NCBI GenBank assembly: GCA_024635475.1
Contig: JAGXIW010000003.1
Location: 124,001-188,000 of the forward strand
Length of the DNA stretch: 64,000 nucleotides
Reading direction: 5' to 3'
DNA from: a bacterium
Lineage (GTDB): Bacteria > Patescibacteriota > Gracilibacteria > BD1-5 > UBA6164
Shown one piece after another: positions 1 through 64,000 of this stretch. The notes beneath the pieces were generated by a model, which did no database searches, was not told the DNA's origin, and saw only the letters and a program-made list of their open reading frames with translations. The translations under genes were made by a program, and so were the position numbers. Position 1 is the stretch's first letter. Each line of letters begins with the position of its first letter.

Positions 1-730
1 CCATATATTTTGGAAAATCACTAATATTTTCTGGACTCAGATAAGTAGACATCGCTAAATTAAAATTGTACTTTTTTGCTTCTTTGATTGAGGATAATAT
101 TTTATCACTTAATCAATTTATTCATCTAAGTTTTTCATGTTTTTCTAAATCATAACTATCAATACTTATTGCAATTGAGGTTAGATTATTTTTATCAAGC
201 ATTTTTAGATTTTCCTCTAAAAAATATCAATTAGTAAAAAGTAAAGTTGAAGTTTTTTTATAATCTATACTAGCCAATATTTCTTCAAATCATTTATTCA
301 TAAGTGGTTCTCATCAAACAAATCAAATGAGAGATACTCATAATTTTTGCAAATCTAAAACTACATTTTGAAAATCTGAAGTTTTCAAAACATTTTTATT
401 TTTATCATATACTCAACCTTCTCAATAAAAACTACAATGAGGACAGCTAGCATTACATTTATCTGTTAAAGCAATATTTACATAAAAAGGTATTTCTTTA
501 CCAAATATAGCTCCAAACATAGAAAGTCACATAAATTTAGCACTAGCATCTGAAAAAATTGGAGGAACCATTGTTGTGTAAACAGGATATCACTTATACC
601 AGTTTATAACTTTATGATGCATTATATATTTATCACAAAAAGCATTTATCATATTAATATTATATGATATACTTTTTTTGAAAAATACTTTTTTTAGTTT
701 AAAATTATTAATTATTTGTTTAAAATCCAT
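1..730 (-). CDS. Radical SAM enzyme, 3' end outside the window
   Basis: The product is a radical S-adenosylmethionine enzyme; its substrate cannot be told. The 243 visible residues carry the cluster-binding motif CNASCPHC (Cys92, Cys96, Cys99), which in this family binds the 4Fe-4S cluster that cleaves SAM. A 'GGEPL' segment about 35 residues later matches the SAM-contact motif after the second strand; its first Gly is a TGA codon. About 90 residues precede the cluster motif, a longer N-terminus than usual. The ATG at 728-730 lies inside the end of the upstream CarS-PlsC gene (19-base overlap), which suggests coupled translation in the same operon. The C-terminus lies beyond position 1, so an SPASM or other accessory domain cannot be judged. 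Confidence 0.85.
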
Positions 731-1788
731 TTTTCTATTTTATTAAAAAATATTTTTCCCACTTTAAGTAAATCCTTTTTATCATTTTCTTTATTTATAT
801 CTTTTTTTCCTAAAAAATCTATTTTTAATTTCCTATTTTTTTTAATTCAAAACATTAATAATTCAGAATTTTTTATTTTATTATTTAACCAAAAAGCTCA
901 AACTCAAAATTTTTTCTTCCATATTCATCATTCAGGAAAAATAAATACTGTTTCTCATCTTTCTACAAATTCTTTTGATAACTCTAAGCTATGACTTAAT
1001 TCTCAATATTTATTTGTAATATGAGCTGGATAACAACCCAATATTTTAGCTATTTTTCAATATTTATCCATATATAATTTTGTTACCATATACCTAAAAG
1101 GAATTATTTTAAAAACAGTTTTTAAATCTAAGGAACTACAAATTATAAATGGATCTAGTTTTGAAATATGATTAGATATACAAATATATTTTTTATCTTT
1201 TTCTATTTTTATTGAATTTTTCTTATAATATGATTTAAAATATAAATAAGGTTGGAAAAGTATCCGAACAATTAATTGCACAAAAATAATAAGCGGATTT
1301 GGGTAATTTAATTTTTTAATTCATACTTTATAACAAAAATAATCTATTATGGAATGATTTAAAAATCCTACTATCAATAATAATATATTAGATAATATAG
1401 TTATATCATAAACAAAATTTAGAAACACCAATATAGCTATAATTGAATCTAGTGTATCAAAAATATATTGAAATAAAACTCATACACCTCTACCATAATT
1501 TCAAGATTTTATTCACAATTTTCTTTTTATAAGGCTATTTGGTAATTCTCCTAAAATCCAAAAAAATCAAAGTAAAAAAGCAAACCAAAATTCAAAATAC
1601 AAAATCCCAAAAATAGCTGAAAATAAAGACATAACAATTAATCATCTATATGTTTTATTTTTTCAAAATATTTTTTCAGAAATTGGTTTATTTAAAAAAG
1701 AAAAATGATTTTTTTTGATGATAAAAATATGTATTATTCATACAATATCTAGTAAAACAAAAATTGCTATATAATCAAAAAAAGTCAT
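712..1788 (-). CDS. CarS-like CDP-lipid synthase fused to PlsC-like acyltransferase
   Basis: One frame of 358 codons joins two phospholipid enzymes. Residues 1-165 are a polytopic membrane domain with 'LGELPNSLIKRKLGI' and 'FQYIFDTLDS', resembling the CDP-archaeol synthase (CarS) family, which transfers CTP to a phosphatidate-type lipid. Residues 170-358 are a PlsC-type acyltransferase with the HX4D motif (His207, Asp212 in 'SNHISKLD') and a later 'FPEGG' acceptor motif near residue 285. I split the junction codon by codon: there is no stop, only an internal GTG at 1281 where the acyltransferase could re-initiate. The start directly abuts the stop of the upstream gene. In sequence this would make and activate phosphatidic acid. 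The fold assignments are from motifs, not a profile search. Confidence 0.8.
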
Positions 1789-2691
1789 TTATAATTCTAT
1801 GTAATAAGTAAAATATTCTCTAAAAATTTCCGCATTTTTATGTGTCATATTTAATGCATCTCATTTTTCTCTCATATATAAATAATATGAAATATTATAA
1901 TCTAAATTTAAATAATAATCATAAACATAATATAATAAAAAATTTCCAAGTCATTTTCATCTAAATTCTTTTAAAATTCAAACAGTTTTTATAACAAAAT
2001 ATTGTTTTGTATAAAATGAACTCAAAAATCATATATTTTGTCATTTATAAGTTAAAATAAATTCAGATATATTGTTTTTATATAAATTCAAATATACTTG
2101 CATATATTTTTCAAATTCAAAAAATTTTATTTTTGGAGCTTGTGTAAAAATTTTAGAAGATAAATCATATACTAATTTTAAATTATTTTTATTTATATCA
2201 ATTTTTTGGATTTCATAATCATTGAAATTTTCATTAATTTTATATGGATTTTTTCATTTTCTTTTTGCTGTTATATATTTTTCATATATTTTAAAATTAT
2301 TTTCTGATAATAAATTATTAAGAGTAGAATCAGTATAATATTCTCATAAAATAATTTCATTATTAGTTTCAAAATTTCAAAATCTATAATTATTCCAAAC
2401 TGAAAAGTTAATAGGTCATATTAATTTTTTACAATTAAATTTTTTTGATACATTCTTTATTTCATCAAAAAATTCTTTTACTTTAGATTTTTCATAAATT
2501 TGTATAAATCAAAAAAAGCAGATATTTTCAGAAACTCTTAAATCTTTAAATATAATACAAAATCAAATTTCATTAGAAATTATTTTATAATTTATATTTT
2601 CAAAAAAATCTATATTTTCTAAAATATTTTTATCAGATAAATATCTAAAATCTCAATATCTATTTTTTACATAATCTAAATATTTTTTCAT
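1789..2691 (-). CDS. GNAT-fold acyltransferase, YghO-like
   Basis: A 300-residue soluble protein. The N-terminal half contains 'GPINFSVWNNYRFG', resembling the GPxNFS signature of YghO-like proteins. The C-terminal half has the acetyl-CoA pyrophosphate loop of GNAT enzymes in 'EFRGKGLGNFLL' (R-x-x-G-x-G), near residues 240-251. The substrate is unknown. It sits 8 bases after the PEP-utilizing gene, and its stop directly precedes the CarS-PlsC start, so it is probably co-transcribed with lipid genes. A role in modifying a lipid head group or envelope amino group would fit but is inference. The family call is reasonable; the function is not established. Confidence 0.75.
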
Positions 2692-2699
2692 ATATAATC

Positions 2700-4631
2700 T
2701 TAATTAGTTATATTTCAATCTGAATTAATTTTTAAATAATCTCAAGTTTTATATTTTTTAGTTGCATCTTTTACTCATATAAGTAAAGGAATATTTAACT
2801 CTCTACAAATAATACTTACATGTGAAAGCATATTTCAATTTTCTAAAATAATTCATTTAATTCAAGGAAGTAATACTATCCGTCAAGGATCAAAACTCTC
2901 TGCAATAATAATTGCTATTTGTTCATCTGGAATATGAAACTCTTTAATAATATATACCTTTCACTCAAAAGAATTTCATATTAACAATTTATCACTATTT
3001 TTATCTGCAATATTATTATTTTCTAAAATTTTATCAAAAATATTATTTATATCTAAATCAAAAATTTCATCTTTATTTCTTAAAATATTTTTCTCTACAA
3101 ACTTTTCTCATATATTTAAAAATATTTTCCTTGCTATTGAAAAATTTTTACTTCTATATAATCTAAATTTTTCTCTATTTTTTATATATTTTAATAAAAA
3201 ATTACTTACTTTGTTTTTATTTTCTATATTATTTTGTAATTTAAGATTTTTATATTTTTCTATTAAAATACCAAAATCTTCAAGTCTTTCAGTTATATCT
3301 GGATTTTCAAGTTTTAACTCATCTCAAAATCTATGTCCATATTTTTCTAGATATTCTTGTTTTGTAATTTTTCAATTTGCTACATCTTGTAAAAAATAAA
3401 TTTGTTTAGCTGAAATAAGTCAATTAATAGTTCATAAATCTAAATTCTTTCACATTTTCATAATAACAAAATCATTATCTATAGTTATATACCACAAATA
3501 AGACAGATTTTGTTCAAAATCTTTATATAATAAATATAAATCATTTAATGATTGTTCTTCTAGATTTATTTTTTCAAAATCTTTATAAAAAGTTTCTAAA
3601 TAATTTTCTAATTTTTTTATTTTAAAATCAAAAGTAAATATTTTATAAATTAATATAATTATATATTTAAAATTAAATATATAATTTGGCATAAAATTAT
3701 AAATATCATCTATGTATAGATATTTTGATTTTAATTTTGTTCAAATCATTGTATCAAAAGCTTTTTTATTATCTCATGGAAACAATAATAAAAACTTATA
3801 CCAAGATATAATATTATAATATATTTTTCTATTTTTATATACTATTAAATCATCAAAAATATGCTCTATTTTTGATATTTTTTCATATGAAATTCATGAA
3901 TTATATGCTACTGACTTATAGACTTTTGAATATAATCTTTTTACAAAACTTGCTGTTAATCTAGTAGTTATTCAAGTAAAATTTTCTCAAATATTACTAT
4001 TATCAAGTATATAATAATTATTTAAAATATTTTTTGTTATTGGTCTTACCTGAAAAATAAATACTTTATTTTTTTTAATTCAAAATTCTATATCTAAATT
4101 AAAACCATAAATAAATTTAATCTTTTTTACATTTTCTAATATATTTTTTTCTGATTTTTTATTTAACAAATTTTCTCATGAACTTAATCTAAATTTTTTA
4201 TAAAAATACAATGATTGTTTTGAATCTCAATCTACAACACTCTCAGCTCCAGCTCAAGAATTTATTTCTATTAAAATTTTATCATTTTCTACAAAAATAA
4301 CTCCTCATAAATCTGTATTAATATATTCTTGAATTATTATGTCAAATTCTTTAATATCTCATCGTATTTTATCTATTTTTAATTTTGCATCATCTAATAT
4401 AAAATCTAAATTTTTATTTATTTTATTTATATTTATTTTATCTATTCATCAAATAGAAGTAAATATTCAAGCAAAAGATTGCTTTAAAGAATCTTCTTTT
4501 TTATATGAAGATCTTAAAATAATTTTATCACAATTAAATTCATTAAGTAAATTTAGATCTTTTTTATATATAAAAAATTTCGGTATATTTAATCAACTCT
4601 CTTGTAATTTTACTAATCTTTCATATTTCAT
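2700..4631 (-). CDS. PEP-utilizing enzyme (PEP synthase / rifampin phosphotransferase-like)
   Basis: 643 residues. The N-terminal part matches the PEP/pyruvate-binding (ATP-grasp) domain: 'LRSSYKKEDS', then 'SFAGIFTSI' near residue 60, and 'VFIFQVRPIT' near residue 200, the usual end of this domain. The C-terminal part is the swivelling phosphohistidine domain with 'ILENGNMLSHVSIICREL', where His604 is the expected phosphoryl carrier. The order ATP-grasp, middle segment, C-terminal His domain with no PEP-utilizing TIM barrel is that of rifampin phosphotransferase-like proteins rather than classical PpsA. ATG at 4629-4631 is the first start after an in-frame stop at 4671-4673. The acceptor is unknown; neighbours suggest an envelope or lipid substrate. 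Confidence 0.78.
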
Positions 4632-4727
4632 ATTTATTTTATTTTTTTCTAAATAGTTTCGAATAATTATTTACTCTTTATCAAATATTTTTTGTATTTC
4701 AGCTTGACTATATAAGGTATTTTTATC

Positions 4728-6731
4728 TTAAAATCATTTTCTTTCCAAAAAAGCATTTGGCGATATACCTACTCAAGCAAAATCATAAAATAATTCACTT
4801 GCTTTTTTAGTAGTTCCAGCTGATAAAATAGTATTTAGAAACCTATCTGCTATTTCTTTATTGAAAATTCATTTTTTCTTGAATATGTCCCAAACTTGAG
4901 CCTCTATAATCTCTGCCCACATATAACTATAATACCCAGCGCCATAACCTCAATCAAATATATGAGAAAAAGAAGCATACATTTTATAATCTTTATCCTT
5001 TTCTAAAATTGAATAATTATTCACAAATCAAAATATTTCATAATCCAGTTCATCAATTGTATCTGGAATAACTTTACTATGTAAATGCATATCTAAGCTT
5101 GCAAATTCATTTTGTCTTAATGTAAAATTTCCCATTCAATATTTTTCAAGTTTTTTCATAATTAAAAGCATACTTTGTGGTATATCAACTCCTGTTTTAT
5201 TGTGTTTAGCAAATATTTTCAAAGATTCTTCTTCATTTGCCCAATTTTCCATAAGTTGCGAAGGTAATTCTACAAAATCCCATTCAACATTAAATCAACT
5301 TAAATCACTATATTTACTTATTGAAAGCATTTCATGAATCGCATGACCAAATTCATGGAACATAGTTTCAACATCTATATAATTAAGCAAAGTCTTTCAA
5401 TTTTCTCATTTAGCAAAAGCACATACATTAACTATTATAGGGAGAATTTGTCATTTTTCATTATTATCCATTTTTGGTCTAAAATTATCACACCAAGCTC
5501 AACTTCTTTTATCAGGATTATAAAAATAATCTCATATAAAATAAGATATAAGTTTTCAATCTTTATAAACTTCATAAAATTTTAAATCCAAAGAATATGA
5601 ATCTACTTTTATTTCTCTCATTTCTAATCAATATAACCTATTTATAATTTCAAAAAGTCAATTTAAAACTCTATCAAATTCAAAATATTTTTTTAATTCT
5701 TTTTCATCAAAACTAAATTCTTTTTCTTTATATATCCTAGAATAATATGGTAAATCCCAATTATACAAATCTTTTAATTTAAAATATTTTTTCAATTGCA
5801 TTATTTCCTCATTTGCTTTATCTTTTGCTTTTAATGACACTTCATCTATAAGGCTTATTATATCATCTGGAGTGTCTGCCATCTTAAATTCTAGTGATAA
5901 CTCTGCATAATTTTTGTATCCTAAAATTTTTGATTTTTTATCTCTTAATTTTAATATTTCTAAAATAATTTCTCTATTATCATACTTTCAACTAGATGCA
6001 AACTGAGATTTTGAAGTATAAAAATATTTTCTAATTGCTTCATCAGTACAATATTTCATAATAGCCATATATGAGGAAGGTGAAGAATCAAATAAAAATC
6101 ATTTCTTTCATTTTTGTTTTGCCTTATCTTCTGCTTCTTTTAAATCATTTTCTGGTATATCTTTTATACTTTCATCTGTTTCAAGTAAATAAATAAATTC
6201 TTTTTGACTAAAAAGTAAATTATTTCAAAATTTTTGAGAAAGCTCTGAGAGTCTTTTACTTATTTTTTTTAATTCTTCTTGTTTTTTCTCTTCTAAATTT
6301 ATTCATTTAACTTCATAGGATTTGATAGAAAGATCCAATATTCTTTGTTGTTGTGAATCTATTTTACAATTTTCTCTACAATAACAAAGCATATCATAAT
6401 ATCTCTTATTATAAGCCATATAATTTCAAAGATCTATATATTTTGGTTCAAATTCTTCGATTATATTTCTTATTTTTTCTCCAGATTTAACATTTTGTAG
6501 ATGATTTAAAAGCGAGAAAAATAAATCCAGGCGAGAAAAATCCTCAAAAGTTTCAAATGTAATTTCTTCATTTTTAATTTTCAAAGTCTCATCAAAATCC
6601 TTCTTTTCTTCTTCCAAAAGTTCACTTAAAACATCAAGTGCAATATCCAATACTTCTTCCGAAAACATAAATTTTAAATCTGGTATTTTAGTATTTTCAA
6701 GTTCCTTTAGTATTTTTTGTTTTACTGTCAT
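4728..6731 (-). CDS. M3 family zinc oligopeptidase
   Basis: A 667-residue zinc metallopeptidase of the M3 (thimet oligopeptidase / oligopeptidase A) family, which cleaves short peptides in the cytoplasm. The zinc motif HEFGHAIHE is plain at about 5330-5356, inside the family context 'TMFHEFGHAIHE'. The C-terminus 'GISPNAFLERKGF' is also typical of the family. Length is that of a normal M3 enzyme and there is no signal peptide. ATG at 6729-6731 gives an acidic helical N-terminus. It is 97 bases from the preceding operon and is separated from the response regulator by a terminator hairpin, so it is probably its own unit. Likely housekeeping peptide recycling. Confidence 0.93.
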
Positions 6732-6775
6732 AATAACTTTTAGTTTATAATAAAATTTATAATAATCAGAAAAAT

Positions 6776-6811
6776 AAAAAAATCTATCTAAAATTTTAGA
6801 TAGATTTTTTT
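6776..6811 (-). terminator. Hairpin terminator after the response regulator
   Basis: A perfect AT-rich palindrome is centred at 6793/6794 (arms read ATCTATCTAAA), with A-runs and T-runs on its two sides. Read on the minus strand it follows the stop of the response-regulator gene and ends in a T-tract, as an intrinsic terminator does. Confidence 0.7.
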
Positions 6812-6827
6812 ATTTATTTTTTTATTA

Positions 6828-7205
6828 CTATTTTTTATTTAAAAATTCATTTATTTTATCTACTATTTCAGCTCCTTGATAGTCAGATTTTCTTAAATAA
6901 AGATCAGCTCATAATTCATAAGCTTTATCTATATCAGCTTGTTGAGATAGATTACTACAAATAATAACAGGTATTTTAATAGAAGATTGATTTTTAATTG
7001 TTTCTAAAACTTCAAAACCATTCATCTGTGGCATCATAATATCAAGAATAATTAAATCAGGTACAATTTCTAGAATTTTAGTTATTCAATGCAAACCATC
7101 CATTGAAGAATATACCTCAAATCCAGCATCTTCAAAATAGATTTTATATAGTTCTTGTATGTCTATATTATCTTCTATAATTAATATTTTTATTCTTTTA
7201 TTCAT
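6828..7205 (-). CDS. Single-domain response regulator
   Basis: A 125-residue receiver domain with no output domain (CheY/Spo0F type). Visible landmarks are the acidic pair Glu11-Asp12 in 'ILIIEDN', the phospho-acceptor Asp55 in 'DLIILDIMMPQMNGFE', and a Lys in 'YLRKSD' close to the C-terminus. ATG at 7203-7205 follows the histidine kinase stop by 91 bases, so the two probably form one two-component system. With no DNA-binding domain it must act by protein contact or phosphorelay. The frame continues upstream to 7343, but that stretch overlaps the kinase gene and does not look like receiver sequence, so I used the inner start. Confidence 0.93.
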
Positions 7206-7296
7206 AATTCTTTTTTTATTATATTTATTTTTTTTATTATGTTTATTATGATTTATAATATCATATACTATTTTACTTATATATGCAAATTTATTA

Positions 7297-9540
7297 TTAT
7301 ATAGGTAAATGAAAATAAAATGTTGATCAATTTTGGTATTCACTCTCCATTCATATTTTTCATCACATATCTTCTACAATATATTTACAAACAACTAATC
7401 ATAAACCTGTTCATTTTTCCTCTCTTTGAAGAGGAGAATCTATTTGAGAAAATTTTTTGAAAAGTTTACTTTGATCTTCTTTTTTTACTCATATTCAATT
7501 ATCTATTACAGAAATTTTTAACATTTTATTCTCAACTTTTGCTATTATTGTTATAATACCATCATTTGGAGTAAACTTATAAGAATTTGAAATAAAATTA
7601 ATTATTACCTGTTTCATTTTTCATTTATCTGTTTTTATTACTTTATTTTCAGATAATAAAGTAATTTTTATATTTTTTTGTTTAAGTAAATCTTCAAATC
7701 AAGAAACAATTTGTTCTATAAATTCTTTAATATTAATTTCTTCATAAAAATATTTCATTTTTTTTGCTTCTAGTTTTCATAAGTCAAGCATTTGATTTAC
7801 TATACTTATTAACTCCGTTGTGTTATTTCTAATTCTATCTAAATATTTTTTTTGTACTTCATTTATATCTCAAATTTTCTCATCAATAAGTAAGGTACAA
7901 TACCCATTTATTACAGTCATAGGGGTTCTTAATTCATGAGATACTATTGATATAAATTCATCCTTCATTTTATTAATTTCTCTTTCTTTTGTTACATCTC
8001 TTTCTATTATAAAATAATAAATAATTTTATTTTTATCATCTATAATAGGAGTAATATATGCTTCTGTTATAAATAATGAGCCGTCTTTTCTTTTTATTTC
8101 AAATTCTTTAATTTGAGTTTCTTTTTCTAACTTTATGATATCCATTATTTCATTTATTGTTTGTTCTCAACTTTTACTCCTATAATTTTTATGAGAATCT
8201 TTTCATTTTATCTCATTTAAAGTATATCAAATTTCTTTTATAAAAGAATTATTTATATATATAGGATTTAAATCTGAATCCATTATAGTGATAAAATCTG
8301 TAGCATTATTAACAGCTAATTCGAATTTTTTTAGTTCTACATTGAGTTTATCTGTTATTTCTTTTTGAGTTTTTATTTTTTTTGTTTGTGCTTCTACTTG
8401 TATATTTACTTCTTCATCTTTTCTTTTGAGTTGTTCTAACATAATTTGAAATGATTTAGAAATTTCTCAAATCTCATTATCTTCTTGTATTGTTATCTTT
8501 CAATTTAAATTTCAATTTACTATCTCAGAAAACTGGTTTTCCAATTCTTTTAGTGGATTTAAAGCTTTATTAATAATTCTTCTAATACTAAAATACATTG
8601 GGAAAAAAACTATTATAGCAGAGAGAATATACCATTTAATGATATTTATTCATTCAGATAAAATTTCTTCTTTAGAAATTTCAGTTATTAAACAAGCATT
8701 TAATTCTTTTATATATTTATGTGTTCAATACACTTCATATCATAAATAATTTTTGTATAATTTATAGTATATATTTTTTCAATTAAAACAATCTTTTATT
8801 ATATCTGGTTGTACTTTTAAGATAGATTTAGTATTATCTACAAATCTTGAAGGTGAAAACATTAATCATTTTTTATCAACTATATAACTTTCTCATGTTT
8901 TTCATAATCAAATATTTGAATTTAATATATTTTCTAAAACATTAGTATTTATTCCAACTGATATATATCAATAAGGTTCTCATTTAAATTCTATTAGAAT
9001 TGATAAAAATAATATATTGTGAATATTACTTGTTTTATCATACATAATAATTTCTGATATATCATATCATTTTTTCAATTTTTTATTTATATTATCTGAA
9101 AAAAATTTTTTAATATTGTTTTCTAAATCTTCTCCATAATTATTAGCATAACTAGTTCTATATTTAATAAATCATTCTTTATCAGTAAAATTTAACATTA
9201 ATATTTCTTTATGATTATTAGAATATAAATCAAGTTTAGATATTAATATATTTAATACATCACTTTCATTTAAGAGTTTATTATTATTATTATTATTAAT
9301 AGTGTGTAATGTATTTGCATTTTCAGTTGATTTAATATTATTAATATGATCATTATTATGATCAAAATATAATTTTAAACCTTTTTCTTTAATTTGATTT
9401 ATAGAATTGATACGTTCAATATATTGTTTTTTAAAACTATTTTGAATTAAATTATATACAATAATTCAGGTTGTAATAATCGCTATAAGTATTATCATAA
9501 AACAGGGTATGATAATTTTATTTTTTATTTTTTTTGCCAT
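7297..9540 (-). CDS. Membrane sensor histidine kinase (dCache-like, HAMP, PAS)
   Basis: 747 residues. A transmembrane segment lies near 8-30, then about 265 extracytoplasmic residues with 'GESYIVDKKGLMFSPSRF', typical of double-Cache sensors. A second transmembrane segment lies near 300-318, followed by a HAMP-like linker, a coiled coil and a PAS domain (about 410-520). The HisKA box 'IVSHELRTPM' holds the phospho-accepting His near residue 535. The HATPase domain has 'NFISNSYKFTPN' (N box), 'GTGLGLVV' (G2) and a C-terminal 'GSTFYFHLPI'. It senses an external signal, probably a small ligand, and likely phosphorylates the receiver encoded just downstream. Confidence 0.92.
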
Positions 9541-9663
9541 ATATTTTTTTTAAATGTCATATATTTTTATTTTAGCATATTTTAAATAAAAAAACAAAAA
9601 AATTAGCTTTTAAAAGCATCAACTTGAAATTGACTAAAAAAATAAAAATTTATTTGAAGAAAA

Positions 9664-10116
9664 CTAATAATGATAACTCTTTCAATACTTAATACTTTCA
9701 ACTCTATATAATTGTTCTAAAAGTATAACCAATGCTTCTATATGCGGAAAAGTCATAGGAGAAAAAGATATTTCAAAATCTATATGTTTTTTTATAGTTT
9801 CATAATCAAGTCAATAAGGTCAACCTATAACAAAAACTATTTCTCAATTATTTTGAAATTTATATTCTAAAAAATTCATAAATTCAATCGTTGAAAAAGC
9901 TTTTCATTCAATAGAAAGTACTATTTTAAAAGCATTTAATTTTGATAATTTATCGATTATAAGCTTTGTTTCTTCTCTTATAATCTCATCTACACTATCT
10001 TTTTTACTTGGTTTGAGCTTTATTATCTCTACTTTTTTTCAAAGTCTTTTTTTGTATTCTTTGACCGGTTCTTCAAAGTGTTTATAACTATCGCAAATTG
10101 TAAGGATTTTTATCAT
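9664..10116 (-). CDS. rlmH: 23S rRNA pseudouridine-1915 N3-methyltransferase
   Basis: 150 residues, the normal length for RlmH, a SPOUT-class methyltransferase that methylates pseudouridine 1915 in helix 69 of 23S rRNA. The SAM-binding knot shows 'IVFVIGGPYGLDYE' followed by 'ISFSPMTFPH', both diagnostic, and the C-terminus ends in the family's Y-H-Y. ATG at 10114-10116 gives the usual 'MIKILTICDS' beginning. It is the last gene of the Bat-cluster direction, 38 bases after a small unknown gene. An AT-rich stretch of 123 bases follows, with no clear terminator. Confidence 0.93.
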
Positions 10117-10154
10117 AAAGAGTTATAGAGTTAGTGGTTAAGTAATATCTATTT

Positions 10155-10562
10155 TTAATTCACTATATCTATTTTTATCATTCTATTCCCAAATCTTGGA
10201 CTACTATCAGATTCCCTTATACAAACTATAAAAGGTGAGGATTCCTCAAATTTATCAAGTACTGTTTTAAATGTTTCTTGCCCTCATTCAATTGTGATTA
10301 TTGTATAAACTCATTCTACATTTTTATCTGTATAAATTTCTATTTCATCTTCAGTCGATATAGAAATATCTTGATTTATAGATTTTACTCAGGCTTTTTC
10401 TTGTAATTCTTTCAATAAATCTATACTTGTTTTTTTGTAAGTTTTTCAATAGAAAAAATAAGTATAGGTTCAGATAGGATTTAAACTTTCAACAAAATAT
10501 AAGTTTTCAATTTCAAAATTAACCTGCTGTTCAAAAGTTATGTTTCAAGCTGTTTTATACAT
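10155..10562 (-). CDS. Conserved-looking small protein of unknown function
   Basis: A 135-residue acidic protein that I do not recognise. It has no signal peptide or membrane segment, no cysteine pairs, and a mixed alpha/beta appearance (a strand-rich start, a 'DLLKELQEKAG' helix, then strands). ATG at 10560-10562 is preferred; an in-frame ATG 15 bases upstream (10575-10577) lies inside the terminator hairpin of the preceding TPR gene. It sits between that gene and rlmH on the same strand. Nothing in the sequence gives a function. Confidence 0.6.
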
Positions 10563-10567
10563 AAAAA

Positions 10568-10598
10568 ATATAATCATAAAATATTGTTATGATTATAT
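10568..10598 (-). terminator. Hairpin terminator after the TPR gene
   Basis: A 12-base perfect inverted repeat (ATATAATCATAA and its complement) with a 7-base loop lies 6 bases beyond the TPR gene stop and is followed on the minus strand by a T-run. It overlaps the leader of the next gene, so it could attenuate rather than fully end transcription. Confidence 0.65.
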
Positions 10599-10604
10599 TT
10601 AAAT

Positions 10605-11492
10605 TTATTGAATTACAAAAAATTGTTTTATTTTCTACCAATCTTTTTCATTTTGATTCAATAAAGAATCATTAAAATTTTCAAAATTATCAAAAAAAGG
10701 ATCTTGTTTAAATATATCGAATATATCCTCATTGTTACCTTGATTTTTCTTTCAAAAATTATTTCAATTTTCTTTTTGTTCTTGTTTTAATTGTTCATTG
10801 TACTGTATCAATTGTTTTTTTTCTTCTTCGTTTAATTCTTTTAGTTTTGAATCTTTTTTGATATCGTATCAGTTTCATTGTCCACTTTTATTCTCTTCCT
10901 GGACATTTTCATCTTGTTTTTTTTCTCAATCTTTTTTATTATCTTCTTTATTATTATCTCATTTTTCTACTTTTTTTTGATCCTTTTCTTCATTACTTTT
11001 ATCTCATTTATTTTCTAATTTATTAAGTTTTTCATTTACAAAATCATAGTTCTCTTTTGTCTTTTTATCTTCCTTTTCATCTAACACTTTTTTATAATTA
11101 TCCAATGATTCTTGCCATAAATTTGCTTTTGTTTCTATATTTTCTTCTTTTTCTCAAAGTTTATAAAATACATTTCATAGATTGTAAGCCATTTCTAAAT
11201 CTTCTTTTTCTCAAGTTGCAGTTTTGATTTTTTCATAATACTCTATTGATTTTTTGAAATCTCAAAGTTTGTAATAATCTCATCACAAATTGTAATTAAT
11301 AGTATTGTTTTTAATATTATTTTCTGCTTTTTTATGATAATCTAATGCTTTTTTATAGTCTAGATTATTAAAATTGTAATTTCATAAAACATTATTAAAA
11401 AATCACAAAAAATTGTTCGCATTAAAAAATAAAGCTAAAATTATGAATATAGCTGATAGAAATAATATAATTTTATTATTTATTTTTACCAT
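10605..11492 (-). CDS. TPR protein of the Bat/vWA cluster
   Basis: 295 residues: a hydrophobic N-terminal anchor (about 7-24), two or three tetratricopeptide repeats ('NYNLGDDYYKLGDFKKSIEYYEK' type, about 45-130), then a long charged Lys/Glu/Asn/Gln-rich tail. This is the layout of the TPR partner found beside BatA/BatB (BatC/BatE type). The start codon lies inside the end of the vWA gene (17-base overlap), which points to coupled expression. It is probably a periplasmic or cell-surface scaffold tethered to the membrane. In other bacteria Bat proteins are linked to stress and envelope integrity; the role here is inferred from the neighbours. Confidence 0.78.
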
Positions 11493-12444
11493 ATCTAAAC
11501 AAAGAAGTTAAATAAATAAGCAGAAACAAAAATGAAACAATAACAAAATTTCTAGTTAAATCACTATAATTTTCTTTATTTGTAACAAGTACTTTTTTAG
11601 ATACATCTCTCAACAAAGATGCAAGATCTTTTATATTTGATAATTTATCTAAGTTATAATAATCTCAAGAAAAGAAATTTGCTATACTTTTTAAACTATT
11701 TTCATTTAATTTTGTTAGGACTTTTTCCCCATTGTATGTTTTGTAAACTATCTGTCAAAAAGGATCCTGTCAAATTGGGATATAAGCTCAGGAAGTAGTT
11801 CAAACTCAAACTACAAGTAACTTAACTTTTTTATTATTTTTCAAATCACTTAGTTCAGTTAAATCAATGCTATTTTCATCGCTTCCATCTGAAATCAAAA
11901 CTAAAGCTCCAAAATCATTATCATCTGTAAAGTTTTTAAATCAGTCTTTAATTGCATCTTTTAGATTTGTTCATTGTTTTGAAACATTATTTTCATCTAC
12001 TGAAGTAAGTATCGTTAAAAACAGATTTTCATCATCAGTAAAAGGTAAAGTTCTAATAGCATCTCCAGCAAATACTACTAAACCATACTTATTTCATGTG
12101 TTTTCAATTATAAAATCATTTATAAATTCTTTTGAAGCTACAAGTCTAGAGTATGTATCTTTTTTTTCTTTCATATCCATTGCATTCATACTTTTTGATA
12201 CATCCAGTACAAAAACTATATTTGTTCACTCTTTTTCTATATTTTCTTTTTTTAATGATTTTATTCAAAAGATAGGAAGAAGTAATATTAAAAACGAGAT
12301 AATCAGAGATACAATTCAATAAAATCTCTGTTTATTTTTTGTTTTTTTATACTCCAAAAATTGAAAATAAAATACAACTAAAGATATTACAAAAAGTAAT
12401 ATAAAAATTGTGATTGAGAATTTATTTAAGTTTGAGATTATCAT
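11476..12444 (-). CDS. BatB-like membrane protein with von Willebrand A domain
   Basis: 322 residues. Two N-terminal transmembrane segments (about 10-28 and 44-62) are followed by a vWA domain starting with the metal-ion site 'FVLDVSKSMNAMD' (DxSxS) near residue 80, with 'LISDGSDEN' as a later metal ligand, and by a C-terminal membrane segment ('NFVIVSFLFLLIYLTSLF'). This is the BatA/BatB architecture. A second vWA gene lies upstream and a TPR gene overlaps the 3' end, so the three very likely act as a complex at the membrane. Usual Bat loci also contain a MoxR-type AAA+ ATPase, which is not seen next to these genes. Confidence 0.87.
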
Positions 12445-12501
12445 AAAAAATTAATATTTTAAATTTTAGAATTAACATTTTCGATTTGTATCAATGGGAT
12501 T

Positions 12502-12574
12502 CTTAAGGGGTAACTTCGCCGTAAAACGATTATCAAAACATACTAGCATCTCTGCGAAGATTTACCGCCTTAAG
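12502..12574. repeat. Imperfect inverted repeat in a Bat intergenic gap
   Basis: Arms at 12502-12519 (CTTAAGGGGTAACTTCGC) and 12554-12574 (GCGAAGATTTACCGCCTTAAG) can pair with small bulges. The CTTAAGG and CTTCGC words also occur in the TGTCATTCTGAG-bounded elements elsewhere in the window, so this may be a decayed relative. The rest of the 190-base gap holds short A/T hairpins only. Confidence 0.5.
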
Positions 12575-12634
12575 CATTTTTCTTACTTTTTATGCAAAAA
12601 GTAAATGTAATTATATTGTTTTTCTAAAAAGAAA

Positions 12635-13627
12635 CTATATCCTTACTTTCTTAAAAAGTAAAACTATAAACATACTCTCTAAAAACAATAGTACATAGTA
12701 AAAATACTCATACTTTGTCTCGTAGAGCTTTTTTATCTCAACTTCTATATCCTTCTTTTCAATTTTATCTATATCATCAAATATCTTTTTAAAAACTTCT
12801 TTTGAAGTTGCTCTATAATACTTTCATCATGTTTCTGATGCAATTTTTTTTAGAGTCTCTTCATCTATTCATCATATTTCAACTTTTTGTTTGTTTCATA
12901 ATACATCATACACATAAACAAATGTCTTTTCAAGTCATCAAATTCATATAGTATAAGACTTGATTTTTTTATCTTTTAATAATTTTAGTGCGATTGTAGG
13001 TTGTAATCATTTATTTGCTTCTCAATCAGTTACAATTATCATAACTTTTTCTCTATTTTCACTTTTCTTATCAAATAAATAACTTCCCATAAGCATAGCA
13101 TCTCACATCGCTGTTCATTGCAAATTATAAGTATTTTGATTAATAGTAAAAGTATTTATACCATTTACATATTCTTTTAAAAATCCATAATCAAAAGTCA
13201 GTGGAATAGAAGTAAATGGTTTTCCTGAAAACACCACTAATCAAACTCTATCTGTTTTTAAATTTCAAAGAAAATATGAAATAACATCTCTAGCTACACT
13301 TATTCTATTTGGATCTAAATCTGTAGCTTCCATACTATAACTTATATCAAAAACAAGTACAATATCAATACCATTTTTCTTGATTTTTTCTGTGGTACTT
13401 TTTACATTTGGATTAGCTAAAATAGTTACATACAAAATACTTATGAGCAATAAAAGTAGAAAAAATGAATAATAATAAAAACTGTTTTGTTTGTAAACCT
13501 GTTTCAAATCTTCAAAAAATGCAAATTTAATCTTATTTTTCTTTCTAACAAACAAAAATCCTATTACAAAAAATAATGGAATTAAAAGTAAAAAATATGT
13601 TTTATCTAAGAAAATTAAATTATTCAT
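12635..13627 (-). CDS. BatA-like membrane protein with von Willebrand A domain
   Basis: 330 residues with two transmembrane segments near 8-26 and 53-72, a vWA domain opening with 'VLVFDISYSMEATD' (MIDAS DxSxS), a conserved 'GTAMGDAML' threonine loop, 'IIVTDGEANKG', and a C-terminal membrane helix ('YYVLLFLESMFIVLLF'). This is the BatA layout. It is the promoter-proximal gene of the BatA, BatB, TPR group on the minus strand and starts 73 bases from the divergent ksgA. Its role in envelope stress or protein assembly is family knowledge; nothing here shows the partner or substrate. Confidence 0.88.
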
Positions 13628-13643
13628 TTTTATTTATGAGTTC

Positions 13644-13670
13644 TTTACATATAATAAACCTTATTATAAT
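13644..13670 (+). promoter_or_regulatory. Candidate promoter of ksgA
   Basis: TTTACA (13644-13649) and TATAAT (13665-13670) are spaced by 15 bases, about 30 bases before the ksgA start in the 73-base divergent gap with batA. The -10 box is perfect; the spacing is short and the region is AT-rich, so this is tentative. Confidence 0.4.
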
Positions 13671-13691
13671 AAATCTTTTATTTTTTCATAA

Positions 13692-14549
<858 letters not shown>

Positions 14550-14614
14550 ATAAATTATTGTTGATTTAGTACTTATTTTAAATATATTTAATTTATTATT
14601 TTGTAATATCTTTT

Positions 14615-15907
14615 ATGAAAAAACTTAAACAAGAACTACTTGATAGATGACTTTTATACCAATTTACAAATGATAGTTTATTTGAAAAATTTGATAAGTG
14701 AGAATGAAGTTTTTATTGTGGATTTGATCCTACTGCCGATTCTCTTCATTTAGGTAATTTTATCGGTTTTATGGTATGAGTTCATCTTATGAGAAGGTGA
14801 AATAACTATATAGCTTTAACTTGATGAGCAACTGGAATGATTTGAGACCCAGGATGAAAAGAAAGTGAAAGAAACTTTTTATCTGAAGAAATTTTAGATA
14901 ATAATCAAAAAAAGATTTCTACACAAATCTCCACAATTCTTGAAAATCTAAAAAGCTTCACTTGAGATAATTTTAAATACTCTTTTGTTAATAACAAAGA
15001 TTTCTATACTGGTATGGGTTTTCTTGATTTCCTAAGGGAAGTATGAAAATATATTACAGTAAACTCAATGATAAATAAAGATACAGTCAAAAAGAGAATA
15101 GAAGACCCAACAAAATCTATATCATATACAGAATTTTCTTATCAATTATTACAATGATATGATTATTGTAAATTATTTAAAGATGATTCAGTTACTCTTC
15201 AAATTTGATGACAAGATCAATGGTGAAACCTGCTTACTTGAACAGAATTAATCAGGAAAAAATATGATGCAGAAGTTCATGCACTAACTTGGCCACTTAT
15301 AACAGATTCTACAGGTAAAAAATTTGGTAAAAGTGAATGAAATGCTATGTTTTTAGATAAAAGTAAAACAAGTCCTTACTTTATTTATCAGTATTTTATG
15401 AATACTTCTGATGAAGATATAGGCAAATATATGAAAATGCTTACTTTACTAGAAACTGAAGAAATAGATAAAATAGTATGAAATCATTTGCAAAATCCAG
15501 AAAAAAGAGAATGACAAAAATTACTTGCATACAAGATAGTTGAGATAATTCATTGAGAAAAAGATGCTAAGATTGCAGAAAAAATCTCAAACTTAATGTT
15601 CTCAGATCAAGATAAAGTAGAAATAATTAAAAATTCTAACAAAGATGAATTGAGTAGTATTTTTGCAGAACTTGGTTGATATACATACAATGACGAAAAT
15701 CTTTTTGAAATGATTGTAAAATCAGGTTTAGCGACAAGTAATAGTGATGCAAGGAAAACTATAGAATCTGGAGCTTTTTATATAAATGAGCAAAAAATCA
15801 CAGATATAAAATATGATTTTAGTAATGATTTTATAAATTGAATCTTACTTATAAGAAAATGAAAGAAGAATTTTAAATTAATTATCAAGGAAATACAGAA
15901 TAATTAA
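14615..15907 (+). CDS. tyrS: Tyrosyl-tRNA synthetase
   Basis: 430 residues, the normal bacterial TyrRS length. The class I signature 'DSLHLGN' (HIGH motif) is near residue 45, 'KFGKSEG' (KMSKS motif) near 236, and the tyrosine pocket '[13 protein letters not shown]' and 'GGQDQWGNLLTG' are intact. A C-terminal S4-type RNA-binding domain begins near residue 350 ('[20 protein letters not shown]'). The protein charges tRNA-Tyr in the cytoplasm. Many conserved glycines are TGA. A terminator hairpin follows after a palindromic repeat element. Confidence 0.97.
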
Positions 15908-15914
15908 TTTTTTC

Positions 15915-16006
15915 TGTCATACTGAGTATAACGAAGTATCCCTTTAACCTTAATAAATACACTAAACATCGCTTAAGGGATTCTTCGCTAATCGCTCAGA
16001 ATGACA
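15915..16006. repeat. Palindromic repeat element, intergenic copy
   Basis: A 92-base element bounded by TGTCATACTGAG and CTCAGAATGACA, with internal GAAGTATCCCTTTAA and TTAAGGGATTCTTCGC that can also pair. The same ends and core recur inside dnaE at 32870-32959 and 35780-35873. This copy lies between the convergent tyrS and giant genes. No transposase is present, so it would be a non-autonomous (MITE or RPE-like) element. Confidence 0.8.
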
Positions 16007-16035
16007 ATTATTTCGTTATTCCTTAAGTAATAAAA

Positions 16036-16075
16036 CAAAAAGCAATTTCTTTAAATTCAAAGAAATTGCTTTTTG
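16036..16075. terminator. Bidirectional terminator between tyrS and the giant gene
   Basis: A 17-base perfect stem (CAAAAAGCAATTTCTTT and its complement) with a 6-base loop, followed by T-rich sequence on the plus strand and by an A/T-rich tract on the minus side. It lies between the convergent tyrS and the giant gene and can serve both. Confidence 0.8.
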
Positions 16076-16110
16076 TTTTTCTATCCTCTATATTCTACTT
16101 TCTATTAAGT

Positions 16111-19100
16111 CTATTTAACTATATAATTTCACTCAAACACTTTCATAAGTACTTCTCAAACATATATGTCTTTTTTGCTATCATAAAGTTTAAAAACTAT
16201 ATTATCTCAATAATTACTATACTCTAACTTATAATTATCATCTTTTGTATAAATCTTTCAATCTGGAAATATACTAAATAATGCTGTTTTATTTAAGTCT
16301 GAAGCAGAATAAATAGATATAACTCATGGATTATATGGAACCGTTAATGGTAATTGATAATAATAATAATCACTATAGTTATCTATCTTTACATATATTC
16401 ATTCTGTATCTATATCTTTAAAATTATCAACCTCCGATAAATCTCCTAATCCATTAAAATTAAAATATTGATAAAATATATCTCAAGTATTATCTCACAA
16501 AATCATTTTTACATATGATTTATCGTTCTCATTATCATTTGAAGGTAATACTTTTATTTTTCATCAAGGTAAATTATTTATAGTTATCTTTCAAGTATAT
16601 TCATTCACAGATGCTATATTTATCCCATCTTTCGTTATATTTAATCATTTATTATTTTCTGGGTTTAATGAGAAAGTATATGCTCCTGAAGAATTTGTAT
16701 AAATTTTTTGTGTTCAAATATTATCCAAAATCTTAGAAATAACTCATCACCTATATCTATATAAATTTACTGGTTCATTTGCCAGTTCTTCTTCTAATTT
16801 TCAAGTAATTGTAGTTCACGTATAGTTTTCTATTTCCACATCTGGAGAATATACTTCAAATCATACTTGTTTATAATTTACATTTCAAGCTAAGTCCTTC
16901 AATGTTATTCAAATATCTTTACTAACTAACTCTTCATAAGGACCAAAATCAGCTTTTACTGTTTTTGTTGTAATTTTTATATTTGGCTTATCTAAATCTC
17001 TATCATTAGTAGTATCTCAATCACTATCTGAATCTATTTTCAAATCCATATCAATGTAGAAATCACTAAATCAAGATGTATCATATAAATAAGGAGTAAA
17101 ATTATATGTGTATTTTTGATAAATTGGTATTTTTATAGATTCATCTAAGTGAAGATCAGGTTTTGTTGTATCAGATGATATCTGAGGTGACAATAAAACT
17201 TGACTAGATCTAGTTCATAAAATTCATTCTTTAAAAGGAAGAGCTCTAGAATAATAGTAATCGTTGTCTTCTTTTATATATATCATATAAGTAGTTTTTT
17301 TCTGTCATAAATCGTATAATTCATATTGTCTAGTATCTCTGAAATCTATATTATTTTCAGTTCAATCATAATATCTTATATCTATATGTGAAGATTCATT
17401 AAATAATTCATTGTCTTTTTCTAATAATATCTTAGTTCAAGAAAATAATGGTAAGTATAAATGATCTTTTATTAATTGTCATGATAAAGTCTTTTCATCT
17501 TTTCATTCAACATAAGCATTTCACTCTAAAGAAAATATTCTAATTTTCTCATTAAATTTTATGTTATTATAACTGCCTACAGTTATTTCATTTTTATCTT
17601 CTGAATCTCATTTATAATATCATAATATAAATGGGGTTCTTCATGCATATAACTTTGTATCTACAGATATAGAAGCAATACTTCAACTAGATAAGCTTTC
17701 CTTTATATTTTTTGCTTCTTTTGTTGTTAATTTTATATCATCATTTATAGTATTTCAAACATTATTTATATATGCTATATTTTTACTTACTATATAACCT
17801 GTTTGACTTTTCTCTTTTATTTTGGTTATATTATCTACATCAGCAAATGAATCAATTATGTTTTTCTTTATACCTTTTGGAATATATTCATCATGATTTT
17901 CATTTAAATATTTATCAATTATTGAGAAAAATTCTAATCTAAAATTATTTATACTGTTATCTGTTGGTGCATCAAAAGAAAAATTGATAAAAGAGTCAAA
18001 AGATACAGATTCTTTGATATTATTAAGTGCTTCATAATAAATATCTCAATTAAAAAATTTATTATCATCTATATCTAATACCAAAGCATCTGATATTTCA
18101 TTTTTTGTTTTGACTTCTCTTTTTGTATTTTCTTTTATATATAATTCACCTTTTACCATATACAATATATCTTCATCTTTGTCATTATCAAAATCAACAT
18201 GACCAATTTCTTCTGATCATCATAATTCTTCTATATAATCAAACAATCTATAATTTTCTTTTTTCGGTTTATCTTCTTCTGACAAATCTTGTTCATCTTT
18301 TATTTCTTGAGGAGTCATTTCCTCTAGTAATTTTTCTTTTTTTTCTACTACATAAATTCATTTATAATTATATTTATATATTTCACCTCCTGTTCCAGAA
18401 CTACAAGTAGAAGCAATTCAAGTTGAAGTTGTTGTAGTATATTGAGACTCTTGTTCATTTAAAGCAACCAATTTTTCCATAGAACTATTCAATCAAGCTG
18501 AAACTCTTGCTAATAATTTAGATCAATCTTGTTTTAAGTCTTTTTGTTCATTATTTTTATCAGTCAATAAATTCATTGTTGCCTTAACAGTTTCAAAATT
18601 ATGTTTTCTCATTAATTCATTGTATCATTCTACATTTGAATCAGTTATACTATCTATAAATTTTATATTACTTTTATTTTCAAAATCTTTTATAGATTTT
18701 ATTTGTTCTTTTGTAACTTGTTTTTCAGTATTTATTATACTTTTTAGAGTATCAAATTTAGCCTTATTTTTCTCTTTTAAGTCATTTATAAATTTATCTT
18801 CTTTAGAATAAGTCATGTTTGCTACATCTTTCCATAAAGTTCTTAATTTTCCTATATTTTCTTCACTTCATAAATTTTTGCTTGCTAATCATTTATTAAC
18901 TAGAGATATAAACTCTTTATTTGATACTGTTTCCTCATTATTATTTTGTATGTATGAATATATGTTATAAAATCCGTACACAAGAAATTTGGCTAGATTA
19001 TTTCATTGTGTTAATTCAGCTTTATTGATTACCTGTTCTCAATTAACATTTGTGGAATTTGATTTTTCCAACATACCCGATGTATCTCATAAATCTACCT

Positions 19101-22100
19101 CTACAGTATCAGGTAATACATTAGAGAAATCTAAATCTGGTAGTTTATTATTAAATAAATTAACAATATCATTTGTAAAATTATTTAAAGGTTTAACTCA
19201 TTGTTTTACAAATTCTAGTATAAAATCGGCTTCAACCTCAAAATTTACATAAGTTGTGACATCTATAGAATCCACAAAAGCAAAAGAATATTGTGGTAGA
19301 CTCATATCCAAAAAGTCTAGAGACATAAACCCTTGTCTATCTGTTAAATAAGCTATTTTGGTTCAAGCTGTCCATTCTGGAGCAAATGGAGACTTTTGTA
19401 ATAAACATTGTATTTTTGTTACTATTTGAAGTATTTTTATAACTACTTCTATAACAGAAAGTATCTTTGGTAATTTTGGTGGTGGTGGTAAGTTTGGCAA
19501 TTCAACAGTAGGTAGAGTAGGTAAATCTGGTAATTCTGGGATTTTTAAAGAAGGAAGTATCGGTAGAGTTGGTAGTTTTATTTTTACATTAGGAATATCT
19601 GGTAGATAAAGTTTTGGTAGATAAGGAATAACTATTGGTCTAGTATTGAAATTGAAATCAGGTAATGTAATATCTAATCATACTTTTATATTATGTAAAT
19701 CAATAACTATATTTGGCCATTTAGGAAATTGTATAACTGGGATTTTTGGAATTATCATACTCACAAGTTTCCATATAAAAGTCCGTAAATCAAATCTCTC
19801 ATTTTTACATTCTTTACAACTTTTATCATATTCATCAAACAAATCAAGAATAATTTGCCATGATTTTAATATAGCTTTTATAAGCACATATAATTCAACC
19901 CAAGCTTTAAACCTCTTACCGTTAGATCACAACCGTCCTCAAAATAATTTATATATAGTATCAACACTACACATAATTTGATTTAACCGATCTTCTTTTT
20001 TATTTAATAATTTTACTAAATTTTCAGGGAATTTTTTATATTCTTCAATTATTGCTATATTTTTATCAAGAGATCTTATAAGTGCTTTAGCATCAACTAT
20101 AATACTATCTCAAGCAGATTTCTGAGCATCATCTAAAGATCCCCGTTTATTTTTAACTCTTTCTAATTCTTCTTGCCGTTGTTTTTTTGTTAATTCAAAA
20201 TTGATTTTGGCTTTCAATAAAGAAGTCTTTGTTATCCAAGGTACATTTACATTTACAGTTTGTGATTTTAGATTAACCATTGGAAGACTTCAAATAAAAT
20301 CATACACAGCTTTTATTCCAGAAGTTGTTTGAGATGGATTAAAATCTTTTTCTAACACTTGTTTTTGTTGTTGTAATTTAAGTGTCATACATTCAAAATA
20401 TCAATCATCAGATTCTGTTTTTTCACTACAATTCATATCTGATATTTTTTCTTCTGTCTTCGCTAAATCATCTGATAAACCTTGTTGATTAGTAGCCCAT
20501 TCACTTTTTCAACTTTTAAAAGCATCTGTTATTCAGTCAAAGAAATTTCCCCATTTGTAATCTGTTATTCAAGAAAAATCTGGTAATATAACAATTAGTG
20601 ATGGAAAACTTGTCAATTTTGTAACTATTTCTGCTATCTGTCTATTAACCCATTCCATCAAAAATTGAGGAAATGAACTTATTAAAGTATTTTTCAATTT
20701 TATAACATCTTTAAATTCTCAATTAGCTAAGGCACTTACATTTATATCAGCAATAAATGATACATCCACAGTATCCCCATTTTCCGTTCAATTTCATAAT
20801 TCTATTAATGGTTCTGTTTCGATAACATTATTAGCTCATCTACCTATATCAGCAAACGAATCAACTAATCATGACATAGCTAGTTCTGATCAATTTTCTT
20901 TGTACTCAATATAATTAGACATAAAATTTTGATCAAAAGAGAAGTTTTTTGTTTCAGCTTGTTTTTTAGTGTCAACACAACTTCAATTTGTAACTCAAAA
21001 TTCTCATCTTGTTTCTTCTTTTCAAGCTCATCATCAAGTTGTTCCAAAATTTTCTGCATAGTTTTTTTCCTGTACATCTCAATCAGATCAGGCTCACTTA
21101 CATCAAGCAAAAGGAAATGCAACTATTATACATTTTCACTGTGTTCAAATAATAGGAAATAATGAAGGTGGCGACTCTGTTTCTGACTGATTGTTTTTCC
21201 CAAAACATATAGCAAGTCAAATCGCTCAAGTAATTGTAGGAGTAACAAAAAGCCTAAAATTATTTTCTCATCTTCATTTTGGAGCTCAATCAAACCGTCA
21301 TCATGCTCAGTTTGGACAAGGTGGCCAAACTTTTACATAGCCACATCAAGTTTGTAATACTGCTGAAAAAATAGGTAATCATTCTCAAGTTTTTTGTCAA
21401 TCTCATACAGGATACCCCATCACAGAAGGATCATTTCATGGAGCTAGTGGTGCCCAATTTACAGGAGTACTGATACAACCTCATCATCAAAATCAATTAC
21501 AAAGACCACTTGCCACATTATCTATTCATTCACTAACCTCATCTATTCATTCATTTATAGAGGTAAGAAAATCCTTATCATCATCATAACTTTCAGTATC
21601 ATATGATGGAGTAGCATCTTCTGTATCAGGTATTCAATCAGTATCATCATCTTCATTAACCTGCTTTAGGGCTCAAGTAGAATATTCTATAGCTTTTGTT
21701 TTATCTACTGATCAAGCACTCTCTACCAATTCATCTATATAATCAGGAACTCCATTTTCATCTTCATCTAATCAATTTTTTTGGAATTCTTCGGGCAATT
21801 CTAAAGAATCTGTATTACAAGTTGAACTAGCTGTTCATTTTTCATAAGCTCTCTTTGAAGTTGATTTGAATATATCAGGATTTGTATTACATGATTTTTT
21901 ATCTGTTTTTATAATTATATCACCATATTCATCATCTCAATCTTCTCATTTTTCAAAATAACCTGTTTTTATCTCTCAGTAACTTAAAGGTATTAAAACT
22001 ACTTCATATTCTAATGTTATTTCTTCAGATGGGGCAAGAAAAAATCAATCAATCAAGAAATTATAATCTCAAACATTGTATTTTATGCTTGCTCCTGTAC

Positions 22101-25100
22101 TTGTTCTTATATTTTGTCATTTACCTATTTTTATGTTTCATTCTTCTTCAGAAAAATTAAACATAGTTGGTATCTTTTCAGCATAAGCGAGTTTTGTTTT
22201 CACCTGTCATGAAGTATTTTTTATATTTACAACAACTTTTACTTTATCTAAAGGGTTTAATTTTCACCCATCTAAATCTTTGTATTCTTTTTTTATATCA
22301 AATCAAAAATTAGAAGCATATTTATTTCTTACAAAAGATTTACTTTGTACATTATTACCACCACCATCTACATTACTATTTGAATATTCTTCCATATCAT
22401 TAATTCAATTTGACACTGCATTATATGCACTTCAAAAATTATCATCTTGCATTTGATTATCATCAAATATATCTATTGAAGATTCATCATTTAAGTTATA
22501 TGAGACTTTATCATATATAATATTATCGGTAAATTGTAAATTTATAGATTTCTTATCAACATCTACTTCATAATCTTTGACTTGAGTTTTATTTTCCTCT
22601 TTTATATTATCCAATACTGAAGTAGTAGTATTGTTATCTAATCAATCATAATAAATAGCTCAATCTCAATCATCTTTATCTTCATTTAAATATAAAGCAT
22701 ATCAATCTCAAACTTCAAGTTTTGTAAATTTTGGTATTTTTGGAGTTCCTCATCAATAAAAAATACTTATTATTCATGCACTATCTAGTGTTACAATATC
22801 TTTTATGCCATCATTATCCATATCAAATGCTGAAGTTTTTATTATACCTCAAGACATATTAAATTGTTCTTCTAAAGGTATTTTATAAAAGTTTTTTTCT
22901 TCATTATTCAATAAATATGGTTTTCATTTAGAAACATAAAATATATCATCATATCAATCTCAAGTAAAATCTCAAGCCTCAATAATTCATCCTGCCCCCA
23001 TTTCAGGCATATAAACGAGATTTCATTTTGTAGAAAAATCAAATTTTCATCTATTTTCTATGATTTCTACATATGAATCATTTTTTAATAAAAGAATATC
23101 TTGAAGATTATCGTTATTGTAATCAAAAGTTTTATATCATACATTTTTTTCATCTTTTGATATCTGTTTTCAAATAGTACTATCAAAACTTCTAAATATT
23201 ATTTCTTCTTCTAACATACAATTTCATGGAGGTGGAAGTTCATCACCAAAACGTTCTAGATAAATTGGGCCTATCTCATTCCATCGATTTGTATGATTTT
23301 TATCTACTACACGAACATCGAATATTGCACCACCTACTTGTATTTTATCTACATATCAAAGTGGCTCTAAATATGCCTCTGCATCATATCATATTTTTCT
23401 AAGTGCTATAGCCAATCTTTGTAATGCATCTGAATCAGTTGAGGTTATTCATTTTATAGCCTTAAAAAAATCTGCAACTATATTATCATTATTTGTAATT
23501 TTACACAATCATTTTCAGGCACCCCCTTTTGTCATTGATGTTTTTTCTCACCGTTTCATCCAAGCTATTTCAGTTCTGATTTTATCTTTTGGCTTTGGTC
23601 AAGCCAAATGATATGCAAAATCACTTATTATAAATCAAACTGTTTCTCATTTTTCAGGTTTCCGATCATCAGGTAATAGCTCACTACCTTTATAACCATT
23701 AGCATGATGATTTATCCATCTTCAACTTACTATAGTATCGGTATTATGATTAATACCGCTAGGATCATTAATTGTACCTAACCACTCAACCGCGGAACCA
23801 TACCGTGTAGAACCTTTTTTTACTATAACAATAATACTAGCAGCTTTTTGCTCTGGTTCTAAAGTACGATATTTTAATATATTACTAATTTCCTGATCAA
23901 ATTTAATAATTCCTGGCCGAAAATCTGGGGAAGGATTAAATACTTTAAGATCTGATTTAATTTCCCGATCACAAACATTATCTGTATCTGAATCCCATTT
24001 TATATCATTACAACTAGGTTTTTTATCTTCATTTTCATCTTCTTCTTTTTCTTTACATTCTCCAAATTTAGCACTTTCTTCTCCATCACCCCACTTCATC
24101 CATGCTATTTTACTTTTTATTGGTTGATTATTTTTTACTCACATTCTAACTAGACCACTCATTACAAATCAATAAGTTTCTCACTCCTCAGCTTTGACCC
24201 CTTTATCAAGTAAAAAGACATCTGACTTTTTTTTACTTTTTTGATTTGGCCTCATCCGTTCCCATGTACTTGCTTTCCATTTACCATTTTGTTTAAAAAT
24301 TACCCATGGGTTTGCGACTACAGGGGAGTCTTCAGAATCATACCGCATCTTATCTTGTAATATATTTGTAATTTCTTGATTTAAAGTTATAGCCCCTCAA
24401 CCTACTTTTACATCAAGATCTGATTTAACTTCCCGATCACAAAAATTTATTCAATGCTGTTCTGCATCAACCCATTCAATTTCTTCACAAGTTGGTGCTT
24501 TATCACATTTTTCCATATCTGATGGAAATTTTTCTTTGACATTTTTTAGTTTTACAACTGGATCTCAGAGATTTATAAGTGAAAAAGAAGCATATTTTTT
24601 TGTTGATTCTCATACTGTTTCTCAAGCTGCATAAAGCAATAGAGATTTATTTGACTCACTCCACCCTGCCTTATAATTTTCCTTGAATGATTCATATGAG
24701 AATCAAGGGGTTTGAGAAAAAATGTTTAAATCGTTTTCATCTGCAAAAGGATCATTATAATAAATAGCCAAAGCACTATTTTCTTTTGATTCAAAATATC
24801 TACTTCAATATTTATTTGAATCAAGATAAACTATTATTGAGTTTTTTATTGAGCTTATTTTAGATTCAAGTATTTTATCATCCTTTGTTATATTTAATTT
24901 TCAATCAATCAAATTGTAAGAAAAAATTCCCACAACATCATCTCATTCTTTTATTGAAAAAATCACTTCACTTGAATCTTCTAAATCATTCTCAGGTTCA
25001 TAATTTTCTATAGATACAAAATTATTATTTGATATTTCTCAATCATTATTAACTTTAAAAATTATATCTCAAAAATTGTTTTTCAACAATAAATCATCTC

Positions 25101-28100
25101 AATCTTTTGATGCGGTATAACCTTCTTGTACCGATTTAATTAATATAGTAGTATTTTCTAAATCCTGTGAACAATCAGTAAATGTAATACCTGTTTGATT
25201 ACAGACTTTTAAATCATTTCAGTTATCTAAATTATAATAAATTTTACCTAAGTGCTCACTTAAGGCATAATTGTATATATCAAAATTAAGTTTTTTGTTA
25301 CTATCTATATTTGTTATATATCATATATCCTGTGTCAAATTTTGACTATCTTGTACAGTTTTAATTTTTCAGTTTGAATTTATCCAAATTATATCATTAT
25401 AATTATATGGATTATTTAATAGACTAGTTACAGTCAATCATCTATTGTTTTTGTCGAATAAAATTCCTCAAGCTAAATAATCTTTTTGTGTTATATCTCA
25501 ATACTCTGCTCAAAGTAATACTGTATATAAAGAATTATAATAATTTCAATCTATTTTATCTTTATTCCAGAAATAAAAAGTTTCAAGTTTTGCTATATTT
25601 TCATCTTGAGCAGTAACTCATATCTCATTTTTTTCAATCCAAAAAGCTTTTAACACTTCTTGGACATCAATAGATAAATTCAAAAAAACTTCAGACTTTT
25701 CTAAATCTTCTAACTTGTAAAATCTAGAAACATAATTATATCTATCATATTCTGTAAAAAATATTTTTCAAGTTGATGTCAATTCACCTTTATCCGTAAA
25801 TCCAGTCATAGTTTCTAGAATATTTTTTTCAAAAGGAGTTTGTCAATCAATTGTAAAAGATGATTCAAATCAAGGATCTGCTTTAACTTTTATATAAGCT
25901 TGTCAAGGTTTTTTTGTTGCATTTATTTTAAAAAGTATTGATCACGAAGAAACAAATGTAGATCATGAAGAAATAAATTTTGATCAAGATGATAGAAGTA
26001 TTTCTCATGAATTAGTTGATCAAGAAGAAACAAATGTTGATCAAGATAATACAAATGGTAACGAGCTAAATGTTGATCAAGTAGATCTAAATGTTATTCA
26101 AGTAGATGTTGCTCATGTATTTATGCTTATTATATCTTTATACTCTGCTCTTATTTCTAAAGATAATTTAGTTGAATTATCATTAAATACTATATTTCAA
26201 TACCTATCCTTTAATTCTGCTTTCAATGTAGCATAATCAGTTTCTTTTGCTTCTATTTTATTTTTATTTAAAATCAAATCAATTTTTATAGGCTTTTCTG
26301 GTAATATACTAATGTATTTTGTATAAATATTTTTTAATCATTCTATTTGAAAAGATAATTTTACTTCTGAATTTGCTACAGTTTTAGTTGTAAAATACAC
26401 TTGTCAAGTTCATGAATTGACATCTACAAATGATTCTTTAGATTTTCAATATATTGAATTCAAAGAAAGATATAATCTTGAATTGAAATCTGTCATAATA
26501 TTTCAGTCATCATCTCTAACTGAAAATTTATATCAATATACTCCTTTTCAAACTTTTATTTCTGTTTGAAGAGGTTGTAAAAATAAATGAACACCTTCAA
26601 CTGTTTCAACATTATTTTTTACTTCTAATACATCATCTCAAGAACTATTTTTTATTTTAAAGATTAAAGTATTATCATCTGTTTCATCTGTTGTCCTAAT
26701 TCTAAATATCTTAAATCACTCTAACATTTGAAAATCTATTTTATCATCACCTTCATTATCTTTTACAAATTCAACTCAATCTCAATCTACTTCTCATTCG
26801 ACTTTATATAAATCAGAATTAGCTAGATTTCAATACTTATCATAAACTATTAAAAAATTTGTAGAAACAACTCATCAAACTTCCAATATACTTGATCATA
26901 ATGTAATTTCACCACTATAGACTTTATCTGCCTTAACTTGAAAAGTCTTACTAAATTTAAATCATTCATTATCTTCTACTTCTAGAGTATATTCTCAAGA
27001 TTTTTGTAATGTAACTAAACTAGCATATTCTTTGATATTGCTAAAATTAAAATATTTTGTTAGTATCTTTTCATCTTTTTTATATAAATTTATTTCTAAT
27101 GGATATTTTAAATCTATTTTTGATCAAGATTCTGTATAATTCTCTAAAGAAAAAATCAATTTTTCTTTAGATTCTGATGATGAATCAATTTTTTCTTTTA
27201 TATCTTCTATGTTTGTATTTTTCCCATCTGATATATAAATATTAGCTGAATCTGATGCTAAAATTGTATCTACTCAAGATGTTATATTTATATCATCCTC
27301 TTCTTTTTCTATTTTATAATTTGTTGCTACAAAATTATTTCACCTTATTTCTACCTTTATAATTTTTTCTAAATAAACCTTTTTTGTACTTTTATAATCT
27401 TTTAATTCTATAAAAGCTTTTATGTAAACATCTACATCTTTATTTTTAGCAGAAAATGCATATTGCCCCTCTCATTTTGAGATTTTTATATAAGAATCAT
27501 TGAAATTAATATATTTATTAGCTTCATTTCTTTTCTTTTTTATTTCTTCTTCCGTTCATACTCAAGAAGTAAAAATATTTGTCTTACTTCAGTCCAAATT
27601 AAGTAAATCTAGTTTAGATAATTCTACATTAACTGTTGTTGAATTATCCGCAGATATAATATCTCCATTTTTATCTTTTAAAGCTATATTTATAATTCAA
27701 TTACTATTATATGCATATTTTGTTGAATCAGTTAATAAATCAAGGAATCAGCTTGCTAAAGATTGTTCTATACAATCATTTATACCATTTTTATCAAAAT
27801 CTCAATTACATGCTTTTATTTCTTCACTTTCTAAATCAAGCCATCCATTATTAGAACTTCATCATGCTCAACTTGTTGAACCTCAAGTGATTCATCATAA
27901 TTCTATTTCTTCATCTGAAAATAAAGAATTAGTTGTACATTCTGTTTGTCAAATTTTGATAGTTGGAGGCATTACAGTTCCAAGCCAACATATTATTGCT
28001 GGAATCCATTCCCATATAGGTACTCATTCTGGAGGACCACATTCAAATTCCCCAGTATCTTCACTATTTCCAGCATCATCATAACTATCTCACAAATTAA

Positions 28101-31100
28101 TTCATCACAACATATTATCTAAAGAAGCATTTTCTGATTCTTCTTCTTTATAAGGACTTCAATTTGTTTTTCATTCTGGATCCATTTTTACATACATACT
28201 TGTAGCATTTCATGGAGCTCCCATATATGATAATTCATACATTTTTTTATTTTTTGGTAATCCATACTTTTCCGTATTAGTGAATTGATCAGATAAATAA
28301 TTATCCAATATAAAAGCATATTTTTCTGATATATTATCTATATTTTTCCAATACAAAGCAAATTCTAGAGTTTTAAGATAACTAATATCTTTTTGACCTC
28401 AATCAAAACTACCTGTACTTACTTTAAGGTCTTTTAATTCTTTATATAAATCAATCTTTTTAGCCTTTCATGATAACATATGAGTTGTATAAACACTTTT
28501 ATAAAGGTCGTATAACTCTTGAGTTCATGTCCACTCCATAAACAATTTTGGCATTCATTGATTCATTATTACACCATTTATATCCTCTGATGTTTTATCT
28601 AAAAGTTCTTTAAGTTGTACTGATACATTTTCTATAGTATTCTCTTCATCATTTTTTAGTCCAAATCTAAATAAATATGGATAATAATTTATTTTTTTAT
28701 ATGCTAAATTTCTTCAAATAAAATCAACATATCTATCTTTGTCTATAGGAACAGCATCAGTAACAATTCACTTTACTTGCTTTGATAAAGTTGTTGAACT
28801 AGGTGAATCATGTTTTATATATGAAGGAATTGTTTTATATTCATATATACATCATCATTCTTCACTACCAGATCAAGAAGCTAATTCACCTGGTTCATCT
28901 CATACAGTACAAGATGTCAAATATTCATGAAATGGTCCTAATACAACTAACTTACCATCATTATCACTTACTGGTTTCCATAATCTTCAATCTGAAAATT
29001 CTTTCCTTTTAGATCAATCTTCTACAACAAAATTATATTGAGGGTCATCAAAAGTAACCGATATACTATTTCAATAATCTTTTCAAGGCTTTGAAAATCT
29101 AAAATGAGTTCTATCTCCATTAGGTTGAGTTGCATTCGATGAAGACCCAGCAGAACCTCATACTTGATCAGTGTTGTTTCAATTAACTCAATAAGAAGAA
29201 ACTAAATTTCAATCAACAAAAACTCTAGAATATTTACATTCGCCTGATCCAGATGCAGAAGATTCAGTAGATTCAGATCATGTAGTAGGATACTTTTCTT
29301 CTAAATTTTCCAAAAGCTCAAATATATCATTATAATCAACTGTTCAAGGAGCTAATACATTTACACCACATCAATAACCTTCAGATATGTTGTATCATTT
29401 TTCTGAATTTTCAGTCATAATTCATACTCACTCATAACAATCTAATGGAGAAAATACAAAGCTATCCTCTCAATCCATACGACCTACAGTATCATGACAT
29501 TCCCCATCAACACAAACCTCACAAGTATCTCAATGATCTCCATCTATCAATATAGATAAGTTATGTGGGGCATTATCTGCTGCTGATTTCCATAAAAATT
29601 TTTTACTTGCAGCATAATTAGTAGGATAACGATGCGGAGAACCAGGATTAGATGGTTCATTACCTGGTGGAGCTCCTGGGTTTGCAAATGTTTTTTTATC
29701 TACAATTTCTCACCCACAAATAATTTCAACAGTACATGTTTTTCATTCTCATCAACAATACTTATCTCATTTCTTACTAAAACGATATACAAGTCTATTA
29801 TCACCTCCAGCTCAACAAGTTTCTGTAGTCTTGATTGATCATACTATATCAAACAAAGGAGTAACCGATGCCTTAAGACTATGTTCTTTTAATCTATACA
29901 AATTATTATTTTTACTAACAGGATCATCTTTCCAGAGAGATAATGAAGATCAAGTTTCTGTATCTGTTTTTATATTGTCATCCATATTTATAGGACTATT
30001 TCATCCCCAAATTCACATAGTTGAACATACAGTATTATCTCAACATGATTTTAAACAATCTGTTCATACTTTATCATAATCTTCTTTAATGATGTTTATA
30101 TTGTATCATCTGTTTGCTTCAACTAAAGTTCATTTATTATTATTTATAGTTCATTTAGATGATCATCTATAAATACTACAAAATTTTGCATTTTCTATAT
30201 CAGCAGCTCTAGTTCAATAAAAAAAGTTTTCATATCTAATACAATCATATCAACATGACGAAATAGGAGTATAAGTCATTTCATCTGAATCAGATGGTGG
30301 TTCAGCTTCTCATTTATCACCACAACCAATTTTAACATCTTGTGTAAAATTAAATGGAGCTTCATTTGTCCATTCTTTTTCTTGCTTATCTTGATAAGCA
30401 ACTACAGAATAATATACAGTTGTATTAGCCTTTGGAAAAGCATATGTTTTACCATCTCAACAAGTTATATAATTCCATCAAATCTTATTATCTCATGGAT
30501 ATACACTTGAATCTGAAACAAAATAAGCATTATCCCTTATCAAATGCCACTTTCTGTTTATAAGCCGATCTTTTCTAACCTTTTTTCATCAGGGTGTTAA
30601 ACTCACATAAATACGACCTGTTTTTCATTCATATGTATCAGTTACTGTTTGATCAAACAACAAAGCTGGTTCTGGAGCACCATTATAATAGCTTACTGAT
30701 AAACTTGAATTTGCAGATAATTTTGGTAAAAAAGGAAATGATTTCAACAATGGATATATTTTTTCATTATTTCAATTTCATTTATATGATGTATTTTGAC
30801 TATCGCTTGATTGAGGATGTCAAGCTGTAAATTTCTCAAACATAATTATCTTACTTGATCATCATTCTTTGACAACAGAATCTATTTTATTTTCCAGTTT
30901 ATCATTTACATTTTTTATAACTTGTTCTGAAACCAAGTCTAGAACAGAAATCAAAAGAGGTATAAAATCGGCATTTACCTTATCTTTAGGTTCAGAATAC
31001 CTTCAAGCATTATATATATTTTTTCTTAATTCTCATAAAGCACTAAAATTAAATATTTCTATAAAACTTTTTATGTTTTCAGTTATTGGATATCTTGATA

Positions 31101-32526
31101 AAATATCAGGCGTTTTATTTAAAGTATCATCTCATTGATAATCAGATAATCATGCTTTTCAATCAGTAAAAGTAACTGTTTGTTCTCATCAATCCCATCT
31201 TATAGTAGCAGTTTCCAATTCAACATCTGCTGGTCATAAAATTACCAAATTAGTACCTCATTCACTTATAGGTTTCCATAATCTTCAATCAGACATAGCC
31301 ATCCTTTCAGCTCAATTAGGCACTTGAAATTCGTATTCATTACAATCAAAATAAACAGTTACATTTTCCCCATAATAAGCCCCAGGATGATCAAATCTAA
31401 AATGGTATCTATTACCATTAGGTTGTTCTCATGGCTCTGGATCATCTTCTTTTTTTACTCATATTACATCTCAATTCGGAAGCACTGTCCCAGAAAAAAC
31501 ATCAGTTATATTTTCTGTTAGTTTTTCTTCTTCTTTTCATAAAACCTGATCTTTTACTTTTTTTGCTAAATCTTTAGAAAACCTATTATATACTAAATCT
31601 TCTTCATTTTCTTTTTTTGCTTTATATCAATTATAATTAATAGCATTTATAGCTTCTATCTCTCTAAATTGATCAAAGTAAAACACATAAGGAACATATG
31701 ATTCTAGTGGTTCTTCTTCTGGATTTCAATTTATCAATCATTTACCACTTTCATCATCAGTTTTTAATCCCAATAATGATTCTTTTGGACCAAACAATCA
31801 CTTTCCTATATAAAAATCATGATTTTTATCAAAATAATCTTTTATAGCATCTATATCATCACCTTCATCTCAAGTATTTGGAGATATAACTCAGTGCCAA
31901 ATTTCAGGTTCTATTTTTTCATTTAAATTTTCTGATTTTTCATAAACTTCTTTTTCGTGATTATAAACATAAGTCTTATTATCAAAATCAGTATAAGGCA
32001 ATACAGTTTTTGAAAAATTTTCTTGATTTTTTACCACAGGTAATGGAACATTTCAAACAATTAATGTTCAAATTAATTTAGATTCAAAATCAATATCTGG
32101 TTTTACTGATTTATATCATTCATAATACAATGATTCAATAAGTGATGCCACTTGAAAAGCTGAAGCATCTTGAGGTGTAGGAATAAGTACAACTTTTGTA
32201 TTAGCTAATACTCATTCTATATCTTTAGCATATCTCTTTAATTCAGAATCAACACTACTATATATATCATCATCAACTATTATAGAAACAAGATCATAAA
32301 AATCTTTATTTTCAGCATTTACTTTTGGAGTAAAAAATTGTACAAAAGGAATTCTAAGTCCTAAATTAAATAATATAAAAAATATTAATGCTCAAGATAA
32401 AAATTTTTGATAGTGTGAATAATCTCATTTTTTTATATTTCAAAATTTTAAAGTCTTAAAAAAATCTTTTAATTTTGAATATTTAAAAAGATCTTTCAAA
32501 AACATAAAATCTTGTAGTTTTTTCAT
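16111..32526 (-). CDS. Giant membrane-anchored surface protein (5,471 aa)
   Basis: A single frame of 5,472 codons. I split every codon and found no TAA or TAG before 16111-16113. ATG at 32524-32526 follows the dnaE terminator. A short cytoplasmic tail and one transmembrane anchor (about 42-65) suggest that the rest is outside the cell. Visible regions: a peptidase-C25/caspase-like segment with 'GTLIVGNVPLPVV' (about 70-150); a duplicated module (363-440 and 1133-1203); beta-sandwich-like stretches; a Ser/Gly/Thr repeat (about 2132-2200); tandem Cys-containing modules (about 2675-2995); FG-GAP-like calcium repeats (about 3122-3255); DxDxDG loops (about 3585-3650); a Pro-Leu stalk (about 4299-4361); and further calcium loops to the C-terminus. 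Likely adhesion or host contact; this is inference. No family is recognised over the full length. Confidence 0.88.
19445..19630 (-). other. Giant protein: proline-leucine-rich stalk
   Basis: About 60 residues (4299-4361) with Pro at every second to fourth position ('LPTLPILPSLKIPELPDLP' and 'LPNLPPPPKLPK'). This composition favours an extended stalk or wall-spanning segment. Confidence 0.7.
22760..23160 (-). other. Giant protein: FG-GAP/VCBS-like calcium repeats
   Basis: Three units with calcium-loop signatures: 'FDYNNDNLQDILLL', 'GDFTGDGYDDIFYV' and 'FDMDNDGIKDIVTL' (residues about 3122-3255). Such repeats usually build beta-propellers of surface adhesins. A further unit 'VDFDNDKDEDILYM' lies near 18180. 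Confidence 0.75.
23540..24500 (-). repeat. Giant protein: two tandem Cys-containing modules
   Basis: Two consecutive modules of about 150 residues share 'CDREVKSDLDV' / 'CDREIKSDLKV', 'NQEITNIL' / 'DQEISNIL', 'GETYGFVMS' / 'GETVGFIIS' and 'IAWMKWGDG' / 'IAWMKRGEK'. Tryptophan, arginine (CGG) and GGN glycine codons are more frequent than in the flanks, so this part may have a different origin, though TGA glycines still occur. I do not recognise the fold. Confidence 0.7.
25930..26130 (-). repeat. Giant protein: Ser/Gly/Thr tandem repeat linker
   Basis: About 65 residues (2132-2200) made of imperfect repeats of the type 'SSGSTFV', visible in DNA as recurring GATCAAGAAGAAACAAATGT-like words. Glycines here are TGA. 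It looks like a flexible or O-glycosylatable linker between beta-rich regions. Confidence 0.7.
28920..29130 (-). repeat. Giant protein: duplicated module, copy 2
   Basis: About 70 residues (1133-1203) beginning 'QPNGDRTHFRFSKPG' and ending 'DGRLWKPVSDNDGKLVVLGP'. It is the partner of the module at 31210-31440, separated from it by about 690 residues. Confidence 0.75.
31210..31440 (-). repeat. Giant protein: duplicated module, copy 1
   Basis: About 76 residues (363-440) beginning 'QPNGNRYHFRFDHPG' and ending 'DGRLWKPISEGGTNLVILGP'. A second copy, clearly similar over the whole length, lies at 28920-29130. The pattern suggests a beta-rich domain. Confidence 0.75.
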
Positions 32527-32555
32527 TTATATTTTCTTGATTACAAAAGTATAAA

Positions 32556-32591
32556 AAAACAGTTTTTAACATTTTAGTTAAAAACTGTTTT
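32556..32591 (-). terminator. Hairpin terminator after dnaE
   Basis: A 15-base perfect stem (AAAACAGTTTTTAAC and its complement) with a 6-base loop, followed on the minus strand by a T-tract. It lies between the dnaE stop and the giant gene start, so the giant gene probably has its own promoter in the 141-base gap. Confidence 0.78.
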
Positions 32592-32667
32592 AAAGCAAGA
32601 GAAATTATATAAATTATGTGTACAATAATTATAGCTATTTTAAAGTAAAAATATATATATTTATATT

Positions 32668-35600
32668 CTATACCCAAAATTCCTTCTCCCAAGAAATTAT
32701 TTTTTCTATTTCACTATCTTTTAAGGATATTTTTGTATCTATCTTCTGTCATTTTAGATCAATAAAAATTTTTATTTCTCAAACTTCCAAAGACTGTAGA
32801 AAAGTCTTTAAATCCTGTAAATCTGTTTTTTTTGCTTGGGTTGGAATATGAATAATATATTCACTATGTTGTCATTCTGAATGTAATGAAGAATCCTTTA
32901 AACTTTGTTTTATATTATTTACACCGCTTAAGGGATCCTTCGCTTTGACTCAGGATGAAATAGAAGTATTATTATTGTCTCATTCCATATTATTTTCAGA
33001 ATTATCAGTATTTTCTAATATTTCTTCCTTATTAGTTATTCCAGAGTCTAGCTCGAGAATGACATCATTTTTACTAATTATTCTCATTCATCTTTTTTCA
33101 TTATCAAACATAGATAAATCACGAGCTTGATCTCTCACCTTTGATAGAGTAATTATTATAGATTTTCTTGATCCTATAGCTCTTCTACCATAATCTAAAT
33201 CTATATTCAAATTTCACTCCACAATTACAATTTTAGATATAGCTACACTATCTTTTACATCAGAAAATTCTCTATCAAAAACAGTAACTTCAAAATCAAA
33301 ATCAAATCATTCACAAGTCAAAAACATCATATTTTTACCTGTTTTTGTTACTATTTTTCTTACATCAGTGATTACTCATATAGTTTTCACCATTTTTTCT
33401 CTTATATCACTTAAAAACTTCTTTTTATTTTCCTCTGTTTTTTCATTTTCGTAGAGTTGTTTTATCTCATCAAGTGACATTTTTAAGTATTTTATATTGC
33501 TTGATCTCTTGTCACAATACCTTTTCAATCCATCAAGAGGATGCCCAGAAACCATAAATCATAAAACTTCTTTTTCGAAAAAAAGCTTTTCTTCATATCT
33601 TATTTGTTCCTTATTTTTCAAAATTAGGTTTTCTTCATAATTAGAATTATTCATATCAAACAATCCTATTTGCAAAGTATTTTTTTTACTTTCGTTTCAT
33701 TTTGCAAACCTCAAAATATCTTCCATATTATAATAAACCTCTGATCTATCTCATAAATCATCTAAACTTCAGGATTTTACAAGAGCTTCAAGAGATTTTT
33801 TATTTATCACTTCTTTTCAAACAAGCTTAACAAATTCCTGTAGGGAATTAAATTTTCATCATTCCAAAGTCTCTCTAGTTTCAATAATCTTGTTTATAGG
33901 TCAATCTCAAAGTCATTTTATTGCTTTTAATCAAAATCTTATATTACTATCATCTATATAAGTAAAATGTTTTAATGATTCATTAACAGATGGTGGCAAT
34001 ATATTTATAGAATTACTCAAAGCCTCTGAAACAGCCAAAGAAATCCTATCTAAATCTTCTTCATCTGAAACCATCATAGCAGTTATAAATTCAGTTCTAT
34101 GATAGGCTTTTAGGTAAGCCGTTTGATAGGCAATAAGAGCATAACAAGCAGCATGAGATTTATTAAAACTATAATCTGCTGCAGGCATTATCATCTTCTC
34201 ATAAATTGTTCTTGCAGTTTCTGGCTTGTATCACCTAAAAGTTGCTGATTTGTTTATAAATTCTATTTTAAGTTTTTCAACTACATCTTTTTTCTTTTTT
34301 CAAACTCATCTTCTAAGCATATCGGCTTCAGCAAGAGAAAATCAAGCCATTGCCTGAACTATTCTCATAAGTTGTTCTTGATAAACGGCAATTCAATAAG
34401 TTATATCCATAAAGGAACTTAAATCTTCAAAAAGCTTAGTTCTCTCTTCTTCTATCACTTTTTTTCAATATTTTTTTTCAAGTTCTTTTGCTAGATCTGT
34501 GTACATATAATCAATCTCTTCTTTCCCGTATTTTCTATTTATATAAGTTTCAATAAATTGCATAGGTCATGGACGATAAAGTGCAACCATCGCAATTATA
34601 TCATTAAAACTTGTTGGTTTTAAATTTCTAAGCCACATTCTCATACCATCAGACTCAAATTGGAATACTCCTGTTGTATCTCCAGCCGCAAATATATCAA
34701 GTACTTTTTTATCCGCTAAATCAATTCATAGTACATCTAAATCTATATTTTTATTTTTTTTCAATATTTTTCCTGTTCTTTTGATAATACTCAGGTTTCT
34801 AAGTCCCAAAAAATCCATTTTTAGAAGTCCTAAATCTTCAAGTGGATAAGCTGAATATTGTGTAATTATAGTTTTACTATCTTTTGGTGGATGTTGAAGT
34901 GCTGTATAACTTGTCATCTTTTCTGGTGCTATAATAACAGCACAGGCATGAACTCATATTTGTCTTACATTTCATTCTATTTTTAAAGCATTATCTATGA
35001 TTTCTTTGTATTTTGGATTTTCTTCATATGCTTTTTTGAATTCTATTCCTTCTTCCAAAGCTTTGATTAGCTTTGTACCTGGTTTTTCTGGAATAAGTTT
35101 TGCGAGATCATTCATCTCAGCAAATGGAACTCACATAACTCTTCATACATCTTTTACTGCTGCACGAGCAGCAAAAGTACCAAATGTACAAATTTGAGCA
35201 ACTCTATCTTCTCAATATTTATTTCTACAATAATCAATAACTTTATCTCTTCAATTATCAGCAAAATCCGTATCTATATCCGGCATCGAAACTCTAGCTG
35301 GATTTAGAAATCTCTCAAAAAGCAGATCAAATTGTAATGGATCTATATCTGTAATTCAAGTTAGATAAGCAAGTAATGCACCCGCAGCTGATCATCTACC
35401 CGGACCTACAGGGATACTATTATTTTTTGACCACATTATATAATCTGAAACTATAAGAAAATATGTATCAAATCACATCTTATGAACCACAAATAATTCA
35501 TACTCCAATCTATCTATTCTATCTTTGGTTATTTCATCTAGTTTTTCAATTATATCTTTCTTTTTCTCAGTAAAAAATTCTTTTGAAGCTACTCTTAATT

Positions 35601-36750
35601 CTTCTACTGTTGAATCTTGAAGCGATTTAGTTAATGGATCAATATTTGTTTTTTTTATAAATTCATCTATGGTTTCGTTTGAAAAATTTGTTTTAAATCT
35701 TTCATTCATTCAATAAAAACAAAGATATCTTAGATACCATTCATCAGAGTTTAGGGTTTTAAGTTTTTGAATATGGTGTTGTCATTCTGAGAATTTCTCT
35801 GAAGAATCACTTGAACTTTGATTTAGTGATTTTACATTGCTTGAGGGATCCTTCGTATTCACTCAGAATGACATAGAAATCAACTCATTATTATACTTTT
35901 CCTCAATCTCTTCTGGCAACTTAAAAACGGGAATAAGTATCTTTCACATCTCTATTTTTATATTGATTTGTGATGCTATTTTTTCAGTATTTTCAAGTGC
36001 TTGTGGGATGTATCAAAAAATGGAATTCATCTCTTGTTCTGACAAAAAAGAATAATCTCCATTTTGTAGACTTGGTCTATCATGATTATTTATTTCATGA
36101 CCAGTTCATAGAGCTTGAATAACATCCTGAGTTTTTTTGTCTTGTTTTTCTATATAATAACAATTATTCGTAGCAACTACTCCTAATTTATATTTATTAT
36201 GAAGCTCTATCAATCTATTTGTTACCAAATCTTGTTTAGGAATATCTTTGTGATCTAGTAATTCAAGATAAAAATTATCAACTCAGAATACATTTTGATA
36301 AGCTTTTACTCTTTCTATTATCTCTTCATCTTTTTTCCCAGAAAGTATATAAAACGGGACTTCCCCTGAAATTGGTCAACTAAGAGCTATTAAATCATTT
36401 GCAAATGGTTTAATATTTTCTAAAGAGATTCTACCACCTCAATCCAGATTTGTTTTTGTTATTATCTCAATTAGATTATTGTATCAAACCTTTGATTTAG
36501 CTAAAAGTACCAATTTATGATTTATATTTTTATCTAAGCATCATTCTATAAAAATCTCTGATCATAAAATAGGATTTATGCCATTATCTTTGGCTTTTTT
36601 ATAAAATTCGTGACATCAATAAACATTCATAGTATCAGTTATAGCTACACTTGTCATACCAAGAGCTACTGCTTTTTTAATATAATCTATTGGCTTTGGT
36701 AGTCACTCAAGAATAGAATAATGTGTATGATTGTGTAAGTGAGTGAACAT
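32668..36750 (-). CDS. dnaE: DNA polymerase III alpha subunit with two repeat-derived inserts
   Basis: 1,360 residues, longer than usual (about 1,160). It is the replicative polymerase subunit. The N-terminal PHP domain starts 'HLHNHTHYS'; catalytic aspartates lie in 'PDIDTDF' (Asp491, Asp493); '[13 protein letters not shown]' and '[18 protein letters not shown]' are typical of the polymerase core; an HhH and OB region follow. Two palindromic repeats are read in frame: residues about 293-324, between PHP and polymerase domains, and about 1264-1294, after the OB fold. They add related peptides ('[11 protein letters not shown]' and '[11 protein letters not shown]', both ending 'SEGQH'). The frame is open throughout. 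A terminator follows. Confidence 0.95.
32870..32959. repeat. Palindromic repeat element inside dnaE, copy B
   Basis: The element begins TGTCATTCTGA and ends ACTCAGGATGAAA, with the core CGCTTAAGGGATCCTTCGC. It is read in the dnaE frame as about 30 residues near the C-terminus, ending 'DSSLHSEGQH'. The ends are a little more decayed than in copy A. Confidence 0.8.
35780..35873. repeat. Palindromic repeat element inside dnaE, copy A
   Basis: A 94-base element bounded by TGTCATTCTGAG and CTCAGAATGACA with the core TTGAGGGATCCTTCG. It is read in the dnaE frame and encodes about 31 residues including '[11 protein letters not shown]' and 'EKFSEGQHH', just before the conserved 'YLRYLCFYG' segment. 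Confidence 0.85.
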
Positions 36751-36833
36751 GTAAAATAATTATAGAACTAATAATTAACAATTAATAATTATTGTAACCA
36801 AGTTTATGTAAAATGCTAATTTTTTGAAACAAA

Positions 36834-36857
36834 AAAGATGTTTTAAAAAACATCTTT
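36834..36857 (-). terminator. Hairpin terminator after yvcK
   Basis: An 11-base inverted repeat (AAAGATGTTTT and its complement) overlaps the yvcK stop codon and is followed by a T-run on the minus strand. It separates the alaS-yvcK unit from dnaE. Confidence 0.65.
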
Positions 36858-37854
36858 AGCTTAATACAATTTCTCTTATAACCCTAGCTAATTTTTCTGG
36901 ATCATGTCTTACTACATCACTTTCATTAATTAAATCTGCATTTATTATTTTATATTTTTTACTTAGAAAATTATGAGTTTTTTCCATTTTTACTGTTTTT
37001 TTTCATTCTTCCATTATATATTTTTCAATTAATTCATCACTTATATTTCAATTATTTACGATTACATAATCAATTATTTCTCCTGCATATTTTTCTATAT
37101 TATCTATAAAATCAGGTAATTCATAAGTCGTTGTTTCTCATTTTTTTGTCATTATATTACATACATAAACTATCTTTGCTTTCGTCTCTTTTAAAGCTTC
37201 TTTCATTCATGGAGAAAGTAAGTTTGGTATAATACTAGTATAAAAATCTCCAGGTCAAATTATGATTATATCGGAAGTCAAAATAGATTCTCTAGCTCTA
37301 GGATTTAGATTTCAAGCTCATCAAACCAAAAAGGCATCTATTATATTTTGGTTTGTATTGTGAGTTCTCTCAAAATCATTTTTATCACTTACATCTATAT
37401 TTTTTTCTCCTATTACTTCTGTCCCGTCTTCAAATTTAACTCATAAATGCACATCCTCTAGGGTTACAGGAATAACTTGTCATTCAGTATCAAACATTTT
37501 ACAGGCTTCATCTAACCCAGATTCAAAGCTTCATTTTATATCAGCAAGTGCTGTGAGAAGTATATTTCAGATTTTATTTCATCCAATAACTCCACACTCC
37601 CCCGAAAATCTATATTCAAAAAGTTTTCTTACAAATCAAGTATCAGGAGCCAGAGCGGCAACAGCTCTTCTTATATCTCCAGGAGGCAAAACTCAGTATT
37701 TATCCCTTATCTCTCCCGTCGTTCACCCAGAATCTGTCATCGCAATTATAGCTCTCAAATCTCTTTCTTCTCTACTAAAAACTGTTTTTAATCCATAAAG
37801 TACATTAAAACTTCAAGCTCATCAACCAATTACTGTTATATTTGTTTTTTTCAT
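36856..37854 (-). CDS. yvcK: YvcK/CofD-family gluconeogenesis factor
   Basis: 332 residues of the CofD/YvcK family. The N-terminal nucleotide-binding loop 'VIGGGAGSFNVLYGLK' is followed by 'MTDSGGTTGEIR', 'LPPGDIRRAVAAL' and 'IIIGPGDFYTSIIPNLL', all characteristic. YvcK proteins bind UDP-sugars and are tied to cell shape, wall synthesis and gluconeogenic growth; those roles are known from Bacillus and mycobacteria. It is the last gene of the alaS, GNAT, Nudix, yvcK run, after a 15-base gap, and ends at a terminator. Confidence 0.92.
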
Positions 37855-37869
37855 TTTAGTATTTTTTAA

Positions 37870-38313
37870 TTAATATGTAACTATATCTGAAAAACATTCT
37901 CAAGCATAAGCTTTTCTTAATGTTTCTATATCATACATTACAAATTTGTCATTTGGTAAATTATTTATGTCTACAAACTGGATTTCACTGCATTTATCAT
38001 CTTCACATCTTTTTATTTCTCATTTGTATTTTTTTATTTCAATATATACATCAAAATATATTCTTTCATCTTTCATAACTCGGTGACTTATATGAATCAC
38101 TTTTAGATCTTCTTTATTTACTTCGATTCCGAGTTCTTCTCTTGCTTCTCTAACAGAACAAGATAAATAATCTTCTTCTCACTCTAGATGCCCAGCCGGA
38201 ATAATCTGAAAATATCAGTTTTTAAAAGATGAAATTCTTCTTCAAACAAGAACTTCTCACTTTTCATTTTTTATAATTAGATACACTGCAGAGTAAAATT
38301 CTGGTCATCTCAT
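37870..38313 (-). CDS. Nudix hydrolase
   Basis: 147 residues with a full Nudix box 'GHLEGEEDYLSCSVREAREELGI' in parts (Gly, the RE pair and the EE pair are present) near residues 40-62. Nudix enzymes hydrolyse nucleoside diphosphates linked to other groups; the substrate is unknown. ATG at 38311-38313 is chosen because an in-frame TAA lies 15 bases upstream and ends the GNAT gene. So, although both genes are in the same frame, they are separate proteins. It lies 15 bases before yvcK. Confidence 0.9.
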
Positions 38314-38328
38314 AATTTGTAGATTATT

Positions 38329-38838
38329 TTATAAACTTATCCAATATCTTTTTTTGTTTCTTAAGTTAATTTTTTCAAAAATACCTCAGTTATTTTCTAT
38401 TACTTTTGCTGATCATATATTATCTACATCACAGGTAATCAAAACATCATTTATATCTAATTTGAGTTCTTTTATTTTCTCTAAAGCTAGTTTCAACATC
38501 TTGCTTCAATATCATTTTTTTCTATATTTTGGAGCTATTCAGTATCATATATGTCATACTTCTTCTGTAATTAGAGGAGAGATTTTAATTAATGGGATTT
38601 TGTGTCTTATCTGAATTCAACCTATAATTTCATCTCTTATCTCATCATCTAACATAAAATAAAAATGGCTTTTTATTCTGCTTTCTCTTCAAATTACATC
38701 TTGTTCTATTAAATCAAGAAAACCCCCAAAAGTATCAGCACAAAATAAATCTTCTGGAGCTGATTTCTCTCACCATTCTTTTATAAGTTTTTCATACATC
38801 TCTTTGTGGGACTTATTTGGGAATTCAAGGTGTAGCAT
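38329..38838 (-). CDS. GNAT family N-acetyltransferase
   Basis: 169 residues with the GNAT acetyl-CoA site 'YRKKGYGSKMLKLALE' (R/K-x-x-G-x-G) near residue 105, followed by 'CDVDNIGSAKVIENNGG', the usual fourth motif, and 'GHIGYGI' on the central strand. Close in type to RimJ/YesJ-like small-molecule or protein acetyltransferases; substrate unknown. It starts 15 bases after the alaS stop, so it is co-transcribed with alaS, the Nudix gene and yvcK. Confidence 0.88.
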
Positions 38839-38853
38839 ATATTAGTCTATTAA

Positions 38854-40677
38854 TTACTTTTCTAAAACTGCTTTTATTCTCCTAACTCAAGCACTACTAG
38901 ACTCCTCTTTAATGATTTTAAACCTTCCCATATTTGAAGTATTATCAATATGTGGTCATCAGCAAAGTTCTCTTGAATACACATTTCACTCAGAGTCTTT
39001 CATTGTGTAAACTTTTACTATTTCAGGATATTTTTCCCAAAAACTTCATTCTATAGTTTTGTCTTGTTCTGCATCTACTTTCTTAATCTCTTCCAAAATC
39101 ATAGTACAATTTTTTGAAATTATATCGTTTACATAATCTTCTACTTTTTTTAATATCTCTGTAGGAACTTTTTCTCCATAATTGAAATCAAATCTAAGTC
39201 TTTCGGCTGTAATATTACTTCATTTTTGATGTACATCAGTTCCTAAATATTTTCTAAGTCAAGCAAGCATCATATGAGTTACACTATGCAAAGCTGTAGT
39301 AAGTTCACTATTATCAGCAAGTCATCATTTAAATTTTTGTTCTGCTCCGGCACGAGATAATTCTTGATGTTTTTTAAATGCTTCTTGAAATCATTCTTCA
39401 TCTACTTTTAGTCATTTTTCTTTTGCTAATTCATAGGTCATTTCTAAAGGAAATCAATAAGTATCATAAAGTTTAAAAGCTTTATCTCCTGAAATTATAT
39501 CGATTTTTTTTCAAGTTTTCTCAAAAGCTATTTCAAATCATTTAAGTAATTTATCAAATTCCTTTAATCCATTTTCCAAAGTATTCAAAAATTGTTTTTC
39601 TTCTTTTTCTATTTCTGAAATTATTTTTTGTTTATTTTTCTTTACTCCTTCATAAATATCCTCAAATTTTGATATTATTTTATTTGCAATTGGTGTTAAA
39701 AATTGTCATTTATTTCATAATTTATTTCATTCTCTTATGGCTCTTCTAAGTAATCTTCTAAGCACATATCATTGATCTACATTTGATGGAACTATGCCGT
39801 CTGAAATCATAATAACAGAGGTTCTCGTGTGATCAGCGATTATTCTCATAGATTTTTTTGTATTCTCATCATATTTTTTAGATAAAGTATTTTCTATAAC
39901 TTCAATTATATCAGTAAATATATCTGTATCATAAACTGTTATTTTTCCGTTTAATACTGCTGTAATTCTCTCTATCCCCATTCCAGTATCTACATTTTGC
40001 ATTGAAGCTAGATTAAATTTACCCCCTTCATCTTTTATGTACTCCATAAATACATTATTCCAGATTTCCATCCAATTTTTTTCATCTGTTTCTACAGTAC
40101 TTCAGACTGGTGGATTTTGTTCTTTTCCTACCCGATAAAATATCTCAGTATCAGGTCCACAAGGCCCAGTTTGACCTGCTGGTCACCACCAATTATCTTT
40201 TTTTGACATATATGAAATTCGTGTTTTTGGCATTCACATTTCTTGCCAAATAATTGCAGATTCTTCATCTTTAGGAGCATCCTCATCTCCTGCAAATACA
40301 GTAACTGCTAATTTATTTTTATCAATTCACAAATATTTTGGTGAAGTTAAAAGCTCAAATGAATACTTAATTGATTCTTTTTTAAAATAATCTCAAAGAG
40401 ACCAATTTCAAAGCATTTCAAAAAATGTAAGATGACTATTATCTCATACATCATCTATATCACCTGTTCTTATACATTTTTGATAATTTACGAGTTTTTT
40501 TCCAAGAGGGTGTCTTTCTCAAAGCAAATAAGGAACAAGCGGATGCATACCTGCTGTAGTAAACAAAACTGTTGGATCATTATCAGGAACTACAGGAGCA
40601 GAAGGAATTACGGAGTGACCATGTTCTTTAAAAAATTCTATAAATTTTTTTCTTATTTCTTGGCTTGTTATGTTCAT
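38854..40677 (-). CDS. alaS: Alanyl-tRNA synthetase, short form without C-Ala
   Basis: 607 residues, against about 875 for typical bacterial AlaRS. The class II catalytic core is present ('[20 protein letters not shown]', '[15 protein letters not shown]'), as is the tRNA-recognition region ('[17 protein letters not shown]', '[12 protein letters not shown]'). The editing domain has its zinc ligands in 'HSVTHMM' and 'CGGPH'. The frame ends directly after the second catalytic additional domain, so the coiled coil and DHHA1/C-Ala domain are absent. ATG at 40675-40677 gives the canonical '[16 protein letters not shown]'. It leads the run with GNAT, Nudix and yvcK. Confidence 0.95.
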
Positions 40678-40745
40678 AAATATTAATTTAAAGTAAACTA
40701 AATCAAAGGTAATTTTATTAAAAAAATTGCTTTTGGCAAATAAAA

Positions 40746-40774
40746 AAACTACTTTCAAATTGAGAAAGTAGTTT
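40746..40774 (-). terminator. Hairpin terminator, twin 1
   Basis: An 11-base stem AAACTACTTTC with its complement and a 7-base loop, followed on the minus strand by a T-run. It ends the unknown gene upstream of alaS. Its stem is nearly identical to that at 41828-41863. Confidence 0.72.
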
Positions 40775-40795
40775 AGTATTCTATCATTATTTTTA

Positions 40796-41764
40796 TTAAT
40801 AATTTACATCTGCTTCGTCGTCAATACAAATATCGGCATTTGGAAATTTATCTTTTATAAAATCTTTTTGTTTTTGTGTTAAATCACACATTGTAAAATC
40901 AATACTTTTTATATTCTTTAAATATTTAACCATTAGTTCAAGAATTTCATCAGTAACCATATTCATTCAGAAATTTAATGTTTCACATTTTTCTAAATTA
41001 CTAAATATAATTTCTCATTTTGTTTTTCATAAATTAAAAATAGACCTTGATAAATCAGCGATTTTTATATTTTTAAAATTACTAAAAATAGCTCTGAGTT
41101 GTCCTTCACTTAATAAATCTAAATCAAAAGATGAAATATCTAATCAAGTAGCATTTTCTGCAGAACTAGAAAATTCTATTAATTCTTCTACAGTTAAAGA
41201 TGCAATATTATTTGGAAATTTATCTCATCATATATTAATATTTGATAAGTTTTTAAGTTTTTCTAATAATTCATCTTTATTTCTTCTATACTGCCCCACA
41301 AGTCTTCTTTCATATTCTACAAGATCTACAATTATTGGAATTAAATCCATATGCACTATTTGTTCTTGATGATGACTTGTAAGAGAATAATGATCTATAA
41401 GCACTAATTCCATAACAAGATTTGCTAATTCATCATCATTTTTCAATAACTCTTCTATTTCAGATTTTAATTTTTTACCTCTTGATTCAAGTTTTTTAGA
41501 AAAAATAAGTTCTCCAATTTGTTTAATCAATGAAATACATTCAGGTAAATTTTGTTCTAAAATACCATGTACATCTAAATATTTTTGCATTTTTTCACTT
41601 ATTACAGGCATATCTATTTTTTCTTTAGAATTTGACCCTTCTAATAATTTATTAGTTTTCAATGAAACAACTCATTGTGCTTTTTCAACATCTCAATGAG
41701 TAGACAAAGTATCAGGTGTAGTAACTCCTTCAACATCTTTATTATCTCTAGGAATAATTACCAT
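40796..41764 (-). CDS. Unknown protein with leucine-rich C-terminal part
   Basis: 322 residues, not recognised. The N-terminal 60 residues are polar and probably disordered; residues about 60-180 are helical and charged; the C-terminal 140 residues show a leucine-rich periodicity ('[21 protein letters not shown]', '[23 protein letters not shown]') that looks like degenerate leucine-rich repeats. There is no signal peptide, so it is probably cytoplasmic. It stands alone between two nearly identical terminators, which mark it as a one-gene unit. Confidence 0.7.
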
Positions 41765-41827
41765 ATTATTATAATTAATTAACTAAATATATAACATATA
41801 ATACCCTATATTATATTTTTGTCAAAT

Positions 41828-41863
41828 AAAAAACTACTTTCAGATAGTAAAAAGTAGTTTTTT
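41828..41863 (-). terminator. Hairpin terminator, twin 2
   Basis: Stem AAACTACTTT with its complement, a 10-base loop, an A-run before and a T-run after. It follows the unknown gene at 41882 on the minus strand and repeats the stem sequence of the terminator at 40746. Confidence 0.7.
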
Positions 41864-41881
41864 TCCTAGTAAATAACTATT

Positions 41882-42565
41882 TTAAATTTCTTCTCATTCA
41901 ACTTTTATAGAAAAATAATAATTTCTATATGATTTTTTTAATTCTCCCGATATAAAATCTATGTAATTAAATGACTTTTCTTCATTAATTGTAATATTTA
42001 TTGATTTAAAGAAAAAAACAAAAATCCCAATAAAATAATTATCCAAAACTTTTTTTTCATTATCAAATAAATCAATAAGTTTTCTTGTAGTTATTTCTGA
42101 TCATTCCATTAGAACTACATCAATCATATCTTCTACCCATAAATTTATTCTGTTTCTTATTTGTTCATTTATTACACTATCATTAAATTCAACAAATTCA
42201 GGTGAAACATAATCGAAAAGAAAAGTTTTTTTATTTGAAGATTCTCTTATTTTTGAGCTTATCTCTATATAAACCAAAGAAAAAACTCAAAGTAGAAAAT
42301 TTGAAGGGTATCATTTTTCTAGACAATTCATAAGTAAAACTAATAAATCATCATATTTTTTGTCTAAAATAATTTTTATTAAAAATGAAGATAATAAAAA
42401 ATCATATTTTTTTGCTTTTTTTTCATCTTTTTGAATTTTTTTTGCTTTTGCAGCAGATTTTTTAATTCATTCTTTTACCTTTTCTGAGACCTCTGAACTA
42501 CTTGAAACAGCATTTCAAGAATTGTCTGAAGCTTCACTAGATGAATCAAAATCGTCTAATCACAT
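41882..42565 (-). CDS. Unknown acidic/helical protein
   Basis: 227 residues, not recognised. A Ser/Glu-rich N-terminus ('SSSEASDNS', 'SSSSEVSEKVKEG') is followed by a Lys/Ala-rich helix and then a helical body with hydrophobic stretches ('NYFIGIFVFFFKSINI') too polar at the edges to be a clear membrane anchor. It follows prmC by 39 bases on the same strand and is ended by the hairpin at 41828, so it closes the tsaB to prmC operon. Nothing indicates its job. Confidence 0.65.
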
Positions 42566-42604
42566 AATAAAAATAATTAATAATTAACAATTAATAATGA
42601 ATAA

Positions 42605-43489
42605 CTAAAGAATAATCTTTATAACTCGTTCTATATTATTTGTATCTTTAAAAAATTCAAATTTTAATCATTTTTTTGATAAAAAATTTTTACTTACTTC
42701 AAATTGATCAAATCCAATTTCTATAAATAAAACTAAACTTTTAAATAATTTTATTTTTTCTATAAGTAAATTTATTAGTTCTTCATAAAGTTCAAATCAA
42801 GTTTCTTTTCCACCATACAAGGCTATTTTTGGCTCAAAGCTATAAACTCAAAAATCCATATTCTCAAAATCATTTTCTTTTATGTAAGGTAAATTTGCTA
42901 CGATTATTAAGTTTTCTCAAGTAAATTTCTTATATTTCAAATCTCTGAAATCTGTATTTAACAGTTTTATTTTATCTTCTAAATTATGTCTAAATACATT
43001 CTCTTTTGCTATTTCTAGAGCATTGTTTGATATATCTATTGCAAGAATTTCTTTAAAATCTAATTTTAGAGCTAAAATTATTGGAATAATTCCTGAACCA
43101 GTTCAGATGTCTAATAAGCTTTGTCATTCCGGGGAAGTCGGGAATCTTCCTTTTATCTTTTTTCTCTGGATTGCTTCGTTACTCTCGCAATGACAAATTA
43201 CTTCTCTTATCAAAATTTCTGTATCACCTCTAGGAATTAGCACATTTTCATCAACCAGAAAATCAAATCCAAAAAAATTAACTTTTTTCGTTATATAAGC
43301 CAAGGGATATCAAGAAAATAATTTTTCAAATATAAAAATTATTTGCCCATAATAAATATTATCAATTTCTTCTAACAAAAAAACCTTCTCTTTACTTAAA
43401 TTAAAAACAAACTCTAAAACTTGATTTATAGTCTTAGAGTCTAATTGATATTTTTCTTTTCACAGGTTCTTTAATTCTTGTTTTTTCAT
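42605..43489 (-). CDS. prmC: Release-factor glutamine methyltransferase with repeat insert
   Basis: 294 residues. PrmC methylates the Gln of the GGQ loop in release factors. The N-terminal helical domain is followed by 'LIPRGDTEILI', SAM motif I 'LLDIGTGSGIIPI', 'AIDISNNALEIAKEN', and the catalytic loop read as 'NLPYI' in place of the usual NPPY. A palindromic repeat (43122-43195) is read in frame between 'EILI' and motif I, adding about 27 residues. UGA is not a stop here, so release depends on RF1-type recognition of UAA and UAG, for which this modification matters. It lies 11 bases after an ABC-2-type membrane gene. Confidence 0.92.
43122..43195. repeat. Palindromic repeat inside prmC (second family)
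   Basis: A 74-base element with ends TGTCATTCCGGGG and CTCTCGCAATGACA. Its GATTGCTTCG...TCGCAATGACA half resembles the dispersed 'GTCATTGCGAG...GCAATC' repeats of many bacterial genomes. It is translated within prmC as 'CHCESNEAIQRKKIK' and following residues. Confidence 0.75.
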
Positions 43490-43500
43490 TTTTAAATTAA

Positions 43501-44262
43501 TTAGTTTTCAAATTTCTTTTTATTAAAAATAAAAATAGTAAATAATATTATTAAAAATAAATAAGCAAATGAATAAAATGTATTGAAAAGAAAATAAAAA
43601 GGTTTAAAATCAGTAAAACTTCAAATTACATCTTTTATATTTAGTGCTTCAAGAGGTGGAAAAATAAGTTGTAAGATCTTTGTAGCATTGATTGCCAAGA
43701 TATTTTTAGTAGTTCAAACTAAATCTAAAAGTAAAGAAAAAGAGTGGCTTATAAAATAAATCATAACACTTACCAGTATAGTAAGTATATTTGACATAAA
43801 AGTAGAAAAAAAGAAAACAAACGATAGAAGTATCTCTAATTTTAAAAAAGTAAAAAATAAAGAAAAAAGTATCAATTTAGTTATTTCTATGTCTTTAATA
43901 AATAATACTATCAAAAATAATAATGATTGTAAAGCAATTATAAGCAATATACAAAGAGAAAATCACAAAAGTTTTCATAAAATAAATTCATACCTTTTTA
44001 TTGGTTTTGATAAAATCAAAAATATAGTTTTTCATTCTATTTCTTTAAAAAGTAATTGGCTTCAAACAAATAAAACACTTAAAAATCAAAACATCTCAAT
44101 CATAGCAAGTCAAAAATCAACTATTATTTTAGAATCATCTCAAATAGTCAATTTTCCTAAAGAAATAGAAAAAAGAATAAAAACAAAAGCAAAAAAAACT
44201 ATTAAATATAAAAATTTGTTTCTAGTTATTTCTCTAAATGTATTTAATGCTATATTTAACAT
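43501..44262 (-). CDS. ABC-2-type membrane permease
   Basis: 253 residues with six predicted membrane helices, starting 'MLNIALNTFREITRNKFLYLIVFFA', the pattern of ABC-2 family export permeases. It is highly hydrophobic and otherwise without motif. No ABC ATPase is adjacent in the window; the partner would lie elsewhere. It sits between the PH-domain gene (23-base gap) and prmC (11-base gap). Confidence 0.8.
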
Positions 44263-44285
44263 AAAAAATAAAGTTAAAAAATAAA

Positions 44286-44840
44286 TTATTGTTGTGGGAT
44301 AATATTTTCTGGATTTTCGATACTTGGTTTTTTAATTTTAGGAGCTATGTTTCTATGAGTATTTATCATACTATGAATTTTACTTGATGTATTAATAGCA
44401 TCAGGAGCATACTCCATAATAAAATTAGCTACATTTCAAGCTGTTTGAATTGTAATAGTTCAATAATTTAACATATTGGCAAAAAATCACATAGTTTTTG
44501 ATCATACCTCTTGAATTTGTGATAGGCTACATTCAGAAACTGTTCTATTTAATAAAGATATTTGTTCAATTCATATAACTCTATTATTTGTTACTATAAA
44601 TAAATCAAGTTCGTGATCTAACCATCTTACATACAAAAATAGTGAAAATCCCATCCAAAAAACAATTAGTATGATATAAATCCATACTTTAGTCAAAAAG
44701 AAAAATAACAAAACTGAAGATAATATTATCGCACTAAATAAATATACTCATATAAAAACATATACAATCCAATGTCTTTTTATAATTAATTCAACTTGCT
44801 CTCAAGGTAGTGGGTGTTCTAATTTTACATCTAAGGGCAT
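44286..44840 (-). CDS. Bacterial PH-domain membrane protein (YdbS-like)
   Basis: 184 residues. A short N-terminal segment 'LEHPLPGEQVELIIKRH' precedes two membrane helices (about 25-70), then 'DHELDLFIVTNNRVIGIEQ', a signature of the bacterial PH-like domain. A polar tail rich in Pro and Asn ends the protein. Function is unknown in general; such proteins sit in the cytoplasmic membrane. It follows tsaB by 17 bases. Confidence 0.78.
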
Positions 44841-44857
44841 ATAATATAAATTAATAA

Positions 44858-45427
44858 TTAATTTATGCTTGGTTTTTTTACATAAAAAGCTTCAATTTGT
44901 TTTTTTTCTTCTAAAATTACTTTAGAAATTAATTTTTCATAATCTATTTTATCATTTACTTTTGCTTTTAAATTTTCAGAGAATTTTTCTCAAAAAATCT
45001 CTTTTATATTATTATTTTCTATGTAATCTAGTAAATCCTCATTTTTTATAATTTCTATTATATTATTTTTACTTTTTTTTACAAATAAATCTCTCTTAGA
45101 AGATATTTTTGTTATTGGATAGTTTTCAAATAAATCAAAATATGAAATAGGTGTTAATTTTATGTTTTCAAATATGTAAGATAGGGTATTTACGACTAAA
45201 CTAATACTTCTAACTCAAGTAAAGCTTCCAGGTCAATTTACAACAACTATATTTGTAATTTCATTATATAAAATATTATTTTTTTTCAAAAAATTATTAA
45301 TCAAAAAACTAAGTTTTGAAGATTCTTCAAGAAGAATTGATATATTTTCTGCAATAATAATATCACGATTTTGATTAAAAAGAATCATAACTCAATTTTT
45401 TGAAACAGCATTTAAAAATAGATACAT
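44858..45427 (-). CDS. tsaB: tRNA threonylcarbamoyladenosine protein TsaB
   Basis: 189 residues with the YeaZ/TsaB signature 'IVVVNGPGSFTGVRSISLVVN' in parts near residue 60 (the central PGSFTGxR is intact, both glycines by TGA or GGN). TsaB is the regulatory partner of TsaD in the synthesis of t6A37 on ANN-decoding tRNAs. It leads the tsaB, PH-domain, ABC-2, prmC operon and is divergent from mfd. The C-terminal half is less conserved, as usual for TsaB. Confidence 0.88.
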
Positions 45428-45492
45428 AGCAATTAATAAAAAGGTAATTGTTTTTGTTTATTTTAAGAAAAATTTTCTATTTTCAAAATAAA

Positions 45493-45521
45493 CTTTAAAA
45501 AATTGTTTTTATTTCTATAAT
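45493..45521 (+). promoter_or_regulatory. Weak candidate promoter of mfd
   Basis: In the 157-base divergent gap between tsaB and mfd, TATAAT (45516-45521) is preceded at 17 bases by the poor -35 CTTTAA (45493-45498). The -10 match is good, but the background is AT-rich. Confidence 0.3.
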
Positions 45522-45584
45522 TTGTACAATCTCTTAGTGATAATAAAAAAAAATAATCCTACATATTTAACCTATGTTTTCATT

Positions 45585-48500
45585 ATGCTAAATTTAAAAA
45601 TAAAATTAAAAAATAAACAAAGTTATATTTCCTGGGGAAATTATTTTTCAAAAAGTATAATTTTAAAAAATCAAGAATGGAAGGTTTTATTGGTTGTTGA
45701 AAATGAAAAAATAGTATGAATTTATGAGAAGATACTAAATTTTTTCTGAAAAAATCTAATAAAATTGAGTAAAAATTCTTCATTGGTTGATCTAGTATTA
45801 AATAATACAAGATGATTTTTTGTCATTACAATTGATGATTTATTAAAATTTAATACTAGTTTATATAATCTAAAAAAAGATAGTTTATACCTAAAAAAGG
45901 ATTCTACATATGATCTTAGTGAGTTAATTTGAAAACTTACAAAATTTTGATACACATACAATGAATTTGGCACGAATTGATCCTATAGAAAGATATGAGA
46001 TTTAATTTATATTATAAGTTTTGATTGAAAAAAAGAATATAAAATCAGTTTTTGGTGAAATACAATAGAAAATATTTGGGAAAAAGAAAAAGTAGAACAA
46101 ATCTTTTTCAAAGATGTAGAACTTGATGAAATTTATATTTGAAACAACTTAAAAATTGATGTAATTGTCAGCAGTAATGAAATAATACAGAAAAATAGTA
46201 AAGAAGTTCCTTTTTATGAATTATTAAATGATGCTTCTTTAATTACAGTTTTTGATTTACTTGATTTTCATTCAAGCTATGAAAAAATAACAAAAAAACT
46301 AAATAATTTTTGTAGTTTTGATTATATAGGACAAAGAAACAATGTTTTGGATTTGGAAATCAAAGATTTAGATATAGAAAATATAGATAAATTGAGAGAT
46401 AAACTGTCTAAAAACAAAGAAAAAATAATATTTACAAAAAATAAAAAACTCATAGAGAACTTTACTAATCTAAACAATATCTCAAATTACACTATTTTTG
46501 AATCAAATGAAAGTTTGGCAAAATCTTTTGAAACAGAAAAATATATAGTAATTTGCGATGATAATATTTCAAAAATATTTATAAAAAGAAGAATTAAAAG
46601 AAATCTATCTGATGATTTAAATTTGCTCTTAAAAATAAGTAATGGTGATTTTATAGTTCATATTGATCATGGAATTGGTATATTTAATTGAATTGTAGTT
46701 AAAGAATTAAATAATATAAAAAGAGAATATATAGAAATAGAATACAAAAATAATGATAAACTTTTTGTTCCTATAACTGAAGTTGGTAGAGTTAGTAAAT
46801 ATATATGAGATGATGATCCTGAGTTAACTTGATTAAATACAAAAGAATGGGATAAAAAAATGGCTAAAGTAAATGAAGATGTAGAAAGAATAGCTCGTGA
46901 ATTACTTGAAACTCATGCCCTTAGAATAGCACAAAATTGATTTAAATTTGAAAGATACAAAGAAAAAGAAAGAGAATTTCAAAAAAGTTTTCCTTATATT
47001 TATACAGAAGATCAATCGAGATGAATTGAAGAGATATTGAGTGATATGAATTCTCACAAAAATATGGATAGACTCCTTGTTGGGGATGTATGATTTGGTA
47101 AAACTGAAATTGCCTTCAATGCGATATTTACAGCTTTTTTAAACAAAAAACAAGCATGTTTTATATCTCCTTTAGTAGTACTTGCATATGAACATTTTGA
47201 AAAAGCAAAAGAAAGGTTTAGTGGTTTTTGAATTAAAATAGAGATTCTTACAAGACTTGAAAATTATAAACAAACAAAAGATACAATTAAAAGACTAGAA
47301 ACTTGAGAAATAGATGTAGTTATTTGAACTCATAAATTACTTTCTGAGAATATAGTATTTAAAAATCTGGGATTAATTGTAGTTGATGAAGAGCATAAAT
47401 TTTGAGTAGAAGACAAAGAAAAAATAAAAAAAGTGAAAATCAAAGTGGATACATTGTCTATGTCAGCAACACCAATCCCAAGAAGTCTAAATATGGCATT
47501 GTCTAATATAGTAGATATATCCATACTTAGAGAATGACCTATTTGAAGAAAAAGTATAAAGACAATAGTCACAAAGTTTGATGAAAATATCATATTAGAA
47601 TGATGTAAAAATGAATTATTAAGAGACTGACAAATATTTTTTATTCACAATAGAATAGAAAATATAGACATAATTAAAAATATGTTGTCTACAATTCTAC
47701 CAGATAAAAAAATAGTTATAACTCATTGAAGGCTTACTTGAGATGAACTTGAAGATAGAATAATAGATTTTAAAAACAAAAAATACGATATACTTTTGTC
47801 TACAACAGTTATTGAAAATGGGATAGATTTCTCAAATGTTAATACTATTTTTATAAATAATTGTGAGAATTTTTGATTATCTCAAATTCACCAACTGAGA
47901 TGAAGAGTCGGTAGAAGTGATAGACAGTGATATTGTTACTTGCTTTATAAAAAAGATAATATCAATAAAGATGCCGCTAAAAGATTAAAAACAATTGTCG
48001 ATTATAGTTTCTTGGGAGCTTGATTTGAGATAGCGATGAAAGATCTCGAAATAAGATGATGATGAGATATACTCGGTATAAGACAAAGCGGGCAAAATAA
48101 AAATATTTCTATTAATATTTTTCTTGAACTTTTGGAAAAAAAGATTTATGAACTAAAAAATCAAAAAAATAATATAAAAATAATTGATACAATAGTTGAT
48201 TTAAATATAGAGTGTTTTGTAAATGATGATTATTTTAATTCCGAAACTGATAAGATCAATTTTTATAAAGAAATTGAAAGTATAGAAGATGAACAAGATT
48301 TAGATTTATTAATCGAGGATTTTAAAAATATAAACTCTAAAATAGAACAAGAAGAACAAAATCTATTTGATATTGTCAGACTTAGGATTAAAGCATCAAA
48401 ATATAAAATTACTTCCATTAAAAAAATAGGAATAAATTATCAAATAGATTTTGATGATAGTATAAATGTGGAAGAATTAAAAAAGTTTTTAGAACTTGAT

Positions 48501-48650
48501 AAAGAGGTATTATTTGCAGTTATCAATATAAATAAAATAAGAACTTCAATAAAAAATTTTGAAAATGATAAAAAATTCTTACAATATCTATTGAATCTTT
48601 TTAGTAATAAAATACAAAATAAAAAGATTAAACTAATTTCTAAAAAATAG
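45585..48650 (+). CDS. mfd: Transcription-repair coupling factor
   Basis: 1,021 residues. Mfd removes RNA polymerase stalled at lesions and recruits UvrA. The N-terminal UvrB-like part is present but divergent. The RNA-polymerase-interacting segment 'GDFIVHIDHGIGIFNG' is near residue 355. Helicase motifs are clear: 'LLVGDVGFGKTE' (Walker A, about 502), 'VVDEEHKFG' (about 600), 'LSMSATPIPRSL', and 'HQLRGRVGRSDRQGYCY'. A C-terminal TRCF domain follows. ATG at 45585 is used; an in-frame alternative start exists 63 bases upstream. It is followed after 3 bases by the FKBP lipoprotein gene. Confidence 0.95.
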
Positions 48651-48653
48651 TGT

Positions 48654-49235
48654 ATGAAAAAAATAAATATTTTGATAATTTGCAGTATTTTTATACTTTT
48701 ATTATCTTCTTGTAGTAAACAGGGAAACAATAAAACCGATTCTAGTTCTAGTGGAACATCTTTACAAACTAACCAAAAAGAAATGGCAAAAGAATTAAAA
48801 TGAACAGTTACTCTTGATATGAATCATCCATTGGCTGGTAAAACTCTTATTTTTGATATAGAAATGATGAAAATAAGCACTTGATCAGTAGTTTCTAGTG
48901 GTAGCAATGTTGAAGTAAATTATAATTGAACTTTAGAAGATGGTACTAAATTTGATTCGAGTTATGATAGAGGTCAAACTCTACCTTTTACTGTTTGAGC
49001 TGGACAAATGATTGCATGATTTGATAAAGCGGTAGTAGGAATGAAAGTATGAGATAAAAAAACAGTTACATTAGAACCAAAAGATGCTTACGGAGAGTAT
49101 GATAGTACAAAAACTCAAATTGTACCTAAAGCTAGTTTACAAAGCTTTGTTAATGCTTGATACAAACTTGAGAAATGAGAAAAAATACCAACTCAAATGT
49201 GAGAATTAACTATAATTGATAGTACTGATGAATAA
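48654..49235 (+). CDS. FKBP-type peptidyl-prolyl isomerase lipoprotein, strand-permuted
   Basis: 193 residues with a lipoprotein signal ending 'LLLSSC' (lipid-attached Cys20). The FKBP core follows: 'VNYNGTLEDGTKFDSS', 'GAGQMIAGFDKAVVGMKVG', 'TLEPKDAYGEYD', and an IF-like flap 'QIVPKASLQSFV'. The strand that ends SlyD-like domains, here 'TVTLDMNHPLAGKTLIFDI', lies before the core (about residues 51-69) instead of after it, and the protein stops where that strand would normally begin. This suggests a natural circular permutation. It would fold or assist envelope proteins outside the membrane. Confidence 0.9.
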
Positions 49236-49292
49236 AAAAATACTTAAAAAGTATTAATATAAATAGTTTTTTGTAAAAAATTTAAAAAAAAT

Positions 49293-49320
49293 TTGATTAT
49301 TAAAAAAAATTTAATATAAT
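49293..49320 (+). promoter_or_regulatory. Promoter of rplS
   Basis: TTGATT (49293-49298), 16-base spacer, TATAAT (49315-49320), about 30 bases before the rplS start. This fits a vegetative sigma-70 promoter. Confidence 0.55.
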
Positions 49321-49349
49321 TTGCTCGTTAAAAATTAATTATACAAATT

Positions 49350-49709
49350 ATGACAAATAGTGAATTAGTTAGAAAAATTCAAAGTGAATTTTTGAGAGAA
49401 ACGGCAATGCCAGAATTAAAAACATGAATGGAAATTGAAGTTTCACAAATTTTGAGAGAATGATGAAAAGAAAGAACTCAAAAATTTAAATGAATTATTA
49501 TAAAAACAGGATGAAAAAGTCCTTTAGAAAAAACTATAACTGTTAGAAGAAAAGTATGAGCTTTTTGAGTAGAAAAAGTTTTTGCTATCAATTCTCCAAC
49601 AATAGGTGATATCGAAATTCTTAGAACATTTAAAACAAGAAGAAAACATATTGGTTACATAAGAACTGCTATTTGAAAGAAAGCAAAACTTAAAGAAATT
49701 AAAAAATAA
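49350..49709 (+). CDS. rplS: 50S ribosomal protein L19
   Basis: 119 residues, normal for L19, which sits at the 30S-50S interface. Signature segments are 'TQKFKGIIIKTGG', 'TITVRRKVGAFGVEKVF' and 'RRKHIGYIR'. It has its own promoter and is followed by a terminator hairpin, so it is a single-gene unit. In many bacteria rplS lies next to trmD; here trmD is nearby but on the opposite strand. Confidence 0.96.
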
Positions 49710-49715
49710 TAAAAA

Positions 49716-49748
49716 AAGATCGAATTTAAAACTTCGGTCTTTTTTTTA
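49716..49748 (+). terminator. Terminator of rplS
   Basis: A 9-base stem (AAGATCGAA with TTCGGTCTT, one G-T pair), an 8-base loop and a T8 tract. Confidence 0.8.
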
Positions 49749-49854
49749 TTTTTTGTTTTTGTAAAAATTATTTTTTTCATATAATTGGTTAATCAAAATG
49801 TTAAACTTTGAGAGAATAATTTAACATTCAATATTTTAAAATTAACATTTATTT

Positions 49855-51312
49855 ATGCTTGCTTTTGAAAGTCTGGAAACAATAATTAATAAAATTAAAA
49901 ACAAAGAAATTAAAGCTTCTGAAGTTTTTGATTATTTTATGAAAAGAATAGAAAAATATGATTCTAAAGTTGAGGCTTTTAATTATATAAATAAAAATTT
50001 TACTGAAAAAGATGATACAGTTTTAGCTTGAATTCCTATTTGAGTTAAAGACCTATTTTGTGAAGTTTGAATTCCTACAACTTGAAGTTCTAATATGCTT
50101 GCAAACTTTATACCGCCTTATGATGCAACAATAATAAAAAGACTAAATAAAACTGGGATGAATTCAATTTGAAAAGTAAATATGGATGAATTTGCAATGT
50201 GAGCAAGTTGAGAAAATTCTGCATTTATGATTACAAAAAATCCATGGGCACTTGATAGAATACCTTGAGGATCAAGCTCCGGGTCTGCTGCTGCAGTTGC
50301 TGCATGACTTTGTCCAGCTTCAATCTGAACTGATACTTGATGAAGCCTTAGATTTCCTTGAAGTATGTGTTGAGTGGTATGATTTAGACCAAGTTATGGT
50401 AGAAATTCAAGATATGGTATATTTCCTATGGCATCAAGTTTAGATTGTCCTTGAACAATTACAAGAACTGTTAAGGATGCTTGAATTTTGTATGATTTGA
50501 TGAATTGAGAAGATGAATTAGACAATACTTCAGTTGAATGAAAACATAAAATTGATGAAAAAATCTGGGCGAGAAAAGATTTAAAATGAATGAAATTATG
50601 AGTTCCAAAAGAGTACTTTGAAGAATGATTAGATAAAAATGTAAGAGAAACAATTAATAAAGCAATAAACGACTTAAAAGACTTATGAGCAGAAATAGTA
50701 GAAGTAAGTCTTCCAACTACAAGATATGCAATTGCTGCATATTATATAATAGTTCCTGCTGAAGTTTCTACAAACTTAGCCAGACTTGATTGAGTAAGAT
50801 ATGGACATATATCAGATTTACCACATGAAAATCTTGAAGAATTTTATGTAAACAATAGATGAGAATGATTAGGTTTGGAACCAAAAAGAAGAAGTATATT
50901 AGGAAGCTATGTATTATCAGCTTGATTTTATGATGCATATTTTACAAAAGCTGCTCAAGTTAGGACTTTGATTATAAGAGATTTTGAAAAAGCTTTTGAA
51001 AAAGTTGACTTGCTTGTATGTCCTGTAAGTCCAAGTGTTGCATGGAAAATATGAGAAAAAGTTGATGATCCCCTTAAAATGTATTTAGCAGATGTTTATA
51101 CTTGTCCTGCAAGTTTAGCAGGACTTCCTTGAATGAGTGTACCATGTTGATTTGCAGAGAGTGAAGACTCTGAAAAGAAAAAATTACCTGTTGGGCTTCA
51201 GATTATTGGACCTAGTTTATGAGAAGAAAAAATTTTTGAGGTAGCTCATGTTTTTGAACAAAAAACTAAATGGTTTGAAAAAATGATTCCTGATTGATTT
51301 GGTGAAGTATAA
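49855..51312 (+). CDS. gatA: Glutamyl-tRNA(Gln) amidotransferase subunit A
   Basis: 485 residues of the amidase-signature family. GatA releases ammonia from glutamine for conversion of Glu-tRNA(Gln). The Ser-cisSer-Lys triad is visible: Lys65 in 'IGVKDLF', the serines in '[14 protein letters not shown]' (about 140-142), and nucleophile Ser164 in 'TDTGGSLRFPG'. Most of these glycines are TGA, so under the standard code this gene is badly broken. gatB and gatC are not in the window. A strong terminator follows. Confidence 0.96.
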
Positions 51313-51334
51313 AAATTTTGAGACAAACTTTTTT

Positions 51335-51370
51335 AAAAACCCCCGAGATTTTGAAATCCCGGGGGTTTTT
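51335..51370. terminator. Strong bidirectional terminator after gatA
   Basis: AAAAACCCCCGAGATTT pairs with AAATCCCGGGGGTTTTT with one mismatch; A- and T-runs flank both sides. It is unusually GC-rich for this genome and serves the convergent gatA and zinc-ribbon genes. Confidence 0.85.
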
Positions 51371-51393
51371 AAATTTATATTTAATTTTATATA

Positions 51394-51894
51394 TTATTTT
51401 TTTTCATCGTCATCTTTATCTTTAACTTTTTTAGAACAATAAGGGCAAGTTTTCCAATTTAGTGATATTTCTTTTCTACATCATTTACAAGTTGTTTTCA
51501 ATTTTGCACTACACTCTGGACAATATTTAAAGTCATCTGATAATTTGAATTTACATTTTGGACATATAGCTATATCACAAGATCAATATTTATCTTTCAT
51601 TATTGTTGATAATAAATCTAGGTTATCATCTATTTCCCTATACATTTTTTCTAAGTTTGTTCTTCCTGGTCTAATAAGTAGGTATAAAAATACTCATAGA
51701 GGAGTAAGAAAGACAACAATAAATAAAGATAAAAGTTGTAATAATAAACTATTAGTTCTATTTGTAATGTCTTTTAAAACCCAAACTATTATAGAAATCC
51801 AGATTATAAAAAAATAAATTACTACTAATTTTATAAATAAATCAAAAGTAACAATATCGTAAAAGTTTTTTAACAATTCATTGAGATTTTGCAT
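51394..51894 (-). CDS. Membrane protein with double zinc ribbon
   Basis: 166 residues: two membrane helices (about 18-42 and 48-68), then 'LLIRPGRTNLEKMYRE', a linker also seen in zinc-ribbon membrane proteins of many bacteria, and three CxxC pairs ('CPKC', 'CPEC', 'CKGC', 'CPYC' type) forming two zinc ribbons. The C-terminus is Lys/Asp-rich. Function unknown. It is the last gene after trpS, gmk and trmD, 14 bases behind trmD. Confidence 0.78.
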
Positions 51895-51908
51895 AATGTA
51901 TATATTTA

Positions 51909-52559
51909 TTATTTTAAATTATTGCTTTTCCAATCGTCTATTTCTTTATGATTTCAGCTTGTAAGCACGTTTGGAACTTCTAGTCATTCGAAAACTCTTG
52001 GTCTAGTATAATGAGGAAATTCTTTTTTTCCACTTAATTTTTTAGAAAAACTTTCTTCCTCAAGTGATAGCGGATTTCATAAGACATTTGGAATAAATCT
52101 AGCAATTGAATCAATAAAAACCATACTGGCAAGTTCTCAACTTGTTAGTACATATTTTCATATACTTATTTCATAGTTTACATATAAATCTATAATCCTT
52201 TGATCAATTCATTCATAATGACCGCAGATTATTATAAACTCATTTAGTTTTTTTGAAAAAGTTTCTACTTTTTTTTGATTCAATAATTTTCAGGATGGAG
52301 TCATATAAACAACAGGAATCTTTTTTCATACTTTTTCAAATATATGATTAATAGCTTTGCCTAAGGGTTCTGGACTAATTACCTGTCAATGAGTTCAAAA
52401 AGCTTTATCATCTACATGCTTAAAGTTTTTGGTAGAAAAGTCATTGAGCTTATAAAGCGATATATCTAAAAGTCCTTTTTCTCTAGCCTTTCAAATTATA
52501 CTTGAATCTAAGTATGATTGGAATGATTCTGGGAATATTGTAATGATATGAATTTTCAT
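51909..52559 (-). CDS. trmD: tRNA (guanine-37 N1)-methyltransferase
   Basis: 216 residues. TrmD makes m1G37 in tRNAs that read CNN and some other codons, preventing +1 frameshifts. The trefoil-knot SAM site is seen in 'IIICGHYEGIDQRI' and 'EISIGKYVLTSGELASMV', and the motif 'EFPHYTRP' is diagnostic. The start 'MKIHIITIFPESF' is typical. It lies 13 bases after gmk. Confidence 0.96.
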
Positions 52560-52572
52560 TAATTTAAAGTTT

Positions 52573-53160
52573 TTAAATATTATTTTTTATTAGTTTTAAT
52601 GTCTCACTTAATACTTCTTCTTTTGCTTTAGCCGAAGTATCAATTATATAATCACAATGATTTTTTGCTTTTTCAAGTTCTCCAATTGCTGTTATTTTTC
52701 TTTTTTCTAGTTCTAGATCTGACATAAAAACTCATCTGGCTTTTATTCTATCAGCTTGAACATTAAAAGGAACAGTTAGAAAAATTGTTTTATAATATTT
52801 TTTTAATTCTGGTTTATTTTGCTCAAGTGATAAAAGTCAGTTCATCTCAATTTCTTTAATTACAATCTTTCATTTATCTACTCAATTTTCTATAACATCA
52901 ACAAATTTTGTTCAATAATAATCTGATAAACCATAAGGTTGACCATATTCTAGAAATTCTCAGGCTTTTATACTTTTTTCAAATTCTTCTTTTGTAACAA
53001 ACCAAGAATCAACTCAGTTTTTCTCTGTTTCTCTTATTTGTCTTGATCTATAAGATAAAGGGAAAATAAATCTATCGTCATTTAGGTTTTTTAGATTTCT
53101 GATTAAAGTTCATTTTCAAGCTCATGAAATTCACATTATAAAAAAGATTTTTCAGGTCAT
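52573..53160 (-). CDS. gmk: Guanylate kinase
   Basis: 195 residues, the usual length. It phosphorylates GMP to GDP. The P-loop is 'GISGAGKGTL' near residue 10, followed by GMP-binding residues in 'SYRSRQIRETEKNGVD' and 'FLEYGQPYGLSDYYGTK'. The loop carries Gly in place of the usual Ser before Thr. It lies 24 bases after trpS and 13 before trmD. Confidence 0.93.
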
Positions 53161-53184
53161 TATATATTAATTATTAGAGGTATT

Positions 53185-54150
<966 letters not shown>

Positions 54151-54184
54151 TGGAGTTAAGTATTAGGAGTTAAGGGTTTTTATT

Positions 54185-54796
54185 CTATTTATTATCAAGA
54201 ATATCTTTTATCTTCATCTTGTCTATAAAAAACAGGTTTCATCCTTGAGAAAGGATATTATGAATAAGTTTATCTCAGTAATTTAGTCTATTATAAAAAT
54301 CATCTTTTGTAATAATTGCATATTTGATTTTTTTGTTAAAAAAAGTGATTCAAAGAAACTCGTTAAATACATTTTTATCTATTTCTCAGATCAAAAATAT
54401 ATCTAAGATAGTTTTTCCATTTTCAATCATTTTGTATTTTAAGCTTTCATTTGCTATAGCTAATTCAAGAGTTTTTTGACTTAAAAGGAATTTTTTAACT
54501 TTTTCAAGTGGATTATATGTTTTTATAAATATATCTTTGAATTCTTTTAAAAGCAAAAAATGTATATTTACAAAAAAAATCTTCTTTTTGGCTTCTTCTT
54601 TAAATTTTAATAATCCTATCTCTGTTAAATTATCTAATTCTCTTTTTATAGAATTTATTTGTTCATCAAGATCACGAGCAATAGCTCTCATATGAAATCA
54701 TTCATTATATCAAGACTCAAATTCTAGAAAAAATTTTTCGAGAATTTTTGTACGACACTTTGACCCAAATAATTTTGAAATATCTACATCTTTCAT
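54185..54796 (-). CDS. Winged-helix transcriptional regulator
   Basis: 203 residues. The N-terminal 75 residues look like an ArsR-type winged helix ('KLFGSKCRTKILEKFFLE', 'MRAIARDLDEQINSIKRELDNLTEIGLL'). The C-terminal part ('LEKVKKFLLSQKTLELAI', then strands and helices) is unrecognised and may bind a ligand or partner. It is the first gene of the trpS direction, so it may regulate that unit; this is inference. Confidence 0.72.
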
Positions 54797-54900
54797 TATT
54801 TTTATTTTTTATGATAATTAATCTTATATACCATAATAAGAATAGTATGATAAAAATCAAGATTTTTAATAATTATTTTAATATGAAATTAATTAAATAT

Positions 54901-55007
54901 TGTCATTGTCGGGCTTGACCCGATAATCCAGTGTACAAACAATAATTATTTTCACTTATGTCATACTCGTGTCAAGCACGAGTATGACATAAGTGAAAAT
55001 AATTATT
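54901..55007. repeat. Dispersed-type repeat plus a 31-bp perfect palindrome
   Basis: TGTCATTGTCGGGCTTGACC (from 54901) with CGATAATCCAG resembles the common 'TGTCATTGTCGGGCTTGACCCG' repeat. Next to it, 54941-54971 and 54977-55007 are perfect 31-base inverted arms around the loop TCAAG, with TGTCATACTCGTG in the stem. The right arm contains the stop codon of the helicase gene (55003-55005), so the structure may also act as its terminator. Confidence 0.85.
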
Positions 55008-58000
55008 TTATCAAAAATTCTTTCCAAAAATTTATATCAGATATTTTTGCCCAAGTTTCTTTTAAAATCTGTTTAAATTCATCATACTCTTCAGACGAAA
55101 AACTCACTTCAACGATTTTATACTCATCATTTTTTCATTCTACAAAATCAAGTCACACAGATGTTATATCATATTTTGAGCTAAATTCTTTGTCTAGTTC
55201 ACAAAGTAATTTGTAGAAAAGTAGTTGTCTACCATATTTTCACTCTTTGAATCATGGTTTTTTATTACCATCTTTGTCTGTTCACTTTATTTCACCAAGT
55301 CTTTTTATACTTCAAGTTTTAAAATCAATTATCGCAATATGCTCTTTAAATAAAGCAAATTGTCATGAACTTCAGGGATTATTTGATTCTACAAATCAAT
55401 CATATTTTTCAATTTTGTCTATTTTTCAAGTTATTGGAATTCATTCAAATACTATATTTTTTCATCTGAAATTGTATTCTAAATCCAAAAATTCTCTGAA
55501 ATTATTTTTATATGTTTCATAATATCCTGTTAATCATTTTAATCATCTTTCTTCTAGTCTATCAAATTCTTCCAAACTTAATACTTCTTGTTTTAAGAGT
55601 AATTTAAAAGTCGTAGTTAGATAATCAAGTTTTGGTAATTCAGAGTCTTTTTTAGATTTTATAAAAAATAATTCTAAACTTCTGTGATACACTTTTCAGA
55701 AAATAGTTGCTTCGTTATCTACAAAAGGGTATTTAAAAATAGCTTCTTTTAAAAATACTGAAGGATCTTCTAAAAATTTATTAAGATCAGAAGGGGAAAG
55801 TTTATAATTTTTTAAAAATTCTTCTATGTATTTTAGTTCTAAATCAGAGTATTTTATAAGACTAGAGCCGTTTCATAAAAGCATATTTTTTACTGAACTT
55901 ACGAGTAGAGATTCATTACTTTTTTCTTGTTCTATAAAATTAATTGTGTTTCAAAGTTCTTCAATAAATTGCGACATTATATTGATTTTTCATTCTCTAC
56001 TTCTTGAAAAACTCAAAAATAAATTATTTTCTGCTCTAGTTAAAGCAACAAAAAATAATCTTCTATCATCTTCTAACTGTTTTTCTTTTTTATCAATTTT
56101 TGCTTCTTCTGCTTCTTGAAGTCACTCTCAGACTATTCATCTTGGTAGTTTTAATTTTTCAATTATTCTCTTATTATTCCAATTTCATTCATAAAGCCCT
56201 GGAATAAAAACAGTATCAAATTCAAGTCATTTTGAACCATGAGCAGTCATAATTTGTACTCATTTATTGGCTGTTTTAATAATTTGTCTTTCGATAATTA
56301 TATTGAATTTATTATGCAGGTTTATCTTTGAAATGAGATTTTTTACAGAGAAATTTTTATTAAATTCTGTCCATTTTTTGATTTTTTGAAATAGAGAAAA
56401 TATGTCTTGTAAATCATCAAAACTACCATTTTTTTCTATGTAATCAAGAATAGCACTTTTCTCAATAAACTCATTGAAAAATATTATAAAATTGGTTGTA
56501 GCCAACTTAGAATTTAAATAAATCAAATTATCTCTAAAATCAATAAGTTTTTGTTTATTTCTCAATTCTAGTCAATTTGATTTTTCATATTTTCAAATTT
56601 GTCATTCTTGTAAAGTCAAAGATAAATCATTGTCTAAGTTTTTTAATATATCAAAAACTCTTATTTTTTCTTTTCTTGTATAATTTAAGTTGTAAAGATA
56701 TTTATTAATAGATAGTATGTCCAACTTATCTACATCGACAAATTCACACCTAAGAATATCTATAAAGCTATCCTCTTTTGCATAAGGATTGTTTATAATC
56801 TCAAGATATTTTAGGATAAATACTATGTAATCAGACTTCAATATATTTGTCTTAAGTTTTGACTCAACTTCTACTCAATTGTCTTGTAAAAACTTTGACC
56901 AATCTTCGACTTCTTTGTTGCTTCTTACAATTATTGCAATATTTTCATGAGATAATGTATAATTATTAATCTTGTCTAAAATATAATTTTTTTCATCTAA
57001 TTCATTTGTAGCTGAATAAAAAGTAGGCAAATTTGAAGCCTCTTTTTTCACCGAAATCAAATCCTTTTTTAGTCAGTTTATCTTGTTAACAAGTCTTTCA
57101 AAATTGTTTTTGATTAAGCTTGATGATGTATCAAGTATAGGTTGAGTTGATCTATAATTTTTTTCTAAAACTATAAACTGGGTTTTCTTGTATTTATTTG
57201 AAAAATCAAGCATATTTTCTATATTTGCTCATTGAAAACGGTAGATTGACTGATCATCATCTCATACAACCATTATATTTGGATAATCTTTTTCTGGAGT
57301 AACAATAAGTATAAGATCAATTATCTCATTTTGAGCATTGTTTGTATCTTGAAATTCATCAAGCATTATGTATTGAAATTTCTCAGCATAATAATATCTC
57401 AGATCTTCATCGGATTTAAATTTTTCCAAGACAAAGTTGATCATATCTGAAAAATCATAATATGATTTTTCTCTTAGTATTGTCTTATACTCTTTGAAAA
57501 CAATTAATAATTCTTTCATTTTTCACAAGGCAGTAGCATATTCTTTTTCGTATTTTTCTATATTTTTAATTCTCTTGTTTGATTTTTTTTCTTCAAGTAA
57601 TTCACTATAATATTTTTCTTCGTTGTCTATTAAAACTGATAGCTTACTTTCTGACACTCATTCTTGCTTTAGATTTCAAATAGCTCTTTTTATATCACTA
57701 AGATAAAATAATTTATCATAAGGAGTAAAAAGATATTCTAGTTTTTTTTCATTAACAAGATTTTCTATAATCTCTGATAACACTTCCAAACTGTCTACAT
57801 CGTCAATCAAAACCGAAGTCTTTTCAAAATCAAATTTGGTAGGAAATGTCTTGATTACATCTTGAGCAAATGAATGGATTGTAGATACATAGACTTTATG
57901 AGCATCTGTTCAAATAAACTTGATAAGTCTTTCTTTGATAGCAACTACTCAGCTTTCCGTAAATGTAGTTATTAATATATTGTCGGGGTTAACTCAAGCT

Positions 58001-58146
58001 TTCAAAATCAGATTTGCCGTTCTAGCTCCAAGAACTTGAGTCTTACCAGTTCCAGGTCAAGCAATAACCATTGCAGGTCATTCAGTGTGATCTACAGCTT
58101 TTTTTTGAGAATCATTTAATTTATTATATATTTCTTGGAAAAGCAT
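55003..58146 (-). CDS. UvrD-family helicase fused to a RecB-type nuclease
   Basis: 1,047 residues. Superfamily 1 helicase motifs: 'VIAGPGTGKTQVL' (Walker A, about 30), 'IMLDEFQDTN' (about 235), 'YRFQGANIENML', 'MTAHGSKGLEFDTVFIPGL' and 'RRLFFVALTRAENNLF'. The C-terminal 200 residues carry a PD-(D/E)XK nuclease domain with 'GKIDKIEKYD', 'IAIIDFKTGSIK' and 'RQLLFYKLL', as in RecB/AddA. Probably processes DNA ends in recombination or repair. The stop codon lies in a palindrome. Era starts 15 bases upstream. Confidence 0.92.
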
Positions 58147-58161
58147 ATTAGAAATTAATTA

Positions 58162-59058
58162 TTAACTAAACATCTTTTTTATAAATTTTTCATCATTTTT
58201 CCATTTTTCTTTTGTTTTAACTCTCAAACTTAAAAAAACTTTTTTTTCAAATATTTCTTCTAAATTAATTCTTGCTTCTTTTCATATTTGAGTAACCAAA
58301 CTTCAAGCCTTTCAAATTATTATAAATCTCTGACTATCTGTTTCTGTATAGATATATGCGATTATTCTCAAAATATCTTCTTTGTCTTCTACTTCCTCAA
58401 CAGATACATATATACTATGTGGAATTTCTTCGCTTGTATGCAAAAAAACTTTTTCTCTTATTATTTCACTTATTCTAAAAAATATATCCTGAGATGTATA
58501 ATAATCTTCTCAATAATTCATAAATCCTTTTTTTAGATATGTTTTTATTTTTTCTATAAGGCTTTTAAATCAAGTTTTACTTATTGATGAGATCTTATGA
58601 GTATTTTCTCCTTGTGGAATGTTTATTTTGGGCCTTAAATCTATTTTTGTATAAACTTTAATTATAGGGATTTTTACATCTTGTAAAAATGATTTTATAT
58701 AATTTTCTTCCTCTCATCACTCCCTTGAAGTATCAATAAAATAAAGAATTACAGCTGCATCTTTTATAGAATTTATAGCTTCTTTATTAATTTCTTTATT
58801 AAACATTTTTTCTGAAGCATGAATTCAAGGAGTATCAAAAAAGATTATTTGACTATCTGTATCATTATATATTGCCAATATTTTTTTTCTTGTAGTTTGA
58901 GGAACATTTGTAGTTATTGAAATCTTTTTTCATAATAGAGTATTTATAAAAGTTGATTTTCATGTATTTGGTCTACCAATAATAGCTACATATCAGACTT
59001 TTTTTTCTATAAAATCAGTTGTATTTGATAGTATTTCTTGTAAATTAAGTTCTTGCAT
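58162..59058 (-). CDS. era: GTPase Era
   Basis: 298 residues. Era binds 16S rRNA and guides 30S maturation. G1 is 'GRPNTGKSTFIN' near residue 27, the switch contains '[11 protein letters not shown]', and G3 is 'FFDTPGIH'. The G4 position reads 'VYTKID', with T in place of the usual N. A C-terminal KH domain follows ('[27 protein letters not shown]' region). It lies between csoR and the helicase gene on the same strand. Confidence 0.95.
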
Positions 59059-59125
59059 ATTTTTCAATAATTATTAATTAGCTTGCTTATTATAAATATT
59101 TTTTTGATAAAACTAAATTATTTTT

Positions 59126-59395
59126 CTATTTATCTTGTGCTAATTTTATAATTTTTACTAATTCCAACATTTTTTCATCAACATCTTTTTCATCTTTACT
59201 GTTTATAGCATTCTTTACACAACAATCTAAATGTCATTCAAGTAGTTTTATATTTGCTGATTTAAGAAGCCCTGTTACTGCAAGATTTTGTTGTATTATA
59301 TCTATACAATATTTTTCTTCCTCAATCATTTTTATTATTTTATCTAGTGAAGTTCTTGCCTTTTTAAGTCAAATTAAAACTTTTTGGTGTTTCAT
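59126..59395 (-). CDS. csoR: CsoR-family copper-sensing repressor
   Basis: 89 residues of the DUF156/CsoR family. The Cu(I) ligands are in place: Cys30, His55 and Cys59, with the C-x24-H-x3-C spacing of CsoR. Cu(I) binding releases the repressor from DNA. It follows copA by 39 bases and a CsoR-like operator covers the promoter of the first gene of the run, so it most likely represses its own operon. The distal position, ahead of era, would place era under partial copper control unless it has its own promoter. Confidence 0.9.
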
Positions 59396-59434
59396 AATAT
59401 TTTTATTAATGTTAATTTATATTTTTTATTATAA

Positions 59435-61744
59435 CTAATTTAAGCTTGCAAACAGTATAAAAATACTGAAAAAAGTGATAAAAAGAATTACTAAAGAAAA
59501 AATAGAAAAATAATTATTTTTTACACTTATTTTTAATAAAAGAGAGTTTATCACTACGGACACACTACTGAGAGCCATAGCTAAGCCTGCTAATTCTGGT
59601 TTTAAAAATAATCCAAAACTTATAAAAACCCCCGCTGCAATTGGTATTCATAAACTATTATAAAAAAGTGAGAAAAAAAGATTTTGTTTGATTTTAGAAA
59701 CTGTTTTTTTGCTCAAATTTATGGCATTAACTATGTCATTTAAATCATTCTTCATTAATACTATATCAGATGACTCCAGTGCTATATCATTTCCAGATCA
59801 CATACTTATAGCAAGATCACTATTTGTAAGAGCTATAGAGTCGTTTATTCAGTCTCAGACCATCGCAACGCTATAACCTAAACTTTGAATTTCTTTTACT
59901 ATATTTCACTTATCTTGAGGTAAAACTTCATAGTAAATATTTTCTACTTTTATTCAAACTTGTTCTCAAATATAATTAGCCGAATTTTTATTATCTCAAG
60001 TTATCATAAAAACCTCTATTCACATATTTTTTAGTATTTTAATTGCATTTATTGAAGTTTCTTTAATTGTATCACTCACAGAAATTAATGCTAAAATTTC
60101 ATAATTGTTTGCTAAAAATAAAACTGTTTTTCATTCGGATAACAATTTTTCATAATTTTTTAAAATCTCTTTTGCTGTATTTAATTTAAAATCTTCTATA
60201 AGTTTTTTATTTCAAATAAAATATTCTTGCTCTTTTATTATTCAAACAATTCATTTTCAATTTATTATCTTAAAATTACTTGATGATATTAACTCAATAT
60301 TTTTTTCTTGTACATATTTGGTAATAGCTTTTGAAATAGGATGATTTGAATGATTTTCTAAAGAATATATTATTTCTAGAATTTGTTTTTCATTTTTATT
60401 TCAAAATATAATTAAATCTTGAAGTGTTGGGTTTCATGCCGTAATAGTTCAAGTCTTATCAAGAGCAACTGCATTTATATAATTAGCTTTTTCAAGAGCT
60501 GATCATCCTTTTATCAATATTCCATATTTTGCTGCAATTCAAGTTCATACTATTACAGCTGTAGGAGTTGCCAATCATAAAGCACAAGGACAAGCTATTA
60601 CAACCACACTACAAGCTAACAACAAAGAGGTTTCAAAAGTTCAAGCAAGTAAAAAATACCAAACTATAAAAGTTAAAATTGATAATAAAATAACTATTGG
60701 AACAAATATTCTTGAAATTCTATCAGCAAATCATTCAATATTTGATTTTGACAAGCTCGCCTCTTCAAGTAAATTGATTATCTGAGAAAGCATTGTTCAA
60801 GCTCATATATTTACCGCTTGCATTTCAAAACTTGTGTATTTATTTAAGGTTCAAGTAAGTACTCTATCACCTAATTCTTTATCACTCGGTAAACTTTCTC
60901 AAGTAAGCATTGATTCATCAATTGAAGCATTTCATAAAATTATTATTCAATCAACAGGAATTTTATCTCAAGGCTTTACTAAAATAATATCTCAAGCAAT
61001 TATTTTTTCTATTTCAATTTCCTTAAATATAGAATTTATTTTTACAAAAGCAGTTTTTGGAGCTAGGTGCATAAGTTTTGAAATAGCATCATTTGTACTT
61101 GATTTTGCTTTATTTTCTAAATATTTTCAAAAAGTTACAAAAGTTATTAATAAAGCTGAAACTTCAAAATAGATTCACTCTATTTTCATCCCTTCTAATC
61201 AAATTATGCTTCATTTTTCAATAAAATAATTTATATAAGAATATAGACTATAAATAAAAGCTGTGCTTGTTCATATAGCAATTAATGTATACATATTTGC
61301 TGTTTTTTGTGTAAATGCAGCATATGCTCCTTTATAAAAAATAGTTCAAATACTAAATTGTACAATAATTGCAATAATAAATGAAACTATAGCCATATAC
61401 GGCATAACAAAATCATTATAAGGCAAATCCCTTACAAGATCGTAAACCATAAAAATTATAAGAGGAACTGATAAAATAATTCAAAATAAGCTTCTTTTAA
61501 ACCAAAGATTAACTTCATCTTCCTTTTTTATATCACTTTTAGTTGCTTTATATCATGCATTTTTTATTATCTGAATTATTTCTTCTTCATTAATTTTTGT
61601 TTCATCAAACTCTATCAATGCTTTATTATTTCAAAAATTTATTTGAGCTTTTGATATTGCACTATTTTTAGTTAAACTATTTTCTATAATTTTAGAACAA
61701 CTTGTACAATGCATTCATGATATATTTAATTTAGATTTTTGCAT
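59435..61744 (-). CDS. copA: Copper-exporting P1B-type ATPase
   Basis: 769 residues. An N-terminal heavy-metal domain holds 'GMHCTSCS'; eight membrane helices include the metal site 'CPCALGLATP'; the phosphorylation motif 'DKTGTIT' is near residue 428, with 'GDGINDS' and the His-Pro motif 'NHSNHPIS' in the nucleotide domain. It pumps Cu(I) out of the cytoplasm. It lies 10 bases after the HMA/DsbD_2 gene and before csoR. Confidence 0.96.
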
Positions 61745-61754
61745 ATTATTATAA

Positions 61755-63059
61755 TTATTTAATAATTATTATTCATTGTTTCATTCACATCGCAGTACAA
61801 ACAACTTTATAAGTTCCTGGTTTTGAATTTTTTATATTTATTATTATTGGAATTCATTTTTTAACTAAATATTCTTTTTCATCAATTCAAGGAATTGTTA
61901 ATCAATAGAAGCACCCCTGTCAATCTGATATTGGATTTATAGTTAACCTATAATTTTTTGCTCATTCTAAAATTACATCATTTTCAAATCATTCTCAATT
62001 ATGCACAACTTCAACTTCTTTTAATTCTTGTAAATTTATAGTATTTTGGGTTGAATTATTACCTACATTATTCGTATTAAATAAATTAAAATTAAACATA
62101 TTTGAAAACCCAGAAAGTATAAATATACCAAAATAGACTATTAATACTCCTATAAACTTATTTATATAATCATAATTTTTATCTTTAAAATAACTACTTC
62201 AAAATCCAATTAAAAATAAAACTGGCATTGTTCACAGAGCAAATGTTCACATTATCATTGCTCATGATAAAAAACTTGAACTACTTGCTGCATAGATTTG
62301 CATACTTTGAGTAAATCAACAAGGTAAGAAAAAAGTCAAAGCTCCTATAATAGGTGCAAATACTGGATTTTTTATATTTAGAATTTTTTTTCAAAGAAAT
62401 TTTGGCATGCTTATTCAAAGTTTTGAGATTGAAGGAAATATATTTAATATATTAAATCCCATATATATCATAAAAATTCATGCTACTAATAACAAAATCT
62501 TATTTAACATTCAAAAACTTCATAAATATCATCAAATTAATCAAAGTATTCAACCTCAAAGTGCAAATCAAATAATCCTTCAAAAATGAAATTTTAATTG
62601 TGTTTTTAAATGAGATGATGTACTTTTTGAAGTATCAATATATTTTGAAAATCCTACAACAATACCTCAAGTAACGGCTAAACAAGTTGATAATGATGCT
62701 ACAATTCATACCAAAATAATTACAAAAAAACTTAAATTATCACTTTTTAATACATCTTTGAATAATTCAACATCTTTAAAAAGAAAAAATGCCATTCAAA
62801 ATATTATAAAAATTAGAATTATTATAATATTATCCAAAATCTTGTTTTTTACAGTTTTTCATAATTTAGTACTATATCAAAGCTCATTTATTATTTTATT
62901 AACCGATTCCATATCAGCATCTTTTATATCTATATCAATAAAATTCTCTTGAGCAGATATTTTTCTTATCTTTATTCAAGGAATTTCTGAAAGTTTATTT
63001 TCAATCAACACCTCACAAGACTTGCAATGCATTCAATAAACAGATATTTTTTTGTTCAT
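61755..63059 (-). CDS. HMA domain-DsbD_2-cupredoxin-like copper protein
   Basis: 434 residues in three parts: an N-terminal metal-binding domain with 'GMHCKSCE'; a six-helix membrane domain of the TauE/SafE-like DsbD_2 type, with 'STCLAVTGG' and 'LTFFLPCGFTQSMQ' carrying conserved Cys; and a C-terminal soluble domain ending 'YKVVCTAMGM', which resembles a cupredoxin copper site. This combination accompanies copper ATPases and probably hands copper across or at the membrane. It is the first gene of the copper operon and starts beside a CsoR-type operator. Confidence 0.88.
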
Positions 63060-63086
63060 ATTTTATTTATTTATTAGTAATAAATT

Positions 63087-63131
63087 GTACCTACCCCACA
63101 GGTATAGTAATCTTATTTTTTATTTTGTCAA
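63087..63131 (-). promoter_or_regulatory. Copper operon promoter with CsoR operator
   Basis: On the minus strand TTGACA (63131-63126), a 16-base spacer and TACTAT (63109-63104) form a promoter. The -10 region is overlapped by TATACCTGTGGGGTAGGTAC (63106-63087), with the TACC...GGGGTA pattern of CsoR sites. Repressor bound here would block polymerase and Cu(I) would relieve it. Confidence 0.7.
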
Positions 63132-63218
63132 AAGATATTTTTTTGGTACATTTTTTATTTGTTACTAATTTTTTATATTAACTTTTTCTAAATATCAGAA
63201 ATGTTGTTACTTTTTCTT

Positions 63219-63246
63219 TTGACAAAACCAAATTATTTTTTAAAAT
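63219..63246 (+). promoter_or_regulatory. Promoter of rpsF-ssb
   Basis: TTGACA (63219-63224), 16-base spacer, TAAAAT (63241-63246), about 80 bases before rpsF. The -35 box is perfect. Together with the minus-strand promoter it explains most of this 268-base divergent gap. Confidence 0.55.
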
Positions 63247-63287
63247 GTATTTGCTTTTTATAAAAAAAGGCATTTTATTTATATCCT

Positions 63288-63308
63288 TCCAGATTTTACT
63301 AATCTGGA
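63288..63308 (+). promoter_or_regulatory. Leader hairpin before rpsF
   Basis: An 8-base perfect stem (TCCAGATT / AATCTGGA) with a 5-base loop, 20 bases before the rpsF start. rpsF leaders in many bacteria hold an S6:S18-binding structure for autoregulation; I cannot see its full consensus here. Confidence 0.4.
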
Positions 63309-63327
63309 TATTAACCCAAAGGAAACT

Positions 63328-63612
63328 ATGAAAAATTATGAACTGATGCTTATTGTCAATCCTAGTGCTTCTGAAGATGACAGAACTACTGCCTTAAATA
63401 ATGTTAAAGGTTTAATTGAAAAATCTTCTTGAAAAATTGTTAAAGAAGATATTTGGTGAGAGAAAAAAATGGCTTATAAAATCAATAATTCATCAAAATG
63501 ATTTTATGTTTTATATGATTTAGAATTAGATTGAAAAGAAATTAAAACTATAACTAAAGAGATTAACTTAAACAAAAATGTATGGAGACATATGTTTGTA
63601 GCTAGAGATTAA
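63328..63612 (+). CDS. rpsF: 30S ribosomal protein S6
   Basis: 94 residues, normal for S6. The start 'MKNYELMLIVNPSAS' and 'GEKKMAYKINNSSKGFYVLYDLE' are family signatures. A clear Shine-Dalgarno AAAGGAA precedes the ATG by a few bases, which is uncommon for genes in this window. It is followed after 32 bases by ssb, the order also seen in many bacteria (rpsF-ssb-rpsR). Confidence 0.96.
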
Positions 63613-63644
63613 TTTAAATTTAATTTATAATTATAATAACAAAG

Positions 63645-64000
63645 ATGAGAACAGTTAATAAAGTAATCCTTATAGGAAACATAACTAGAGATCCTTCGAT
63701 TAAAATTACTGAAAAAGAAAAAAAAATAGCTTTATTTACTATTGCAACAAATAGATATTATAAAACTGCTGATGGTGAAAATAAAAGTGAATCTGAATTT
63801 CATAATTGTGTAGCTTGGGGAAATTTAGCAGATAGAGTTGAGAAATTTTTAGTAAAATGAAAACTCGTTTATGTTGAATGAAGACTTAGAACTAGAGTTA
63901 TAGACAAAGAGGACTCTTCTAAGGTTTACAAAACTGAAATAGTTGTATCAAATCTTATATTTTTAAATAAAAGATCTGATTTCGAAGAAGGAGCTAGTAC
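63645..64000 (+). CDS. ssb: Single-stranded DNA-binding protein, 3' end outside the window
   Basis: The visible 118 residues are an OB-fold SSB: 'VNKVILIGNITRDPSIK', 'FTIATNRYYK', 'EFHNCVAWGNLADRVEKFLVKG' and 'VYVEGRLRTR', with two of these glycines encoded by TGA. The C-terminal acidic tail is beyond the window. Co-transcribed with rpsF. Confidence 0.95.

What the first reader, a model, noticed from the sequence alone, without database searches (positions are those of the whole stretch)
16111..32526. A 16.4-kb single gene for a 5,471-residue surface protein
All in-frame codons were split and no TAA or TAG appears over 5,471 codons, which cannot be chance in such AT-rich DNA. One gene takes a quarter of the window, in a lineage with small genomes and an episymbiotic or predatory lifestyle. 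A single N-terminal anchor with an enormous multi-domain exterior suggests a host-contact or capture device.
Basis: partly seen in the sequence, partly recalled or inferred. Interest (0 to 1): 0.92.

Follow-up and report, generated by a model that had tools for sequence, protein, structure and literature searches.

The report
Conserved giant secreted surface protein of Gracilibacteria
One intact 16.4-kb gene makes a 5,471-residue secreted surface protein that turns out to be a long copy of a single-copy giant protein kept across most of a whole class of tiny, probably host-dependent bacteria, and whose job appears never to have been described or tested.

Summary
The gene is real: minus strand, window 16111-32526, ATG to TAG, genetic code 25, 308 in-frame TGA codons and no internal TAA/TAG; the other two frames of that strand carry 441 and 440 stops. 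It is not unique. Homologues with the same domain order, usually one open frame, were found in 78 of 79 close relatives and about 200 of 288 sampled genomes of the class (Gracilibacteria, Peregrinibacteria), and almost nowhere else in the phylum. Standard-code relatives have uninterrupted frames of 3,900-5,850 codons, so code misreading or misassembly is excluded. The 'N-terminal anchor' is better read as a cleavable Sec signal peptide. Behind it lies a gingipain/PorU-like (C25) fold without a conserved catalytic cysteine, then Ig-like, FG-GAP and calcium-motif regions, and a very conserved helical/LPxLP core without detectable relatives. Peregrinibacterial homologues end in S-layer-homology domains, which the window protein lacks. 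They sit in an operon with secreted proteins; relatives of two of these are encoded elsewhere in the window's genome. Best reading: a class-wide core envelope fibre, probably adhesive. Host contact is plausible but unproven. Giant surface proteins were already known in this group; the conserved orthologous family and its anatomy appear undescribed.

The parts
16111..32526 (-). Giant gene, 5,471 codons, code 25, ATG to TAG
32314..32526 (-). Long-n-region Sec signal peptide, residues 1-71, predicted cut after ...KVNA
   Evidence: Hydrophobic run 41-66; small-x-Ala site in 53 of 60 homologues
31492..32301 (-). N-terminal alpha/beta domain, residues 76-345, gingipain/PorU (C25)-like fold, no conserved Cys
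   Evidence: Alignments A2/A4, model, VIA-align top five rows all C25 family, no Cys
30829..31131 (-). Second half of the N-terminal domain, residues 466-566 (conserved NAGRY motif)
31183..31425 (-). Lineage-specific insert module A, copy 1 (residues 368-448)
   Evidence: 48% identical to copy 2; otherwise found only in same-genus L037
28885..29127 (-). Lineage-specific insert module A, copy 2 (residues 1134-1214)
26173..26283 (-). Ig-like stretch, residues 2082-2118, weak match to GH2_C5 / Invasin_D3 / Big_1 (below curated cut-offs)
   Evidence: the same families in homologues
24100..24492 (-). Insert module B, copy 1 (residues 2679-2809)
   Evidence: 30% identical to copy 2; relatives in L037 and L042
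23551..24015 (-). Insert module B, copy 2 (residues 2838-2992)
22792..22971 (-). FG-GAP (integrin-alpha-like) repeat, residues 3186-3245, E 2.8e-15, over cut-off
   Evidence: in 9 of 11 full-length homologues
21616..21768 (-). Two thrombospondin-3-like DxDxDG calcium motifs, residues 3587-3637
19156..21579 (-). Most conserved core, residues 3650-4457: Cys/Gly/Pro-rich part, long helices, beta hairpin, LPxLP stretch
   Evidence: no PDB match
19468..19644 (-). LPxLP proline-rich extended stretch, about residues 4295-4353
   Evidence: Many invariant prolines in A1/A3; extended at pLDDT about 80
16114..18279 (-). C-terminal beta-rich part, residues 4750-5471; lies just before the SLH domains in peregrinibacterial homologues
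32668..36750 (-). Neighbour upstream, DNA polymerase III alpha subunit (dnaE); beside the giant gene in some same-family relatives

Best explanation
Shown: one intact gene encodes a Sec-exported giant protein that is a single-copy core component of this bacterial class. Inferred: after signal-peptide removal it is held at the cell envelope as a very long multi-domain rod or fibre. The head is a catalytically dead gingipain-like domain. The stalk is Ig-like, FG-GAP and calcium-binding modules. A rigid helix/LPxLP core lies in the C-terminal third, and the C-terminal end is towards the wall. In Peregrinibacteria that end docks on pyruvylated wall polymer through SLH domains; in the window's lineage the SLH domains are missing and attachment is by the core, by the C-terminal beta part or through secreted partner proteins. 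The fibres make part of the coat through which these cells touch surfaces and hosts; insert modules that vary between species would tune binding.
For: Frame integrity and size in relatives. Presence in 53 of 53 high-quality close relatives and 154 of 223 high-quality genomes of the class. Signal peptide. Adhesion-type domains: FG-GAP, Invasin_D3/Big_1, TSP3. SLH in 7 of 11 scanned homologues, C-terminal in the two whose positions were listed, with SLH matches and a pyruvyl-transferase gene in all 18 genomes tested, the window's own included. Secreted operon partners, two with relatives in the window's genome. Giant membrane proteins and a fibrous surface described in Vampirococcus (PMC8080830).
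Against: No protein-level or microscopy evidence. The window member itself has no SLH or other recognised anchor. Some families (f7, f10, f16) of the same class seem to lack the protein, so it is not indispensable to the class. The core has no known relative, so 'stalk' is inferred from a middling model (mean pLDDT 69.5). An enzymatic or secretion role for the unassigned two thirds is not excluded.
Confidence: 0.55

Rival explanations
1. A dedicated host-capture or predation device: the exterior binds specific host cells and is needed only for attack.
For: Adhesin-like domains; species-specific insert modules; predatory relatives with giant surface proteins (PMC8080830).
Against: Near-universal, single-copy and strongly conserved in the core across many families, unlike host-range adhesins, which vary fast; no host or phenotype known for this genome.
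Confidence: 0.25
2. A housekeeping S-layer-type scaffold: the protein mainly builds or spaces the cell coat, with no direct binding to other cells.
For: Core-gene distribution, C-terminal SLH in peregrinibacterial members, S-layer-domain proteins reported for a closed Gracilibacteria genome (PMC6851277).
Against: Typical S-layer proteins are much shorter (general knowledge); SLH absent in the window member; FG-GAP and invasin-like domains point to binding.
Confidence: 0.3
3. Part of an export or surface-assembly machine: the PorU-like domain and the secreted operon partners handle or attach other surface proteins.
For: Fold match to PorU and gingipains; operon of secreted partners.
Against: No conserved cysteine in the C25-like domain, so no PorU-type transpeptidase or protease chemistry; type 9 secretion genes were not looked for.
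Confidence: 0.1
4. Artefact: several genes joined by reading TGA through, or by misassembly.
For: A few relatives show one frame break (L039/L115, L074, L088, L139).
Against: Standard-code relatives have one open frame of 3,900-5,850 codons with no stop; a closed, hand-curated genome (CP042461, PMC6851277) holds a 4,161-aa homologue.
Confidence: 0.01

Closest known systems
Giant membrane proteins of Vampirococcus lugosii (Absconditabacteria; PMC8080830)
   Same: Very large (1,392-4,163 aa), predicted surface location, integrin/FG-GAP type domains, related lineage.
Large extracellular proteins of Peregrinibacteria (PMC4736985) and 'huge proteins' statistics (PMC11573180)
   Same: Peregrinibacteria are noted as enriched in proteins over 5,000 aa, uncharacterised; FG-GAP annotation and Cys-rich large exported proteins.
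   Different: No family, domain order, N-terminal fold or operon described in the passages read.
Gingipain / PorU family (peptidase C25)
   Same: Predicted fold of the N-terminal domain: RgpB Z 10.6 over 132 residues at 2.5 A, PorU Z 8.2, Kgp Z 8.1.
   Different: About 13% identity; no catalytic cysteine; no Pfam C25 match. Works, if at all, as a binding or structural domain.
SLH-anchored surface proteins (PF00395)
   Same: Peregrinibacterial homologues carry C-terminal SLH repeats.
   Different: The window member ends before that point and has none.
Streptococcal antigen I/II stalk (recalled from memory, a lead only)
   Same: Long helices together with a proline-rich extended stretch could pack into a rigid stalk.
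   Different: No sequence or fold match found; not tested directly.

Membership tests
Peptidase C25 (gingipain/PorU) | Caspase-like alpha/beta fold | tested here: met
   Top five VIA-align rows are RgpB, RgpB, PorU, Kgp, Kgp, Z 10.6-8.1; next row 7.9, Rossmann folds 6.6 or less. Foldseek alone gave no significant match.
Peptidase C25 (gingipain/PorU) | Catalytic Cys-His pair | tested here: not met
   No Cys conserved in even 30% of 61 homologues; the window domain has none outside an insert.
SLH-anchored surface protein | SLH domains in the protein | tested here: not met
   Window protein: none. Seven of 11 homologues: yes.
SLH-anchored surface protein | Pyruvyl transferase (CsaB type) in the genome | tested here: met
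   PF04230 in all 18 genomes, own E 3.4e-27.
FG-GAP / integrin-alpha-like repeat protein | FG-GAP repeats over Pfam cut-off | tested here: met
   57.1 bits against cut-off 26.9, two stretches.
FG-GAP / integrin-alpha-like repeat protein | Complete seven-bladed propeller | not tested
   That region was not modelled.
Classical S-layer protein | Forms a two-dimensional lattice on the cell | not testable with these tools
   Needs electron microscopy.
Vampirococcus giant membrane proteins | Sequence homology to the V. lugosii proteins | not tested
Antigen I/II-like helix/polyproline stalk | Helix packed against polyproline helix over a long distance | tested here: inconclusive
   Helices and extended LPxLP predicted; packing not inspected; VIA-align rows all below Z 8.

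The most novel reading that the evidence does not exclude
A class-defining contact organelle: the giant fibre with its dead gingipain-like head and LPxLP core, together with the co-conserved secreted partner proteins, forms one multi-protein surface structure found only in this class and used for epibiotic attachment.
Probability: 0.22. Interest if true: 0.85.

Novelty: new variant of a known kind. Interest (0 to 1): 0.62.

Why it matters
How these reduced bacteria touch and hold their hosts is largely open. A single-copy giant gene kept across the class, in genomes that have shed most of their metabolism, marks a core surface function and gives one defined target, with alignments, domain borders and partner genes, for proteomics, tomography and binding tests. 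It may also account for part of the reported excess of huge proteins in Peregrinibacteria (PMC11573180), which stay unassigned there.

Tried and rejected
Artefact by code or assembly: rejected through standard-code relatives and a closed genome. A membrane anchor at the N-terminus: rejected in favour of a signal peptide. Pfam, NCBIfam and PDB sequence searches on the core and on the N-terminal domain gave nothing useful; the scattered NCBIfam matches of full-length homologues to other large repeat proteins look like shared TSP3/DUF11/SLH-type repeats and were not used. Foldseek gave no significant match for either model; a VIA-align second look helped only for the N-terminal domain. The hypervariable PTD-repeat gene of CP042461 is a different gene: no PTD runs lie in L086. 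A conserved gene neighbourhood across all Gracilibacteria was not found: downstream genes differ by subgroup (glycan and T4SS-pilin-like genes in several f1 relatives, housekeeping genes in others).

Full report
OBSERVATION. The open frame lies on the minus strand at 16111-32526 and runs 5,471 codons from ATG to TAG under code 25, with 308 TGA codons. The other two frames of that strand carry 441 and 440 TAA/TAG, so chance is excluded. In the core, TGA positions align with glycine in standard-code relatives at the same rate as GGN positions do. The window is bases 124001-188000 of a 583-kb contig of a 1.35-Mb, eight-contig genome. Named close relatives are titled Candidatus Gracilibacteria.

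NOT A UNIQUE GENE. The first 1,400 residues find matches in 78 of 79 related genomes and in all 53 of high quality. I fetched stretches around the matches in 40 genomes. Thirty-five complete homologues, the window's included and one fused frame left out, measure 3,902-5,471 aa, median 4,265, with the same blocks in the same order. The window copy is the longest of these; some more distant relatives are longer (below). A profile of the most conserved part (window residues 3930-4455, alignment A1) matches 195 of 288 genomes sampled across the class; a wider profile (A3) matches 201, and 154 of 223 of high quality. In a sample of 380 genomes of the whole phylum only members of the class match, apart from two marginal hits. 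Relatives without TGA reassignment show one uninterrupted frame of up to 5,849 codons. Named standard-code loci L141, L143, L146-L148, L150, L152 and L153 carry both the N-terminal domain and the core in one frame. The closed genome CP042461 (PMC6851277) carries a 4,161-aa homologue (L086). A few draft genomes show a single frame break (L039/L115, L074, L088, L139), most simply sequencing errors, though real breaks are possible. Families f7, f10 and f16 of the class gave no match or only marginal ones.

ANATOMY. (1) Residues 1-71: a long basic n-region, a hydrophobic stretch and a small-x-Ala site. Across 60 distinct homologues 59 have the hydrophobic stretch and 53 the site within 16 residues of the mature domain. 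This is a Sec signal peptide, not a lasting anchor. (2) Residues 76-345 and 466-566: an alpha/beta domain. The model is confident (first 160 residues mostly above pLDDT 90). Foldseek found nothing significant, but VIA-align ranks RgpB, PorU and Kgp first to fifth, Z 10.6 to 8.1, above a designed protein (7.9) and Rossmann folds (6.6). The catalytic cysteine is missing: no Cys is conserved in 30% or more of 61 sequences. (3) Insert modules A (368-448, 1134-1214; 48% identical) and B (2679-2809, 2838-2992; 30% identical) are internal duplicates with relatives only in L037 of the same genus and, for B, L042 of the same family; they explain part of the extra length. (4) Ig-like matches near 2082-2118, below curated cut-offs, and FG-GAP repeats at 3186-3245, well above. 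Five DxDxDG motifs, three of them thrombospondin-3-like, against 0.96 expected in shuffles. (5) Core 3650-4457: invariant cysteines and prolines, long helices, a beta hairpin and an LPxLP stretch. No relative in PDB by sequence or fold. (6) A beta-rich C-terminal part ending at a conserved strand.

WHICH END IS AT THE CELL. Pfam on 11 full-length homologues finds FG-GAP in 9 and SLH in 7. In L143 and L150 the SLH domains lie near the C-terminus (3836-3879 of 4,266; 4296-4338 of 4,535), after the part that is the C-terminus in Gracilibacteria. SLH matches and a pyruvyl-transferase gene occur in every one of 18 genomes tested. The window's genome has seven SLH matches, none in the giant gene. 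So the machinery for SLH anchoring seems to exist in this organism, but the giant protein does not carry the domain. One f26 genome (G209) has an SLH match upstream of the core in its giant frame, so the position of SLH varies.

PARTNERS. In peregrinibacterial loci the giant gene is followed by secreted proteins of about 210-300, 230-340, 580-670 and 370-520 aa. The third (A6) lies on the same contig within a few kb of the giant gene also in sampled genomes of f4, f12, f20 and f26. Gracilibacteria keep weak relatives elsewhere. In the window's genome a 549-aa secreted protein (L161 8397-10046, E 6.6e-8) and a 304-aa one (L161 3094-4008, E 7.4e-10) match partners 3 and 2. A Cys-containing secreted protein of about 430 aa is encoded next to the partner-3 relative in L161, L162 and L164. 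These E-values come from small local searches; against the whole genome the partner-3 match was 1.8e-4. Co-conservation suggests, but does not show, a complex.

MECHANISM. Best supported: an exported, envelope-held, very long multi-domain fibre that is a core part of the cell surface in this class, probably adhesive. Shown: export signal, size, conservation, domain types, SLH in relatives. Inferred: fibre shape, orientation, attachment in the window's lineage, adhesion, host contact. In Vampirococcus the roughly 100-nm gap between epibiont and host is filled with fibrous material, and giant membrane proteins are proposed to cause the fibrous surface (PMC8080830). A 5,400-residue modular protein could span such a gap, but that is inference.

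KNOWN OR NEW. Large exported proteins in this group have been reported: V. [quoted passage not shown] L086 has an Invasin_D3 match, so this may be the homologue), and a survey that finds Peregrinibacteria enriched in proteins over 5,000 aa (PMC11573180). I found no description of an orthologous family, its C25-like head, its core, its SLH variant or its partners; the library holds open-licence papers only. I therefore call it a new variant of a known kind.

Noticed in passing
window 32931-32953 and 35844-35866 (inside dnaE, 32668-36750): A palindromic repeat of roughly 110 bases (CTGAG...CGAAGGATCCCT...AGGGATTCTTC...CTCAGAATGACA) is inserted in frame twice in the DNA polymerase III alpha gene. 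Its left motif occurs 20 times in the genome against 0 for the reversed control, so a mobile element seems to be tolerated inside an essential protein.
   Followed up: partly
L063 (G066:C11), 5' end of the giant frame: The giant frame is preceded in the same open frame by about 590 residues resembling a serine recombinase; fusion or overlapping genes, not checked further.
   Followed up: no
window 10635-13627: Two von Willebrand A proteins and a TPR protein in a row, an arrangement like the BatA/B/C operon (from memory).
   Followed up: no
about 5-6.5 kb downstream of the giant gene in L082, and similar in L086, L093, L101, L103, L105, L115: Small secreted membrane proteins in tandem; the one tested from L082 matches PF18895 T4SS pilin. 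They follow a glycosyltransferase-like cluster next to the giant gene in several same-family genomes.
   Followed up: partly
L109/L110 (G034:C37): The contig carries two inverted copies of the giant gene with identical match scores, probably an assembly palindrome.
   Followed up: no
class search, family f7: Genomes of family f7 lack a clear homologue but several give marginal core matches (about 1e-4 to 1e-7); a divergent form may exist there.
   Followed up: no
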